Shown: piece after piece, positions 1 through 64,000 of the stretch
Layout: the number at the start of each line of letters is the position of its first letter
Position numbering within the stretch: the stretch's first letter is position 1
NCBI GenBank assembly: GCA_003241965.1
Contig: QBMB01000011.1
Span: 1-64,000, forward strand
Length of the DNA: 64,000 bases
Reading direction: 5' to 3'
From: Burkholderiales bacterium
GTDB lineage: Bacteria > Pseudomonadota > Gammaproteobacteria > Burkholderiales > Burkholderiaceae_C
Notes under the pieces: generated by a model
What the model was told of the DNA's origin: nothing
What the model saw: the letters and a program-made list of their open reading frames with translations, nothing else
Databases searched by the model: none
Position numbers and translations under genes: made by a program

Positions 1-67
1 GGGTGTTACAAGGGTCGGGTGCGCGGCCCTGTGGCCACGGCCTTTTTGAACACCAAGGAATTCCCCG

Positions 68-823
<756 letters not shown>

Positions 824-848
824 GCGCTGGCCTCGCGGCTTTTGCGCT

Positions 849-2414
849 TCATCGAGCGCTTGCCGACGGCTCCAGCCGGAACACGGCCACGGTCTCCACC
901 AGGTCCGTGGCCTGCGAGCGCAGGCTGCTGGCTGCGGCGGCCATTTCTTCCACCAGCGCGGCGTTCTGCTGGGTGGCCTGATCCATCTGGGTGACGGCCT
1001 CACCGATCTGGGCCACACCGTCGCTCTGCTCTTTGCTCGCCGCACTGATCTCGGCCATGATGTCCGTGACGCGCTTCACGCTGTCGACCACCTCGTTCAT
1101 GGTGCTGCCGGCTTTGTCCACGAGCACAGTTCCGCTGGCGACACGCTGCACGCTGTCGGTGATGAGGTCCTTGATCTCTTTGGCAGCGCTGGCGCTGCGC
1201 TGTGCCAGGCTGCGCACTTCACCGGCCACCACGGCAAAACCCCGGCCCTGCTCACCAGCGCGGGCCGCTTCCACCGCGGCGTTGAGCGCGAGGATGTTGG
1301 TCTGGAATGCGATGCCGTCGATCACCGAGATGATGTCGGCGATTTTCCTGGAGCTGGTCTCGATGCCTTTCATGGTGTCCACCACCTGCGAGACCACCTG
1401 GCCACCTTGAATGGCCACGGCGGAGGCGGTTTGCGCCAGTTGGTTGGCCTGCCGGGCATTGTCGGCGTTCTGCTTGACGGTGGAAGACAGTTCCTCCATG
1501 GACGCTGCGGTTTCCTCCAGCGCGCTGGCCTGGCTCTCGGTGCGTGAACTCAGGTCCTGGTTGCCCTCGGCGATCTGGATGCTGGCGCTGGACACCGACT
1601 CGGAGCCGGTGCGCACCCGGCTGACCACGTTGACCAGGCTGTCTTTCATCAGACCCATGGCGTTGAGCAGTTGCGCCACTTCGTCCGAGCCCTGGCTCTG
1701 TACCTGTACCGTCAGATCGCCTGCGGCCACCGCTTCGGCCACCTGGATGCCTTGTGCAAGCGGCGCGGTGACGCTGGCCGTGATGACCATGGCCAGGGCG
1801 CCCGACAGCAACACGGCCAGGGCAATGGCCGCAAGTGTGATGTTCCTCACCTGGGCAGCGGCCGCCGTGCTGGCCACGTTCGCCTCGTCGGCCAGCCGGG
1901 CGTTCACATCGATCAAGCTGCTCAGGAGGTCATCGACCACCTTGAATTTGGGCAGTGCGTCCTGGCTGATGGCGGCCGAGGCCTCGGCGTCGTAGCCGTC
2001 ATCAGCCAACTTGAACACCTTGGCCTGTGCTTCGAGGTAGGGCGGCCACGCGGCTTCCAGCTGGGCGATGAGCGCGGTTTCCTGGGGCGACACGGCGGAG
2101 GCGCTGTACTTCGCCATGAAGTCCTGGTAGTTCTTCATGCGCGTGTCCATGCGCGCCTTGAAACCGGCGATGGCGGCCGGATCGAACTGGATCACGTAGT
2201 CGATGAGGTTGCGGCTCATGTGCAGCGCCTGCATGTTGGCGTTGGCCAGGTCCCGGATGGGGAGCAACTGGTTGTCGTACATGGCGCTGGTCGCCTGGGC
2301 CTGCTGGCTGGTGGCGTTCATGCCCACCAGGCCGATCATCAAGGTGATGACGGTGGTGATGGCAAAGGCGCCCAGCAGGCGTGTGCGCATGCGCAGCTGG
2401 TTCAAGATGTTCAC
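849..2414 (-). CDS. Methyl-accepting chemotaxis protein (4HB-HAMP-signalling domain)
   Basis: A 521-residue chemoreceptor. It has a short cytoplasmic N-terminus, a first membrane helix at about residues 11-31, a periplasmic four-helix-bundle sensor to about 190, a second membrane helix at about 191-214, a HAMP domain, and a long cytoplasmic coiled-coil signalling domain. The conserved hairpin tip ([20 protein letters not shown]) that contacts CheA and CheW is present. The gene starts with GTG, five bases after an AGGAG. Unlike its upstream neighbour (2479-4230), it ends in EPSASAR and has no C-terminal aromatic pentapeptide for CheR/CheB. The signalling halves of the two proteins are almost identical while the sensor halves differ, which indicates duplication with sensor divergence. 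The ligand is unknown. Confidence 0.93.
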
Positions 2415-2478
2415 GGGGGCTCCTGTGGGGGTGAGGATCGGGTGAAGGCGTCAGGGAGCAAACCCCTGTATCCGCATG

Positions 2479-4230
2479 TCAGAAAGATTCCCAGTCGCCC
2501 GCTGCATCGGCCGTTGCGGGCGTGGCAGCGCGCCGCGCAACCGGCTGCACGGCAGGGCGGTGTGCGGGGGGCAGTGCGGGTCTTGCGGCGGGTTTCTTCG
2601 ACGCAACCGGGGCCAGTGATTTCCTCGGAGCCACCACGGGCGTGTGGTTGCGCACCAGTGGCGTCACGGCGCTGAAGCCCGCCTGGTTGCCCGAGAGGCG
2701 GAACACCGCCACCGCCTGCACCAGATCGCCGGCCTGGGTGCGCAGGCTGCTGGCCGCGGCGGCCATTTCTTCCACCAGCGCAGCGTTCTGCTGCGTGGCC
2801 TGGTCCATCTGCGTGACGGCTTCGCCGATCTGGCCCACACCGTCGCTCTGTTCTTTGCTGGCCGAGCTGATCTCGCCCATGATGTCGGTGACGCGTCGCA
2901 CGCTGTCCACCACTTCGCTCATCGTGGCGCCGGCCTTGTCCACCAGCACCGTGCCGGTCTCCACGCGCTCCACGCTGTCGTTGATGAGCTGCTTGATCTC
3001 CTTGGCAGCCGCTGCGCTGCGCTGGGCGAGGTTGCGCACCTCGCCGGCCACCACGGCAAAACCACGACCCTGTTCACCGGCCCGTGCCGCTTCCACCGCA
3101 GCGTTGAGCGCGAGGATGTTGGTCTGGAAGGCGATGCCGTCGATCACGCTGATGATGTCGGAGATCTTGCGCGAGCTCTCGTTGATGCCGCGCATGGTGT
3201 CCACCACCTGGCTGACCACCTGGCCGCCTTCGATCGCCACGCGCGATGCACTCTGGGCCAGCTGGTTGGCCTGAGCGGCGTTGTCGGCGTTCTGGCGCAC
3301 GGTCGAGGACAGCTCTTCCATCGAGGCGGCGGTTTGTTCCAGCGCACTGGCCTGGCTTTCGGTGCGTGAACTCAGGTCCTGGTTGCCCTGGGCGATCTGC
3401 TCGCTGGCGCTGGACACCGATTCGGAGCCGACGCGCACGCGTCCCACCACCTGCACCAGGCCGGTCTGCATGTCGTCCAGCGCTTTCAGCAGCACGCCGG
3501 TTTCGTCCATCGACTTGACTTGCACCGTGCGTGTCAGGTCGCCCCCGGCCACGGCACGTGCCAGTTCGACCGCGCTGTTGATGGGTCCGGTGATGGAGCG
3601 GATGAGCCACAGGGCCACCACGGCGGCAAGAGCGGCCACGAGGGTCACGGCCACCGCGATGGTGATGATGAGGGTCTTCACCATGCCTTTGGCGGCCTCG
3701 CTGGCGGCTTGTGCGCCCGCAGTCTGGAAGTTCACTGCGTCGTCGATGGTTGTGAAGTAGGCCAGCTGTCCCGGACGAACGACATCGAACAGGTAGGCAA
3801 TGGCCGGCTCGCGCTCGCCGGCTTCGATCATCCTGATGAACTGGTCCACGCCGCTGCGGAAGGGGGCGCGCGCCACATTGATCGCGGTTTGAAGTTCCTG
3901 GCCGCGCGTGGTGTTGATGAGGTCCTCCAGCTTCTTGACGTATCCGTCCACTTCGGGCCGCGTCGCCTCGATGCTCTGCTTTTCCTGCGCCACTTTGGCC
4001 GGGTCGGTGTACAGCGCGATGTTGCGGATGGCGCGCGCCTGGAAGCTGGCCGCATCGCGCAGGTTCTCCAACTTCGCAATGACGGTCATGCGGCGCTCGG
4101 TGATGTCCACCAGTTCGGTCTGCACGTCCATGGTCCTTGAGACGCTGAGCGCGCCGATTGCGAGCAGCATAAGGACGAGCAGGCTGAATGCAGCCGCCAG
4201 ACGGGTGGATATCTTGATGTTCTTGAACAT
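2479..4230 (-). CDS. Methyl-accepting chemotaxis protein with C-terminal DWESF tether
   Basis: A 583-residue chemoreceptor with membrane helices at about residues 11-31 and 185-210, a periplasmic helical sensor between them, then HAMP and the signalling domain with the canonical hairpin tip. After the signalling domain comes a proline- and alanine-rich linker of about 60 residues ending in DWESF. This fits the xWxxF pentapeptide that tethers the methyltransferase CheR and the methylesterase CheB in enteric high-abundance receptors. A FliA-type promoter lies about 100 bases upstream (4334-4360). The 65-base gap to the second receptor gene (849-2414) suggests co-transcription. The chemoeffector cannot be deduced. 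Confidence 0.93.
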
Positions 4231-4333
4231 GGTGTTCTCGGTGAGATCTTGCTGCGGTGACAGCGTAGGGTGGCCACTTGCAGGCCCCGATGATCGACAA
4301 CGCCCTGGTAGGGCGTGAACTCACCTGTTGTCT

Positions 4334-4360
4334 GTATCGACCGGGTTCGCCGCAACTTGA
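4334..4360 (-). promoter_or_regulatory. Predicted sigma28 (FliA) promoter for the chemoreceptor pair
   Basis: Read on the minus strand, the site is TCAAGTTG, 11 bases, then GTCGATAC. The FliA consensus is TAAAGTTT-N11-GCCGATAA, so each box matches at 6 of 8 positions and the spacing is exact. It points towards the chemoreceptor gene starting at 4230, giving a leader of about 90-100 bases. Chemoreceptor genes are classic FliA targets, which supports the call. The site is a prediction from motif and position only. Confidence 0.65.
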
Positions 4361-4421
4361 AAGAAAGAGGTGGGACCAGCGGTCATACTCTCGCCACCCA
4401 AATCTGCAGCGCCAGGAATCC

Positions 4422-6452
4422 ATGCCCCTCTTCGCCGCCACCGTTTTCCTCTCGGCCTTCCTGCTGTTCCAGATCCAGCCCATCGTGGCCAAGATGATCC
4501 TGCCGTGGTTTGGTGGCTCGTCTTCGGTGTGGACGCTGTGCATGGTGTTTTTCCAGGTGGAACTGCTGCTGGGTTACGCCTACGTGCACTTCATGCACGA
4601 AAAGATCAGCACCCGGCGCCAGCCCTGGGTGCACGGCGCGCTGCTGCTGCTCAGCCTGGCCACTTTGCCGGTGGTGGCCGACCCTTCGTGGAAGCTGGAC
4701 GCCCAGGCCTTCCCCACCTGGAGCGTGCTCGCCGTTCTGGCCACCACCGTGGGCGTGCCTTATCTGCTGCTCTCCACCACCGGCCCGCTCATGCAGGCCT
4801 GGTACGCGCGCACCTTCGTGACCCAGGGCGTGCAGCCTTACCGGCTGTATGCGCTGTCCAACCTCGCCTCCATGCTGGCGCTGCTGTCGTACCCGGTGCT
4901 GGTGGAGCCCATGCTGGCTGTGAAGCCGCAGGCCTGGGTGTGGTCAACCGGCTACGCGCTGTTTGTGCTGTTGTGTGTGGCCACCGCGGCCTACACCGTG
5001 CGGCGGGACAACGGTGCTCTCGCCAGCCAGGCTCCGCAGCTGGAAGACGCACCCCGCCCCGGCTGGCGCGAATGCCTGATGTGGGTGGGCCTGGCGGCCA
5101 CCGCTTCCATGCTGCTGCTGGCCATCACGCGCCACCTCACGCAGGACGTGGCGCCCGTGCCGTTCCTGTGGGTGCTCCCGCTGGCGCTGTACCTGCTGAG
5201 CTTCATTTTGTGTTTTGACGCGCCGCGTTACTACGTGCGCCCGTTCTTCCTGTGGATTGCGCTGCCACTGGCCTTCGTGGCGCTGGACTTCGCCATGAAC
5301 CACGGCCTGGACGTGCCGGTGCTGGTGGGCTTGCTGTGCGCGTCGGTGTTCGTGTTCTGCATGGTCTGCCACGGCGAGCTGGTGCGCCGGCGCCCGCCGC
5401 TGCGCCACCTCACGCTGTTTTATCTCATGCTCTCGGTGGGCGGTGCGCTGGGCGGCCTGTTCGTGGGGCTGGTGGCGCCGGTGGTGTTCAACGCCTACTT
5501 CGAGCTGCCGCTGGGCCTGTTTCTGTGCGCGCTGCTGATGGTGCTGGTGCTCTGGCCCGAGCTGCGCGGCCGCTGGCAGGCCTGGTTGCGCGGCGCGTTG
5601 CTGCTGGTGCTGGTGTTGTATGGCGCGCGGCTGTCCAGCATCTCGCTGGGTTACGTGCAGGGTTACACCGAGGTGGTGCGCAACTTCTACAGCCAGACGC
5701 GCATTGAAGACGGCGTGGACGAAGACGGCCTGGGCCCCGTGCGCAGCATGGTGCACGGCAGCATCACCCACGGCGAGCAGTACCTCAACCACCCCAAACG
5801 CGCCACCGCCTACTACTGCGAGCGCACCGGCATCGGCCGCGCGCTGCTGAGCCTGCCCACCGACAGGCCGCGCCAGCTGGGTGTGGTGGGTCTGGGCGCG
5901 GGCACGCTGGCGGTGTATGGCCGCGCGGGCGACGAGATGCGCATGTACGAGATCAACGACCAGGTGCTTGATCTCGCGCGCAAGCACTTCAGCTACCTGG
6001 CGGACAGCGCGGCCACCATCGTGCCAGTGCTGGGCGATGGTCGCCTGATGCTGGAGCGTGAATCACCGCAGGCTTTTGATCTGCTGGCCATGGACGCGTT
6101 CTCGGGCGACTCCATTCCCACCCACCTGCTCACGCTGGAAGCGTTCGACGCCTACATGCGCCACATGAAGCCGGATGGCCTGTTGGCGGTGCACATCACC
6201 AACACCTACCTCGACCTGCGCCCGGTCATGGCCTCGGCCGCGCAACACGTGGGCAAGGTGGCGCTGCTGCTGGAACTCGCCGCCGGCCACGGCGACCCGT
6301 TCTGCCGCCGCTCGACCTGGGTGGTGTTTGTCACGCCGGCCCAGGCTGCGGCGCTGCCGCCAGCCTTGCAGGGCGCGCAGGTGCTGCAGCCCCGGCCAGG
6401 CTTCCGACCCTGGACAGACACGTTCTCGAATTTGTTCGACATCCTGATCTGA
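4422..6452 (+). CDS. Fused membrane / spermidine synthase-like protein
   Basis: A 676-residue protein. The N-terminal half is a multi-pass membrane region starting MPLFAATVFLSAFLLFQIQP, and the C-terminal half is a Rossmann methyltransferase-like domain of the polyamine synthase family. The AdoMet-type glycine loop (GVVGLGAGTLAVYG, about residue 485) and the gate-loop acidic stretch (DAFSGDSIP, about residue 550) are visible. Such fused membrane and spermidine-synthase-like proteins are common in proteobacteria, but few have a demonstrated reaction, so polyamine synthesis should not be assumed. The start at 4422 was chosen because the membrane domain begins there; an upstream in-frame ATG at 4278 would add 48 residues of non-membrane sequence overlapping the divergent promoter. 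Confidence 0.85.
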   Translation: MPLFAATVFLSAFLLFQIQPIVAKMILPWFGGSSSVWTLCMVFFQVELLLGYAYVHFMHEKISTRRQPWVHGALLLLSLATLPVVADPSWKLDAQAFPTWSVLAVLATTVGVPYLLLSTTGPLMQAWYARTFVTQGVQPYRLYALSNLASMLALLSYPVLVEPMLAVKPQAWVWSTGYALFVLLCVATAAYTVRRDNGALASQAPQLEDAPRPGWRECLMWVGLAATASMLLLAITRHLTQDVAPVPFLWVLPLALYLLSFILCFDAPRYYVRPFFLWIALPLAFVALDFAMNHGLDVPVLVGLLCASVFVFCMVCHGELVRRRPPLRHLTLFYLMLSVGGALGGLFVGLVAPVVFNAYFELPLGLFLCALLMVLVLWPELRGRWQAWLRGALLLVLVLYGARLSSISLGYVQGYTEVVRNFYSQTRIEDGVDEDGLGPVRSMVHGSITHGEQYLNHPKRATAYYCERTGIGRALLSLPTDRPRQLGVVGLGAGTLAVYGRAGDEMRMYEINDQVLDLARKHFSYLADSAATIVPVLGDGRLMLERESPQAFDLLAMDAFSGDSIPTHLLTLEAFDAYMRHMKPDGLLAVHITNTYLDLRPVMASAAQHVGKVALLLELAAGHGDPFCRRSTWVVFVTPAQAAALPPALQGAQVLQPRPGFRPWTDTFSNLFDILI

Positions 6453-6491
6453 GCCTGCGCAAGAGCGGGCCAAGGCGCTGCCTGCGGATGC

Positions 6492-7607
6492 TCAGCCGCC
6501 CAGCTTCCTGCGGGTGAGCTTGCGGTAGACGGTGGCGCGGCTGATGCCCAGGGCGCGGGCGGCTTCCATCACATTGCCGCGGGCCTGTTCCACCGCCCGA
6601 AGAATGAGCGCAGTTTCCACGTCTTTCAACGGCACCGCTGCACCCTGTCCCTCCAGCGGCATGCGCTCGCCGCCCGCGTTGAGCCGGGCGTGCAGGTTGA
6701 GCCGCAGCCCCGACCACAGCGGCACTTCCATGGCGCTGCGCTGTGCGCGGGCTGCGTCGAACAAGGTTTCCAGTGGGACTGCAAACACGTCGGTGCAATG
6801 GCCCGCGTGTTCCGGTGGAGCGATGCCGAGCATTTCGGCCGCAGGCCGGTTCAGGCCGGTGATGTGGCCGTCTGCGTCCACGCACACCAGACCGTCGCTG
6901 TCGCCGCCCAACGTCTGCCCAGGCCAGTTCAGGCTCAGCAGCAGCCGGTGGGGGCGGGCCAGCGCCAGTGCGTTTTCAATGCTGCGCGCCGATTGGGTGA
7001 CGAGGTGCTTGAGGGCAGGTTGTTCCACCACATTCACACCGGTGAGGTCGAGCATGCCCACGCACTGACCGTCCGGTCCCCAGATGGGCGCGCCGGCGCA
7101 GCTGTAGGCGCTGGTGGCGTCGAAGAAATGTTCACCCCGGTGCAGCCACACCGGCTGCAGCTCGGCCAGCGTGGCGCCGATGGCGGTGGTGCCCACGGCG
7201 CGTTCGGACAGATCGACCCCCACGCGCGCAATGCTCGATGCCAGCGGGTTGTGGCGGTCCACCGGGCCGTTGACGTCGATCACCAGGCCGCTGGCGTCGG
7301 TGAGGATGGCGAAGTAGCGCGTGTTGGCCATGGCCCGCGTGAGCGACTGGATCACCGGCGCGGCGGCCCGCAGCAAAGGCTGGTTGGCGTCGATGGCGTT
7401 GCGAACCGCGCTGTGGGTCACCGCATCGAAGGCAATGGGCTGGTGCGGGTTGAAACCCATGTCCAGGCAGCGCCGCCACGAGCGTTCGATCCAGGGCGAG
7501 AGTGCTGCCGGTGCGTTCGGGTCTCGCGTGTCCAGCACCGCCTTGCGCGCCTGCTCGATCAAGGCCAGGCGGTGTGGATGGGTCAGCGGTGGCTGGGTGT
7601 TGGACAT
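6492..7607 (-). CDS. AcoR-like regulator (GAF + Fis HTH) without AAA+ domain
   Basis: A 371-residue transcription regulator that begins like the acetoin regulator AcoR: the ERSWRRC motif near residue 46, then a GAF sensor domain (about 85-230) with the GAPIWGPDGQ.VGMLDLTG core, a short PAS-like stretch, and a C-terminal Fis-type helix-turn-helix (NVMEAARALGISRATVYRKL). The roughly 240-residue AAA+ domain that contacts sigma54 in AcoR is absent: no Walker A, GAFTGA or Walker B motif can be found. It therefore probably acts by a different mechanism, as a repressor or sigma70 co-regulator. It lies downstream of and co-directional with the molybdenum hydroxylase operon, so it is a good candidate regulator of cox and perhaps aor. 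GTG (7610) and ATG (7607) starts are adjacent. Confidence 0.82.
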   Translation of the reverse strand: MSNTQPPLTHPHRLALIEQARKAVLDTRDPNAPAALSPWIERSWRRCLDMGFNPHQPIAFDAVTHSAVRNAIDANQPLLRAAAPVIQSLTRAMANTRYFAILTDASGLVIDVNGPVDRHNPLASSIARVGVDLSERAVGTTAIGATLAELQPVWLHRGEHFFDATSAYSCAGAPIWGPDGQCVGMLDLTGVNVVEQPALKHLVTQSARSIENALALARPHRLLLSLNWPGQTLGGDSDGLVCVDADGHITGLNRPAAEMLGIAPPEHAGHCTDVFAVPLETLFDAARAQRSAMEVPLWSGLRLNLHARLNAGGERMPLEGQGAAVPLKDVETALILRAVEQARGNVMEAARALGISRATVYRKLTRRKLGG

Positions 7608-7650
7608 CACCCAAACATTAGAGCAGCGTTTGATCGCCCCCGCATGGGGA

Positions 7651-8343
7651 TCAACCAGCCACAGGGTCGGTGTTAACCCCCGGCGCGGGTTCCGGCCAGC
7701 GGCAGACCCAGCCGGTGTCGCGGGCCAGTGTGTCGAGATCTTCCGGGGTGTCCAGGTCGCGGGTGTGGTGCGGGTTGTCCACCACCCAGGCCAGGGTGGC
7801 CTCTGGGTGCGCCGCGCGCCACTGTCGCAGGCTGGAGCCGGGCGCGGCGAGCAGGTCGGCGCGCACCGCCGCGTCGAACATCACCGGATGGCCGGGCACG
7901 CCGTTCACCATGGGCACCAGCACCTGGCAGCCGGGCGGGCGGCGCTGGAAGGCGTGCAGCACGGCCCCGATGTCGGCGGCGTTGATCAGCGGTTGGTCGG
8001 CCAGCAGCACCATCACGGCCTGTACGTCGTTGCCCAGGGCGTGCAGGCCGATGTGCAGCGAGGAGGCCGGGTCGTCTTCGGGCGCGGGGTTGACCACGTG
8101 GCGCGGCGTCAGGTGCTCCGGCCAGTGCGACAGGTGCGCCTGGATCTCGGCGGCGTGGTGGCCGAGCACCAGCACCGGTGTGTGCAGTCCTGCGCTGCGC
8201 ACCGAGCCTACGGTGCGTTGCAGCAGGCTGTGGCCCTGCACCTCCAGCAGGCACTTGGCGCGCCCACCCATGCGCCTCCCTGCACCTGCGGCCAGGATCA
8301 GCACACCGGTGCGCAGGGGTTGTGGAGCGGGGTGCGTGTTCAC
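7651..8343 (-). CDS. mocA: MobA/MocA-like nucleotidyltransferase for molybdenum cofactor
   Basis: A 230-residue NTP-transferase. The nucleotide-binding signature LILAAGAGRRMGG followed by K(C)LLEVQG lies near residues 16-36, and the metal-binding DQPL is present in mid-protein. MocA enzymes add CMP to molybdopterin to give the cytosine dinucleotide cofactor used by xanthine-oxidase-family hydroxylases, which matches the neighbouring cox genes. MobA (GMP transfer) is the alternative but fits the context less well. The GTG start overlaps the xdhC stop (GTGA), so the two are translationally coupled. The last 40 codons carry no further motif. Confidence 0.8.
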   Translation of the reverse strand: MNTHPAPQPLRTGVLILAAGAGRRMGGRAKCLLEVQGHSLLQRTVGSVRSAGLHTPVLVLGHHAAEIQAHLSHWPEHLTPRHVVNPAPEDDPASSLHIGLHALGNDVQAVMVLLADQPLINAADIGAVLHAFQRRPPGCQVLVPMVNGVPGHPVMFDAAVRADLLAAPGSSLRQWRAAHPEATLAWVVDNPHHTRDLDTPEDLDTLARDTGWVCRWPEPAPGVNTDPVAG

Positions 8344-9428
8344 CGGGCGGTGGCGGGTGAAAAGCAGGTCGGTCCGGACGGCTCGGCCTCACCATCGGCC
8401 AGCGCGTTCTTGGCGTGCGCCACGCCCATGTCGCGCGGCAGCGGCACACCGTTTTTCACCGCCAGCACCTCGGCCATGATGCTCACCGCGATCTCCGGTG
8501 GTGTCTTGCTGCCGATGTAAATGCCGATCGGCCCGCGCAGCCGCGCCAGGCTCTCGGCGGTCTGCTCGAAGTGTTCGATCAAGCGGGCGTGGCGCGCTTC
8601 GTTGTTGCGCCGCGAACCGATGGCGCCCACGTAGAACGCGTCGGTGTCCAGCGCTTCGAGCAAGGCCAGGTCGTCGAGTTTGGGGTCGTGCGTGAGCGCG
8701 ATCACGCAGCTGCGGCGGTCCACCTTGAAGTCGTGCACCACGTCGTCGGGCATGCCGGTGAGCAGGGCCACACCGGGCACCGACCAGGCCGCGCGGTACT
8801 CCTCGCGCGGGTCGCACACCGTGACCGCGAAGCCGCTGAACAAGGCCATGGTGGCCAGGTATTCGGTGAGCTGACCAGCGCCGATGAGCAGCATGCGGTA
8901 CTCGGGGCCGAAGGTGTTGGCGAGCACCGCGCCGTCGTCGATCAGCGGCGCGGGCGCGGTGACCGCGCGCAGCTCCACGCGGCCGCTGGCGATGTCGGTG
9001 CGCCGCTGGACCATGAGGCCGTCGGCCAAGGTGTGCACCAGCGCGAGCAGCGATGCAGGGTCGGGGTTGAATTCGAGCACCAGCTCCAGCGTGCCGCCGC
9101 AAGGCAGGCCGAAGCGGTGGGCCTCATCCGCGCTCACGCCGTAGGTCACGCGCTGCGGCGTGCTGTCGGGAATCTCGTGCGTGATGCCCGCTGCACTGGC
9201 GCTGGCGTCGGTCTGGTTGGCCCGGCTGTAGCGGTAGATGAGGTCGTCCTCGATGCAACCACCCGAGACCGAGCCGACCACCGCGCCACTTTCACACAGC
9301 GCCATGATCGAGCCCACCGGGCGCGGCGACGAACCCCAGGTGCGCACCACGGTGGCAAGCAGGGCGCGTTGTCCCTGGTTGCGCCAGCCGTGCAGCGTGC
9401 GCAGGACGGTGACGTCGAGGTTTTCCAT
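8340..9428 (-). CDS. xdhC: XdhC family cofactor-maturation protein
   Basis: A 362-residue XdhC/CoxI-type protein. Visible features are the N-terminal XdhC region with SVSGGCIEDD, a Rossmann-like segment (IGAGQLTEYLATMA) in the middle, and the C-terminal family signature GAIGSRRN ... GIYIGSKTPPEIAVSI. Members bind the molybdenum cofactor and help its sulfuration and insertion into xanthine dehydrogenase-type enzymes. A GGAG ribosome site precedes the ATG. It sits between coxG and mocA in one operon, consistent with maturation of the CoxL active site. Confidence 0.88.
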   Translation of the reverse strand: MENLDVTVLRTLHGWRNQGQRALLATVVRTWGSSPRPVGSIMALCESGAVVGSVSGGCIEDDLIYRYSRANQTDASASAAGITHEIPDSTPQRVTYGVSADEAHRFGLPCGGTLELVLEFNPDPASLLALVHTLADGLMVQRRTDIASGRVELRAVTAPAPLIDDGAVLANTFGPEYRMLLIGAGQLTEYLATMALFSGFAVTVCDPREEYRAAWSVPGVALLTGMPDDVVHDFKVDRRSCVIALTHDPKLDDLALLEALDTDAFYVGAIGSRRNNEARHARLIEHFEQTAESLARLRGPIGIYIGSKTPPEIAVSIMAEVLAVKNGVPLPRDMGVAHAKNALADGEAEPSGPTCFSPATAR

Positions 9429-9442
9429 GGGCGTTGGCTCCT

Positions 9443-10015
9443 TCAGCCCCGAGTGGCCAGGTAGACGGCAGCCGCCGCGAGGACGGCGATGGTGCCCCAG
9501 ACCCAGGCAGGCAGGCCGGCCTTGGCGGTGGGCGCGGGCAGGGCCACCACCTCGCCAGTGGCGGCGGGCGGATAGCGGCGTTGCAACTCTTCGTCAAAGC
9601 GGCGGAAGAAGTCTTCCGCGAGCGACTTGGCAGCGCCGTCGATCAGCCGCTGGCCGAGCTGCGCGATCTTGCCTCCCACGGTGGAGTGCACGGTGTAGCT
9701 GAGTTCGCAGCCGGTGCCGCTGGGTTTGAGCAACACGGCCGATTCGCCCTTGCCGAAACCGGCCACGCCACCCTGCGCGTCGAAGCTGAGTTTGTACGAC
9801 TGCGGGGGCACGATGTCGGAGAGCACCACGCGGCCGTTGAAGCGCGCGGACACCGGGCCAATCTTGATGGCGGTGCCCACCGCATAGGTGTTCTCAGCGG
9901 TGAGCTCGAACTTCTCGCAGCCCGGGATGCAGGTCTTGAGGATCTCCGGGTCGTTGAGGGCTTCCCAGGCCTGTTGCTGTGTCACGGCGAGTGGCCGATT
10001 GCCTTGCATGTCCAC
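9443..10015 (-). CDS. coxG: CoxG-like SRPBCC protein with C-terminal membrane anchor
   Basis: A 190-residue protein with the CoxG/SRPBCC fold: GNRPLAVTQQQAWEALNDPEIL at the start, then C(I)PGCEKFE and GKGESAVLL. The last roughly 20 residues (VWGTIAVLAAAAVYLATRG) form a single hydrophobic helix after a Pro/Ala-rich linker. CoxG is reported to anchor CO dehydrogenase to the cytoplasmic membrane in carboxydotrophs. The GTG start at 10015 is preferred because a GGAG lies 8 bases before it; an ATG two codons later is the alternative. It lies in the coxSLMDEG order of the operon. Confidence 0.87.
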   Translation of the reverse strand: MDMQGNRPLAVTQQQAWEALNDPEILKTCIPGCEKFELTAENTYAVGTAIKIGPVSARFNGRVVLSDIVPPQSYKLSFDAQGGVAGFGKGESAVLLKPSGTGCELSYTVHSTVGGKIAQLGQRLIDGAAKSLAEDFFRRFDEELQRRYPPAATGEVVALPAPTAKAGLPAWVWGTIAVLAAAAVYLATRG

Positions 10016-10061
10016 GTTGAATTCTCCGGTTGGTTGTGTGTGTGTGTGAAGGCTCTGCGGA

Positions 10062-11237
10062 TCAGGTGCGCTGCATCAGCGCGGCCATCGATCGGGCCAG
10101 GTCTTCCAGGCGGCTGAGGTTGTGCACGGCCAGTGTGCCGTGGGCGTGGCGCTGCAACACGGCGGCACCGGTGGCCAAGGGCTGGTAACCGTCAAAGCGC
10201 AGCAGCGGGTTGAGCCACAGAAGCTGTCGGGTGTGGCGCTTGAGCCATTGCAGTTCGGTGTCCAGTGCTTCGGGCGCACCGGTGTCCAGACCGTCGGTGA
10301 TGAGCAGCACCACGGTGCGTCGGCCCACGAGCACGCGGCGGTGGTGGGTGCGCAGGTCAGCGAGTGACTCGCCCAGGCGCGTGCCACCGGCGAAGTCTTC
10401 AATCGCGTCGTTGGCCATGGCGAGCATCTGGTCGGTGTCGCTGTGGCGGAAGGCGGTGCGCAGGTCGGTGAGGTGGGTGCCGAAGGCGAAGGCGGTGCGT
10501 GGTGTGCCCCGGGTGGCCTGGTGCAAAAAGGCCAGCAGCAGGCGCGCGTAGCGCTCCATCGAGCCCGAGATGTCGACCAGGATCAGCAGGGGCAGCGGTT
10601 GCTGGCGGCGTGTTTTCATGGGCACGTGCAGCAGCTCGCCATCAAACCGGCGGGCTTGCTGCAGGGCGCGCGGCCAGTTGGGTCGGTGGCCACGTGTGCC
10701 GGCGCGTTCGCGGCGCGAGCGCACCGGTGGCAGGGGCAGGGGGATGTCGCGCACGAGCTGTTCGACCAGGCGGAATTCGCTGGCCGAGAGGCCGGCAAAG
10801 TCGGCGTGGCGCAGGCGCTGCTGGTCGCTCGCGCTCATGGCCGCGTCGAACTTCAGATCGGTCTCGCCCTGGTTGGGTGTGCGGGCCTTGAGGCCGGCCA
10901 CGCTCAGTGCTTCCTGCACGCGCGCCTTGCGCCGCACGGGGTGCGCCTTGGCGGCCTTGGGCAGCATTTGCGCGAGCAGTTGTTGCGCGAGTTCGGGGTT
11001 GCGAAAGAAGGCATCGAACATTTCGCCGAACACACCGAGGTCTTGTTGGCGACTCACCAGCACGGCCTCCAACGCGGCGCGCAAATCGTCCTTGCGCTCA
11101 ACGCCCACCGCTTGGGTGGCGGTGATGGCCAGTGCCATGCGGCTGCTGTCCACGGGCACGCCAGCTCTGCGCAGCGCTCTTCCAAAGGCGGTGATGTGGT
11201 CGGGCAGCTTTCCGCTGCGTGCGTCGCCGAGGATCAT
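10062..11237 (-). CDS. coxE: CoxE-like VWA domain protein
   Basis: A 391-residue protein with a C-terminal von Willebrand A domain. The metal-ion adhesion motif DISGSMERYARLLLAF (DxSxS) and a later LLITDGLDTG are clear. CoxE works with the AAA+ ATPase CoxD in post-translational assembly of the CO dehydrogenase active site. The start at 11237 (MILGDARSG) was chosen because the upstream in-frame extension is a low-complexity Arg-rich stretch reading into the palindromic element. The element (11296-11614) and about 430 bases of non-coding DNA separate it from coxD, which is unusual because these genes are normally adjacent or overlapping. Confidence 0.87.
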   Translation of the reverse strand: MILGDARSGKLPDHITAFGRALRRAGVPVDSSRMALAITATQAVGVERKDDLRAALEAVLVSRQQDLGVFGEMFDAFFRNPELAQQLLAQMLPKAAKAHPVRRKARVQEALSVAGLKARTPNQGETDLKFDAAMSASDQQRLRHADFAGLSASEFRLVEQLVRDIPLPLPPVRSRRERAGTRGHRPNWPRALQQARRFDGELLHVPMKTRRQQPLPLLILVDISGSMERYARLLLAFLHQATRGTPRTAFAFGTHLTDLRTAFRHSDTDQMLAMANDAIEDFAGGTRLGESLADLRTHHRRVLVGRRTVVLLITDGLDTGAPEALDTELQWLKRHTRQLLWLNPLLRFDGYQPLATGAAVLQRHAHGTLAVHNLSRLEDLARSMAALMQRT

Positions 11238-11295
11238 GCTTTTTCCACGCGGCTTTTTGCGCCTGCACCTCGCGCTGACGGCTGGCGTGGTCCGT

Positions 11296-11614
11296 GTTCT
11301 CCGGCGCACGGTCGCGGGCGTCTGCCCGGGCAGGCCTGCATGTTCGCGTCAACACCGTGGTTTGCGCACTTGCTCTGTGGCAACCGCGAATGGCGCCTGC
11401 GCCCCCAGACCCCACCAGCCGTCGAGAGTAGCAAGAGGGCGCGCAAAAGGTTGTCTTTCTCGTGGCGTGCCCAGGTGCCACTGGGGTCGATGGGGTGGGT
11501 GTCCGGGCGCAGGCGCCATTCGCGGTTGCCACAGAGGTCGAGCCCAGACGAAGCTGTTGACGCAATGGTCGCCCAAGCGCCCAAACAGACGCCCGCGACC
11601 GTGCGCCGGAGAAC
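11296..11614. repeat. Large palindromic non-coding element between coxD and coxE
   Basis: The 434 bases between coxE (11237) and coxD (11672) hold no credible gene but form a long interrupted palindrome centred at about 11455. The outer arms, 11296-11324 and 11586-11614, are 29-base perfect reverse complements. The inner arms, 11373-11404 and 11505-11536, are 32-base perfect reverse complements. A 9-base pair (11346-11354 and 11555-11563) lies symmetrically between them. The stretches between the arms are similar but diverged. The element would fold into a very long stem in RNA, or it represents two inverted copies of a shorter repeat. All three arm pairs give the same centre, so this is not chance. 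Confidence 0.85.
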
Positions 11615-11671
11615 GGGCACACGCCCCATCGGCCCGGAAGCAACAGAAGCGAGCAAGGTTCCCACCACAAG

Positions 11672-12579
<908 letters not shown>

Positions 12580-12583
<4 letters not shown>

Positions 12584-13371
12584 CCGTTGGCCAGCGCCAC
12601 CGCCACCTGTGTCTGCACCTTGATGAGGTGGGCGCGGTAGGCCTGGCTCGCGTGCAGGTCGGCGCTGATGTCGGTGGCATCGATCGTCACGGCGTTCACC
12701 GCATCGGGCGTGAAGCTCTTGCCGAGCGCGGCTTCCAGACCCCCATGGCGGAACACGCCGTTGCCAGTGCCGGTGATGGCCACGCGCACGCCGGCAGCGG
12801 TCTGCGCCACGAACACACCCACCAGCGCAAAGCGCGAGGCGGGCTGGCGGAACTTGGCGTAGGCCGATCTGGTGGGCACGGGGAAGCTGATCGCGGTGAT
12901 CAGTTCACCAGCGTCCAGCGCTGTGGTGTAGAGGCCTTGGAAAAAGTCGTCGGCAGCGATGGTGCGGCGGTCGGTGTGCACCGTGGCGCCCAGGCCCAGC
13001 ACCGCGCTGGGGTAGCACGCGGCGGGGTCGTTGTTGGCCACCGAGCCGCCCATGGTGCCCATGGCACGCACCTGCCGGTCGCCAATGCCGTCGGCCAATG
13101 CGGCCAGCCCGGGAATGAGCTTGCGCACATCGGCGTGGTTGGCCACGTCCTGGTGGCGGGTCATGGCGCCGATGACGATGCTCTGGCCCTCCACCTTGAT
13201 GCCGCGCAGCTCGCTCACGCCGCCGAGGTCCACCAGGTGTTCGGGCTGCATGAGCCGCTGCTTCATCGAAGCGAGCATGGTCTGGCCACCGGCCAGGGGC
13301 TGTGCGCCGCCTGCGGTCAGGCGTTTCGCGTCGGCCAGGGTGGTGGGTTGTTCAAGGGTGAATGCGTACAT
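12580..13371 (-). CDS. coxM: FAD-binding medium subunit of CO dehydrogenase-type hydroxylase
   Basis: A 263-residue flavoprotein subunit of the xanthine-oxidase family. The two FAD-binding glycine signatures are present: AGGQTMLASMK near residue 30 and TMGGSVANNDPAA near residue 110. It passes electrons from the iron-sulfur subunit to the quinone or another acceptor. An AAGGAG ribosome site precedes the ATG by 6 bases. It lies directly after coxL (10-base gap). The length is a little short of the usual 280-290 residues but both FAD loops are intact. Confidence 0.92.
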
Positions 13372-13381
13372 GTTGTTCTCC

Positions 13382-15760
13382 TTATTTCGCGGCTTGGATC
13401 GCGGTCCACACGCGGTTCGGGCTGGCGGGCATATCGAGGTCTTTCACGCCCAGCGGCGCCAGTGCATCCAGCACCGCGTTCATCACCGCCGGGGGTGAGC
13501 CGATGGCGCCAGCTTCGCCGCAGCCTTTGGTGCCCAGCGGGTTGGTGGTGCAGGGCGTGCACACGTGGCCCAGGGTGAAGTCGGGGAAGTCGTCGGCGCG
13601 GGGCATGGTGTAGTCCATGAACGAGCCGGTGACGAGCTGGCCCGTTTCGCGGTCGTACACGCAGTGTTCCATGAGCGCCTGGCCGATGCCCTGCACCAGA
13701 CCACCATGCACCTGGCCCTCCACGATCATCGGGTTGATGATGGTGCCGAAATCGTCCACCGCGGTGAAGCGGTCGACCCGCACCACGCCGGTGTTGGGGT
13801 CGATCTCGACCTCGCAGATGTGGGTGCCGGCGGGGAAGGTGAAGTTGGTCGGGTCGTAGAACGCGGTTTCGTTCAGGCCCGGCTCCAGTTTGTCCAGCGG
13901 GTAGTTGTGCGGCACATAGGCGGTGAGCGCAACCTGGCCGAAGGTGACCTTCTTGTCGGTGCCCTTCACGGTGAATTCGCCGTTGGCGAATTCCACGTCG
14001 GCGTCGCCGGTCTCCATCAGGTGGGCCGCGATCTTCTTGGCCTTGGCTTCGATCTTGTCGAGCGCACGCATGATGGCCGCACCCCCCACCGAGATGGAGC
14101 GCGAGCCGTAGGTGCCCATGCCGAAGGGCACACGCCCGGTGTCGCCGTGCACGATGTCGACCATCGAAGGGTCCATGCCCAGGCGCGACGCCACCACCTG
14201 CGCGAACGTGGTCTCGTGGCCCTGGCCGTGGCTGTGTGAACCGGTGAACACGGTCACGCTGCCGGTGGGGTGAACCCGCACTTCACCGCACTCGAACAGG
14301 CCGGCGCGCGCCCCGAGCGCACCGGCGATGTTGCTGGGTGCGAGACCGCAGGCCTCGATGTAGCTGGAGTAGCCGATGCCGCGCAGCAGGCCATTGGCCC
14401 GGGAAGCCGCCTGGCGCATGGGCAGGCCGGCGATGTCGGCGAGCTGGTTGGCCTTGTCCAGGCAGGCCGGGAAGTCGCCGGTGTCGTACTGCAACGCCAC
14501 GGGCGTCTGGTAGGGGAACTCGGTGATGAAGTTGCGCCGGCGGATCTCGTCTTGCGACAGACCCGTTTCCCACGCCGCGCGGCTGACGATGCGCTCCAGC
14601 AGGTAGGTGGCTTCAGGCCGACCCGCGCCGCGGTAGGCGTCCACCGGCGAGGTGTTGGTGAACCACGAGTCCACCTCCACATACACCTGCGGCGTCTTGT
14701 ACTGGCCCGCCAGCAGCGTGGCGTACAGGATGGTGGGCACGGCGGTGGAGAAGGTGGAGAGGTAGGCACCGAGGTTGGCGTCGGTGTGCACCTTGAAGGC
14801 GAGGAAATGGCCGTCTTTGTCGAGCGCCATTTCGGCGTGGGTCACGTGGTCGCGGCCGTGTGCGTCGCACAGGAAGGCCTCGGAGCGGTCGCAGTTCCAC
14901 TTGATCGCGCAGTTGAGCTTCTTGGAGGCCCAGGTGAGGCAGACGTCTTCGGCGTACAGGTAGATCTTGGCACCGAAGCCGCCGCCCACGTCGGGCGCAA
15001 TCACGCGCACCTTGTGCTCGGGCAGGCCCATCACGAAGGCGGTGAGCAGCAGACGCTCCACGTGCGGGTTCTGGTTCGACACGTAGAGCGTGTAGTCGTC
15101 ACCGGCGCGGTTGTACGAGCCGATCACCGCGCGCGGCTCCATCGGGTTGGGCACCAGGCGGTTGTTGATGAGGTCGATCTTGGTCACGTGCGCGGCGCCT
15201 GCAAACGCCGCATCCACCGCACCCTGGTCACCGATGGACCACTTGTAGCAATGGTTGCCGGGTGCTGCGTCGTGCAGCGCGGTGGCGCTGGGCAGCATGG
15301 CATCGCGCACATCCACCACGGCCGGCAGCGGCTCGTACTCCACCACCACGAGTTCGGCGGCGTTCTTCGCCTGCTCCAGCGTTTCGGCCACGACCATGAC
15401 CACGTGGTCGCCCACGTAGCGCGCCTTGCCGTGCGCCAGGATGGGGTGGGGCGGCTCCTTCATGGGCTGGCCCTGGGTGTCGGTTATCAGCCAGCCGCAG
15501 GGCAGGCCACCGATCTTGTCGGCGGCCACGTCTTCACCGTCGAAGACGCCGACCACGCCGGGCGCGGCCAGGGCTGCAGTCTTGTCGATGCTGATGATCT
15601 TGGCGTGGGCGTGCGGCGAGCGCACGAACACCGCCTGGCGCATGTTGGCCAGCACGATGTCGTCGGTGTACTGGCCGGCGCCGGTGAGGAAGCGGTAGTC
15701 CTCCTTGCGCAGGAGGGATTCCCCGATGTGGGGGAGTTTGGCGAAGTCGATGGCACCCAT
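13382..15760 (-). CDS. coxL: Molybdenum hydroxylase large subunit, form II CO dehydrogenase type
   Basis: A 792-residue catalytic subunit. The cofactor loop [10 protein letters not shown] lies at 256-265, the active-site loop reads AYRGAGR at 375-381, and the presumed catalytic Glu lies in KGCGEAG at about residue 749. The AYRGAGR loop is that of form II (CoxL-like) enzymes. The form I CO dehydrogenase loop AYRCSFR, whose Cys holds the copper-sulfur cluster, is absent. CO oxidation is therefore uncertain, and an aldehyde or N-heterocycle substrate is equally possible. Full coxS-L-M order, ribosome site AGGAG before the ATG, and the complete accessory set downstream support a functional complex. 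Confidence 0.9.
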
Positions 15761-15772
15761 GTCGTTGGCTCC

Positions 15773-16240
15773 TTATGCCTTGAGCGCAGCAGCGCCTTGT
15801 TGAACGGCTTTGACAATGTTCTGGTAACCGGTGCAGCGGCACAGATTGCCCTCCAGGCCTTCGCGGATCTCGCGGGCGCTGGCGTCGGGGTGGCTCTGGC
15901 ACAGGCTGATCGAGCTCAACACCATGCCGGGCGTGCAGAAGCCGCATTGCAGGCCGTGGCAGTCCTTGAAGGCGGCCTGCATGGGGTGCATGGTGCCGTC
16001 GGCTGCGGCCAGGCCTTCGATGGTGGTGACTTCGCGTCCGGCGGCTTGCGCCAGCAGCATGTTGCAGGACTTCACCGCGCGCCCGTCCATGAGCACCGTG
16101 CAAGCGCCGCATTGGGCGGTGTCGCAGCCCACGTGGGTGCCGGTGAGCTTGAGGTGTTCGCGAAGGGTTTGCACCAGCAGCGTGTGGGGCGCTGCGTCGA
16201 CGGTCACGGCCTTTCCGTTGACCTTCAGTTGAACCTGCAT
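15773..16240 (-). CDS. coxS: [2Fe-2S] small subunit of CO dehydrogenase-type hydroxylase
   Basis: A 155-residue iron-sulfur subunit. The plant-ferredoxin-type cluster is ligated by Cys 39, 44, 47 and 59 (CDTAQCGAC), and the second cluster in the helical C-terminal domain by Cys 99, 102, 134 and 136 (CGFC and CRC). All eight ligands are in place, and the length is standard. It is the first gene of the cox operon, with an AGGAG ribosome site 7 bases before the ATG. The 385 bases upstream are shared with the divergent aor operon. Confidence 0.94.
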
Positions 16241-16298
16241 GTTTGTCTCCTGGTGTTGTGGGCGAGAGTCAGTGAATCACGCTCGATTGGCCACCGGT

Positions 16299-16351
16299 TT
16301 GAGTGATTACCCTCAATTCAATTGGGTGCTTCCAATCATTCTCAATTTGAG
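16299..16351. promoter_or_regulatory. AT-rich inverted repeats upstream of coxS
   Basis: This short AT-rich stretch in an otherwise GC-rich region, 60-110 bases upstream of coxS, holds TTGAG-N8-CTCAA at 16299-16316 and CTCAA-N-TTGAG at 16341-16351. The same half-site thus occurs four times, in both arrangements. It looks like an operator or upstream activator region for the cox promoter. No clear sigma70 or sigma54 promoter could be assigned. Function is inference from symmetry and position. Confidence 0.35.
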
Positions 16352-16403
16352 ACGGGGTGCGGCTGCATTTCCATCGAATGACTTGCTGGAATGGACTTTC
16401 AAC

Positions 16404-16423
16404 GTATGCAAGTCAATGCATAC
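16404..16423. promoter_or_regulatory. Inverted repeat GTATG-N10-CATAC, site A
   Basis: A perfect five-base inverted repeat with a 10-base spacer (extending to GTATGCA ... TGCATAC, 7 bases with a 6-base spacer). It lies 164 bases upstream of coxS and about 200 bases upstream of aorA. The same arrangement recurs 159 bases away at site B. The duplication with identical spacing suggests binding sites of a dimeric regulator acting on the divergent cox and aor operons. Confidence 0.5.
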
Positions 16424-16562
16424 AACGGTTGGTGCAAGGCATGCGGGGACACATCGCTGAGGCAAGGCCGCGTGAGCGTGTCGCAAACTGAGACTTTCTG
16501 GCCGTCCACCGCCAGGTTGCGGGTAAACCCGGAGGTTGAAATGGAGCTGAAACCAAACAATC

Positions 16563-16582
16563 GTATGAAGAAGCTTGCATAC
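16563..16582. promoter_or_regulatory. Inverted repeat GTATG-N10-CATAC, site B
   Basis: The second copy of the motif at 16404, sharing CGTATG, the 10-base spacing and TGCATACA. It ends 43 bases before the aorA start codon, which places it in the likely promoter or leader of the aor operon. Binding here could repress transcription or position a polymerase. The spacer sequence differs from site A, as expected for a protein-recognised dyad rather than a recent duplication. Confidence 0.5.
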
Positions 16583-16625
16583 ATGACCGACCAGCACAGG
16601 CTTCTACCCACACCCGGAGACCCTT

Positions 16626-17102
16626 ATGCAAAAAGTCCTACACATCAACCCCGACAAATGCACCGGCTGCCTGCAGTGCGAGATGGCGTGTTCGTTCGAG
16701 AACTACGGCACCTACGCCACCTCGAAGTCGCGCATCAAGGTTTTTGACTTTCACCACACCGGCAAAAAAGTGCCCTACACCTGCACCCAGTGCGACGAGG
16801 CCTGGTGCCTGCACGCCTGCCCGGTGGAGGCGATCACGGTGGACAAGGTGACGGGCGCGAAAGTGGTGAACGAAACCACCTGCGTGGGTTGCAAGGTCTG
16901 CACCATCGCCTGCCCCTTCGGGACCATCAACTACGTGCAGGAAACCGGCAAGGTTCAGAAATGCGACCTGTGCGGTGGCGAGCCGGCCTGCGCCGAAGCC
17001 TGCCCGACCGCCGCGATCACGTTCATCGACGCCAACTGGACCGGCATGGACAAGATGAAGCAGTGGGCCGACAAGCTGGGCAACCAGCCGTCTGCGTCCT
17101 GA
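16626..17102 (+). CDS. aorA: Polyferredoxin subunit of aldehyde oxidoreductase
   Basis: A 158-residue ferredoxin-like protein with 16 cysteines arranged to bind four [4Fe-4S] clusters: Cys 12/15/18/22, 53/56/61/65, 86/89/92/96 and 113/116/122/126. It has no signal peptide or membrane segment, so it is cytoplasmic. Size and position match AorA of the Aromatoleum tungsten AOR, which forms an electron-conducting chain between catalytic subunits and the flavin subunit. A GGAG lies 7 bases before the ATG. It is the first gene of a five-gene operon, with 70 bases to aorB. Confidence 0.9.
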   Translation: MQKVLHINPDKCTGCLQCEMACSFENYGTYATSKSRIKVFDFHHTGKKVPYTCTQCDEAWCLHACPVEAITVDKVTGAKVVNETTCVGCKVCTIACPFGTINYVQETGKVQKCDLCGGEPACAEACPTAAITFIDANWTGMDKMKQWADKLGNQPSAS

Positions 17103-17172
17103 AAACTTGTGGGTCAAACCACTCGCGAAGCGATGTGCTCTGACCCCAACTGATTAACCAAGGAGCATCAAC

Positions 17173-19020
17173 ATGTCATGGGCTGGAAAAATCCTCCGCG
17201 TCAACCTGACCGCGGGCACCGTGAAATCCGAACCGCTGAACACCGAATGGGCGCGTGCCTACATCGGCTCCCGCGGTCTGGGCAGCAAATACCTGGTGAG
17301 CGAGGTCGACCCCAAGGTCGACCCGCTGGCACCCGAGAACAAGATCATCTGGGCCACGGGCCCGTTGACCGGCACCATGGCCTCCACCGGTGGCCGCTAC
17401 ACCGTCATCACCAAAAGCCCGCTGACCGGTGCCATTGCCTGCTCGAACTCGGGCGGCTACTGGGGCGCCGAGCTCAAGATGGCCGGCTGGGACATGATCA
17501 TCTTCGAGGGCAAGTCCCCTACGCCGGTGTACCTCTACATCAACGACGACGAGGTCGAGCTGCGCGACGCCAGCCACCTCTGGGGCCAGAGCGTGTGGAA
17601 GACCGAAGAGGTCCTCAAGTCCAGCCTGCAGGACCCGCTGGTGCGTGTGTCGAGCATCGGCAAGGCCGGTGAAAACGGCGTGCTGTACGCAGCCGTGGTG
17701 AACGACCTGCACCGCGCGGCCGGTCGCTCGGGCGTGGGCACGGTGATGGGCAGCAAAAACCTCAAAGCCATCGCCGTGCGTGGCACCAAGGGCGTGGGCA
17801 ACATCCGCGACCCCAAGGCCTTCATGAAGACCACCTTCGAGAAGAAGAAGATCCTGGCCGAAAACGCCGTGACGGGCCAGGGCCTGCCGGCCTACGGCAC
17901 GCAGGTGCTCATGAACGTGATCAACGAGATGGGCGCACTGCCCACGCGCAACCACCGCGACGTGCAGTTTGAGGGCGCGAAAGACATCTCGGCCGAAGCC
18001 ATGGTGACGCCGCGCGAGAGCGACGGCAAGAAGCACCTCGTGACCAACCAGGCCTGCTTCGGCTGCACCATCGCGTGCGGACGCATCAGCAAGATGGACG
18101 AGAACCACTTCACGGTGAAGAACAAGCCGCAGTACTGGGGCGCCAACGGCGGCCTGGAGTATGAGGCGGCCTGGGCGCTCGGTGCGGCCAACGGCGTGAA
18201 CGATCTGGAAGCGCTGCAATACGCCAACCTGCTGTGCAACGAAGAAGGGTTCGACCCCATCAGCTTCGGTGCCACCGTGGGCGCGGTGATGGAGCTCTAC
18301 GAGATGGGCGTGCTCACGAAAGAGCAGCTCGGCATCGACGCGAAATTCGGCTCGGCGCAGGCGCTGGCGCACTTCGCCGAGATCACCGCCAAGGGCGAAG
18401 GCTTTGGCAAGGAAATCGGCATGGGCTCCAAGCGCCTGACCGAAAAGTACGGCCACCCCGATTTGTCCATGAGCGTGAAGGGCCAGGAATTCCCGGCCTA
18501 CGACGGCCGCGCCATTCAAGGCATCGGCCTGGCGTACGCCACCTCCAACCGCGGTGCGTGCCACCTGCGCGGCTACACCATCGCTTCCGAAGTGCTGGGC
18601 ATTCCAGTGAAGACCGATCCGCTGGAGAGCGAAGGCAAGCCGGAACTGGTGAAGGCGTTCCAGGACGCCACCGCCGCGTTCGACTCGTCGGGCCTGTGCG
18701 TGTTCACCACGTTCGCCTGGGGCGTGGCCGATCTGGCGCCACAGCTGCAGGCCGCGTGCAACGAAGAGTTCACCACCGAAGAGCTGGAGAAGATCGGTGA
18801 GCGCATCTGGAACATGGAACGCGAATTCAACAACGCCGCCGGCTTCACGTCCAAAGACGACAGCCTGCCCAAGCGCCTGCTGACCGAAGCTGCCAAGACC
18901 GGCGCGTCCAAGGGCATGGTCAGCAAGCTGCCCGAGATGCTGCCCAAGTACTACGCCGTGCGCGGCTGGGACCCGGAAGGCCGCCCCACCGCCGAGACCC
19001 GGGCGCGCTTGAGCCTGTAA
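17173..19020 (+). CDS. aorB: Tungsten-containing aldehyde:ferredoxin oxidoreductase catalytic subunit
   Basis: A 615-residue AOR-family enzyme. It interconverts aldehydes and carboxylic acids using a tungsten bis-pterin cofactor. The [4Fe-4S] ligands appear as Cys 295, 298 and 302 (CFGCTIAC) plus Cys 509 in DSSGLC, the same pattern as in the archaeal enzymes. The N-terminal cofactor region (ITKSPLTGAIACSNSGGYWG, 79-98) and NRGACHLRGYT (459-469) are conserved. Size and gene order match AorB of Aromatoleum. The ribosome site AAGGAG is strong. AOR enzymes are usually from anaerobic or facultative organisms, so its presence here suggests a denitrifying or microaerobic role, or aldehyde detoxification. 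The substrate is unknown. Confidence 0.93.
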   Translation: MSWAGKILRVNLTAGTVKSEPLNTEWARAYIGSRGLGSKYLVSEVDPKVDPLAPENKIIWATGPLTGTMASTGGRYTVITKSPLTGAIACSNSGGYWGAELKMAGWDMIIFEGKSPTPVYLYINDDEVELRDASHLWGQSVWKTEEVLKSSLQDPLVRVSSIGKAGENGVLYAAVVNDLHRAAGRSGVGTVMGSKNLKAIAVRGTKGVGNIRDPKAFMKTTFEKKKILAENAVTGQGLPAYGTQVLMNVINEMGALPTRNHRDVQFEGAKDISAEAMVTPRESDGKKHLVTNQACFGCTIACGRISKMDENHFTVKNKPQYWGANGGLEYEAAWALGAANGVNDLEALQYANLLCNEEGFDPISFGATVGAVMELYEMGVLTKEQLGIDAKFGSAQALAHFAEITAKGEGFGKEIGMGSKRLTEKYGHPDLSMSVKGQEFPAYDGRAIQGIGLAYATSNRGACHLRGYTIASEVLGIPVKTDPLESEGKPELVKAFQDATAAFDSSGLCVFTTFAWGVADLAPQLQAACNEEFTTEELEKIGERIWNMEREFNNAAGFTSKDDSLPKRLLTEAAKTGASKGMVSKLPEMLPKYYAVRGWDPEGRPTAETRARLSL

Positions 19021-19053
19021 GGTCCCGCGGCGAACAGCCTTGGCCTGAACCCA

Positions 19054-19087
19054 GGGGGCAGTCACCACGCTGCCCCCTTTCCTTTTT
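19054..19087 (+). terminator. Terminator-like hairpin between aorB and aorC
   Basis: The stem GGGGGCAG (19054-19061) pairs with CTGCCCCC (19070-19077) across an 8-base loop and is followed by TTTCCTTTTTT. It has the form of an intrinsic terminator, yet the aorC ribosome site follows within about 10 bases and aorC is needed for the complex. It probably lets only part of the transcripts through, lowering aorC relative to aorAB. Confidence 0.7.
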
Positions 19088-19102
19088 TCGAGGAGACAAG
19101 AC

Positions 19103-20389
19103 ATGCACCACGTCATCCTGGGCGCCGGCCCCGCCGGTGTCATTGCCGCCGAAACCATCCGCAAGCATGCCCCCGCCGACACCATCACCCTGGTGGGTGA
19201 TGAAGGTGAGCCGCCGTACTCGCGCATGGCCATTCCGTACCTGCTGATCGGCAACGTGAAGGAAGCCGGAACCTACCTGCGCAAGAGCCTCACGCACTAC
19301 ACCGATCTGCGCATCGACCAAGTGGCCGGGCGCGCCACCACGGTGGACACCCAGGCACGCACGGTGACACTGGACAACGGCAAGACGCTGAAGTTCGACA
19401 AGCTGCTGATCGCCACCGGTTCGCACCCGGTGCGTCCACCCATCCCCGGCATGGACCTGCCCGGCGTGCACCCCTGCTGGACGCTGGAAGACGCACGCGC
19501 CATCGCCGCGCTGGCCCAGCCGGGTGCCCGCGTGCTGCAGATGGGTGCGGGCTTCATCGGCTGCATCATCATGGAGGCCTTGGCCGCGCGCGGCGTGGAA
19601 CTGAGCGTGGTAGAGATGGGCGACCGCATGGTGCCGCGCATGATGGGACCCACCGCCGGCGGCATGATCCGCGACTGGTGCGAGAAGAAGGGCGTGAAGG
19701 TCTACACCGGGACCAAGGTGGAGGCCATCGAGGCCGCCACCAGCCCGGCCGCAGGCCTTCGTGTGAGGCTCTCAAGCGGGCAGACGGTGGAGGCCGACCT
19801 CGTGATCAGCGCCACCGGCGTGCGCCCTGCCATCGGCTTCCTGAAAGACTCGGGCATCACCTGTTTGCAAGGGGTGCTCACCGACGAACACCTGCAGACC
19901 AATGTGCCGGGCATTTACGCTGCGGGGGACTGCGCCGAGGCCTTCGACAAGGTCAGCGGCAAGACCATCGTGAGCGCCATCCAGCCCAATGCCGCCGAAC
20001 AGGCCCGCGTGGCCGCGCTCAACATGGTGGGCCAGAGGGCCGACCTCAAAGGCGTGACGCAGATCAACGTGCTCGACACGCTGGGCCTCATTTCCACGAG
20101 CTTTGGCAACTGGGAAGGTGTGCCCGGTGGCGAACACGCCGAGCTCACCGACAAGGCGGGTGGCCGCCACCTGAGTTTGCAGTTCAAGGACGACGTGATG
20201 GTCGGCTGCAACTCGGTCGGCTGGACCGAACACGTGGGCGTGATGCGCGGCCTGGTTGAAGGCCAGGTGAAGCTGGGCGAGTGGAAAGAACGCCTGATGC
20301 ACGATCCGACCAAACTGATGGATGCTTACCTGGCGAGTGCACAGGGTCAAGGACAGTGGGCGGGCGCTGGCGATGAACGCCGCCGCTGA
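19103..20389 (+). CDS. aorC: FAD/NAD-dependent oxidoreductase subunit of aldehyde oxidoreductase
   Basis: A 428-residue pyridine-nucleotide-disulfide-type flavoprotein. It has an N-terminal FAD loop (GAGPAGVIAAE, residues 6-16), an ATGSHPVRPPIPG linker, a second NAD-binding loop (MGAGFIGCIIMEALAARG) and the FAD-ribityl motif GIYAAGDCAEAFD. It matches AorC, which couples the aldehyde oxidoreductase to NAD+. An AGGAG ribosome site precedes the ATG, directly after the terminator-like hairpin. The codon usage does not differ obviously from that of aorB. Without the context it could be taken for a generic nitrite-reductase-type or ferredoxin reductase; the gene order makes AorC the best call. Confidence 0.88.
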   Translation: MHHVILGAGPAGVIAAETIRKHAPADTITLVGDEGEPPYSRMAIPYLLIGNVKEAGTYLRKSLTHYTDLRIDQVAGRATTVDTQARTVTLDNGKTLKFDKLLIATGSHPVRPPIPGMDLPGVHPCWTLEDARAIAALAQPGARVLQMGAGFIGCIIMEALAARGVELSVVEMGDRMVPRMMGPTAGGMIRDWCEKKGVKVYTGTKVEAIEAATSPAAGLRVRLSSGQTVEADLVISATGVRPAIGFLKDSGITCLQGVLTDEHLQTNVPGIYAAGDCAEAFDKVSGKTIVSAIQPNAAEQARVAALNMVGQRADLKGVTQINVLDTLGLISTSFGNWEGVPGGEHAELTDKAGGRHLSLQFKDDVMVGCNSVGWTEHVGVMRGLVEGQVKLGEWKERLMHDPTKLMDAYLASAQGQGQWAGAGDERRR

Positions 20390-20409
20390 AAATGGCATGT
20401 CTTTTTCCC

Positions 20410-20436
20410 CGTTCGCCCTGAGCCTGTCGAAGGGCC
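20410..20436. repeat. REP-like half-repeat between aorC and the moaD-like gene
   Basis: The 27-base sequence beginning CGTTCGCCCTGAGCCTGTCG is one arm of a widespread proteobacterial interspersed repeat. The same arm, with a C-to-T change, occurs at 21416-21443, where it is paired with its inverted partner. Here only a single arm is present, inside the aor operon and just before the moaD-like start codon. Confidence 0.75.
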
Positions 20437-20446
20437 TTCGCCATTC

Positions 20447-20701
20447 ATGAACATCACCTTCAAGCTCTTCGCCACGCTCACCGACTACCTGCCCCCCGAG
20501 GCCCGGCGCAGCAACCAGGTGTTGCTGGACATCGACCCGACCACGCCCATCAGCCAGATCATCGAACCCTTCGGCTTGCCGCCCAAGCTGGTGCATTTGG
20601 TGCTGGTCAACGGCAAGTACATCCAGCCAGAGGAGCGCTTGAATGCCACGTTGGTCGAAGGCGATGTGCTGGCCATCTGGCCACCCATCGCCGGGGGCTG
20701 A
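20447..20701 (+). CDS. moaD: MoaD/ThiS-like sulfur carrier
   Basis: An 84-residue ubiquitin-fold protein ending in the diglycine IAGG, the feature that is adenylated and thiocarboxylated in MoaD and ThiS. Its sequence (FKLFATLTDYLP at the start, VEGDVLAIWPPIAGG at the end) is of the MoaD type. MoaD delivers sulfur for the dithiolene of molybdopterin. A dedicated copy inside an AOR operon probably serves tungsten-pterin synthesis, as in other bacterial aor clusters. No clear ribosome site is seen; the REP-like arm occupies that place, so expression may depend on upstream translation. Confidence 0.87.
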   Translation: MNITFKLFATLTDYLPPEARRSNQVLLDIDPTTPISQIIEPFGLPPKLVHLVLVNGKYIQPEERLNATLVEGDVLAIWPPIAGG

Positions 20702-20706
20702 GGGCC

Positions 20707-21006
20707 GTGCAGTCGAGTTATGCGGAGCGGTTCGAACGCGATATGGGTTGCACCGAAACCGAGTGGCTGCGCTGGTTGCCGGCGGCGGTGGGTGCCTGTG
20801 TGTGGCGCCTGGAAGGCACGCACGCCGTCGTCGAGGTGCCGCCCGGGCGGCTTGCGTTGCACTGGGCGCAGCAGCCACTGCGCGTGATCGCGCTCATGCG
20901 CATGCCGGTGCTGCGGGTGAATTTCGTCTTCACCGGGCTGGATGCTGCGCAGCGTTACGCCTTCACGAAGCGCTTCGATCTCTACATGCAGCGCGGCGGC
21001 GGTTGA
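20707..21006 (+). CDS. Small protein of unknown function in the aor operon
   Basis: A 99-residue protein starting with GTG five bases after the moaD-like stop, so the two are probably translationally coupled. It has no signal peptide, no membrane helix and no cysteine pair for a cluster; Cys 15 and Cys 31 are isolated. Visible features are an acidic N-terminus, a Trp-rich middle (EWLRWLPAAVG, VWRLEG) and a hydrophobic strand-like region (VLRVNFVFTGL) ending in MQRGGG. I do not recognise the family. Tight coupling to the MoaD-like gene suggests a role in tungsten cofactor handling or AOR maturation, which is inference. The good reading frame and tight spacing support it as a real gene. Confidence 0.75.
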   Translation: MQSSYAERFERDMGCTETEWLRWLPAAVGACVWRLEGTHAVVEVPPGRLALHWAQQPLRVIALMRMPVLRVNFVFTGLDAAQRYAFTKRFDLYMQRGGG

Positions 21007-21021
21007 GCACCGCGCCACCAC

Positions 21022-21396
21022 TCACGACAGCGTCTTGAGACCCAGCCAGGTCAGCAGCAGCGAGCCGATCAGGTGCAGGGCGGAAACGCTGCTGGCCATC
21101 AGGATGCGGCCCTGCTGCAGCAGCGTCACCACCTCGGCCGAGAAGGTGGAAAACGTCGTCAATGCGCCCAGCAGACCGGTGATGATGGCCAGGCGCCACA
21201 CCGGGTCCAGGTGCGGCTGTGCATTGAAGAACGCCACCGACAAGCCGATGGCGTAGGCGCCGATCCAGTTGGCCGCCAGCGTGCCCCAGGGCAGCAGCGA
21301 ACCGGGTGTGCTCAGCCACAGACCCAGGCGCCAGCGGGCCAGTGCCCCCACGCAGGCACCCAGGCAGATGGCGATGACGCTGGGCAGGGTGTTCAT
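21022..21396 (-). CDS. crcB: Fluoride ion channel CrcB/FluC
   Basis: A 124-residue, four-helix membrane protein of the CrcB/FluC family, which exports fluoride as a dual-topology dimer. The conserved GACVGALARW near the start, GTLAANWIGAYAIG in the second helix and GLLGALTTFSTFSAE in the third helix (with the phenylalanine-box and the central Na+-site region) are all present. No fluoride riboswitch could be recognised upstream. The gene converges on the aor operon with 15 bases between the stops. Confidence 0.94.
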   Translation of the reverse strand: MNTLPSVIAICLGACVGALARWRLGLWLSTPGSLLPWGTLAANWIGAYAIGLSVAFFNAQPHLDPVWRLAIITGLLGALTTFSTFSAEVVTLLQQGRILMASSVSALHLIGSLLLTWLGLKTLS

Positions 21397-21415
21397 GACG
21401 TGTCGGTCTCACATG

Positions 21416-21487
21416 CCGTTCGCCCTGAGCTTGTCGAAGGGCTCGCGAGGTTTCGTGGAGGGGCTTCGACAGGCTCAGCCCGAACGG
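21416..21487. repeat. REP-like inverted repeat hairpin between rdgC and crcB
   Basis: The left arm at 21416-21443 begins CCGTTCGCCCTGAGCTTGTC; the right arm at 21461-21487 ends AGGCTCAGCCCGAACGG. They are near-perfect reverse complements with a 17-base loop. The sequence belongs to a common interspersed palindrome in betaproteobacterial and related genomes. It lies between two co-directional genes and may act as a terminator or mRNA-stabilising hairpin for rdgC. Confidence 0.85.
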
Positions 21488-21496
21488 AGGTGGAGC

Positions 21497-22483
21497 TCAG
21501 AAGGGCGGGCCTTCGTCGTCGCCGTCGGCGGTGACCGGCGCGGGCTGGAGCGCGGCGGGCGCGTCGCCCGTGGGCGCAGCACCAAACGCCATCTCGCCAC
21601 CCAGCGCCTCGACCAGTTCGGGCAACAGCTTCTGCAGCTCGCCGGTGGACAGGGCGACGTCGGCATCAAAGCCGTTCTCGCCCTCGTCGGGACGGCCGTC
21701 GAACACGCCTTCGAGGAAGTTGATCTTTTTGAGCTGCAGCGATTCGGTGAGCACGAAGCCGATGCGGCCTTCCCAGCTCAGCGCCAGGCGCGTGGGCAGT
21801 TTGCCCTCGGTGATGTGCTGACGCACTTCGTCGGTGGCGAGGTTGTGGCGGGTGAATTTCACCACCGACTTTTCCTCGTCGCCCGATTTGAGTTCGCACT
21901 CGCGCTCCACCGCGAAACCGCCCGGCCATTCGTCCGGCGTGGTGGCGGAAAGCCATTGCGTCATGGCGGTTTGTGGCGTCACGGCGGTCTGCAGGAGGGT
22001 GATCACCAGCCCATCGAAGGCGCGCACCAGGCCGGTCACGACCTCGTCGATCTTGCCCTGGCTGCTGGCGTCGGTGACGAGCCAGCCGGCCTCCAGATCG
22101 AGCCAGACCCACACGTTCATCTGGCGCGCAAAGGCCTGCGGCAGCAATGACAGCAATGCGTCTTCGCGCAGGGCCTTGGTTTCCTTCTTGCCGGGTTTGC
22201 GGCCGGTGGTGGCCTCGATGTGGTCGGCTTCTTCCTGCGCCTTCTTCTTCACCACCGAGCCGGGCACGCCCTTGGTCTCGATCTGGAGTTTCAGGATGCG
22301 TTGGCCCGCCACCGATTCCACCAGCGGGCCATGGGCCTCGCCGCGCGGCTCGACCCAGCCCACCGACTTGTCCTGCGTGGCGCCGCAGGGTTTGAAACGG
22401 GCTGCGTCCAGCGCGGCCTCCATGTCTGCCAGCGTCGCGCTCCAGCCGGGCGCGATGCGGTAGATCGTCACATTCTTGAACAC
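21497..22483 (-). CDS. rdgC: Recombination-associated protein RdgC
   Basis: A 328-residue RdgC, a ring-forming DNA-binding protein that modulates RecA and replication restart. It starts MFKNVTIYRI, the typical beginning of the family, and contains SVGWVEPRGE and KKETKALREDALLSLLPQAF in the usual positions. It is somewhat longer than the roughly 300-residue enteric protein owing to an Ala/Pro-rich C-terminal tail (GAAPTGDAPAALQPAPV). It is flanked by the REP-like hairpin downstream and the dctM terminator upstream, so it is probably a single-gene unit. Confidence 0.93.
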   Translation of the reverse strand: MFKNVTIYRIAPGWSATLADMEAALDAARFKPCGATQDKSVGWVEPRGEAHGPLVESVAGQRILKLQIETKGVPGSVVKKKAQEEADHIEATTGRKPGKKETKALREDALLSLLPQAFARQMNVWVWLDLEAGWLVTDASSQGKIDEVVTGLVRAFDGLVITLLQTAVTPQTAMTQWLSATTPDEWPGGFAVERECELKSGDEEKSVVKFTRHNLATDEVRQHITEGKLPTRLALSWEGRIGFVLTESLQLKKINFLEGVFDGRPDEGENGFDADVALSTGELQKLLPELVEALGGEMAFGAAPTGDAPAALQPAPVTADGDDEGPPF

Positions 22484-22510
22484 GGAAATCCTTGTTGGTC
22501 TTCAATATGA

Positions 22511-22543
22511 AAAAGGCCCGCCACGTGGACCGGGGCGGGCCTT
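22511..22543 (-). terminator. Intrinsic terminator of the dctPQM operon
   Basis: On the minus strand, AAGGCCCGCC pairs with GGCGGGCC across an 11-base loop and is followed by TTTTTC. The stem arms are at 22534-22541 and 22515-22522. It lies 22 bases after the dctM stop (22565) and directly before rdgC, so it closes the TRAP transporter transcript. Confidence 0.88.
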
Positions 22544-22564
22544 GCATCTTAGGGGATGGCAGGC

Positions 22565-23860
22565 TCACATCCTGGACGGCAACCAGGTAACGATTTGCGG
22601 AAACCACCACAGCAGCAACACCGCCAGCACCATCAGGAAGAAGTAGGGCATGCAGACCTTGGCGATCCAGGTGATCTCCCGTTTCGTCATGCCCTGCAAC
22701 ACAAAGAGGTTGAACCCCACGGGGGGCGTGATCTGCGCCATTTCGACCACGATCACGATGAAGATGCCGAACCAGATCAGGTCTATGCCTGCTGCGGTGA
22801 CGGTGGGCAGGATCACGCCCATGGTCAGCACGATCATGGAGATGCCGTCGAGGAAGCAGCCGAGCAGGATGTAGAACAACCCCAGCGCCAGCAGCAGCAC
22901 GCCTGGCGAAAGCCCCAGCCCGGTGACGAACTCGGCGAGGTGGCGCGGCAGGCCGATGTAGCCCATGGCCAGCGTGAGGAAGGCGGCACCCGCGAGGATC
23001 AACGCGATCATGCAATAGAGGCGTGTGGCGCCCAGCAGGGAGTCGCGGAAGGTGGTCCAGTTCAGCGAGCCTTGCGCGCCCGACAGAATGAGGGCCCCCA
23101 CCACGCCCACCGCTGCGGCTTCGGTCGCCGTGGCAATGCCGCTGTAGATGCTGCCGATCACGCCACCGATGAGCAGGATCACCGGAATGAGGTGGCGCGA
23201 CTCGCTCAGCTTCTGCGCCAACGTCATGCTCGCGTCGCTCTTGGGCACCTTCTCCGGGTTGAGCAGGGCCCAGATGATGAGGTGACCACTGAACAGGCTG
23301 GCCAGCATCAGGCCGGGCAACACACCCGCCACGAACAGTTTGGCGATCGACACCTCGGCCGCCACGCCGTAGACGATCATGATGATCGATGGCGGGATCA
23401 GCAGGCCCAGTGTGCTGGCCCCACCCAGCGAGCCCACGATTTTCTCGGGGGGGTAGCCGCGTTTGGTGAGCTCCGGAATGCTCATCTTGCCGATGGTGGC
23501 GCAGGTGGCGGCCGATGAACCCGAGACCGCGGCAAAGATGGTGCTGCCCAGAATGTTGGTGTGCAGCAGGCGACCGGGCAGGGCGTTGACCCAGGGCGCC
23601 AGCCCGCGGAACATGCTCTCCGACAACTTGGTGCGGAAGAGGATCTCGCCCATCCACACGAACAGCGGCAGCGCGGTCAACGTCCAGCTGCTCGCCGAGC
23701 CCCAGATGGTGATGGCCATGGCGTCGCCTGCGGGGCGCGAGGAGAACACCTCCATGCCGATCCAGGCCACGCCCGCGAGCGTGAGACCGATCCAGACGCC
23801 GCTGCCCAGCAGGGCGAACAGCGCCACGATCAGCAGCGATGTGACAAGCAGTTCATTCAT
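22565..23860 (-). CDS. dctM: TRAP transporter large permease (DctM)
   Basis: A 431-residue membrane protein of the DctM/TRAP large subunit family with about 12 hydrophobic helices. It contains the typical NILGSTIFAAVSGSSAATCATIGKM stretch (quoted in parts: VSGSSAATCATIGKM) and TPPVGFNLFVLQGMT. It forms the Na+-driven translocation channel with the small subunit. The start at 23860 (MNELLVTSLL) overlaps the end of dctQ by 8 bases, which shows coupling; a longer in-frame start at 23929 would give a non-hydrophobic extension. Last gene of the operon. Confidence 0.93.
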   Translation of the reverse strand: MNELLVTSLLIVALFALLGSGVWIGLTLAGVAWIGMEVFSSRPAGDAMAITIWGSASSWTLTALPLFVWMGEILFRTKLSESMFRGLAPWVNALPGRLLHTNILGSTIFAAVSGSSAATCATIGKMSIPELTKRGYPPEKIVGSLGGASTLGLLIPPSIIMIVYGVAAEVSIAKLFVAGVLPGLMLASLFSGHLIIWALLNPEKVPKSDASMTLAQKLSESRHLIPVILLIGGVIGSIYSGIATATEAAAVGVVGALILSGAQGSLNWTTFRDSLLGATRLYCMIALILAGAAFLTLAMGYIGLPRHLAEFVTGLGLSPGVLLLALGLFYILLGCFLDGISMIVLTMGVILPTVTAAGIDLIWFGIFIVIVVEMAQITPPVGFNLFVLQGMTKREITWIAKVCMPYFFLMVLAVLLLWWFPQIVTWLPSRM

Positions 23861-24356
23861 GGCGGGTCTCCACGCTGTCGTGCGAGCGCTTGCGCTGGAA
23901 CTCCAGCACCCACTCGGCGATGAAGGCAATCAGCAACACCGTGGTGCCCACCGCCATGAGGATCTGCGGAATCCACAGGGGGGTGGCGTCGTTTGAGGTG
24001 GAGATGTCGTGAAAGGCATGCGATTGCCAGGACAGGCGCCAGCCGTAGAACGCCAGCAATCCGGCCAGCAGAACCGCAACCGTGAGCGACCACAGCTCTA
24101 GGCCGCGCCGGGCGCCGCCCGTGAGCTTGCCGATGATCAGCGTCACGCGGATGTGCTCACCGCTCTTGAGCGTGTGCGCCAGCGCAAGGAAGCCGGCGCC
24201 GGCCATTGCATATCCGGCATAGGCGTCGGTGCCTGGCACGTAAAAATGGAACATGCGGCCCAGCATGGACAGCAGCACCATGACCAGCACACCGATCATG
24301 AAGAGCGCAGCCAGCCAGGCCGCGCCGAGGTAGAGCGAGTCGAGCGTTTTTCGCAT
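23853..24356 (-). CDS. dctQ: TRAP transporter small permease (DctQ)
   Basis: A 167-residue, four-helix membrane protein of the DctQ family. It has the usual layout: a first helix (AWLAALFMIGVLVMVLLSMLGR), a short loop, GYAMAGAGFLALAHTLKSGEHIRV as the second conserved region, then two more helices. It joins the large permease to the periplasmic binding protein. Its ATG directly follows the dctP stop codon (AAATAAATG) and its end overlaps dctM. Confidence 0.92.
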   Translation of the reverse strand: MRKTLDSLYLGAAWLAALFMIGVLVMVLLSMLGRMFHFYVPGTDAYAGYAMAGAGFLALAHTLKSGEHIRVTLIIGKLTGGARRGLELWSLTVAVLLAGLLAFYGWRLSWQSHAFHDISTSNDATPLWIPQILMAVGTTVLLIAFIAEWVLEFQRKRSHDSVETRHE

Positions 24357-25322
24357 TTATTTCCTGTAGGTGTCCAGCATCTGCTGACCTTCAGGACCGG
24401 CCTGGGACAGCCATTCCTTGAGCATGGTCTCGCCCACCTTCTGCATGTCGGCCTTGAGTGCAGCCGACGGCGGCTCCACCGCCATGCCGTTGGCTTTGAG
24501 GATGGCCAGCGTGTCGGTGTTGACCTTTTGCGAGGCGGCCCAGCCGCGCGCTTCGGCGTCGGCGCCAGCCTTGAGCAGGGCGTCCTGCGTGGGCTTGTCC
24601 AGCGCGTCGAAGGCCTTCTTGTTCATGATGATGGCGTTCTTGGGCAACCAGGCCTGCACGTCGTAGTAGTACTTCAGGTGCTCGTAGAGTTTGCTGTCCA
24701 CGCCGGTGGCGCCCGAGGTCATGTTGGACTCGACCGCGCCCGTGGCGAGGGCCTGCGAGAGCTCGGCGGCCTGCACCGTCACGGGCTGTGCACCCACCAA
24801 CTCTGCGATGCGTGAGGTGGCCGGGCTGTAAGCGCGCCACTTGCTGCCCTTGAGATCGGCCACGCTGTTCAAGGGCTTCTTGCTGTAGATGCCCTGCGGA
24901 GGCCAGGCCACGGTGTAGAGCAGGGTCATGCCTTGCTCGGCGAGCTTCTTCTCCAGGATCGGCTTCTGCGCCTTGTAGAGCTTCTGCGAGTCGGCGTAAC
25001 TGGTGGCCAGGAAGGGCAGGCCGTCTGCGCCGAACATTGGCCATTCGTTCTGGTAGGCCGCCAGCAGGATCTCGCCGATCTGGGCCTGTCCGCCCTGCAC
25101 CGCGCGCTTGATCTCGGGCGCCTTGAACAGCGATGCACCAGGGTGCACGGTGATTTGCAGCTTGCCGGCCGAAGCTTTGTTCACGTCGCTGGCGAAGGTG
25201 GCCAAGTTGACCGAATGGAAGTTGGTGGCCGGGTAGGCCGCTGGCAGATCCCACTTGGTCTGCGCGTGCGCGGCGGTGCTCAGAAGGGCTGCGGCGATGA
25301 TCACGCCAAAGGTGTGCTTCAT
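24357..25322 (-). CDS. dctP: TRAP transporter substrate-binding protein (DctP)
   Basis: A 321-residue periplasmic binding protein with a cleavable signal peptide (MKHTFGVIIAAALLSTAAHA, cut before QTKW). The substrate-clamp region containing the conserved Arg (KGSKWRAYSPATS) is present. It is clearly paralogous to the binding protein at 27342-28307 (shared TKWDLP at the mature N-terminus and LLYTVAWPPQ in the middle), so related ligands are likely. The start at 25322 has a GGAG ribosome site and gives a proper signal peptide; an upstream ATG at 25454 would place the signal internally. The gene is divergent from the LysR regulator. Confidence 0.93.
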   Translation of the reverse strand: MKHTFGVIIAAALLSTAAHAQTKWDLPAAYPATNFHSVNLATFASDVNKASAGKLQITVHPGASLFKAPEIKRAVQGGQAQIGEILLAAYQNEWPMFGADGLPFLATSYADSQKLYKAQKPILEKKLAEQGMTLLYTVAWPPQGIYSKKPLNSVADLKGSKWRAYSPATSRIAELVGAQPVTVQAAELSQALATGAVESNMTSGATGVDSKLYEHLKYYYDVQAWLPKNAIIMNKKAFDALDKPTQDALLKAGADAEARGWAASQKVNTDTLAILKANGMAVEPPSAALKADMQKVGETMLKEWLSQAGPEGQQMLDTYRK

Positions 25323-25361
25323 GATTTCTCCAGGACAATGGTGGGACGAAGGGGCGTTACA

Positions 25362-25399
25362 GCATAAGTGCAAACTCCATGCCCGCAAGGGGGTACTTG
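25362..25399. promoter_or_regulatory. Possible LysR-type operator region in the dctP/lysR intergenic DNA
   Basis: The 130 bases between dctP and the LysR gene hold two dyads: GCAT-N13-ATGC at 25362-25382 and CAAG-N6-CTTG at 25386-25399. LysR proteins bind interrupted dyads in such divergent regions, and the neighbour is a LysR gene. The dyads are short, so the call is tentative. Confidence 0.3.
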
Positions 25400-25452
25400 C
25401 CTGCCTATCGCGTTTCGGTTTCCTTTGAACAGGTGTTTTGGAGAGGGCTGTC

Positions 25453-26412
25453 ATGAATCTGCGGTTCGTCGAGGCTTTCTACTGGGTGGCTTCGCTCAAG
25501 AGCGTTACCCGGGCAGCCGAGAAGCTCTTTCTCACCCAGTCGGCCATGTCCAGCCGCATCGCCGCGCTCGAAGAAGAGCTGGGTGTCCTGTTGCTGGACC
25601 GGCGCGACAAGCAGTTCCGCCTCACCCTGGCGGGCACGCGTTTTTTCACCCACTCGCAGCGCCTGCTGGAACTGCAGCGGGAGGTGAAGGCCGAGATGGG
25701 CGCGGGTGCACCTCTGTCGGTGTCCATGCGCATCGGGGCCATCGAATCGGTGCTGCATTCATGGCTCATTCCCTGGATCGAACAGCTGCGTGTCGACCAC
25801 CCCGAGCTCTCGCTGGAACTCACGGTGGAGACCACACCCATCCTGGTGGAGCAGGTGCAGCGCGGCACGCAGGATCTGGTGTTCGCTGCTTTGCCGGCCT
25901 CGGCCGACGGCGTGCGCAGCCGCAGCCTGCCGCCGATGGACATGGTGTTCATGGGGCACGCAGGCCTGCACCGCAAACGCCGCTACACCCTGGCCGAACT
26001 CGGCGAGCTGGAGATCCTCACGTTCCAGCGTGGCTCGTTGCCACACGTGGCCCTGGCCGACCTGTTTCGCCAGGAACGGGTGGAGCCGCGAAGGGTGCAC
26101 ACCATCTCCTCCATCTCGGCCATGGTGCAACTGGTGCAAGGTGGTTTTGGTGTGGCCACACTGCCGCGCAGCGCGGTGCAGCGCATGCAGACCTTTCCCA
26201 ACCTGAAGCAGCTGGCGTGTGACGTGGCACTGCAGCCGCTGCCCATCCACGCCAGCTACCGCACCGATCCCACCACCGACGCGGTCCAGACCGTGGTGAA
26301 GTCTGCGCTGGCGTTTGTCGATGGCTTGCCTGGCGGCAAGGCGAGCCGGGCAAGCGCACCATCAAAGCGCATTTCGCCCCTTTCAGGAGCATCGAAAAAA
26401 TCGATGAGGTAA
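25453..26412 (+). CDS. LysR family transcriptional regulator
   Basis: A 319-residue LysR-type regulator. The winged helix-turn-helix lies at residues 1-60 (FVEAFYWVASLKSVTRAAEKLFLTQSAMS; core SVTRAAEKLFLTQSAMSSRI), followed by the effector-binding domain beginning SVSMRIGAIESVL. It is divergent from one TRAP operon and co-directional with the next (DUF1445, TRAP, oxoprolinase), so it may control both. The start at 25453 has a GAGAGG ribosome site; a start at 25438 would add five residues. The effector is unknown but should relate to the transported compound. Confidence 0.9.
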   Translation: MNLRFVEAFYWVASLKSVTRAAEKLFLTQSAMSSRIAALEEELGVLLLDRRDKQFRLTLAGTRFFTHSQRLLELQREVKAEMGAGAPLSVSMRIGAIESVLHSWLIPWIEQLRVDHPELSLELTVETTPILVEQVQRGTQDLVFAALPASADGVRSRSLPPMDMVFMGHAGLHRKRRYTLAELGELEILTFQRGSLPHVALADLFRQERVEPRRVHTISSISAMVQLVQGGFGVATLPRSAVQRMQTFPNLKQLACDVALQPLPIHASYRTDPTTDAVQTVVKSALAFVDGLPGGKASRASAPSKRISPLSGASKKSMR

Positions 26413-26503
26413 GCGAAAAATTTTGAATTGGAACTGGCAGTAACCACGCTCCACAATCCGCCCAACGTCATCACGGTGACATGACGGATCAACAGGAGTC
26501 GCG

Positions 26504-27328
26504 GTGGAATCAAAGCCAGTCGGTACGCGCAGCCTCTTCGGTGAAGGGGACATGCAGAGCGCATTTCAGGTGCGCCGCCTGATCCGGGAAGGCCGGTGGA
26601 CTTCACACACCAGCGGCCTGGCCGATCGGCATGTGCAGGGCAACGTGGTCATCCTCCCGCAGTCCCTGGCGGGTGATTTCCTGCGGTACTGCCAGCGCAA
26701 TCCCAAACCCTGTCCGCTGCTTGCCGTTTCCGAGCCGGGCGACAGATCGCTGCCTTCGCTGGGGGCGAACATCGACATCTGCACCGACGTTCCCCGTTAC
26801 CGCGTCTGGCACCACGGCGAGTTGGCGGGCGAACCCACCAACATCACGACACTGTGGCGCGACGATCTGGTGACCTTCGTGATCGGCTGTTCCTTTTCGT
26901 TTGAGCAGGCCCTCATCGAAGCCGGCTTGTCCTTGCGCCACGTGGAGCAGGGCCGCAACGTGGCCATGTTCCGCACCAACCTGGCCACGGAAGCGGCGGG
27001 CCCCTTCAGCGGTCCGATGGTGGTGACCATGCGACCGCTGCGCGCCGCCGACGTGATCCGTGCGGTGCAGGTCACATCGCGCTTTCCCAACGTACATGGC
27101 GCACCGATCCACATCGGCGACCCCTCGCTCATCGGCATTGCCGACCTCTCGCGTCCCGACTATGGCGACGCGGTGGAGGTGCTGCCCGACGAACTGCCTG
27201 TGTTCTGGGCCTGTGGTGTGACGCCGCAGGCCGCGATCCAGCAGGCCCGCCCCGAGTTCTGCATCACGCACGCCCCCGGCGCGATGTTGATCACCGACCT
27301 TCTCAACCACCAGCTAGCCAGTTTCTGA
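26504..27328 (+). CDS. DUF1445 putative hydro-lyase / D-glutamate cyclase-like protein
   Basis: A 274-residue protein of the DUF1445 (YcsI, putative hydro-lyase) family. Family signatures are [14 protein letters not shown] near residue 130, [23 protein letters not shown] near 155-180 and [14 protein letters not shown] near 200. The eukaryotic D-glutamate cyclase contains a homologous domain, which makes 5-oxo-D-proline from D-glutamate. A role in that chemistry fits the downstream 5-oxoprolinase-type gene. The GTG start at 26504 has a strong AGGAG five bases upstream. It begins a run of co-directional genes ending with the oxoprolinase. The family is certain; the reaction is inference. Confidence 0.85.
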
Positions 27329-27341
27329 CCAGGAGCTTCCC

Positions 27342-28307
27342 ATGAAAAAATTCGTGCTCTGCCTTTTTGCCATCACCGCCTTCGGCGCCGTGTCGGCCCA
27401 GACCAAATGGGATCTGCCCTCGGGCTACGGACCCAACACCTTCCAGGTGCAGAACCTGCAGCAATTCGCCGAAGACGTCGACAGGGCGACGGCTGGCAAG
27501 CTCAAGATCACCGTGCACTCCAATGCCTCCCTCTTCAAGGCCAACGAGATCAAGCGCGCGGTGCAGTCGGCCCAGGTGCCCGCTGGTGAGTTCATCCTCT
27601 CGGGTGCGGCGAACGAGGCCCCCATTTTTGGCGTGGATTCCATTCCCTTCCTCGCCACCAGCTACGTGGAGTCCCGCCGCCTCGATCAGGCCTCGCGCCC
27701 TTTGCTCATCAAGACACTGTCTGCCCAGGGCATGAAGTTGCTGTACACGGTGGCCTGGCCTCCGCAGAGCCTGTACTCCACCAAACAAGTGACTGCGCTC
27801 AAGGACCTCAAGAGCACGAAGATGCGGGCCTACAACCCGGCCACGTCCTACATTGCCACGGCGGTCGGTGCCCAGCCTGTCACGATCCAGCTGGCCGAGT
27901 TGCCTGCCGCCCTGGCCACGGGCGGGGTGGACAACTTCCTCACCTCCAGCGCCAGCGGCGTGGACAGCAAGCTGTACGAAAGCGCCAAGTTTTTCTACGG
28001 GGTGGCGGCCTGGCTGCCACGCAATGCGGTGGTCGTGAACCAGAAGCAGTTCGACGCGTTGGACAAGGCCAGTCAGGACGCTGTGCTTCAGCAAGCGGCC
28101 GTGGCCGAGCAGCGCGGCTGGAAAACCAGTGAAATCAAGGACGGCGAGTACATCAAGGAGCTGGCCGCCAAAGGCGTGAAGGTGGATGTGGAGGCCACGA
28201 GCTTGAAAAAGGAGCTCAAGGCCATCGGAGACAGCATGACGGCAGACTGGATCAAGCTGGCCGGTGATGAAGGCAAGTCCGTCATCGACGCTTACCTGCA
28301 GAAGTGA
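27342..28307 (+). CDS. dctP: TRAP transporter substrate-binding protein (DctP), second system
   Basis: A 321-residue periplasmic binding protein with a signal peptide (MKKFVLCLFAITAFGAVSA, cut before QTKWDLP). It has the clamp Arg in KSTKMRAYNPATS and the shared LLYTVAWPPQ stretch. It is a paralogue of the dctP at 24357-25322. An AGGAG ribosome site lies just before the ATG. It is followed without a gap by the small and large permeases, so it forms a complete TRAP system. The ligand probably serves as substrate for the DUF1445 or oxoprolinase enzymes next to it. Confidence 0.93.
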   Translation: MKKFVLCLFAITAFGAVSAQTKWDLPSGYGPNTFQVQNLQQFAEDVDRATAGKLKITVHSNASLFKANEIKRAVQSAQVPAGEFILSGAANEAPIFGVDSIPFLATSYVESRRLDQASRPLLIKTLSAQGMKLLYTVAWPPQSLYSTKQVTALKDLKSTKMRAYNPATSYIATAVGAQPVTIQLAELPAALATGGVDNFLTSSASGVDSKLYESAKFFYGVAAWLPRNAVVVNQKQFDALDKASQDAVLQQAAVAEQRGWKTSEIKDGEYIKELAAKGVKVDVEATSLKKELKAIGDSMTADWIKLAGDEGKSVIDAYLQK

Positions 28308-28314
28308 GGCAAGT

Positions 28315-28920
28315 GTGTCCACCACCACCAGCCCTGTCGCCCTGACCGCAGCCTTAGAAAAAAAACCCCCGGGTCGGCCCGGCACGCTGCGTCGGGCGCT
28401 GGATGCCACCTACGGATGGGCCGGCGCCGTGGGCGGCTTCTGCATCGCGCTCATCTGCGTGCTGATGGTGGTGCAGACGCTGGGACGCCAGATGGGTTTC
28501 CCCACGGGGGCCATCACCGACATCGTGTCCTGGTTGTGTGCTTGTGCCGCGTTTCTCACCATGGCCCACGCCTTCAAACACGGCGACTTCGTGCGGGTGA
28601 CGCTGGTGCTGGAGAAGGTGCAGCCGGCCATTCGCTGGAGATTCGAGCTGGCCTGCCTGGTGGTGGCCACGGTGGCCGTGGCCTACCTCGCCTGGTGGGC
28701 CTGCCGGTTCACGTTCGAGAGCTGGCAGTTCAACGAACTGGCACAAGGACTCTGGGCCATCCCCATCTGGATTCCCCAGATGAGCTTTGCCCTGGGCTCC
28801 GTGTTGCTGCTGGTGGCCGTGCTGGATGAGCTGGTGATCGTTGCCCGCGGCGGCGTTCCCACCTTCGTGCGTCTGGTGCAGGAGCGCCACGCCCAGGGTG
28901 ATTTTTCCTCGGATCTTTGA
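28315..28920 (+). CDS. dctQ: TRAP transporter small permease (DctQ), second system
   Basis: A 201-residue DctQ-type protein with an N-terminal Pro/Lys-rich cytoplasmic tail of about 40 residues followed by four membrane helices (AGAVGGFCIALICVLMVVQTLGR being the first; AHAFKHGDFVRVTL the conserved second region). GTG at 28315, eight bases after the dctP stop and with a GTGAGG upstream, is the likely start. An ATG at 28264 would overlap dctP by 44 bases and is less likely. Codon use and position support the operon. Confidence 0.9.
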   Translation: MSTTTSPVALTAALEKKPPGRPGTLRRALDATYGWAGAVGGFCIALICVLMVVQTLGRQMGFPTGAITDIVSWLCACAAFLTMAHAFKHGDFVRVTLVLEKVQPAIRWRFELACLVVATVAVAYLAWWACRFTFESWQFNELAQGLWAIPIWIPQMSFALGSVLLLVAVLDELVIVARGGVPTFVRLVQERHAQGDFSSDL

Positions 28921-28932
28921 AAGTCAACCGCC

Positions 28933-30243
28933 ATGGACATTCTTGCCATTGGAGCGATCCTCCTGCTGTTGATGCTGCTCCTGTTGTCGGGCGGCGTCTG
29001 GATTGCCATGACCCTGGCCATTTGCGGCTGGGTCGGACAGGCCTTCTTTACCAGCAGCCAACCGGGTCTGAATCTGTTCTCGGCATTTTGGGAAAGCACC
29101 GCCAGTTGGGAGCTGGCGGCCTTGCCGCTCTTCATCTGGATGGGCGAGATCCTGTTTCGCACCAAGCTCAGTGAAGAAATGTTCTCTGGCCTTGCGCCCT
29201 GGTTGAACCGGGTGCCAGGCCGCCTGTTTCACACCACCATCCTGGGGTGCGGCATCTTCGGGTCGGTGTCGGGCTCGTCGGCCGCCACCTGCGCCACCAT
29301 CGCCAAGGTGTCACTGCCTGAACTCAAAAAACGTGGCTACAACGAAACCATCGCCATCGGCTCTCTCGCCACCGCAGGCACCTTGGGCATCCTGATCCCG
29401 CCTTCCATCACCATGGTGGTGTATGCCGTGGCCGCCGATGCATCGATCATCCGCATCTTTCTGGCGGGCTTCCTGCCGGGCCTGTTGTTGATGGCGCTGT
29501 TTTCCGGCTACATCGCCTGGTGGTCGCTGCGCAACAAGGACCAGATGCCACCGCCGGAGAAGGCCACGACCCTGCGGGAGAAGCTGCACTTGTCGCGCAA
29601 CCTCGTGCCCTGTGCCCTGCTGATCGTGTTCATCTGCTGGTCGCTGGTGGCCGGCTGGGCCACCGCCACCGAGTGCGCCGCCTATGGCGTGGTGGGCGCG
29701 CTGGCACTGGCGGCCTGGAGTCGTTCGTTGACCTGGGCCAACTTCAAGGAAAGCCTGGGCGGCGCGAGCCGCACCAGCTGCATGATCATGTTCATCCTGG
29801 CGGGCGCTGCTTTCCTCACCAAGACCATGGCCTTCACCGGCATCCCGCGCGAGCTGGCCGAGTGGGTCAATGGCATGCACCTGTCTCCGTATGCGCTGAT
29901 CGCCTGCCTGGTGGTGGTGTACCTGGTGCTCGGCACGGCGCTGGACGGCATCAGCATGATCGTGCTCACCGCCGCCGTGGTGATGCCGATGATCCAGAAG
30001 GCGGGGTTCGACCTGATCTGGTTCGGCATCTTCGTGATCTTGCTGGTCGAGATTGCCGAGGTCACACCCCCAGTCGGTTTCAACCTTTTCGTGCTGCAGA
30101 ACATGACCGGCAAAGACAGCACCTTGATTGCCAAAGCCGCCATCCCGTTCTTCATGTGCCTGGTGGTCTGCATTGCGCTGATCACCCTGTTTCCGCAGAT
30201 CGTGACCGCGGTGCCGGACGCCTTGATGGGGGTGGCGAAATGA
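28933..30243 (+). CDS. dctM: TRAP transporter large permease (DctM), second system
   Basis: A 436-residue DctM-type permease with about 12 membrane helices. The family signatures GSVSGSSAATCATIAKVS, GTLGILIPPSITMVVY and EVTPPVGFNLFVLQNMT are intact. It follows dctQ by 12 bases. It is similar in layout to the dctM at 22565-23860, which indicates that the two TRAP operons come from a duplication. It ends 42 bases before a third binding-protein gene. Confidence 0.93.
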   Translation: MDILAIGAILLLLMLLLLSGGVWIAMTLAICGWVGQAFFTSSQPGLNLFSAFWESTASWELAALPLFIWMGEILFRTKLSEEMFSGLAPWLNRVPGRLFHTTILGCGIFGSVSGSSAATCATIAKVSLPELKKRGYNETIAIGSLATAGTLGILIPPSITMVVYAVAADASIIRIFLAGFLPGLLLMALFSGYIAWWSLRNKDQMPPPEKATTLREKLHLSRNLVPCALLIVFICWSLVAGWATATECAAYGVVGALALAAWSRSLTWANFKESLGGASRTSCMIMFILAGAAFLTKTMAFTGIPRELAEWVNGMHLSPYALIACLVVVYLVLGTALDGISMIVLTAAVVMPMIQKAGFDLIWFGIFVILLVEIAEVTPPVGFNLFVLQNMTGKDSTLIAKAAIPFFMCLVVCIALITLFPQIVTAVPDALMGVAK

Positions 30244-30285
30244 CGCACACGCCTCCACGAAACCACCAGCGCTGAGGACCAGGGC

Positions 30286-31263
30286 ATGAAAAAGAAATGG
30301 GCCGTGGCCGCGTTGCTGGCCGCGTTGGGGCAGTTGTGCCTGGCGCAAACGCCAACCCAGTGGCAGTTGGCCACGGGCTACCGCGCAGAGTCTTTCCACA
30401 CGCGCAACCTGAGCGCCTTTGCTCTGGATGTGGAGAAGGTGTCGCAGGGAGCGCTGCAGATTCAGGTTCGACCCAACAACGAATTGTTCAAGCTGGCCGA
30501 GATTCGTCAGTCGGTGCAGGACGGTCGGGTCCAGGCGGGTGAAGTCATCATGACCGGCCTGGTTGGGGAGGTGCCGATTGCCGGGGCCGACACGATCCCC
30601 TTCGTGGTTCAGAGCTATGGCGATGCCCGGCGTCTGTGGGGCTTGCAGCGTCCGCTGATCGAAAAGCACCTGGCCGAGCGCGGGCTCAAGGTGCTCTATG
30701 CCGTGCCCTGGCCACCGCAGGGTCTTTTCACCGGTGCGCCGGTGCGCTCCATGACGGACCTCAAGGGCAGCCGCATGCGCACCTACAACCTGTCGACCCA
30801 GCGCATTGCCCAGATGCTGGGGGCCTCGCCGGTGGATGTGCCGATGGCCGAGGTGAATCAGGCTCTGTCAGAAGGCCGGGTGGACAACATGATCACGTCG
30901 GCGGTGACCGGTGTGGAGAACAAGGTCTGGGGGCGAATCGGTCACTACTACCCCATCAACGCCTGGTTTCCCAAGAACCTCGTCTTCGTCAACGTGAAGG
31001 CGTTTGAGGCGCTGCCGATCCCGGTTCGCGAGGCGGTCACGCAGGCCGCCGCGCGGGCGGAGGCGCGCGGCTGGACGATGAGCGAAACCGTGGCCACCGA
31101 GTCCACCCGCGAATTGGCCGCGCAAGGCATGAAGGGCGAACGCATTGCGCCGGCGGTTGAAGCCGAACTCAAGCGGCTGGGCGAGAAATTTTCCCGCGAA
31201 TGGGTGCAGTCGGTTGGCCATGAAGCCAACGTGATCTTCGTTCCCTACTACTTTCAACGCTAA
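30286..31263 (+). CDS. dctP: Third TRAP substrate-binding protein without its own permease
   Basis: A 325-residue TRAP binding protein with a signal peptide (MKKKWAVAALLAALGQLCLA). The clamp region reads KGSRMRTYNLSTQ. It is more diverged than the other two binding proteins of the window (WQLATGYRAESFHTRNL at the mature start instead of TKWDLP). No permease genes follow; the next gene is the oxoprolinase. It may feed the upstream DctQM pair, widening its substrate range. AGG lies about 7 bases before the ATG. Confidence 0.9.
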   Translation: MKKKWAVAALLAALGQLCLAQTPTQWQLATGYRAESFHTRNLSAFALDVEKVSQGALQIQVRPNNELFKLAEIRQSVQDGRVQAGEVIMTGLVGEVPIAGADTIPFVVQSYGDARRLWGLQRPLIEKHLAERGLKVLYAVPWPPQGLFTGAPVRSMTDLKGSRMRTYNLSTQRIAQMLGASPVDVPMAEVNQALSEGRVDNMITSAVTGVENKVWGRIGHYYPINAWFPKNLVFVNVKAFEALPIPVREAVTQAAARAEARGWTMSETVATESTRELAAQGMKGERIAPAVEAELKRLGEKFSREWVQSVGHEANVIFVPYYFQR

Positions 31264-31275
31264 AGTCCCGTCAAC

Positions 31276-34200
31276 ATGCAAGACAACTCTTCTCCCCTGG
31301 GTACCCGATGGCAGTTCTGGATCGACCGCGGCGGCACATTCACCGATGTTGTGGGCAAGCGGCCCGACGGATCGCTGATCACGCACAAGCTGCTGTCGGA
31401 GAATCCGGAGCAGTACCGTGACGCTGCAGTGGCCGGCATACGCCACCTGCTGGGTTTGGCACCGGGCGCACCCGTGACGCCGGAGCTGGTGGAGTGCGTG
31501 AAGATGGGCACCACGGTGGCGACCAATGCGCTGCTCGAACGCAAGGGTGAACCCACCTTGCTCGTGACCACCAAGGGGTTTCGCGACGCCCTGCGCATTG
31601 CGTACCAGAACCGTCCGCGTCTGTTTGACCGTTGCATCACGCTGCCCGAGTTGCTCTACAGCGAAGTGGTCGAGGCGCAAGAGCGTGTGGGTGCCGAGGG
31701 CGAGGTGTTGCAGCCACTGGGTGAGGCCGCGCTCAGGGGCGACCTGCTGGCAGCTTACGGACGTGGCCTGCGCAGCGTGGCGATCGTGTTCATGCACGGT
31801 TACCGCTTCACCGAACACGAACAGGCCGCCAGCCGCATGGCGCGCGAGGTGGGGTTCACACAGGTGAGCACCTCGCACCAGACGAGTCCGATGATGAAAT
31901 TCGTGAGCCGGGGCGACACCACCGTGGTGGACGCCTACCTCTCCCCCATCCTGCGCCGCTATGTGGAGCAGGTGGCGAACGACATGCCCGGCGTCAAGCT
32001 CTACTTCATGCAGTCCTCCGGCGGTCTCACCGACGCCCATGTGTTCCAGGGCAAGGACGCCATTCTTTCTGGCCCGGCCGGTGGCATTGTGGGCATGGCC
32101 CGAACGGCCGGTCTGGCCGGGATTGAGAAGGTGATCGGTTTCGACATGGGCGGCACATCGACCGACGTGTCGCACTACGCCGGGCAGTTCGAGCGCGAGT
32201 TCGAAACGCAGGTGGCCGGCGTGCGCATGCGCGCGCCCATGATGAGCATTCACACCGTGGCTGCGGGTGGTGGATCCATCCTGTCGTTCGACGGAGCGCG
32301 CTTTCGCGTGGGCCCCGAGAGTGCCGGCGCCAACCCCGGACCGGCCAGCTACCGACGCGGCGGACCGCTGGCGGTGACCGATGCCAACGTGATGCTCGGC
32401 AAGATCCAGCCGCGTCACTTTCCCAAGGTGTTCGGCCCCCAGGCCAACGAGGCCTTGAGTGCCGAAGCGGTGCAGGGCAAGTTTGCCGAGCTGGCCTTGC
32501 AAACGGGGCGGCAGCCCGAAGAAGTCGCCGAAGGCTTCATCAACATCGCGGTGCAACAGATGGCCAACGCCATCAAGAAGATTTCGGTGGCCCGGGGCTA
32601 CGACGTGACCCGCTACACCTTGCAGTGTTTTGGTGGCGCGGGCGGGCAGCACGCCTGCCTGGTGGCCGACGCCCTGGGCATGACGCGTGTGTTCGTGCAT
32701 CCGCTGGCCGGCGTGCTGTCGGCCTACGGCATGGGTCTGGCTGATCAAAACGTCATCCGCGAGCAGGCGGTGGAACTGATGCTGGCGAAGGAGTCGCTGC
32801 CACTCATTGCCGAGAAGCTCGACGCACTGGGCGCTGTGGCGCAGGCCGAGCTGGGCCGCCAGGAGGTCAACGCAGGCACGGTGGTGGTTCACCACCGGGT
32901 GCATGTGCGCTACGAGGGCAGCGACTCGGCCCTGGTGGTGCCTTACGGCAGTCTGGATGCCATACAGGCCGCGTTCGAGACCGCGTACCGCCAGCGTTTT
33001 GCCTTCCTGATGCAGGGCAAACGCCTGGTGGTGGAGGCCGTGTCGGTGGAGGCGGTGGTGCCCGGAGACGCGCCCGACGAACCCCGTTGGCCCACCCATG
33101 AGCCGCGCGAAGTGCCCCGCCGGGAAACCGTTCGCATGTACTCGGGCGGGCAATGGCTGGACGCCGCCCTGGTGGTGCGCGAAGACCTGCGCCCGGGTGA
33201 TGTGATCCCCGGGCCTGCCATCGTGGCCGAGAAGAACGCCACCACGGTGGTCGAACCCGGCTGGGAAGCTGTGCTCACCGAGTTGGACCACCTGGTGCTC
33301 GACCGCCGCATTCCACGCACGACCGCCTACGCCGTGGGCACCACGGTCGATCCGGTGCTGCTGGAGGTGTTCAACAACCTGTTCATGAACATCGCCGAGC
33401 AGATGGGTCTGCAACTGCAGAACACGGCGTATTCGGTCAACATCAAGGAGCGGCTTGATTTTTCATGCGCGCTGTTCGATGCCGAAGGCAACCTCATCGC
33501 CAACGCACCGCACATGCCGGTGCACCTGGGCAGCATGGGCGAGAGCATCAAGACCGTGATCCGTGAGAACGCAGGCCGCATGCAGCCGGGCGATGTGTAC
33601 GCGCTCAACGATCCCTACCACGGGGGTACGCACCTGCCCGACGTGACGGTGATCACGCCGGTCTACCTGGGCAGCGAGCCGACGTTTTATGTCGGCTCGC
33701 GCGGCCACCATGCCGACATTGGCGGCACCACGCCGGGTTCCATGCCGCCGTTTTCCACGCGCATCGAAGAGGAGGGCGTGCAGATCAACAACGTGAAGCT
33801 GGTGGCTCAAGGCGTGTTGCGCGAGGCCGAGATGGTGGCGCTGCTGCAAAGCGGCGAGTACCCGTCGAGGAATCCGCAGCAGAACATGGCCGACCTCAAG
33901 GCGCAGATTGCGGCCAACGAGAAGGGTGTGCAGGAGTTGCGCAAGATGGTCGACCAGTTCGGCCTGGACGTGGTGCAGGCCTACATGAGCCACGTGCAGG
34001 ACAACGCCGAAGAATCGGTGCGCCGCGTGATCACCCGGCTCAAGGACGGCGCCTTCACCCTGCCGCTGGACAACGGTGCGCAAATTCAGGTGGCGGTGCG
34101 CGTGAATGCTGCGCAACGCAGCGCCGAGATCGATTTCACCGGCACCTCGGCCCAGCAACTCAACAACTTCAATGCACCCACCGCAGTGTGCATGGCGGCG

Positions 34201-34899
34201 GTGCTCTATGTGTTCCGCACGCTGGTGGACGACGACATTCCGCTCAACGCGGGATGTCTCAAGCCACTGAAGGTCATCATTCCGCCCGGCTCCATGCTCA
34301 ACCCGAACCCGCCGGCCTCGGTGGTGGCGGGCAATGTGGAGACCTCGAGTTGCATCACCAACGCGCTCTATGGCGCGCTCGGTGTGATGGCGGCGAGCCA
34401 GTGCACCATGAACAACTTCACCTTCGGCAATGCCACGCACCAGTACTACGAAACCATCTCGGGTGGCAGCGGCGCTGGAGCCGTGACCGACGCCAGTGGC
34501 GCTGTCGTCGGGGGCTTCGACGGCACGAGTGTGGTGCAGACCCACATGACCAACTCGCGCCTGACCGACCCCGAGGTGCTGGAGTTCCGTTTCCCGGTGC
34601 GTCTGGAAAGCTACGAGATCCGCCTGGGATCAGGTGGCGCTGGCCGCTGGCACGGCGGCGACGGAGGCGTGCGCCGCGTGCGCTTCCTGGAAGATATGAC
34701 GGCCAGCATTCTTGCCAACGGAAGAGTGCACGGCGCCTTCGGCATGGCCGGCGGTGAGCCGGGCCAGGTGGGCATCAACCGCGTGGTGCGATCGGACGGT
34801 TCGATCGAGGAACTGGCCCACATCGGCCAGGCCGAAATGAAGCCGGGAGACATCTTCGAGATCCACACGCCGGGCGGCGGCGGTTACGGCAAGGCCTGA
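31276..34899 (+). CDS. Fused hydantoinase A/B (5-oxoprolinase-type) enzyme
   Basis: A 1207-residue protein joining the two hydantoinase/oxoprolinase domains. The N-terminal HyuA part has the ATPase signatures [13 protein letters not shown] (about residue 15), [16 protein letters not shown] and [11 protein letters not shown]. The C-terminal HyuB part (from about 690) has [31 protein letters not shown] and GGDGGVRRV. The architecture and length match ATP-dependent 5-oxoprolinases, which open 5-oxoproline to glutamate; N-methylhydantoinase and acetone-carboxylase-like members are alternatives. Co-location with a D-glutamate-cyclase-like gene and TRAP transporters favours oxoproline or a related cyclic amide. 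It ends an apparent operon starting at 26504. Confidence 0.88.
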
Positions 34900-34904
34900 G
34901 GCCT

Positions 34905-36050
34905 CTACAGCTCTTCCACGCGTCTGGCCGGATAGCTGTCCCAGGCCTGGCAACCGGGACACTGCCAGAAGTGCTGGCGCGCTTCAAAACCACAGGCGGC
35001 ACAGCGGTAGCGCTTGAGCGGCCCGCTCGCCTGTTCCAGCGCCTGCTGCACACGCTCCTGCGCCTTGGGGTCCGAGAGTGTTTCACCCGCCAGCCACCGG
35101 GACGTGATCACCAGTGAATGTTCACGTTCCAGGTGGTTCAGATACCGGACGCGTGCGGCCTTTGTGTCTGCGCTGAGCGCGGCCAGGGCCTCGGTCACGT
35201 CCACCGACGGCGCACGGTCATGGCTGGTCTGCAACAGCGCCAAGGCCTCGGCTTCCCGCCCACATTGCCGGGCCAGGGTGGCCAGTTGTCCGGACACGAG
35301 TGGAAGGTATTGAGGCGCGTGGCGGTTCAGCTGCAGGAGGGCGTCGAAGGCATCGGACGGGCTGCCCGCTTGCGCCTTGAGGGCTGAAATGGCCATCCAG
35401 CCGCGGGCCAGTTGTGGCGCTCTCTGCACCGCTTCTTCCAGCAACGTGAGTGCGCTCGCTGTGTCCCCGCCACGCTGCGCGATCTCGGCCTGTTCACAGA
35501 GGTAGTGCGCCAGGCGGGGCGCAAAACTGCCCTGTTCCGCGGTCTCCAGTCGCTGGGCGATGTCCTTGGCCTGCGACCAGTCCCGCGAACGCTCGTAAAT
35601 GCCGAGCAAGGCCAGCAGGGCTTCGCCCTCGAACGCCGAGCCCTGCAGCTTGTTGAGGGCCGCCTCGGCACGGTCCAGCAAGCCGGCCTTCAGGAAGTCC
35701 AGCGCCAGCGCGTGTTGGGCACGGTCGCGGTCCTTGCTGCTGAGGTCGGCGCGCGAAAGCAGGTGCTCATGCACACGCACGGCGCGGTCGTAATCGCCAC
35801 GGCGGCGAAAGAGGTTGCCCAGCGCAAAGTGCAGTTCGGCGGTGTCGGGGTCGCCTTGCACCGCTTCAATGAACGCATCGATCGCCTGGTCTTGCTGTTC
35901 GTTGAGCAGGTGGTTCAGGCCACGGAAGTAAGCCTTGGGTGCCTGGCGGCTTTCCATGCGCCATTGCCGAAGGTCCAGCCGCGATGCGCCCCAGCCTGCT
36001 GCAAAGGCCAGGGGCAAGCCCCACAGCAGCCAGGTGAAATCAAAGTCCAT
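34905..36050 (-). CDS. lapB: LPS assembly regulator LapB (TPR protein)
   Basis: A 381-residue protein with an N-terminal membrane helix (FTWLLWGLPLAFAAGWGASR), about six to nine tetratricopeptide-like repeats, and a C-terminal rubredoxin-like zinc ribbon (CAACGF ... CPGC). In E. coli LapB (YciM) regulates LpxC turnover and thereby lipopolysaccharide synthesis. The start at 36050 matches the family; earlier in-frame residues overlap lapA and are Arg/Cys-rich. It overlaps the lapA end by 11 bases, so the two are coupled, as elsewhere in proteobacteria. Confidence 0.92.
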   Translation of the reverse strand: MDFDFTWLLWGLPLAFAAGWGASRLDLRQWRMESRQAPKAYFRGLNHLLNEQQDQAIDAFIEAVQGDPDTAELHFALGNLFRRRGDYDRAVRVHEHLLSRADLSSKDRDRAQHALALDFLKAGLLDRAEAALNKLQGSAFEGEALLALLGIYERSRDWSQAKDIAQRLETAEQGSFAPRLAHYLCEQAEIAQRGGDTASALTLLEEAVQRAPQLARGWMAISALKAQAGSPSDAFDALLQLNRHAPQYLPLVSGQLATLARQCGREAEALALLQTSHDRAPSVDVTEALAALSADTKAARVRYLNHLEREHSLVITSRWLAGETLSDPKAQERVQQALEQASGPLKRYRCAACGFEARQHFWQCPGCQAWDSYPARRVEEL

Positions 36051-36345
36051 GACGGCGGTCGCTGGGATCGGGAAAGAGCGTGGAGTCTGCTTCGAAGGAA
36101 GTGCTGGCCGTCGCGGCCGATGCGGCGCGGCGCCGCGAGCGTTTGGCCCGCAGCCACAGCGGCAGCATGACCAGCACGCCGAGGAAAACGCCGAGCACGA
36201 GTGCGACCAGGATGACGAGCACCAGCGGCGCCTGCCAGCTGGCACCGAAGAACAGGTTGAGCGTCACGCTGTCCTGGTTGTTCAGCGCGAAGGCGAACAA
36301 CACAAAAAAAATGGCTGCGTTGAGCAGCCACATCAGGTATTTCAA
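36040..36345 (-). CDS. lapA: LapA-domain inner membrane protein
   Basis: A 101-residue LapA (DUF1049) protein with two membrane helices (MWLLNAAIFFVLFAFAL and LVLVILVALVLGVFLGVLVML) and a basic, Arg-rich C-terminal tail. The NNQDSVTLNLFFG link between the helices is typical of the family. Gene pair lapA-lapB, transcribed with ihfB upstream, is a standard arrangement. Confidence 0.9.
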   Translation of the reverse strand: MKYLMWLLNAAIFFVLFAFALNNQDSVTLNLFFGASWQAPLVLVILVALVLGVFLGVLVMLPLWLRAKRSRRRAASAATASTSFEADSTLFPDPSDRRHGL

Positions 36346-36404
36346 ATCGTCCCCTTTGTGGTGGGGCGATTGTAGCGATCAGGTCGCTGCCGGGGCAGCG
36401 ACCG

Positions 36405-36725
36405 TCACGTCGGCTTCTTCGGCTCGCGCCCGAGAATTTCTGCGGTTTTGGCATCCACCTGCTCGCGCAGGGCCTTGCCCGGCTTGAAGTGGGGCACGCG
36501 CTTCTCGGGGATCATCACGCTCTCGCCCGACCGCGGGTTGCGTCCCACGCGGGGCGATCGGCGATTGACCGAAAAGCTGCCAAAGCCACGAATCTCGATC
36601 CGGTGACCCTTGACCAGCGCATCGCCCATGGCGTCGAGGATGGCCTTGACGGCGAACTCGGCGTCGCGGTGCGTCAGCTGGCCGAATCGGCTGGCCAACG
36701 CTTCAACGAGGTCGCTGCGGGTCAT
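36405..36725 (-). CDS. ihfB: Integration host factor beta subunit
   Basis: A 106-residue member of the HU/IHF family. It begins [10 protein letters not shown] and carries the DNA-intercalating arm with [14 protein letters not shown], both diagnostic for IHF-beta. IHF bends DNA and assists sigma54 transcription, recombination and replication. An in-frame ATG eight codons upstream (36749) exists; the shorter start aligns with the family. It lies between rpsA and lapA, as is usual for proteobacteria. Confidence 0.93.
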
Positions 36726-36818
36726 GTGTGCAGGTTTGGGCTGGGGCATTCAAGGACCGGCGCCCGGTCGGAACACACGCCGTGGGGCATGCGTCTGACC
36801 AGGCGCCAGCAATCGAAT

Positions 36819-38504
36819 TTAGCCGTTGTTGTTGTCCAGCTTGGCGCGCAACAGGGCGCCCAGGCTGGTGGTGCCAGCGCTTTCGCGCGAGGACTGCTGG
36901 CTCAGGGTCGCCATGGCTTCTTGCTGGTCAGCAGCATCCTTGGCCTTGATGGACAGCTGGATGTTGCGCGTCTTGCGGTCGATGTTCACCACCACTGTGG
37001 TGACTTCGTCGCCTTCCTTCAGCATGTTGCGTGCATCTTCCACACGGTCACGGCTGATTTCGCTGGCGCGCAGGTAACCCATCACCTCTTCACCCAGATC
37101 AATCTCGGCGCCCTTGGCGTCGACGGTCTTGACCTTGCCGGTCACGATGGAGCCTTTGTCATTCACCGACACGAAGGTGGTGAACGGGTCGCCATCGAGC
37201 TGCTTGATGCCCAGGGAGATGCGCTCGCGCTCGACGTCGATGGCCAGCACGATGGCTTCGACTTCCTGGCCCTTCTTGTAGTTGCGAACGGCGGCTTCGC
37301 CGGTTTCGTTCCACGACAGGTCGGACAGGTGAACCAGACCGTCGATGCCGGCAGCCAGACCCACGAACACACCGAAATCGGTGATCGACTTGATCGGGCC
37401 CTTGACGCGGTCGCCGCGCTTGGTGGCTTCGGCGAACTCGTGCCATGGATTGGCACGGCACTGCTTCATGCCCAGCGAGATGCGGCGCTTGTCTTCGTCG
37501 ATGTCGAGCACCATGACTTCGACTTCGTCACCCAGCGACACCAGCTTGGAAGGTGCCACGTTCTTGTTGGTCCAGTCCATTTCGGACACGTGGACCAGGC
37601 CTTCGATGCCTGGCTCGAGTTCCACGAACGCGCCGTAGTCGGCGATGTTGGTGATCTTGCCGAACATGCGGGTGCTTTGTGGGTAGCGGCGGGCAACGCC
37701 CATCCATGGGTCGTCGCCCATCTGCTTCAGACCCAGCGAGACGCGGTGCTTCTCGGTGTCGAACTTCAGGATCTTGGCGGTGATTTCCTGGCCAGCTTGC
37801 ACCACTTCGCTTGGGTGGCGCACGCGTCGCCATGCCATGTCGGTGATGTGCAGCAGGCCGTCGATGCCGCCGAGGTCCACAAACGCACCGTATTCGGTGA
37901 TGTTCTTGACCACGCCGTGAACGATGGCGCCTTCTTTCAGGGTGTCCATCAGCTTGGCGCGCTCTTCGCCCATGGAGGCTTCCACCACGGCGCGGCGGCT
38001 CAGCACCACGTTGTTGCGCTTGCGGTCGAGCTTGATGACCTTGAATTCCAAAGTCTTGTTTTCGTACGGGGTCAGGTCCTTCGTCGGACGGCTGTCGACC
38101 AGCGAGCCCGGCAGGAAGGCGCTGATGCCGTTGACCATGACCTTCAGGCCGCCCTTGACTTTGCTGGAGGTCGTGCCGGTGACGAACTCACCCGACTCGA
38201 GCGCTTTCTCCAGGGACATCCACGAGGCCAGGCGCTTGGCCTTGTCGCGCGACAGCAGGGTGTCGCCGAAACCGTTTTCCACGGAGTCGATGGCGACCGA
38301 CACAAAATCGCCCACCTGCACTTCGAGTTCACCCAGGTCGTTCTTGAATTCGGCCAGCGGCACGTAGGCTTCCGACTTCAGACCGGCGTTGACCACCACG
38401 TGGCTGTGTTCGATGCGAACGACTTCAGCGGTGATGACTTCGCCCGAGCGCATTTCGGCGCGTTTCAGGGACTCTTCGAACAGGGCGGCAAATGATTCAG
38501 ACAT
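36819..38504 (-). CDS. rpsA: 30S ribosomal protein S1
   Basis: A 561-residue S1 protein with six S1 (OB-fold) domains. The first two bind the ribosome, and the remaining four, with the repeated pattern (V)xGxVxxIxxxGAFVxL, bind mRNA. The start [12 protein letters not shown] at 38504 is typical and has a TAGGAA upstream; six residues earlier another ATG exists. Its place between cmk (upstream) and ihfB (downstream) is conserved across proteobacteria. Confidence 0.96.
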
Positions 38505-38688
38505 TGAATTTCCTAAAACCACTCAGCGTCGGCGCCTTCAACCAAGGTGACTCGGTTTGCGCAGGGATCGACGTGTGGGCGGCGTTGACATTGCGGTGCG
38601 AAACACCGCGGGGTTGGTTGAAAAGAACCTTCAGGCATGCGGGCTGGGAGCGCCCGGCTGTGCCGTCAGGGCCGTTTGTGGAGCGTGC

Positions 38689-40707
38689 TCAGTTCCCCGA
38701 GAACGCCGTCTTGCCTTGCCACCAGCTCAACACCACTTGCACCGATTGCTCGATACCCAGTTCGGAGTTGTCCAGTTTCAAGGCATCTTCGGCTGGCTTG
38801 AGCGGTGCGTGCGTGCGGGATGAGTCCCTCAAATCACGCGTTGCCAAGTCGGCCAAAAGACCATCGATGTTAGCAGCAATTCCCTTTGAAATCAATTGCT
38901 TATGGCGCCGTTCGGCGCGTTGCTGTGCTGTAGCGGTCAGGAACACCTTGAGTGGAGCGTCCGGGAAGATCACCGTGCCCATGTCCCGTCCATCGGCCAC
39001 CAGGCCGGGCAGTCGGCGGAAGCTCAGCTGCAGGGCGTGCAGGGCGGACCGCACGGCCAGATGTTGCGACACCCTGGACGCCATGCCGCCGGTGGATTCC
39101 AGGCGCAGCGGGTCGGTGATGTCGCGACCGCCCAGAAACACCTTGTGGTCTTGGAACGTCAGCGACAACTTTGCGGCCAGTCTGGCCAGGGTGGATTCGT
39201 CGTCCAGCGACACGCCGGCGTCTTGCGCGGCCAGCGCGGTGGCCCGATACAGGGCGCCGGAGTCGAGCAGGTGGTAGCCCAGGCGCTGAGCCACTTCGGC
39301 GGCCAGGGTGCCTTTGCCGGAAGCGGTGGGTCCATCAATGCAGATGACGGGTATGGCTTGAGCCGGTGCGTTGCAGACCTCGAACAAGGATTCGAAGTAG
39401 TCGGGGAAGGTCTTGGCCACGCATTTCGGGTCTTCAATGCGCACCGGCAGGCCGGCGGGGTTGAAGGCGGCCAGCGAGAAACACATGGCGACCCGGTGGT
39501 CGTCGTAGGTGTGGATGGAAGCTGCTTTCCAGGCCAGCGCGTCGACTGGCGGCGTGATGCGGATGAAGTCGGCACCTTCTTCCACCGTGGCACCCAGCTT
39601 GCGGCATTCGTTGGCCATGGCGGCGATGCGGTCGGTTTCTTTCACGCGCCAGCTCGCGATGTTGCGCAGCGTGGTGGTGCCCTCGGCGTACAGCGCCATC
39701 ACGGCCAGTGTCATGGCGGCATCCGGGATGTGGTTGCAGTCCAGTTCGATCGCTTTGAGTGGCCACGCGCCACGTCTAACGTGCAGGCGGTTGGCTTCAC
39801 CCGTGATGTCTGCGCCCATGAGTCTGGCCGCTTCGACGAACCGGATATCGCCCTGGATCGAGGCCAGGCCAACACCTTCAATGGTGATGCCTTGGGTGCT
39901 TTCGGAGATGGCGCCCAGCGCGATGAAATAGCTGGCCGATGACGCGTCGCCTTCTACCGGTATGCGCCCGGGCGAGCGGTAGCGGCTGCCAGCCGGGATG
40001 GTGAAGCGTTGCCAGCCATCGCGGTGCACCTGCACGCCGAAACGCGAGAGCAGATTGAGCGTGATCTCGATGTAGGGGCGCGAAATCAGTTCGCCGACGA
40101 CATCGATGACGATGGATTGCTTCTGCGCCACCAGCGGCAGGGCCAGCAGCAAGGCTGTGAGGAACTGGCTGGAGACGTCGCCCCGCACGCGAATGGGCTG
40201 GTCGAGTTGCAGCGCAAGCGGTGTGCCCGTGCCGAGCTTTAGCGGCGGATAGCCCTCCTGGCCCAGGCAGTCCACGGCACAACCCAGTTGACGCAGGGCA
40301 TCGACCAGATCACCAATGGGTCGCTCGTGCATGCGCGGCACACCGCTGAGCTCGAACTCGGCACCGTGGGCAGAGGCCAGCAAGGCCAGCGCCGCTGTGA
40401 GCGGGCGCATGGCGGTGCCGGCGTTGCCCATGAACAGCCGCGCTTGCCGCACCGGGAGCAAACCGCCCAGGCCGTGCACGCGCAAGGCGCCGTCGGGCTG
40501 TGGCTCGATCTGGCAACCGAGTTGGCGCAGCGCGCCCAGCATCACTTGCGTGTCGTCGGAATCCAGCAGGTCGGTGACATCGGTGTGGCCCTCGCTCAGG
40601 GCAGCGAGCAACAGCACCCTGTTGGAGATGCTCTTGGAGCCGGGCAGGCGCACGGTGCCGCCGGCTGTGGCCAGCGGGGGAATGTCGAGGAACGGAATGG
40701 GATACAT
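38689..40707 (-). CDS. aroA: Fused EPSP synthase and cytidylate kinase
   Basis: A 672-residue bifunctional protein. Residues 1-445 are 3-phosphoshikimate 1-carboxyvinyltransferase (AroA), with the substrate motifs [10 protein letters not shown] (21-30), [10 protein letters not shown] (94-103) and the Arg/Lys motif [11 protein letters not shown] (354-364). Residues 452-672 are cytidylate kinase (Cmk), with the P-loop GPTASGKGT (459-467) and ADGRDMGTV. The GNAGTAMRP motif keeps the Gly of class I glyphosate-sensitive enzymes. The two genes are separate but adjacent in many proteobacteria; fusion in one frame is typical of some Burkholderiales. No stop codon intervenes and the linker is about 6 residues. 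The upstream neighbour is tyrA, 35 bases away. Confidence 0.94.
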
Positions 40708-40742
40708 GCGCGGTGACGCGAGAACGCCGCGGTGGGCGTTGC

Positions 40743-41624
40743 TCAGCTCTGGGGCTTGATGGCGGTCATGCGCCAATGGGCGCGGGCACTGCTGGCTTGC
40801 TCGATGAGGGCTTCCAGCGCGTCCGGGTTGTCGGCATTGATGGCCGTTTCCAGCGCATGCAAGGCCCGCTGGAAAAAGCGGGATTGCGCCAGCAGTTCTT
40901 CGCGGTTGGACATGAGGATGTCGCGCCACACGGCGGGGTCGCTGGCGGCAATGCGCGTGAAATCACGAAAGCCCGGGCCTGCCAGCGACAGGAAGTCGGT
41001 CGCCTGTTGCTGGCTCTGGATGCCGTTCATCAAGGCAAACGCCACCAGGTGGGGCAGGTGGCTCACAGCGGCATAGGCGGCGTCGTGCGCCTCGGGCGAC
41101 ATCTGCTTGACGTTGCAACCCAAGGCGGTCCAGACTTTGTGCGCCTTGTCCAGCTGCGCCGTGAGCGTGCGCTCGATGGGCGTGAGGATGACCTGACGGC
41201 CGCTGTACAGGTCTGGGTCGGCATGCTCCACGCCCGCGAGCTCCTTGCCTGCGATCGGATGCGCGGGCACGAACACGCCCACCTGGTCCTTGAGCACACG
41301 GCGCGCAGCGTCGATCACCTCGCGTTTGGTCGAGCCCACGTCCATGATCAGAACGTCGCCACGAATCAGGTGGCGAATGGCCTTGAAGGTCGCTTCGGTG
41401 GCCGCCACCGGCACCGCGAGCAACACGAGATCGGCGCCCGACACAGCGAGCAGCGCAGAAGGCGCCTCGACGTCGATCACCCCCAGTTGGCGTGCCCGCT
41501 CGGTGGTGGAGGGGGACTTGCTGTAGCCCACCACCCGCTTGACCAGGCCGGCCCGCTTGAGTGCCAGTGCAAACGAGCCGCCCATCATTCCGCAGCCGAT
41601 CAATCCCAGTTGTTCAAACATCAT
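40743..41624 (-). CDS. tyrA: Prephenate dehydrogenase
   Basis: A 293-residue dehydrogenase of tyrosine synthesis. The NAD(P)-binding loop [13 protein letters not shown] lies at the start, and [14 protein letters not shown] and the [13 protein letters not shown] substrate region are in place. There is no chorismate mutase domain; that sits in PheA. The first ATG overlaps the pheA stop (ATGATG over TGA), so translation is coupled. A second ATG one codon later is equally possible. Prephenate versus arogenate preference cannot be told from sequence alone. Confidence 0.93.
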
Positions 41625-42718
41625 TCGTTTACCGGGTAGGCGCCCAGCACCTTGTAGAAGGCGCACAGGCCCTGGAGTTCTGCGAGCGCCGCAGCCACGT
41701 GCGGTTGCGAAGGGTGGCCTGCGATGTCGATATAGAAGTAGTACTCCCACTGCCCGGACTTCGCCGGACGCGACTCAAAACGCGTCATGGAGACGCCGTT
41801 GTTCTTGAGGGGCACCAACAGGTCGTGCACCGCGCCTGGCCGGTTCGGCACCGACACCACCAGGCTGGTGCAGTCGCGGCCTGACGCGGGCGGCATGGCC
41901 AGCGTCTGGGGCAGGGCGATCACGGCGAAGCGCGTTCGGTTGTAGGCCTCGTCCTGAATGGCGTGCGAGACGATGTGCAGGCCGAACTGGGCGGCCGCGC
42001 GCTCGCTGGCGATGCCGGCCCAAACTGGATTCGTGGCCGCGAGCCGAGCGCCTTCGGCGTTGCTGGAGACGGCCCGCTTTTCCGCTTTGGGCAGGTGTTG
42101 CGACAGCCAGTTCTGGCATTGGGCCAAAGCCTGGGGATGCGCCATGACCACTTCAATGCCGTCGAGTGTGTTGAGCTGGCGCAGCAGGTTGTGGCGCACC
42201 AGCAAGCTCACTTCGCCCACGACGTGTACCGGCGAGCGAAGGAACAGATCGAGCGACCGCGCCACCACGCCTTCGGTGGAGTTTTCCATGCCGACCACGC
42301 CAAACTGCGCGGTACCCGCAGCAGTGGCGTGAAACACCTCGTCGAAGTCGGCGCAATAGATCAGGTTGGCCGCGCTGCCAAAAAACTCGATGGCCGCCTG
42401 TTCACAAAAGGTTCCCTGGGGGCCGAGGACGGCCACGCGCTGGGGCGCTTCGAGTGCGAGGCAGGCCGACATGATCTCGCGCCAGATCGAGGCCACGTGC
42501 TGGTTCAGGAGCGGGCCCTGGTTGGCGCCCTGAATCTTCTCTATGACCTGGGCCACGCGATCTGGCCTGAAAAAGGGTGAGCCTTCGTGCCGCTTGATCA
42601 CGCCGACTTCTTCGGCCACGCGCGCACGCTCGTTGAGCAGTGACAGCAACTGTTGGTCCAACGCGTCGATCTGTACGCGCAGGACCGCCAGGGCATCTGA
42701 CTGGGTGGGTTGTGTCAT
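41621..42718 (-). CDS. pheA: Bifunctional chorismate mutase / prephenate dehydratase
   Basis: A 365-residue P-protein. Residues 1-90 are an AroQ chorismate mutase (IDALDQQLLSLLNERA), about 95-275 are prephenate dehydratase (VLGPQGTFCEQAA, ENSTEGVVARSLDLF), and about 285-360 an ACT domain with SLVVSVPNRPGAVHDLL and ESRP, the phenylalanine feedback site. The ATG is separated from the serC stop by 23 bases. All domains are intact. Confidence 0.95.
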   Translation of the reverse strand: MTQPTQSDALAVLRVQIDALDQQLLSLLNERARVAEEVGVIKRHEGSPFFRPDRVAQVIEKIQGANQGPLLNQHVASIWREIMSACLALEAPQRVAVLGPQGTFCEQAAIEFFGSAANLIYCADFDEVFHATAAGTAQFGVVGMENSTEGVVARSLDLFLRSPVHVVGEVSLLVRHNLLRQLNTLDGIEVVMAHPQALAQCQNWLSQHLPKAEKRAVSSNAEGARLAATNPVWAGIASERAAAQFGLHIVSHAIQDEAYNRTRFAVIALPQTLAMPPASGRDCTSLVVSVPNRPGAVHDLLVPLKNNGVSMTRFESRPAKSGQWEYYFYIDIAGHPSQPHVAAALAELQGLCAFYKVLGAYPVNE

Positions 42719-42741
42719 GTCTTCTGGAGATGGAGCCTCGT

Positions 42742-43848
42742 TCAGGCCCGTATTTTTTCAAAGTCGCGCATGTACCCCACCAGCGCTTGCACACCGTCCA
42801 GCGGCATGGCGTTGTAAATGCTGGCGCGCATGCCGCCCACCGATTTGTGGCCCTTGAGCTGCAGCAGGCCCGCTGCTTTGGCGCCCGCGAGGAAGGCGTC
42901 GTTCAAGGCTTCTTCACGCAGGAAAAATGGGATGTTCATGCGCGAGCGGCAGTTGCTCGCCACCTTGTTGAGGTACAGAGAAGAGCCATCGATGAAGTCG
43001 TACAGCAGCGATGCTTTGGCAATGTTGCGCTGTTCCATCGCAGCCACACCGCTCAGGCCACCCTCGGTCTGGCGCTTGAGCCACTGAAAGGTGAGGCCAG
43101 CCATGTAGATGCTGAAGGTGGGCGGCGTGTTGTACATCGAGGCATTGGCGGCCACCGTCTTGTAGTCGAATGCACTCGGGCAGACGGGCAGGGCGTGGCC
43201 GAGCAGATCTTCACGCACCACCACCAGAGTCAGGCCGGCCGGGCCCAGGTTCTTCTGTGCGCCGCCGAAGGCCAGGCCCACACGCGACCAGTCGACGGTG
43301 CGCGACGCTACGTGCGATGAGAAGTCGATCACCAGCGGGGCGTTGCTGCCCAAGGCTGTGAGGTCGGGCAGCTCGTGAAACTCCACGCCGTGGATGGTCT
43401 CGTTGCTGCAGAGGTGCACGTACCGGGCATCGGCGCTGAGCTTCCATGATGCTGGCGATGGCAGCGTGGTGTGGCCTGAGTCGGCATTGCTGGCGACCAG
43501 CATCGGTTGGGCGTAGCGCGCTGCTTCCTTGATGGATTTTTCACTCCAGCTGCCGGTGACCACAAAGTCCACCTTGCCGCCACGCGACAGGTTCAGCGGC
43601 ACGATCGCGTTCTCGGCCAGCCCGCCGCCCTGCATGAACAGGACATGAAAGTTTTTGGGAACAGCGAGCAGTTCCCGCAGATCGGCCTCGGCTGTTTCGA
43701 TGATGGTGCTGAACTCCTTGCCGCGGTGGCTCATCTCCATCACGCTCATGCCGCTGCCGTGCCAGTCGAGCATTTCGTGCGCAGCTTGTTGCAGCACTTC
43801 GGCGGGCATGGCCGCCGGTCCGGCTGAGAAGTTGAAGGGACGTGCCAT
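42742..43848 (-). CDS. serC: Phosphoserine aminotransferase
   Basis: A 368-residue PLP enzyme of serine and pyridoxine synthesis. It opens [10 protein letters not shown], has FMQGGG, and the PLP Lys lies in [12 protein letters not shown]. The ATG shares a base with the gyrA stop (TGATG), so the two are translationally coupled. The order serC-pheA-tyrA-aroA follows a shared amino-acid operon seen in many proteobacteria. Confidence 0.95.
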
Positions 43849-46496
43849 CACGCCTCAGTGCCCGGATCGTCGGCCTCGTTCGGCTCAACCGAGTCGACAG
43901 CCTCCGGCACGTTGGCATCGTTTTCAACGATGCGCTGCAGCCCTGAGAGTTCGGCGCCTTCGTCCAGCGCAATCAGCGTTACACCTTGTGTGGCACGTCC
44001 CATCTCGCGGATCTCGGAAACCCGCGTGCGAACCAGCACACCTTTGTCGGTGATCAGCATGATCTCGTCGTCGGTGTGCACCAGCGTGGCGGCCACCACC
44101 TTGCCGTTGCGCTCGCTTTGCTGGATCGCAATCATGCCTTTGGTGCCCCGACCATGGCGGGTGTACTCGGAGATCGGTGTGCGTTTGCCGTAGCCGTTGA
44201 TGGTCGCGGTCAGCACGCTCTGGTGCTCGTCTTCGGCCACCAGCATCGCGATGACGCTCTGGGTTTCTTCGATCATCATGCCGCGCACGCCGCGCGCATT
44301 GCGGCCCATCGGGCGAACGTCGTTCTCGTCGAAACGCACGGCCTTGCCGCCGTCACTGAACAGCATCACATCGTGCTGACCGTCGGTCAGCGCTGCGCCG
44401 ATGAGGTAGTCGCCCTCGTCCAGGTCCACGGCAATGATGCCGGCCTTGCGCGGGTTGCTGAATTCATCCAGTGCAGTCTTCTTCACCGTGCCCATGCTCG
44501 TTGCCATGAACACATAGCGGTCTGACGGGAACGTGCGCATTTCGCCCGTGAGCGGCAACACCACGTTGATCTTCTCGCCCTCCTGCAGCGGGAACATGTT
44601 GACGATGGGCCGCCCGCGCGAGCCGCGCGAACCGGCAGGCACTTCCCAGACCTTGAGCCAGTAAAGCCGCCCGCGGTTGGAGAAGCACAGGATGTAGTCG
44701 TGTGTGTTGGCGATGAAGAGCTGGTCGATCCAGTCGTCTTCTTTGGTCGCCGTGGCCTGTTTGCCGCGCCCGCCACGTTTTTGCGCCCGATATTCAGAGA
44801 GCGGCTGGCTCTTGATGTAGCCGCTGTGGCTGAGCGTGACCACCATGTCGGTGGGCGTGATCAGGTCTTCGGTCGCCAAATCTTGCGCGTTGTGCTCGAT
44901 CTCGCTGCGGCGCGCGCCCAGCTTGGTCTGGCCGAACTCCTGTTTCACGACCACCAACTCGTCTGCAATGATGGTGGAGACCCGTTCGGGCTTGGACAGG
45001 ATGTCGAGCAAATCGTCGATCTCGCCCATGACCTCCTTGTACTCCGCCACGATCTTGTCCTGCTCCAGGCCTGTCAGGCGTTGCAGGCGCATCTGCAGAA
45101 TTTCCTGCGCCTGTGTCTCGGACAGTCGGTACAACCCGTCGCTGCCCATACCGAACGCCTTCTCCAGGCCCTCGGGGCGGTAGTCGTCGGCGTTGATCAC
45201 GCCGCCGTCGGTGCGCGCTCGGGTGAGCATTTCGCGCACCAGCTGGCTGTCCCACGGCCGCACCATCAGTTCGGCCTTGGCCACGGGAGGCGTGGGCGAC
45301 TCGCGAATGATCTTGATGAAATCGTCGATGTTGGCCAACGCAATGGCCAGGCCTTCCAGCACATGGCCGCGTTCACGCGCCTTGCGCAGGTTGAACACGG
45401 TGCGACGAGTCACGACTTCACGGCGGTGCTCCAGGAACACCTGGATGAGGTCCTTGAGGTTGCAAAGGCGGGGTTGACCGTCGACCAGCGCCACCATGTT
45501 GATGCCGAAGGTGTCTTGCAACTGCGTTTGCTTGTACAGGTTGTTCAACACAACCTCGGGGACTTCGCCGCGCTTGAGTTCGATCACCAGGCGCATGCCG
45601 GACTTGTCCGACTCGTCCTGGATGTGGCTGATGCCCTCGATCTTCTTCTCGTGCACCAGTTCTGCAATGCGTTCCTGCAGCGTCTTCTTGTTCACCTGAT
45701 AGGGCAACTCGTCCACGATGATCGACTGGCGCTGGCCGCGGTCAATATCTTCGAAGTGGCATTTGGCGCGCATCACAACGCGGCCGCGACCTGTGCGATA
45801 GCCATCCTTCACACCATTGATGCCGTAGATGATGCCGGCCGTGGGGAAATCGGGCGCCGGGATGATTTCCATCAATTCATCGATGGATGCTTCCGGATGC
45901 TTGAGCAAGTGCAAACACGCATCCACCACCTCGTTGAGGTTGTGCGGCGGAATGTTGGTGGCCATACCCACGGCAATGCCCGACGAGCCGTTGACCAGCA
46001 GGTTGGGCAGGCGCGAAGGCAGCACCAAAGGTTCTTTTTCAGAGCCGTCGTAGTTGGGGCCGAAGTTGACGGTTTCCTTGTCGATGTCCGCCAGCATCTC
46101 GTGCGAGATTTTCGACAGGCGGATTTCGGTGTATCGCATGGCTGCTGCGTTGTCGCCGTCCACCGAGCCGAAGTTGCCCTGGCCGTCGACCAACATGTGG
46201 CGGAGGGAAAAATCCTGCGCCATCCGAACGATCGTGTCGTACACCGCGCTGTCACCGTGCGGGTGGTATTTACCAATCACATCGCCGACGATACGGGCCG
46301 ACTTCTTGTAGGGCCGGTTCCAGTCGTTGTTGAGCTCGTGCATGGCGAACAACACGCGGCGGTGAACCGGCTTGAGTCCGTCACGCGCATCAGGGAGGGC
46401 GCGCCCGACAATCACGCTCATCGCGTAGTCGAGGTAACTGCGGCGCATTTCCTCTTCAAGACTGATGGGCAAGGTCTCTTTGGCGAACTGTGTCAT
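43848..46496 (-). CDS. gyrA: DNA gyrase subunit A
   Basis: An 882-residue type II topoisomerase subunit. The catalytic Tyr122 (AAAMRYTEI) and the quinolone-resistance region are both visible. Residues 83 and 87 are Ser and Asp (GDSAVYDT), the quinolone-susceptible state. The C-terminal beta-propeller with the GyrA-box QKRGGRGK is present, followed by an acidic tail. The start [10 protein letters not shown] at 46496 fits the family; upstream in-frame codons are not conserved. serC follows with overlap. Confidence 0.96.
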
Positions 46497-46756
46497 GAGC
46501 GGTGCTGGTATGCGTCGGATGGGCCAAAAGGCAACTCGCCATTTTACGGGGCGCACCGATGGTCATCGGTGAGCGAACTGTGTTGTAGCTCCACAACGGA
46601 TGCGCACAAGGCCCGAATACAGTCGCCGACGTGCCCGGAGCCGTCGGTCTGCCGTATAGCGCTTGTGGCACAATGAAATCCAGCGTTTTGAGTGGTGGTC
46701 ACTTCAAGCGTCTTTTTTTGTACGCAGTATGTCTGCGGCTTACCAAGAGGAAAACC

Positions 46757-47392
46757 ATGAAAAAACTCAATAAAGTGGCAATGCTGATCGCAACAGCAGC
46801 CATGGCAACTGCCGCCGGCGCCCAAACCATCGACAACTGGCGCAATGGCACCAGCGAACTGGTCTGGAAAAACGGCACCAATGAACTGTGCTGGCGTGAC
46901 GCCAACTGGACGCCTGCAACTGCAGCTGTCGGTTGCGACGGTGCCATCGTTCCTGTCGCCGCTGCTGCGGCACCTGCACCGGCTCCTGCCGCAGCACCTG
47001 CACCCGCTCCCGTGGCTGCTCCAGCCCCTGCTGCGTCCAAAGTCACATACGCTGCTGATGCGTTTTTCGACTTCGACAAAGCCGTGCTCAAGCCAGAAGG
47101 CAAAGCCAAGCTGGACGACCTCGCCAGCAAAGTCTCCGGTATCAATCTGGAAGTCGTGATCGCCGTTGGCCACACCGACTCCACCGGCGCTGCTGGTTAC
47201 AACCAAGCCCTGTCGAACCGCCGTGCTGAAGCTGTCAAGGCTTATCTGGTGAGCAAGGGCATCGAAAGCAACCGTATCTACACCGAAGGCAAGGGCCTGT
47301 CCCAGCCAGTGGCAGACAACGCTACCCGCGAAGGCCGTGCCAAGAACCGCCGCGTTGAAGTGGAAGTTGTCGGCACCCGCGCCAACAAGTAA
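46757..47392 (+). CDS. ompA: OmpA-family peptidoglycan-binding protein
   Basis: A 211-residue protein with a signal peptide ([22 protein letters not shown]), a short N-terminal region with an internal repeat (NGTSELVW / NGTNELCW), an Ala-Pro linker of about 25 residues, and a C-terminal OmpA domain (residues about 95-205) with [16 protein letters not shown] and [12 protein letters not shown], which binds peptidoglycan. The usual eight-strand barrel of E. coli OmpA is absent, so it resembles Burkholderiales OmpA/Pal-like proteins. It is followed by a terminator and is divergent from gyrA with 260 bases between. Confidence 0.9.
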
Positions 47393-47411
47393 ACCTTCGG
47401 GTTGCTCCAAG

Positions 47412-47437
47412 AAAACCGCGCCTCGGCGCGGTTTTTT
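47412..47437 (+). terminator. Intrinsic terminator of ompA
   Basis: The stem AACCGCGCC pairs with GGCGCGGTT around a short TC loop and runs into a T tract (47432-47437). It lies 20 bases after the ompA stop and 24 bases before ubiG. The A tract before the stem would also allow weak termination in the opposite direction. Confidence 0.88.
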
Positions 47438-47460
47438 CATGGGCTGACGATAATGCATGC

Positions 47461-48168
47461 ATGAACAACAACCTCAACGCCGACCCCGCCGAGTTGGCCA
47501 AATTTTCCGATCTGGCACATCGCTGGTGGGATCCTGAAAGTGAGTTTCGTCCGCTGCATCAGATCAACCCACTTCGGTTGGGGTGGATCGAGGGTATTGC
47601 TCAGATCAATAGCAAGCGGGTGCTCGATATCGGTTGCGGCGGGGGCATTCTTTCCGATGCCATGGCGAGAAAGGGCGCGAAAGTCACCGGTATTGATCTG
47701 TCGGTGAAAGCGCTCAGGGTGGCTGAATTGCATGCGTTGGAAGCGGGTACCCGCGACGTTGAGTACCGTGAAATCAGTGCTGAGGCTTTGGCGTTGCAAG
47801 AGCCCGCTTCATTTGATGTCGTCACCTGCATGGAAATGCTCGAGCATGTGCCCGATCCATCTTCGATCGTGCGCGCCTGCTCAGCATTGGTGAGACCGGG
47901 TGGCTGGGTGTTCTTCTCGACCCTCAACCGCAACCCCAAGGCCTTTCTTTTTGCGATCCTTGGTGCGGAGTACGTGCTTCAGTTGCTTCCAAAGGGCACG
48001 CACGAATACGCGAAATTCATCAAGCCGAGTGAACTTGCCAGCTACGGTCGTGCAGTGGGGCTTGAGCTGACCGACACCCGTGGCATGGAGTACAACCCAC
48101 TGACCCGGCGGTATTGGCTGAGCCACAACACCAGCGTGAACTACTTGTTTGCCATGCACAAGGCATGA
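47461..48168 (+). CDS. ubiG: Ubiquinone biosynthesis O-methyltransferase
   Basis: A 235-residue AdoMet-dependent methyltransferase of ubiquinone synthesis. The substrate-loop start ([23 protein letters not shown]) and the AdoMet loop [15 protein letters not shown] are diagnostic of UbiG. It carries out both O-methylation steps of the quinone ring. It overlaps gph by four bases (ATGA), a conserved pair in betaproteobacteria. Confidence 0.95.
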
Positions 48169-48842
48169 CCGTTGCTGCCTTTCTGCCGGTGCGCGCGGTT
48201 CTCTTCGATCTCGATGGCACCCTGATTGACAGTGCGCCTGATCTGGGTGCGGCTGCAGATGACATGCGTGTCAGCCGAGGCCTTCCACCCAAATTCTTGC
48301 GGGCGTACAGGCCCCACGCTGGATCAGGTGCGCGTGGCATGCTGCATGTGGCCTTCGGAATGGGCGTGGAGCACGTGGACTATGACCAGTTCAAGGAAGA
48401 ATTCTTTCTTCGCTATGAAGCTTGCCTGACTGAACGGACGCGGCCTTTTGCAGAGGTGGAACAGTTGCTTGTGTCTGTCGTGGACAGGGGCTTGTTGTGG
48501 GGCATCGTGACGAACAAGGCCCAGCGTTTCACATCGCCCATCGTGCGGTCTCTCAGGCTGTTTGATTCTGCGTCCACGGTGATCTGCGGAGACACCACTG
48601 CGCATGCCAAACCGCATCCTGAACCTCTGCTGGAGGCGGCGAGGCAGTTGTCACTGTCGCCTGCGCAATGTATCTATGTGGGCGATGACGAGCGCGACAT
48701 CGTTGCAGGGCGCGCTGCGGGCATGCGGACGGTGGCGGCCAAGTACGGATACCTTGGCCACGGGGCCCATACAGCCAGCTGGGGGGCAGACGCTGAAGTT
48801 TCTTCGCCCTTGCAGGTCTTGCAATTGCTCGAACCGTCATAA
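48165..48842 (+). CDS. gph: Phosphoglycolate phosphatase
   Basis: A 225-residue HAD-family hydrolase. Motif I is [14 protein letters not shown], motif II (TNK) lies at IVTNKAQ, motif III has a Lys at KPHPEP, and motif IV is GDDERD. Gph removes phosphate from 2-phosphoglycolate formed by DNA repair or oxygenase reactions. Its start overlaps the ubiG stop. Its 3' end contains the promoter of ssrA. Confidence 0.9.
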
Positions 48843-48845
48843 AAT
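48818..48845 (+). promoter_or_regulatory. Probable sigma70 promoter of ssrA
   Basis: A -10 box TAAAAT at 48840-48845 lies 10 bases before the tmRNA 5' end; a -35-like CTTGCA/TTGCAA lies at 48818-48824 with a 15-16-base spacer. It overlaps the last codons of gph. The spacing is slightly short and the -35 box imperfect, so the call is moderate. Confidence 0.5.
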
Positions 48846-48854
48846 AGAACCCTT

Positions 48855-49231
48855 GGGGCTGCACTGGTTTCGACGTGGGTTCGGACGCGCAGCAGGGCAT
48901 GTCGAGGTTCTGTCACCTCGTAAAGCAACAGAAAAAAACCAACTGCAAACGACGAACGTTTCGCACTCGCCGCTTAATCAGCGGTGAGCCTTGCAACAGC
49001 AGGCCGATGGGCTGGGCAAGGGGGTCGCAAGACCTCCCGGCTGCAAGGATAATTTCATCGGCTGGCTTTGCGTCGGGCACCTTGACGCAGGGCGAGACTC
49101 AAGGATGCTGGCTTTCCGTTTAGCGTGCCACTGCGCGACTCGGGCGGCGAGACTCAAATCAGACGGCTACACATGTAGAACTGCTCGAAGAAGGCTTGCG
49201 GACGGGGGTTCAAATCCCCCCAGCTCCACCA
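48855..49231 (+). ncRNA. ssrA: Transfer-messenger RNA (tmRNA)
   Basis: A 377-base tmRNA gene. The 5' end GGGGCTGCACTGGTTTCGAC and the 3' end with T-arm (GGTTCAAATCC) and CAGCTCCACCA pair to form the alanine tRNA-like domain, with CCA encoded. The tag reading frame at 48945-48977 starts GCA AAC GAC and encodes ANDERFALAA followed by TAA. tmRNA rescues ribosomes stalled on broken mRNAs and marks the products for proteolysis. It has its own promoter upstream and an intrinsic terminator downstream. Confidence 0.98.
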
Positions 49232-49240
49232 ACTGCTGCG

Positions 49241-49283
49241 CAAAGGCTGCCTCGGATCCCATCCGAAGCAGCCTTTGCTTTTT
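49241..49283 (+). terminator. Intrinsic terminator of ssrA
   Basis: The arm CAAAGGCTGCCTCGGAT pairs with ATCCGAAGCAGCCTTTG (one mismatch) over a short loop and is followed by CTTTTTG. The stem lies 10-50 bases after the CCA end of tmRNA and before the convergent DUF2062 gene. Confidence 0.88.
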
Positions 49284-49302
49284 GTGGCTGCACCTCCAAC
49301 TG

Positions 49303-49875
49303 TCATGACCTGATGTGTGTCCGCAGTCGCTTTCGACGCGTCCACCGGGTTCTCAGGATCCAGATACCACTGACCAGGAAATACACGGCCAGCCCGCTTG
49401 CGCTCGCGACGATGGCCAGACCGACCACCAAAGGCTTGCCAACCGTGGTGAGTTGTTCAAACCAATACTGCAACCGGTTACCGATTCCCTGAACGTCCTC
49501 GGGTTCATCTTGTACGGATGCCAGCGCGTTGTCGGTTTGTTGGTCGTTCACAGGCTTTTCTCCAAGCACATACCTCCCCAGCCGGTAGGCGCCGTAATAG
49601 ACCGGGCCGAAGGTGACTGGATTGGTGACCAGTGTGCTCGCCACGGCCATGGGCAAGTTGGCCCTGAGAACAACGGCCACAGTGGCCGCAAACGGGATTT
49701 GCGCAACCGGGATCAGAAGTCCGAAAAAAATACCCAGAGCCAGCCCCAAGGCAATGCCTTTTCGGCTGAAGTGCCACAGCCTGGGGTGCCTCAACACGGG
49801 GCCCATCCAGCGCAGCCATCGATTGTTTTGCAAGGCATCTGGCTTGGGCAGCCATGTCTTGAGTCTGTTCTTCAT
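49303..49875 (-). CDS. DUF2062 domain membrane protein
   Basis: A 190-residue protein of the DUF2062 family. It has a Trp-rich, basic N-terminus and at least two membrane helices around GIALGLALGIFFGLLIPVAQ and the family segment TLVTNPVTFGPVYYGAYRLG. A third hydrophobic helix lies near the C-terminus, followed by a basic tail. The family has no assigned function. It converges on the ssrA terminator. Confidence 0.85.
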   Translation of the reverse strand: MKNRLKTWLPKPDALQNNRWLRWMGPVLRHPRLWHFSRKGIALGLALGIFFGLLIPVAQIPFAATVAVVLRANLPMAVASTLVTNPVTFGPVYYGAYRLGRYVLGEKPVNDQQTDNALASVQDEPEDVQGIGNRLQYWFEQLTTVGKPLVVGLAIVASASGLAVYFLVSGIWILRTRWTRRKRLRTHIRS

Positions 49876-49965
49876 TCGCGGAGGATAGGTGTGTGTTTCA
49901 TGCGGCTCTTGCAGGTTGTCCGGGCTGCGGGCACCGTGCTTTCAAGCGGCGACAATCCTTCTACC

Positions 49966-50712
49966 ATGATGCAATTGCAGGACATTCTTTTCTCACAAGG
50001 TTTCGGCACCCGCCGCATCTGCTGTGGACTCATTCAGCAGGGTTTGGTGAAGGTGGAGGTTGGCGGTTCCCTGCAAACTTGCACCGACCCGACGCAGCCG
50101 TTCAGCCCGGAGGACCTGGTGTTCCAGGTTCAAGGCGAGATGTGGGCGTACCACGAGCGTGCCTACCTCATGGTCCACAAGCCGGCGGGGTTTGAGTGTT
50201 CGCAAAAGCCCAGCACCTATCCCAGTGTCTACACTTTGTTGCCGGGGCCCTTGCGCACCCGAGGTGGTGGGGCGGCTGCGGGTGTTCAGGCTGTGGGGCG
50301 TCTTGACCAGGACACCACTGGGCTGTTGCTGATGTCAGATGACGGCAAGTTCATCCACCGGTTGACTTCACCCCGTCATCACGTTCCCAAGGTGTATGAA
50401 GTGGTGGTCAAGCATCCGTTGGATGCCACGCAGGTCGCGCGCCTTCTGGAGGGCGTGGTGCTGGACGACGACCCCAAGCCCGTGAAGGCGCAGGCCTGTT
50501 CGGCCGAAGCCGAGTTTCACCTGAAGTTGACCTTGACCGAAGGCAAGTACCACCAGGTCAAACGCATGGTGGCTGCGGTAGGCAACCGGGTCGAGGCGCT
50601 GCACCGGTCTTCGGTGGGCGTGCTGTCGCTCACCGCCGAGTTGGGGCCCGGTCGGTGGCGTTGGTTGACGCGAGCAGAAGTGGCGTCGCTGACGGAAAAG
50701 GCTTCAGGCTGA
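49966..50712 (+). CDS. rsuA: RsuA-like 16S rRNA pseudouridine synthase
   Basis: A 248-residue pseudouridine synthase of the RsuA/RluE branch. It has an N-terminal S4-like RNA-binding segment (LQDILFSQGFGTRRI), the catalytic motif GRLDQDTTGLLLMSDDG with the nucleophile Asp, and KVYEVVVKHPL and KYHQVKRM in later positions. RsuA modifies U516 of 16S rRNA; the exact target here is not certain. Two adjacent ATGs (49966 and 49969) can start it. Confidence 0.88.
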   Translation: MMQLQDILFSQGFGTRRICCGLIQQGLVKVEVGGSLQTCTDPTQPFSPEDLVFQVQGEMWAYHERAYLMVHKPAGFECSQKPSTYPSVYTLLPGPLRTRGGGAAAGVQAVGRLDQDTTGLLLMSDDGKFIHRLTSPRHHVPKVYEVVVKHPLDATQVARLLEGVVLDDDPKPVKAQACSAEAEFHLKLTLTEGKYHQVKRMVAAVGNRVEALHRSSVGVLSLTAELGPGRWRWLTRAEVASLTEKASG

Positions 50713-50721
50713 AGCGCTGGG

Positions 50722-51450
50722 TCAGAGAAGGTCGCCTTTGCGGCTGTCGAGTGGCATGAGGAAGGAGTTCTCTTGCCACTGGGAGTTGAAGTCGCTGCGC
50801 GGTTCTCCTGTGGTGCTGTTGGGCCATGTGGACAGCGGCGCAAAATCGCTGGCGCGGGTGCTGCGTTGGCGGGTGAGCACCGTGCGCAGGTTGGCTTGCG
50901 CGGCGATGATGGCGCGCTCTTCCATTTCGCGCTCCCGCATGGACTGGTTCAACGCCGATTCCCCCAGAAACTCAGCCCGGATTTCAGCGACGGTGGGAAG
51001 GCTGTTGGAGCGGACGACCCAGTAGGGCAGGCCACACTGGGTCAACAACGAATGTTTGAGCGCACGCGTGCTGCGCGGCAGACCAGCACTTCCAGGTACA
51101 TCGAGGCAGCCCAGCACACGCCCATCGGATCGGCACACGGTGAATGTGCAGTACACGCTGCCCAGCAATTTGTACCACTCCATGCCCTGCTCACGGTCAC
51201 GAGGCAGGGTGAACCGCGTTACCGGCAGTTTGATCATGACGTGGTGGTCGTAGAAGGCCCTGGCCAGCCAGTGCCAGACGCGGGCTTCCTCGCTGTTGGC
51301 CAAGGCTCGTGTGCTCAATGGCCAATGTTTGGGGATGCGCCTGCGCTCCCTGGCCCGGCGATCAGCCCACATGCGATGCAGCAGCGCGCCCAGTGCCAGC
51401 AAAGCGGGCACCAGCACTGCAAGCAGCCATGGGTTGGTCCAGTCGGTCAT
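50722..51450 (-). CDS. Single-pass membrane protein of unknown function
   Basis: A 242-residue protein with one N-terminal membrane helix (PWLLAVLVPALLALGALL) and a soluble domain. The central part (RVWHWLARAFYDHHVMIKLPVTRFTLP, then a TVCRSD..VLGCLDVPG stretch) resembles DUF2726-type endonuclease-fold proteins, but I cannot confirm this. The C-terminal 50 residues are low in motifs. I do not recognise a function. The start ATG is at 51450 or 51456; no strong ribosome site is visible. Confidence 0.65.
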   Translation of the reverse strand: MTDWTNPWLLAVLVPALLALGALLHRMWADRRARERRRIPKHWPLSTRALANSEEARVWHWLARAFYDHHVMIKLPVTRFTLPRDREQGMEWYKLLGSVYCTFTVCRSDGRVLGCLDVPGSAGLPRSTRALKHSLLTQCGLPYWVVRSNSLPTVAEIRAEFLGESALNQSMREREMEERAIIAAQANLRTVLTRQRSTRASDFAPLSTWPNSTTGEPRSDFNSQWQENSFLMPLDSRKGDLL

Positions 51451-51783
51451 GATCATCAGTGGAAATTCGTCAATCTGTATCAAAGTGTAGGCAGTTGGCA
51501 CCAGCCGCGGGTGCAGTGCGGTCCCGATACACGAAGAAGGTGTGAATTTCTTGGGGTTTGTGCACCGCTTGATGGATCATTTGGACCACAAGGTGGGGGT
51601 CTCCCTGTGAGTTGCGGCGAGTGCGAAGGCGAAAAACCGGTACTTGGCTTCGAAACGACCACTTTGCGGTCAAAGGCGTGGAGTCGCTTGGCGTTTTCTT
51701 CAAGTCAATCTGACCTTGGTCGGATTGTGCCCATGCGCTGGACGTTCGTACATCCTCCAAAAGAGGGAGTTGAGCATGTCGTC
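51451..51783. other. Non-coding stretch with no recognised element
   Basis: These 333 bases lie between a membrane protein gene and an alpha/beta hydrolase gene, both on the minus strand. A 96-codon frame on the minus strand (51470-51760) has no ribosome site, no family motif and a lower third-position GC than its neighbours, so it is not called. No hairpin, tRNA or repeat was seen. Confidence 0.6.
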
Positions 51784-52605
51784 TTACGGCAATTGCTTCA
51801 AGAAGTGTCGGACGGCTTCTGTCAAGCGCTCTGGCTGGTCCCGGTGGGGGCTGTGCCCGCAGTGCGCCAGTTCGACGGTGACGGCATGGGGCACCGTCGA
51901 TTCGATGGCTCTGAGCTGCGCCATCGACCCGTACTCATCGTCAACACCCTGTACCAGGAGCAGTGGCGCTGCAATGCCCAGGCAATCGTCGCGGATGTCG
52001 AAGGATCGGAACGCCTCGCTCAGCCAGACATCGTTCCACTGCCAGAAGGCGTTGTCGACATCCCGGTGATGGCGGGCCAGTCGCTGTCGAAAACTGCCTT
52101 CGTCGTGGGGCAATGCTTCAAAAAGCGCCTTTGCCTGGGCAATGGCGGTCAACGACACGTGTTCCACGAAAACGTGGGGTGCGATGGCTACGCAACCTGT
52201 CACGGCGTGTCTGGCCGCGTGCAGCAGGGCGATCGTGGCCCCGTCCGAATGCCCCACAAGAATGGGGCACTCGATGCCCAGCTGTTCAAGAAGTTGCGGA
52301 AGCACTTCGTTCGCTTCCCGGTGCATGTAGTCGGGTTCGTGGCGTCCCACGTGCCACAAACCATTCGAGCGCGGGACACCCCGCACGTCTTCCACCGGGT
52401 CGGACTGGCCATAGCCTCTTCGTGAGTACATCCAGCCGGCCCGGCCGGTAGCGGCACACACCTCGGCGGGCCACAGCTGCCCTCGCTGCTGCCACATGGA
52501 AACGCTGCCCAGGCCCTCATGCAGGAAGAGCAGGGGCGCGCGGTTGGACGCTCCCGGGATGTGAGCCAACTCCAATCCCACGCCCTCGATTTCAATGCGG
52601 TTCAT
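51784..52605 (-). CDS. Alpha/beta hydrolase
   Basis: A 273-residue alpha/beta-fold hydrolase. The oxyanion region LLFLHEGLGSVSMW lies near residue 25, the nucleophile elbow is VGHSDGATIA (Ser about residue 120), the acid is probably the Asp in LLVQGVDDEYG, and the His lies in AHCGHSPH. The HEGLGS and GHSDG motifs recall esterases of the carboxylic-ester branch. The substrate is unknown. It is divergent from the EI24-type gene. Confidence 0.85.
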   Translation of the reverse strand: MNRIEIEGVGLELAHIPGASNRAPLLFLHEGLGSVSMWQQRGQLWPAEVCAATGRAGWMYSRRGYGQSDPVEDVRGVPRSNGLWHVGRHEPDYMHREANEVLPQLLEQLGIECPILVGHSDGATIALLHAARHAVTGCVAIAPHVFVEHVSLTAIAQAKALFEALPHDEGSFRQRLARHHRDVDNAFWQWNDVWLSEAFRSFDIRDDCLGIAAPLLLVQGVDDEYGSMAQLRAIESTVPHAVTVELAHCGHSPHRDQPERLTEAVRHFLKQLP

Positions 52606-52678
52606 CCGTCCGATGCTAGCTGCCGTGGGTCATACCTTGCGCCCAGTGGGCGTCATGGATTGGCTGTATTCTCGCGCG

Positions 52679-53575
52679 ATGTCCTTGTTGCTTGACTCCT
52701 TCTGGCGAGCGGTCGCTTACTGCGTGCACCCGCGGGTGATTGCCCTTTCTTTTCTGCCGCTGATCCTGATGGTGCTGCTCTCGTTTGGCCTGGGCTATTT
52801 TTTCTGGGAAGGCGCTGTGGCTTCGGTGGCCATGTGGCTGGCCTCCTTCGAGCTGGTGGAAACGCTGCTGGCCTGGTTGGCCCAGATCGGGATGGACTCG
52901 TTGCGAGGTGTCTTCGCACCGTTGCTGGTTTTGGTGCTGGCAACCCCTGTGATTGTCCTGCTGTGTCTGCTGCTGGTTGCCATGTTCATGACGCCCGCCA
53001 TGGTGGACTTGGTCGCCCTTCGCAGATTCCCCGCGCTGGAGCGCAAGCACGGCGGCTCGCTGGTGGTGAGCGTGCTCTGGTCGTTTGGCTCCACTTTGCT
53101 GGCCATTGTCGTATTGGTGGTTTCCATGCCGTTGTGGCTGGTGCCCCCCTTGGTGTTGATCCTGCCGCCTTTGATCTGGGGTTGGCTGACCTACCGGGTT
53201 TTTGCATTCGATGCCCTCGCCACGCACGCCAGCAGCGACGAACGCAAGGCACTCCTGCGTGAACATCGGGGGAGTCTGCTGCTCATGGGTGTGCTCAGTG
53301 GCTACCTGGGTGCGGCACCCAGTCTGTTGTGGGCCTCGGGTGCCATGTTCATTGCCATGGCGCCGCTTCTGGTGCCGCTGGCCATCTGGATCTACACGCT
53401 GGTGTTTGCATTTGCGTCCTTGTGGTTCGCCCACTTTGCGCTGGCCGCGTTGCAACGGTTGCGTGCCACCGTGCCCGTCGAGGTGCTTGACGCGGATCCC
53501 GAGCGTGTGCGCCCGCTGCACACGCAGCCCGGTGCATCGGCACTGCCCGGCCTGGACCAACCTGGTTCGACCTGA
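52679..53575 (+). CDS. EI24-domain integral membrane protein
   Basis: A 298-residue membrane protein of the EI24/CysZ-like family with about six hydrophobic segments. It begins LLDSFWRAVAYCVHPRVIALSFLPL and contains DLVALRRFPALERKHGG between helices, as in the family. CysZ imports sulfate in enteric bacteria, but this group is diverged and no cysteine-synthesis genes lie nearby. The start at 52679 (MSLLLDSF) fits the family; an ATG at 52655 is the alternative. Confidence 0.82.
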   Translation: MSLLLDSFWRAVAYCVHPRVIALSFLPLILMVLLSFGLGYFFWEGAVASVAMWLASFELVETLLAWLAQIGMDSLRGVFAPLLVLVLATPVIVLLCLLLVAMFMTPAMVDLVALRRFPALERKHGGSLVVSVLWSFGSTLLAIVVLVVSMPLWLVPPLVLILPPLIWGWLTYRVFAFDALATHASSDERKALLREHRGSLLLMGVLSGYLGAAPSLLWASGAMFIAMAPLLVPLAIWIYTLVFAFASLWFAHFALAALQRLRATVPVEVLDADPERVRPLHTQPGASALPGLDQPGST

Positions 53576-53601
53576 CTTCTCCCTTTCATGTTGAGCAACT
53601 C

Positions 53602-54417
53602 ATGACGCCTGCCATCGGCCTGATCATCATCGGTGACGAAATCCTCTCCGGAAAACGTTCCGACAAACACATGCCCAAGGTCATCGAATTGTTGGCCGCG
53701 CGGGGCTTGTCGCTCGCATGGGTCCGGTTCGTGGCAGACGATCGGGACAGCATCACCGCGAACCTTCGCGATGCGTTTGCGCAGCCCGGCATCGTGTTCT
53801 CCTGCGGAGGTATTGGCGCCACACCCGACGACCACACCCGGCAATGCGCGGCTGCAGCGCTTGGCGTCGAGCTCGCCTTGCACCCCGAGGCCAAGCTGCT
53901 GATCGAATCCCGCATGCGGGACATCGCGGCCGAGCAGGGCCAAGCCTTTGATCCTCAGCGGGCGGACAACGTGCACCGCTACAACATGGGTGTGTTTCCC
54001 GCGGGCTCGACCATCATCCACAACCCGTACAACAAGATCCCCGGATTCAGCTGCACGGGGCTGGGCGGCGGTCAGGTCCACTTCGTGCCAGGTTTTCCGG
54101 TCATGGCCTGGCCGATGATCGAATGGGTGCTGGACCATCCCTATCTTCACCTGCACCGCCAGGGTGTGTGGCAGGAGCGGTCGGTGATCGTGATGGGCGC
54201 CATGGAGGCCGCGTTGACGCCGTTGATGGAGCAGATCGAAAGGGACCATCCGGTCAAGGTGTTCAGCCTGCCCAGCGTTGACCACCCCGAATTCGGGCGC
54301 CATATCGAATTGGGCGTGAAAGGCGGCGCTGGCCCGGTGGCCGATGCGTTCGCTCATTTGCTCACAGGGCTGCATCAACATGGCGCTCAGCTGGGCCCCG
54401 AAATGGTGCGCAGCTGA
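53602..54417 (+). CDS. CinA/MoaB-type molybdopterin-binding-fold protein
   Basis: A 271-residue protein of the competence-damage-inducible CinA N-terminal family. The start IGLIIIGDEILSGKRSD and the central CGGIGATPDDHTRQC are diagnostic of the MoaB/MogA fold. The amidohydrolase domain of full CinA is absent. The family is linked to NAD salvage and pterin binding, but the role of short members is not settled. The gene lies 26 bases after the EI24 gene. Confidence 0.85.
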   Translation: MTPAIGLIIIGDEILSGKRSDKHMPKVIELLAARGLSLAWVRFVADDRDSITANLRDAFAQPGIVFSCGGIGATPDDHTRQCAAAALGVELALHPEAKLLIESRMRDIAAEQGQAFDPQRADNVHRYNMGVFPAGSTIIHNPYNKIPGFSCTGLGGGQVHFVPGFPVMAWPMIEWVLDHPYLHLHRQGVWQERSVIVMGAMEAALTPLMEQIERDHPVKVFSLPSVDHPEFGRHIELGVKGGAGPVADAFAHLLTGLHQHGAQLGPEMVRS

Positions 54418-54613
54418 TGGGGTGTACCGAGGTGCATTGCCCCGATTCGCCCGCTTGTGGTGCATTTTCCCCGTCCATCGGGTTTCAATCGGCGTTCAGG
54501 TGCCCAATGCCCATGCCGATCTCGTTCTGCGAACCTTTGTGGCGCATGGCCTGCGCCATAATTCCCGGGCGTTTGAAGGCAGATGCCCCGTTCAGGTGAA
54601 CCTGGGTGGCGTT

Positions 54614-54629
54614 TGGCACAGATACTGCT
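54614..54629 (+). promoter_or_regulatory. Sigma54 promoter of glnA
   Basis: TGGCACAGATACTGCT matches the sigma54 consensus TGGCAC-N5-TTGCW: the GG at 54615-54616 and the GC at 54627-54628 are exactly 10 bases apart. Transcription should start near 54640, about 40 bases before the glnA ATG. The downstream glnL-glnG pair encodes the NtrB/NtrC system that activates such promoters. Two GGTGCA half-sites at 54431 and 54459 could be part of NtrC sites but are not full dyads. Confidence 0.85.
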
Positions 54630-54681
54630 TCAATCCCTTGTCGATTTTCATTTTTCACTCACCCAGCTACAGGAGTATTTG

Positions 54682-56097
54682 ATGGCCAAGACCGTCGCAG
54701 ACGTGATGCAGATGGTGAAGGACAACGACGTCAAGTTCGTTGACTTCCGTTTCACCGACACCCGGGGCAAAGAGCAGCACGTGACCGTGCCCGTGTCCCA
54801 CTTCGACGAAGACAAGTTCACCTCGGGCCATGCGTTCGACGGCTCTTCGGTCGCTGGCTGGAAAGGCATTGAAGCCTCGGACATGCAGCTCATGCCCGAC
54901 TCCAACACCGCCAACATCGATCCGTTCTTCGAAGAAACCACGCTGTTTCTGCAGTGCGATGTGATCGAGCCAGGTGACGGCAAGGCCTATGACCGCGATC
55001 CGCGTTCCATTGCCAAGCGCGCAGAAGCGTTCCTCAAGGCCTCCGGTCTGGGCGACACCGCCTACTTCGGTCCAGAGCCTGAGTTCTTCATTTTCGACGG
55101 CGTGCGCTGGAGCAACGAACCCGGCCGCGTGATGTGCGAGATCGACGAGTACGAAGCACCGTGGAACAGCGGCGCCAAACTCGAAGGCGGCAACCGTGGC
55201 CACCGTCCGACCGTCAAGGGCGGTTACTTCCCCGTGCCCCCGGTCGACAGCACGCAAGACATGCGCGCCGAGATGTCCCTGATTCTCGAATCGCTGGGCA
55301 TTCCGGTCGAAGTGTTCCACCACGAAGTGGCTGGCGCTGGTCAGAACGAAATCGGCACCCGCTTCAGCACGCTCGTGGAGCGCGCCGACTGGACGCAGGT
55401 GCTCAAGTACGTGGTGTGGAACGTGGCCAATGCCTACGGCAAGACCGCAACCTTCATGCCCAAGCCTTACGCTGGCGACAACGGTTCCGGCATGCACGTT
55501 CACCAGTCGATCTGGAAAGACGGCAAGAACCTGTTCGCTGGTGACGGCTACGCTGGTCTGAGCGATTTCGCCCTGTATTACATCGGCGGCATCATCAAGC
55601 ACGCCCGTGCACTCAACGCCATCACCAACCCCGGCACGAACTCGTACAAGCGCCTGGTGCCTGGCTTTGAAGCCCCGGTGAAGCTGGCCTACTCGGCGCG
55701 CAACCGCTCGGCCTCGATCCGCATTCCGTACGTGGCGAACCCCAAGGGCCGCCGCATCGAAGCGCGTTTCCCCGATCCTTCGGCCAACCCTTACCTGTGC
55801 TTCTCGGCCCTGATGATGGCCGGTCTCGACGGTGTGGAAAACAAGATCCATCCGGGCGAAGCCGCCACCAAGGATCTGTACCACCTGCCACCAGAAGAAG
55901 ACAAGTTGGTGCCAACCGTCTGCCACAGCCTGGACCAGGCACTGGACTATCTCGACAAGGACCGCGGCTTCCTGACCAAGGGCGGTGTGTTCACCGACTC
56001 CATGCTGGACGCCTACATCGAACTGAAGATGGGTGAAGTCACGCGTTTCCGCATGGCCCCGCACCCGGTCGAATTCGACATGTACTACAGCCTGTGA
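54682..56097 (+). CDS. glnA: Type I glutamine synthetase
   Basis: A 471-residue glutamine synthetase. It has [27 protein letters not shown], the metal-ligand region [31 protein letters not shown] and the latch region NRSASIRIP. The adenylylation Tyr is at 400 in DLYHLPPEE, so activity is probably controlled by GlnE and PII. The AGGAG ribosome site and sigma54 promoter precede it, and a terminator follows. It is the first gene of a nitrogen-regulation block with glnL and glnG. Confidence 0.96.
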
Positions 56098-56134
56098 TGG
56101 ACCGCCCGGCTGGTCCGGGCTTCCAGACAGAAGA

Positions 56135-56160
56135 GGGACGGCACAAGCCGTCCCTTTTTT
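56135..56160 (+). terminator. Intrinsic terminator of glnA
   Basis: A perfect 8-base stem GGGACGGC / GCCGTCCC around the loop ACAA, followed by a six-T run. It lies 37 bases after the glnA stop, so glnL-glnG are probably read from read-through or a separate promoter. Confidence 0.92.
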
Positions 56161-56283
56161 GTTTTCGAGCGACATCTGGCCGGGGCGGCGGGGCCGGCGG
56201 CGGCACTTTTCAAAAGGTTTTCCGTCATACTGATTTGTGAAGGACGGCTCTGGCCGTTGCCGTGTCGATCCATCGGAGACCTT

Positions 56284-56811
56284 GTGCCCATGTTCCCCTC
56301 GAATTTTTCATTTGCCCATGTTTTCGCCCTGGGTGCCTTCATGGTGTGCAGCCTGCCGGCGCAAGCCCAGGAGCGCATTTACCGCTGCGGCAACGAGTAC
56401 ACCAACAACGCGCAGGTGGCCAAGAGCCGAAACTGCAGCCCCATGGAGGGTGGCAACATCACCATCGTCGAAGGCACCAAACCGTCGTCCCCGGCTCGCA
56501 CGGCGCCCGCTGCCTCCAGCCGTGGCAGCAGTGACCGGGTCGATGCCGGTGCGCAGCGCGCTCGCGACAGCGACGCCCGGGCCATCCTGGAAAACGAACT
56601 GCGCAAGGCCGAGGAGCGCCTGGCGCAGGCGCGCAAGGAGTACGCCAACGGCGAACCCGAGAAGCAGGGCATCGAATCCCGCAACTACCAGCGCTACCTC
56701 GACCGAGTCGCCGACCTCAAGGCGGCCGTGGCGCGCGCCGAAAGTGATGTCGCCGGTCTTCAGCGCGAGCTGGGTCGGCTGCCCGCTTCTTCGGGCAACG
56801 CCGCAAGATGA
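56284..56811 (+). CDS. Secreted coiled-coil protein of unknown function in the gln block
   Basis: A 175-residue protein with a signal peptide (hydrophobic to PAQAQ, then ERIYRCGNEYTNN), a small N-terminal region with two cysteines (YRCGNEY ... RNCSPMEGG) similar to DUF4124 proteins, a Ser/Ala/Pro linker, and a C-terminal charged coiled coil (about residues 85-170). The GTG at 56284 has a GGAGA at best spacing; an ATG at 56290 is the alternative. It overlaps glnL by four bases (ATGA), so it is coupled to the two-component genes although it has no known link with nitrogen control. Function unknown. Confidence 0.75.
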   Translation: MPMFPSNFSFAHVFALGAFMVCSLPAQAQERIYRCGNEYTNNAQVAKSRNCSPMEGGNITIVEGTKPSSPARTAPAASSRGSSDRVDAGAQRARDSDARAILENELRKAEERLAQARKEYANGEPEKQGIESRNYQRYLDRVADLKAAVARAESDVAGLQRELGRLPASSGNAAR

Positions 56812-57956
56812 GCGGCTTGAAACCCATTCCTCCCACCCTTCCTCTCAAGCGCCGGACACCGTCCAATCCGACCGGTGCCAAAGGTGCGAAACGGCCCGCC
56901 GCCATGCCGGGCCGCTTTCAGTCGCTGGACTTGCTCGCCACCCTCGTGGCGGTGGTCGACGCCGAAGGGCATGTGCTGTTTGCCAACGCGGCGCTGGAAG
57001 ACGCGCTGGGCACCTCGCGCCGCAGCATCACCGGCACCTTGTTCCAGGATTTTTTCACCGAACCAGTCCTGCTGGAAAACGCCCTGAGCGGCGCTCGGGG
57101 CAACGAGTTCGCTGCACTGCGCTACGACGCCTGGCTCAAACGTGTCAGCCATGAAGCCTTGTCGGTGCACGTGGTGGTGGCGCAGACCGAGAGCAAGGGT
57201 GAAGTGGTGGTGGAGTTGTTGCCGCTGGAGCAACAGGCCCGCCAGGAGCGCGAAGAGCGGCTGATCGACCAGGCGCAGGCCAACAAGGAGCTCATCCGCA
57301 ACCTTGCGCACGAGATCAAGAACCCGCTGGGCGGCATCCGCGGTGCCGCGCAGTTGTTGCAGATGGAGCTGGATACGCGCGAACTCATCGAGTACACGCA
57401 GGTCATCATTCACGAGGCCGATCGGCTGCAGTCGCTGGTGGACCGTCTGCTGGCGCCCCACCGCAGGCCGCATGTGGTGGGTGACGTGAACATCCACGAG
57501 GTTTGCGAGCGGGTGCGCTCGCTGATCCTGGCCGAGTTTCCTCGCGGTCTGCGTGTCGTGCGCGACTACGACGCCTCCATCCCAGAGTTTCGAGGCGACC
57601 GCGAGCAGCTCATCCAGGCCGTGCTCAACATCGCGCACAACGCGGCACAGGCCCTGGCCGAGCGCATTGCAGCGGGTGATGCACAAATTGTTTTCAAGAC
57701 CCGCGTGGGCCGCCAAGTGACGTTTGGCAAGCAGCGCTATCGCCTGGCACTGGAATTGCATGTCATCGACAACGGGCCTGGCGTTCCAGACTCGATCAAG
57801 GACCGCATCTTTTTCCCGCTTGTGTCGGGACGCGATGGTGGATCCGGCCTGGGGCTCACGCTGGCACAAACTTTTGTTCAGCAGCACCACGGATTGATCG
57901 AGTGTGAGAGCGTGCCGGGAAACACGGACTTCAAGCTCCTGATCCCCTTGCCGTAG
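56808..57956 (+). CDS. glnL: Nitrogen regulation sensor kinase NtrB (GlnL)
   Basis: A 382-residue histidine kinase with an N-terminal PAS domain (about residues 40-120), the phosphoacceptor His168 in NLAHEIKNPLGG, the N-box NIAHNAAQAL, and glycine boxes DNGPGVP and GGSGLGLTLA. There is no membrane helix, so it is cytoplasmic. NtrB phosphorylates or dephosphorylates NtrC according to PII and hence nitrogen status. The first 30 residues are an unusual Pro/Lys-rich extension. Confidence 0.93.
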   Translation: MSGLKPIPPTLPLKRRTPSNPTGAKGAKRPAAMPGRFQSLDLLATLVAVVDAEGHVLFANAALEDALGTSRRSITGTLFQDFFTEPVLLENALSGARGNEFAALRYDAWLKRVSHEALSVHVVVAQTESKGEVVVELLPLEQQARQEREERLIDQAQANKELIRNLAHEIKNPLGGIRGAAQLLQMELDTRELIEYTQVIIHEADRLQSLVDRLLAPHRRPHVVGDVNIHEVCERVRSLILAEFPRGLRVVRDYDASIPEFRGDREQLIQAVLNIAHNAAQALAERIAAGDAQIVFKTRVGRQVTFGKQRYRLALELHVIDNGPGVPDSIKDRIFFPLVSGRDGGSGLGLTLAQTFVQQHHGLIECESVPGNTDFKLLIPLP

Positions 57957-58007
57957 AACCGATAAACCATTGCCGAGCGCTGCGCCACAAGAAGGGACGA
58001 CACCAAC

Positions 58008-59567
58008 ATGAAGCCGATCTGGATAGTGGACGACGATCAATCGATCCGCTTCGTGCTCGAAAAAGCGCTGTTGCGCGAGAACCTGCCCACCCGCAGTTTC
58101 ACCAACCCGCAAGACGTGTTGAAGGCCTTGATCGACACCCCCGAGAGCGAGGGCCCTCAGATTCTGGTGAGCGACATCCGCATGCCCGGGGGCTCCGGGT
58201 TGGAGTTGCTGGAGAAGGTCAAGGAAAAACTCCCTGGTCTGCCGGTCATCATCATGACGGCGTTCTCCGATCTGGACAGCGCCGTGTCGGCCTTCCAGGG
58301 CGGCGCCTTCGAGTACCTGCCCAAGCCCTTCGATCTGCCCAAGGCGGTGGAGCTGATCCGCCGTGCGGTGGAAGAGAGCCAGCGCGAAGAGGTGGCCGAA
58401 GAACGCATGACCGCCGCCCCCGAAATGCTCGGTCAGGCACCCGCCATGCAGGACGTTTTTCGCGCCATCGGGCGCCTGAGCCAGAGCCAGGTCACGGTGT
58501 TGATCACCGGTGAATCGGGCTCGGGCAAGGAGCTGGTGGCGCGCGCGCTGCACAAACATTCACCGCGCGCAGGCGGGCCGTTCGTGGCGATCAACACCGC
58601 GGCCATCCCGAAAGACTTGTTGGAGTCCGAACTGTTCGGGCACGAGCGCGGCGCCTTCACCGGCGCGCAGACCATGCGCCGCGGCCGCTTCGAGCAGGCC
58701 GATGGCGGCACGCTGTTTCTGGACGAGATCGGCGACATGCCGTTTGATCTGCAGACGCGCCTGCTGCGTGTGTTGTCCGACGGGCACTTCTACCGTGTGG
58801 GTGGACACAGCGCCGTGCGCGCCAACGTGCGCGTGATTGCCGCCACGCACCAGAACCTGGAGCAGCGGGTGAAGGAAGGCGTGTTCCGCGAAGACTTGTT
58901 CCACCGCCTCAACGTGATTCGGCTGCGTTTGCCGGCCCTTCGCGAGCGGCGCGAAGACGTGCCCATGCTCACCCGCTTTTTCCTGCAACAAAGCGCCAAG
59001 CAGCTGGGCGTGGAGCCCAAGCGCATTTCGGAGCCGGCCATCCGATTGCTGGGTACGTTTGATTTCCCGGGAAACGTCCGCCAACTGGAAAACGTGTGCC
59101 ACTGGCTGACCGTGATGGCGCCCGCCCAGGTCATCGAGCTCAAGGATCTGCCGCCCGAGGTGCTGGCGATGGCGGGCACGTCGGCGGTGGCGCTGGCTGC
59201 CAGGCCGGACGCTCTGGCAACGCCGACAGCGGTGGCCCAGCTGGTGGTCGCGGCAGCGCCGGCAGCGCCCTTCGAGGTGTCGCACACTGGTTCACCGGCG
59301 CTTGCCGTGGCCGAGCCCGCGCATGCACTGGGCACCGTGCAGACACCGCCGGGACTGACCTGGGAAGCCGGACTCCAGGCCGAGGCGCTGGCCTTGCTGG
59401 AAGAGGGCCGCACCGACGTGTGGGACGTGCTCACGCGTCGTTTCGAAACCAAGCTGATTCAGACCGCCTTGGTCAACACCCGGGGCCGTCGCATCGAAGC
59501 CGCGCACAAGCTGGGCATCGGTCGCAACACCATCACCCGAAAGATTCAGGAGCTGAACCTGGAGTGA
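58008..59567 (+). CDS. glnG: Nitrogen regulation response regulator NtrC (GlnG)
   Basis: A 519-residue sigma54 activator. The receiver domain (1-120) has acidic residues Asp8/Asp9, phospho-Asp56 and Lys106. The AAA+ domain has Walker A GESGSGKE (168-175), the sigma54-contact loop GAFTGA (215-220) and Walker B GGTLFLDE (233-240). The C-terminal Fis-type helix-turn-helix (RRIEAAHKLGIGRNTITRKIQ) follows an Ala-rich linker of about 60 residues, longer than in enteric NtrC. It is the natural activator of the glnA promoter upstream. Confidence 0.95.
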   Translation: MKPIWIVDDDQSIRFVLEKALLRENLPTRSFTNPQDVLKALIDTPESEGPQILVSDIRMPGGSGLELLEKVKEKLPGLPVIIMTAFSDLDSAVSAFQGGAFEYLPKPFDLPKAVELIRRAVEESQREEVAEERMTAAPEMLGQAPAMQDVFRAIGRLSQSQVTVLITGESGSGKELVARALHKHSPRAGGPFVAINTAAIPKDLLESELFGHERGAFTGAQTMRRGRFEQADGGTLFLDEIGDMPFDLQTRLLRVLSDGHFYRVGGHSAVRANVRVIAATHQNLEQRVKEGVFREDLFHRLNVIRLRLPALRERREDVPMLTRFFLQQSAKQLGVEPKRISEPAIRLLGTFDFPGNVRQLENVCHWLTVMAPAQVIELKDLPPEVLAMAGTSAVALAARPDALATPTAVAQLVVAAAPAAPFEVSHTGSPALAVAEPAHALGTVQTPPGLTWEAGLQAEALALLEEGRTDVWDVLTRRFETKLIQTALVNTRGRRIEAAHKLGIGRNTITRKIQELNLE

Positions 59568-59574
59568 CCCGCCT

Positions 59575-60351
59575 TCAGGCCAGCGTGACCACCACCGGCG
59601 TGTGGTCGCTGGGCTGGGGGTTCTTGCGCGGAGCGCGGTCGATGGTGCAGGCTTTCACGCTGCCGCGCAGCGCTTCGCTCACCAGAATGTGGTCGATGCG
59701 CAGCCCTCGGTTCTTCTGGAAGCCGAGCATGCGGTAGTCCCACCACGAGTAGCTTTTCTCGGGCTGATCAAACATGCGGTAGCTGTCGGTGAGACCCAGC
59801 TGCAGCAGCGCCTGAAAATGCCCGCGCTCTTCCACCGTGTGGTGGATGGTGTCTTTCAGACCGACGGGATCGAACGAGTCGCGGTCTTCCGGCGCCACGT
59901 TGAAATCGCCCACCAGCACCAGCCGGGAATGGGCCTGCATTTCTTCACCGATCCAGCGGTGCAGCGCCGCCAGCCAGAGCAGTTTGTAGGCGAACTTCTC
60001 GCTGCCGGGCTCCTGCCCGTTGACGAAGTAGCAGTTCACCAGCCGCAGCGGGCCTTCGGGTGTGTCCAGCGTGGCGGCGATCACGCGGGCCTGCTCGTCG
60101 CTGTGTCCGGGGATGTTGCGCACCACGTCGCGCAGCGGCGTGCGGCTCAGAATCGCCACCCCGTTGTAGGTTTTCTGGCCAAAAACGGCCGCGTGATAGC
60201 CGGCCTCTCTCAACGCGTCATGGGGGAATTTTTCGTCCACCAGCTTGAGCTCCTGCAGCCCGAGCGCGTCAACCGGGTTGGCGGCGAGCCAGTCCAGCAC
60301 CTGGGGCAGGCGCACGGTGAGGGAGTTGACGTTCCAGGTGGCGAGTTGCAT
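59575..60351 (-). CDS. xth: Exodeoxyribonuclease III
   Basis: A 258-residue AP endonuclease of the ExoIII family. It starts MQLATWNVNSLTVRLPQVLDWL and has LQELKL, GDFNVAPEDRD and SDHTPVVVTL with the catalytic His. It cleaves DNA at abasic sites and removes 3' blocking groups. The start at 60351 agrees with the family. The gene converges on glnG with 7 bases between the stops. Confidence 0.94.
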   Translation of the reverse strand: MQLATWNVNSLTVRLPQVLDWLAANPVDALGLQELKLVDEKFPHDALREAGYHAAVFGQKTYNGVAILSRTPLRDVVRNIPGHSDEQARVIAATLDTPEGPLRLVNCYFVNGQEPGSEKFAYKLLWLAALHRWIGEEMQAHSRLVLVGDFNVAPEDRDSFDPVGLKDTIHHTVEERGHFQALLQLGLTDSYRMFDQPEKSYSWWDYRMLGFQKNRGLRIDHILVSEALRGSVKACTIDRAPRKNPQPSDHTPVVVTLA

Positions 60352-60364
60352 GGGTGGGTCCTTG

Positions 60365-60742
60365 TTACCAGCGCAGGGTGCAGCGGTCGCCACTGGCGCG
60401 GCGTTCGATGGTGACGGCGCACAGGCCGGGCACCGTGGGTGCGAGTTGCAAGCGGATGAAGCTGCAGAGGTTTTCGAGCGTGGGAATGCCCAGGTCCGCC
60501 ACCTCGTCGAGCAAGTGGTGATCGAGCTGCTCCCGAACCCGAGCGATCTCGGCGCGCAGCAGCGCCAGGTCGATCACCATGCCGGCGGCGTCGGGCGTGC
60601 CGCGCACAGTCACTTCGGTCTCATAGGTGTGCCCATGCACGCGGCGGCTGCCTTCGGCCTCCACCACACGGCGCAGCGTGTGCGCGGCCTCGAAATAGAA
60701 ACGCTGCGACAGCTCGTGCTGCGCGGCCAGTGGGTGGTTCAT
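60365..60742 (-). CDS. queD: 6-carboxytetrahydropterin synthase QueD
   Basis: A 125-residue PTPS-family protein. The zinc-binding His residues are in FEAAHTL and VHGHTYETEV, and the catalytic Cys/His/Asp region follows (LDHHLLDEV). With QueE it makes the 7-deazaguanine core of queuosine. The ATG overlaps the queE stop (ATGA); an upstream in-frame region of 62 codons is not family-like. Confidence 0.92.
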   Translation of the reverse strand: MNHPLAAQHELSQRFYFEAAHTLRRVVEAEGSRRVHGHTYETEVTVRGTPDAAGMVIDLALLRAEIARVREQLDHHLLDEVADLGIPTLENLCSFIRLQLAPTVPGLCAVTIERRASGDRCTLRW

Positions 60743-61380
60743 GGAATGTCCAGGATCTTGTGGGTTTGCAGTGACAAGCGCCAGCGCGGGTTCTGCTGGC
60801 AGAAGTCGATGGCGCTGCGTGTGTGCTGGGTGCGCAGGAGCCCGTCCATGGGTTGCAGCAGCCAGTGGTCGAACCGCAGGTCGCTCAAGGCTTGCACGGC
60901 TTGGGGCAGCAAGGTCGGTTGTGGCCACACCAGCTTGAGTTCGTGGCCGCTGCGCTGCACCCAGTCGGCACCGGCCTTGGGGCTCACGCAGATCCAGTCG
61001 ATGCCCGGTGGCGCGGGCAGCGTGCCGTTGGTCTCCACCGCGATCTCGAAGTCCTGGGCATGCAGCGCGTCGATCAGCGCAGCGTCCACCTGCAGCAGGG
61101 GTTCACCGCCGGTGAGCACGATGTAGCGGTGGCCTTGACCCTCGGGCCAAAGCGAGGCGGCCAGCGTTGCGAGCCGGGTGGCCTCGGCGAACTTGCCGCC
61201 GCGCACGCCGTCGGTGCCCACGAAGTCGGTGTCGCAGAAACGGCAGACAGCGCGTTCGCGGTCTTCCTCGCGCCCGCTCCAGAGATTGCAGCCGGCGAAT
61301 CGGCAGAACACCGCTGGCCGGCCCGCGCGCAGGCCCTCACCTTGCAGCGTGTAGAACACTTCCTTGACCGCGTAGCTCAT
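60739..61380 (-). CDS. queE: 7-carboxy-7-deazaguanine synthase QueE
   Basis: A 213-residue radical SAM enzyme. The cluster cysteines are Cys31, Cys46 and Cys49 (C-x14-C-x2-C), the spacing known for QueE of Burkholderia rather than the canonical C-x3-C-x2-[18 protein letters not shown] opens the protein and TGGEPLLQ is the SAM-binding motif. It converts carboxytetrahydropterin to carboxydeazaguanine. It overlaps folA by four bases and queD by four. Confidence 0.93.
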
Positions 61381-61898
61381 GGCCTGCGGCCCAGGCGCTC
61401 AAGCGTCACGAAGGCATAGGGCAGGCCGCTGGCGGCCACGTGGGCTTCGCGTGCCGTCTCGCGCCACTGTGGGCCGAAGGTGGGTGCGAAGGCGTCGCCC
61501 TCGAATTCTTGTGCGATCTCGGTGACCACCGCCGTGTCGGCCAGGGGCAGCGCGGCGGCGTAGATTTGCGCGCCACCGATCACCCAGGCGTTGGCGTCGA
61601 GTGGGCACAACGCCATGGCCTCTTGCAGCGAGCCGGCGCGTGCGGCTCCATCGGCTTGCCACTGCGCGTCGCGCGTGACGACGATGTTGAGCCGACCCGG
61701 CAGCGGCCTGAATTTCGGTGGCAGCGAGTCCCAGGTCTTGCGGCCCATGATCACAGGGCAGCCCAGGGTGGTGCGTTTGAAGTGCGCCATGTCTTCCGGC
61801 AGGTGCCAGGGCAGGGCGTTGTTCCGTCCTATCACGCCGTTGGCGGCGCGCGCGAAGATGAGGTGAAGGCGGGGGCTGGGCAGTGCGATGTCGGGCAT
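61377..61898 (-). CDS. folA: Dihydrofolate reductase
   Basis: A 173-residue dihydrofolate reductase. The signature [18 protein letters not shown] (substrate and NADPH loop) lies near residues 24-41, followed by [15 protein letters not shown]. Full length, with the C-terminal VTLERLG region. It regenerates tetrahydrofolate, which ThyA consumes; thyA lies two genes upstream in the same direction. Confidence 0.94.
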
Positions 61899-61902
61899 GC
61901 TG

Positions 61903-62796
61903 CTATTGTGCCGCCGGCCTTGCCGGGCGAGGCGGCAGCAGCACGCTGGCGATCGCCATCATCACGAAGCCGATGGCCACCCAGTCCTGCCAGTGCGGCA
62001 CTTCACCCACGATGAAGGTGGCGCTGAGCGTGCCCACCAGCGGGATCGCCATGACGCTCATGGCGCTGGTGGCTGGTGGCAGGTCGCGCGCCATGCCGAA
62101 CCAGATCAGTTGGGCCACGCCGTAGTTGATGAACACGCCGTAGACCAGACTGATCCACATGGGGGTGGAGAAGCCTGATGGACTGGGCAGCGGCTCCAGC
62201 GCCAGCGCGAGTGCCCACACCACCGCGCTGCCGAGCAGCAGCATCCACACCGTGACCACCATGGGCGAGAGCGCGAAGTGCGCACGGCGAAACATCAAGG
62301 TGCCCAGACCCCAGCAGAAGGCCGCGCCCAGCATCCACGCAATGCCCACCGGCCGACCGCTCAGGCTTTGCAGCTCGTGCCACAGCAGCAGGCCGATGGC
62401 CGTGCCCGCGCACACCACGGCGATGCGCACGCGCGGCGTGATGCGTTCGCCGTAAAAGGCCGCGCCGATCAGCACGGTGAAGATGGGCATGGTGAAACCG
62501 AGGATGGCCGCGCGCCCCGAAGCCAACTCTTTCACACCGAAGATGGACAGCGTGTGCCAGCCCAGCACGTTGGGCAAACCGAGCCAGGCGATGGTGGCCC
62601 ACTCGGCTCGGGCGGGCCACATGCGCTCACCGCTGCGAGCCACATAGGCGAACAGCCAGAGCGCGCCCAGCAGCATGGTGCTGGCGCGGAAGTACAGGGG
62701 TGAGAGCTCCTGCAGCGAGAGCTTCATCATGGGCCAGTTCACGCCCCACATGAGCGTGAGCGCGAGCAGCGCCCACAGTTGGCGGCGGTTGATCAC
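61903..62796 (-). CDS. DMT-family (EamA) transporter
   Basis: A 297-residue membrane protein with ten hydrophobic helices arranged as two EamA repeats. The N-terminal helix ([22 protein letters not shown]) and the start of the second half ([21 protein letters not shown]) are typical. Members export amino acids or other metabolites. The substrate is unknown. It lies between folA and thyA, with 4 bases to folA. Confidence 0.9.
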
Positions 62797-62814
62797 AGCG
62801 GGGTCAAGCCGCTG

Positions 62815-63645
62815 TCAAACCGCAACGGGCGCCTTGATGGCCGCGTGGTGTTCGTAACCCTGCACCTCGAAGTCTTCAAAGTCATATTCGAAGATGCTGG
62901 CCGGGCGGCGCTTGATGTGCAGGGTTGGGTACGCCATGGGCTGGCGCGAAAGCTGCAGCTCCACTTGCTCGTGGTGGTTGCTGTAGATGTGGCAGTCGCC
63001 ACCGGTCCAGATGAAGTCGCCCACGTCCAGGTCGCACTGCTGCGCCACCATGTGCGTGAGCAGCGCATAGCTGGCGATGTTGAAGGGCACGCCGAGAAAG
63101 ATGTCGGCGCTGCGCTGGTAGAGCTGGCAGCTGAGCTTGCCCCGGCCACCGGGTTCGGTGGGCGGCGCCACGTAAAACTGGAAGAAAGCGTGGCAGGGCA
63201 TGAGCGCCATCTTGGAGAGATCGGCCACGTTCCACGCGCTCACGATGATGCGGCGCGAATCCGGGTTGCTCTTGAGCGTGTTCATCACGTCGGTGATCTG
63301 GTCGATGTGGCCACCATCGGGCGTGGGCCAGCTGCGCCACTGCACGCCGTACACGGGGCCCAGGTCGCCGTCTGCGCGCGCCCATTCGTCCCAGATGGTG
63401 CAGCCGCGTTCCTGCAGCCACTTCACGTTGCTGTCGCCGCGCAGGAACCACAGCAGCTCCACGATGATCGCGCGCAGGAACACCTTTTTGGTGGTGACCA
63501 GCGGAAAACCTTCGTTGAGGTCGAAGCGCATCTGGTGGCCGAACACGCTGGTGGTGCCGGTGCCGGTGCGGTCTGTTTTCTGCACGCCCGTGGTGAACAC
63601 GTGGCGCATGAAGTCTTCGTACTGGGAGCGGATGGGACGGGTCAT
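62815..63645 (-). CDS. thyA: Thymidylate synthase
   Basis: A 276-residue thymidylate synthase. It has the folate/dUMP motifs [14 protein letters not shown] and [13 protein letters not shown] with the catalytic Cys, and [21 protein letters not shown]. It methylates dUMP to dTMP with methylenetetrahydrofolate. The ATG overlaps the stop of the upstream lytic transglycosylase gene (ATGA). Confidence 0.96.
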
Positions 63646-64000
63646 GGAAGGCTGAGCGGCAAGGCGGCGGAAGGTGAGGTGATGCGGGCGTCAAACGGGT
63701 GGTGCTGAAGCGCAAACACCTGCTGGATGCGTTTGATGTAGCCCTGGGTCTCGGGGTAGGGCGGCACACCGCGGTAGCGGTCGACCGTGCCTTCGCCGGC
63801 GTTGTAGGCGGCCAGCACCAGGGGCACGTCGCCCCTGAAATAGGCCAGCAGCCATTGCAGGTACGAGAGACCACCGCGGATGTTCTGCTCGGCGTCGAAC
63901 GGCTTGCGCACGCGAAAGCGCTGCGCCGTCTCGGGAATGAGCTGCATCAGGCCCTGCGCGTTCTTGTCCGACAGGGCGTTCACGTTGAAGTTGGACTCGG
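63642..64000 (-). CDS. Lytic transglycosylase, 3' part (runs off the right edge)
   Basis: At least 118 C-terminal residues of an SLT-type lytic transglycosylase. The family motifs [18 protein letters not shown] and [17 protein letters not shown] are visible. The catalytic Glu sits in the ESNFN that begins the visible part. The frame is open to the edge, so the start is outside the window. The stop overlaps the thyA start. Confidence 0.88.

What the first reader, a model, noticed from the sequence alone, without database searches (positions are those of the whole stretch)
6492..21006. Back-to-back molybdenum hydroxylase and tungsten aldehyde oxidoreductase operons as one island
A complete cox-type molybdenum hydroxylase operon (coxS-L-M-D-E-G, xdhC, mocA, regulator) diverges from a complete tungsten AOR operon (aorA-B-C, MoaD-like, unknown small gene). 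Both need pterin cofactors but use different metals and dinucleotide forms. Seen directly: the gene content and the 385-base shared control region. Known: CoxL- and AOR-type enzymes separately. Inferred: the two enzymes handle the same compound class (for example aldehydes or a small N-heterocycle) under different oxygen conditions, with a shared regulator choosing between them.
Basis: partly seen in the sequence, partly recalled or inferred. Interest (0 to 1): 0.72.

Follow-up and report, generated by a model that had tools for sequence, protein, structure and literature searches.

The report
Swappable Mo/W oxidoreductases under one regulator
Related bacteria that carry a certain regulator mostly have either a molybdenum enzyme or an unrelated tungsten enzyme behind the same DNA switch, and this genome is one of the few with both, which suggests that the two do the same job, probably oxidising aldehydes.

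Summary
Gene content and the 385-base divergent spacer are as described. Side-by-side neighbours are rare, and the reason is the finding. In 349 sampled genomes of the family, the window's CoxL clade (86 genomes) and AorB (99) co-occur in 3 (24.4 expected, phylogeny ignored), each time at one locus. The same GAF/Fis regulator family lies divergently beside cox in most cox-only loci and beside aor in about half of the aor loci. Of 132 regulator-bearing genomes, 68 have cox only, 54 aor only, 3 both, 7 neither. Both operons carry the same upstream element, which tracks the regulator: 107 of 113 loci in genomes with it, 1 of 46 in genomes without. The window has two divergent copies, one per operon. 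I read this as displacement: a form II CoxSLM molybdenum hydroxylase and tungsten AorABC fill one role under one regulator. That implies, unproven, that this form II 'CO dehydrogenase' is an aldehyde oxidoreductase. The proposed oxygen switch has no support here. Against: a published in-gel test of a related coxSLM complex with four aliphatic aldehydes showed no effect (PMC10434068, passage).

The parts
6492..7610 (-). Regulator: GAF, weak PAS, Fis-type HTH, no AAA+; last gene of the cox operon
7651..8343 (-). mocA (NTP_transf_3; probable MPT cytidylyltransferase, role recalled)
8340..9428 (-). xdhC/coxI maturation factor
9443..10015 (-). coxG
10062..11237 (-). coxE (VWA_CoxE); start judged by eye, the longest ORF begins at 11309
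11672..12583 (-). coxD (AAA ATPase)
12580..13371 (-). coxM (FAD subunit)
13382..15760 (-). coxL (Mo subunit, AYRGAGR motif)
15773..16240 (-). coxS ([2Fe-2S] subunit)
16338..16354 (-). Box 1 of the cox-side element (one mismatch to the pattern)
16302..16312 (-). Box 2 of the cox-side element, imperfect, 37 bases from the box 1 core
16479..16495 (+). Box 1 of the aor-side element
16521..16530 (+). Box 2 of the aor-side element, 37 bases from the box 1 core
16626..17102 (+). aorA (4Fe-4S subunit)
17173..19020 (+). aorB (tungsten-type AOR catalytic subunit)
19103..20389 (+). aorC (FAD/NAD subunit)
20447..20701 (+). aorD, MoaD-like
20707..21006 (+). orf99, probable aorE: invariant C-terminal GGG; model weakly like a MoaD related protein

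Best explanation
The locus joins two functionally equivalent enzyme systems that usually replace each other. A GAF/Fis regulator acts at a two-box element upstream of the enzyme operon, probably in response to an aldehyde or a related small molecule. In most regulator-bearing species the operon behind the element encodes either the molybdenum hydroxylase CoxSLM with CoxDEG and XdhC, or the tungsten enzyme AorABC with two small maturation proteins. In this lineage both are kept: the cox operon lies between the regulator and aorA, each operon has its own copy of the element, and the regulator is the last gene of the cox operon, so one regulator should control both. Both enzymes would oxidise the same aldehydes to acids, with metal supply rather than the regulator deciding which is active. 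Shown: gene order, exclusive distribution, regulator and element at both kinds of locus, remnants of each operon beside the regulator. Inferred: binding of the regulator to the element, its effector, the substrate, the role of metal supply.
For: CoxL clade and AorB in 3 of 349 genomes together, 24.4 expected, Fisher p 5e-11. Regulator genomes: 68 cox only, 54 aor only, 3 both, 7 neither of 132. Divergent regulator within 600 bp of coxS in 62 of 79 loci and of aorA in 42 of 80, 36 of these above 200 bits. Two-box element in 53 of 62 cox and 31 of 42 aor spacers, 0 in 50 simulated sets. Core in 107 of 113 loci of regulator genomes against 1 of 46 without; 13 of 15 where the regulator is not adjacent. 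Remnants: G114, L057, G169, G247, G300 and the reverse case G186. Third enzyme behind the same regulator and element in G237. AorB is a full-length match to the Aromatoleum AOR.
Against: Fisher tests ignore phylogeny. 42 aor and 15 cox genomes have no regulator. Four cox loci with the regulator adjacent and two aor loci with it elsewhere lack the core; one aor locus has the core without a regulator. L099 has cox, regulator and aor but no core in the 400 bases printed upstream of coxS. Genome-wide, the pattern with up to one mismatch gives 5 hits against 3 for the control. An AU test does not reject one clade for cox-linked regulators (p 0.074). In Rubrivivax gelatinosus, four aliphatic aldehydes did not change the in-gel activity of a coxSLM complex (PMC10434068, passage); whether that enzyme belongs to this clade is open.
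Confidence: 0.7

Rival explanations
1. The regulator senses Mo/W supply, pterin cofactor or redox state and drives whatever pterin enzyme stands behind its element; the enzymes catalyse different reactions.
For: All three enzyme types found behind it are pterin enzymes; a TupA-like gene often lies near the regulator; a GAF domain has many possible ligands (recalled).
Against: It does not explain why genomes hold one enzyme or the other and rarely both.
Confidence: 0.15
2. One reading: an oxygen-dependent pair, one enzyme for aerobic and one for nitrate-respiring growth, chosen by the shared regulator.
For: One regulator and two operons in this genome; no data on oxygen.
Against: The same element precedes both operons and 122 of 132 regulator genomes have only one of the two.
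Confidence: 0.07
3. The cox operon is a CO dehydrogenase and its link to aor is unrelated to aldehydes.
For: CoxL is closest in the PDB to CO dehydrogenases, and coxD, E, G and I homologs are present.
Against: The motif is AYRGAGR, not AYXCSFR, and the score is below the curated CO dehydrogenase cut-off; isolates with only form II often show no CO consumption (PMC13203968, passage).
Confidence: 0.05
4. Chance adjacency after horizontal transfer, without functional meaning.
For: Cox next to aor is uncommon: 8 of the 73 named AOR loci with at least 2 kb upstream.
Against: Two separate CoxL lineages sit at AOR loci, and regulator and element recur where only one operon exists.
Confidence: 0.03

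Closest known systems
AorABC(DE) of Aromatoleum aromaticum (tungsten aldehyde oxidoreductase; AorB in PDB 8c0z; class III WOR)
   Same: Three subunits in the order A-B-C with small MoaD-like genes after them; AorB aligned end to end
   Different: Here it shares a divergent spacer with a Mo hydroxylase operon; the passages seen of the Aromatoleum paper name no regulator
Form II CoxSLM ('putative' or BMS-type CO dehydrogenase)
   Same: AYRGAGR motif and coxSLM order
   Different: Function of form II unclear in print; here tied by regulator and element to an aldehyde oxidoreductase
Mo glyceraldehyde oxidoreductase and piperonal oxidase PceSML (XO family aldehyde enzymes)
   Same: Cox-like S, M and L subunits; the CoxM of the window scores best against glyceraldehyde dehydrogenase beta; PMC4726530 and PMC5131310 (passages)
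   Different: Scores below the curated cut-offs; gene orders differ
AcoR/DhaR-type regulators
   Same: GAF sensor and Fis HTH; DhaR model matches residues 32-279, 90.3 bits, below the cut-off of 551
   Different: No AAA+ sigma-54 interaction domain found

Membership tests
Form II CoxL | AYRGAGR active-site motif | tested here: met
   47 of 47 locus sequences checked (some genomes twice); definition PMC13203968, passage
Form II CoxL | gene order coxS-L-M | tested here: met
Mo-Cu CO dehydrogenase (form I) | cysteine of the AYXCSFR loop | tested here: not met
   alignment to 8uem, 1ffu and 1n5w
Mo-Cu CO dehydrogenase (form I) | TIGR02416 curated cut-off | tested here: not met
   667.6 bits against 991.15
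Mo glyceraldehyde dehydrogenase | NF041018 curated cut-off | tested here: not met
   643.7 bits against 790
AorABC, class III WOR | WorS, WorL and FAD/NAD subunit in one operon | tested here: met
AorABC, class III WOR | tungsten in the active site | not testable with these tools
   needs metal analysis
Sigma-54 activator of AcoR/DhaR type | AAA+ sigma-54 interaction domain | tested here: not met
   not among the Pfam matches
Non-orthologous gene displacement | unrelated enzymes with exclusive distribution | tested here: met
   phylogeny not modelled
Non-orthologous gene displacement | same biochemical function | not testable with these tools
   needs assays or cross-complementation

The most novel reading that the evidence does not exclude
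The form II 'CO dehydrogenases' of this clade are molybdenum aldehyde oxidoreductases, exchangeable with a tungsten enzyme of a different fold, and at least once with a third, permuted Mo hydroxylase, behind one regulator and one element. Species commit to one metal; a few Hydrogenophaga-like lineages keep both with joint induction, as insurance against shortage of either metal.
Probability: 0.55. Interest if true: 0.85.

Novelty: new variant of a known kind. Interest (0 to 1): 0.72.

Why it matters
[quoted passage not shown] A conserved regulator and element that serve either this enzyme or a tungsten aldehyde oxidoreductase give a specific, testable function: same inducer, same substrates, cross-complementation. 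It would also be a clear natural case of one task moving between molybdenum and tungsten enzymes among close relatives.

Tried and rejected
Oxygen switch: nothing tested bears on it, and the same element stands before both operons. Mobile island: the surroundings are chromosomal housekeeping genes. True CO dehydrogenase: disfavoured by motif and curated score. Tungstate uptake as the divider: only partly; a TupA-like gene is in 82 of 96 aor-only, 40 of 83 cox-only, 3 of 3 dual and 57 of 167 other genomes, and 0 of 349 reached the curated cut-off (the 167 and 57 count second-clade cox genomes as 'other').

Second CoxL clade (63-72% identical, 63 genomes in my list): no regulator ortholog (0 of 63), 0 of 15 promoters of such genomes tested had the core, no overlap with the first clade (0 of 349, 15.5 expected), weak depletion with aor (10, 17.9 expected, p 0.014); the exclusion claim is therefore made for the first clade.

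Regulator tree: at least 13 label changes, but starred branches force only 1 (cox) to 3 (aor); the AU test for cox-linked rows gives p 0.074, and that for aor-linked rows did not finish. Genome-wide pattern search: exact matches at the aor side and at C111:60838 near a cyclase-like gene; with one mismatch 5 hits, control 3; about 0.6 exact hits are expected by chance (my estimate), so I claim no wider regulon. Primer comparison to place the Rubrivivax enzyme in a clade was inconclusive.

How the element was found: drawn by eye from spacers printed, then counted on a set that includes those genomes; the shuffles are first-order simulations. The comparison with genomes where the regulator is elsewhere or absent came afterwards.

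Rows left out: of 99 aor genomes, upstream stretches of 80 were fetched; of 86 cox genomes, 80, one of them cut to 153 bases. CoxL was kept at E 1e-250 or less, AorB at 1e-100, regulator at 1e-55. tallies 150 CoxL genomes; I counted 149, as the match row of G334 was not printed. Regulator hits under 200 bits were treated as paralogs. Thirteen aor spacers over 700 bases were left out. Paper searches; in their listings I saw no report of this exchange or of a shared regulator. Most subscription journals are not held.

Full report
What is there. The window contains the two operons as reported. On the minus strand, from 16240 down to 6492: coxS, coxL, coxM, coxD, coxE, coxG, xdhC/coxI, mocA and a regulator. 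On the plus strand, from 16626 to 21006: aorA, aorB, aorC, a MoaD-like gene and a 99-codon gene. The spacer is 16241-16625. AorB aligns end to end with the Aromatoleum enzyme of PDB 8c0z. CoxL carries AYRGAGR where solved CO dehydrogenases carry the cysteine motif, and the gene order is S-L-M; together these are the published marks of form II (PMC13203968, passage). The regulator has GAF and Fis-type HTH domains and no AAA+ match.

Named relatives. The closest named AOR loci come from Hydrogenophaga and other Comamonadaceae. Of 80 named loci, 73 have at least 2 kb upstream of aorA: 43 have the regulator adjacent and divergent without cox, 22 have neither cox nor an adjacent regulator, 7 have cox next to aorA, and 1 (L099) has cox, then the regulator, then aorA. 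The commonest arrangement is therefore regulator and aor operon back to back; in the window and its like a cox operon lies between them.

Mutual exclusion. Among 349 genomes of the family, AorB was found in 99 and CoxL in 150, of which I could list 149. They share 13 genomes where 42.3 are expected. For the CoxL clade of the window (74% identity or more, 86 genomes) the overlap is 3 where 24.4 are expected, and in all three (G000, G341, G163) the operons share one locus. Eight genera (g15, g16, g33, g50, g83, g88, g100, g129) hold both species with this cox clade only and species with aor only (tables), so the state has probably changed within genera several times.

The regulator serves both. 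A regulator 44-60% identical to that of the window lies divergently upstream of coxS in 62 of 79 cox loci; a divergent regulator lies within 600 bp of aorA in 42 of 80 aor loci, 36 of them above my 200-bit ortholog limit. By genome, the regulator (E 1e-55 or less) is in 132 of 349: 68 with cox only, 54 with aor only, 3 with both, 7 with neither; without it are 15 cox, 42 aor and 160 others. Of the seven, G112 has aorA cut by a contig end, G237 has another Mo hydroxylase, G247 and G300 have xdhC alone beside the regulator, G239 and G099 have crcB beside it and no enzyme, and G166 is cut by a contig end.

The element. Spacers of both kinds share TGTTTCATTTTGAGAATTTC and, in most, CTAGGGTTnnnCCTAG 37 or 38 bases on. 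The two-box form is in 53 of 62 cox and 31 of 42 aor spacers and in none of 50 simulated sets. The box 1 core within 300 bases of the operon is in 107 of 113 loci of genomes with the regulator (aor 47 of 49, cox 60 of 64) and in 1 of 46 loci of genomes without it. Of the 15 loci whose regulator is not adjacent, 13 have the core; for 9 of the 15 (G274, G307, G031, G299, G261, G186, G216, G025, G169) it lies on another contig or over 700 kb away, and 7 of these 9 have the core. This association without linkage is the strongest evidence that the regulator acts at the element. The window holds two copies pointing outward: 16338-16354 with an imperfect second box at 16302-16312 for cox, and 16479-16495 with 16521-16530 for aor, both with 37-base spacing. 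In G163 (L142) coxS and aorA both have the element, with one regulator between them; in L099 I see none in the 400 bases before coxS.

Swaps caught part-way. G114, of the same genus, has only fragments of coxS and no coxL, M, D or E match, but coxG, xdhC, mocA and the regulator, beside an aor operon. L057 (Hydrogenophaga intermedia) has xdhC, mocA and the regulator beside aor. G169 has the regulator beside xdhC alone and aor elsewhere; G186, a cox genome, has aorD-like and orf99-like genes near its regulator without aorABC. G237 has, behind regulator and element, an iron-sulfur subunit, a 716-residue permuted MoCoBD protein (best stretch against CoxL 27% over 117 columns) and xdhC. CoxL of dual loci falls into two separate starred groups, so dual loci arose at least twice. 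The window's regulator groups with aor-linked ones (starred); that of G163 lies among cox-linked ones with moderate support.

Interpretation. Exclusive distribution, one regulator, one element and remnants of each operon beside the regulator are what displacement of one enzyme by a functional equivalent would leave. AOR of Aromatoleum oxidises a broad range of aldehydes (PMC6365974, abstract in the listing), so the simplest common task is aldehyde oxidation. Cox-like S, M, L enzymes that oxidise aldehydes are known (PMC5131310, abstract and passages; PMC4726530, passages). Against this, the in-gel activity of a Rubrivivax coxSLM complex was not changed by formaldehyde, acetaldehyde, octyl aldehyde or butyraldehyde, and rose slightly in CO2-enriched medium (PMC10434068, passage); no aromatic aldehyde is named in that passage, and the clade of that enzyme is open. 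I put about 0.9 on joint control by the regulator and about 0.65 on a shared aldehyde substrate (my judgement).

The small gene. orf99 has no Pfam match, but 46 aligned sequences end in an invariant Gly-Gly-Gly, and its model (mean pLDDT 83) is closest to a 'MoaD related protein', 1v8c, at E 3e-3; no match reached 1e-3. The Aromatoleum operon has two MoaD-like genes, aorD and aorE (PMC6365974, passage); orf99 is probably aorE.

Limits. Fisher tests ignore phylogeny; the regulator tree does not settle the number of swaps; there are no expression, binding or activity data here; genomes are a sample of the family, several of them fragmented.

Noticed in passing
window 11296-11614: Element of about 320 bp between coxD and coxE with long inverted repeats (99-nt arms 74%, 36-nt arms 92% complementary); weaker partial matches on three other contigs of the genome, like a small mobile or repetitive element.
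   Followed up: partly
L143-L149: A second CoxL clade without the regulator lies within 25 kb of aor in 6 of its 10 aor-bearing genomes (5 to 23 kb); in G074 coxSLMDEG-xdhC and aorABCD run in one direction. TupA-like genes lie between or near in several, e.g. G204 and G332.
   Followed up: partly
L099 2-622: Partial TupA-like tungstate-binding protein just upstream of coxS in a cox/regulator/aor locus.
   Followed up: partly
L344 1501-1517 (G000:C111:60838-60854): Second exact copy of the box 1 pattern, with a GGGATTAATACCC nearby, upstream of a cyclase-like gene; could be chance.
   Followed up: partly
window 849-4230: Two consecutive methyl-accepting chemotaxis receptor genes downstream of the regulator.
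   Followed up: no
window 24357-34899: TRAP transporters, LysR regulator, D-glutamate cyclase and a fused hydantoinase A/B (5-oxoprolinase-like) gene, a likely D-glutamate or pyroglutamate utilisation cluster (role recalled).
   Followed up: no
L324 3180-6804: Third enzyme type behind the same regulator and element in G237: iron-sulfur subunit, permuted 716-aa MoCoBD protein, xdhC.
   Followed up: partly
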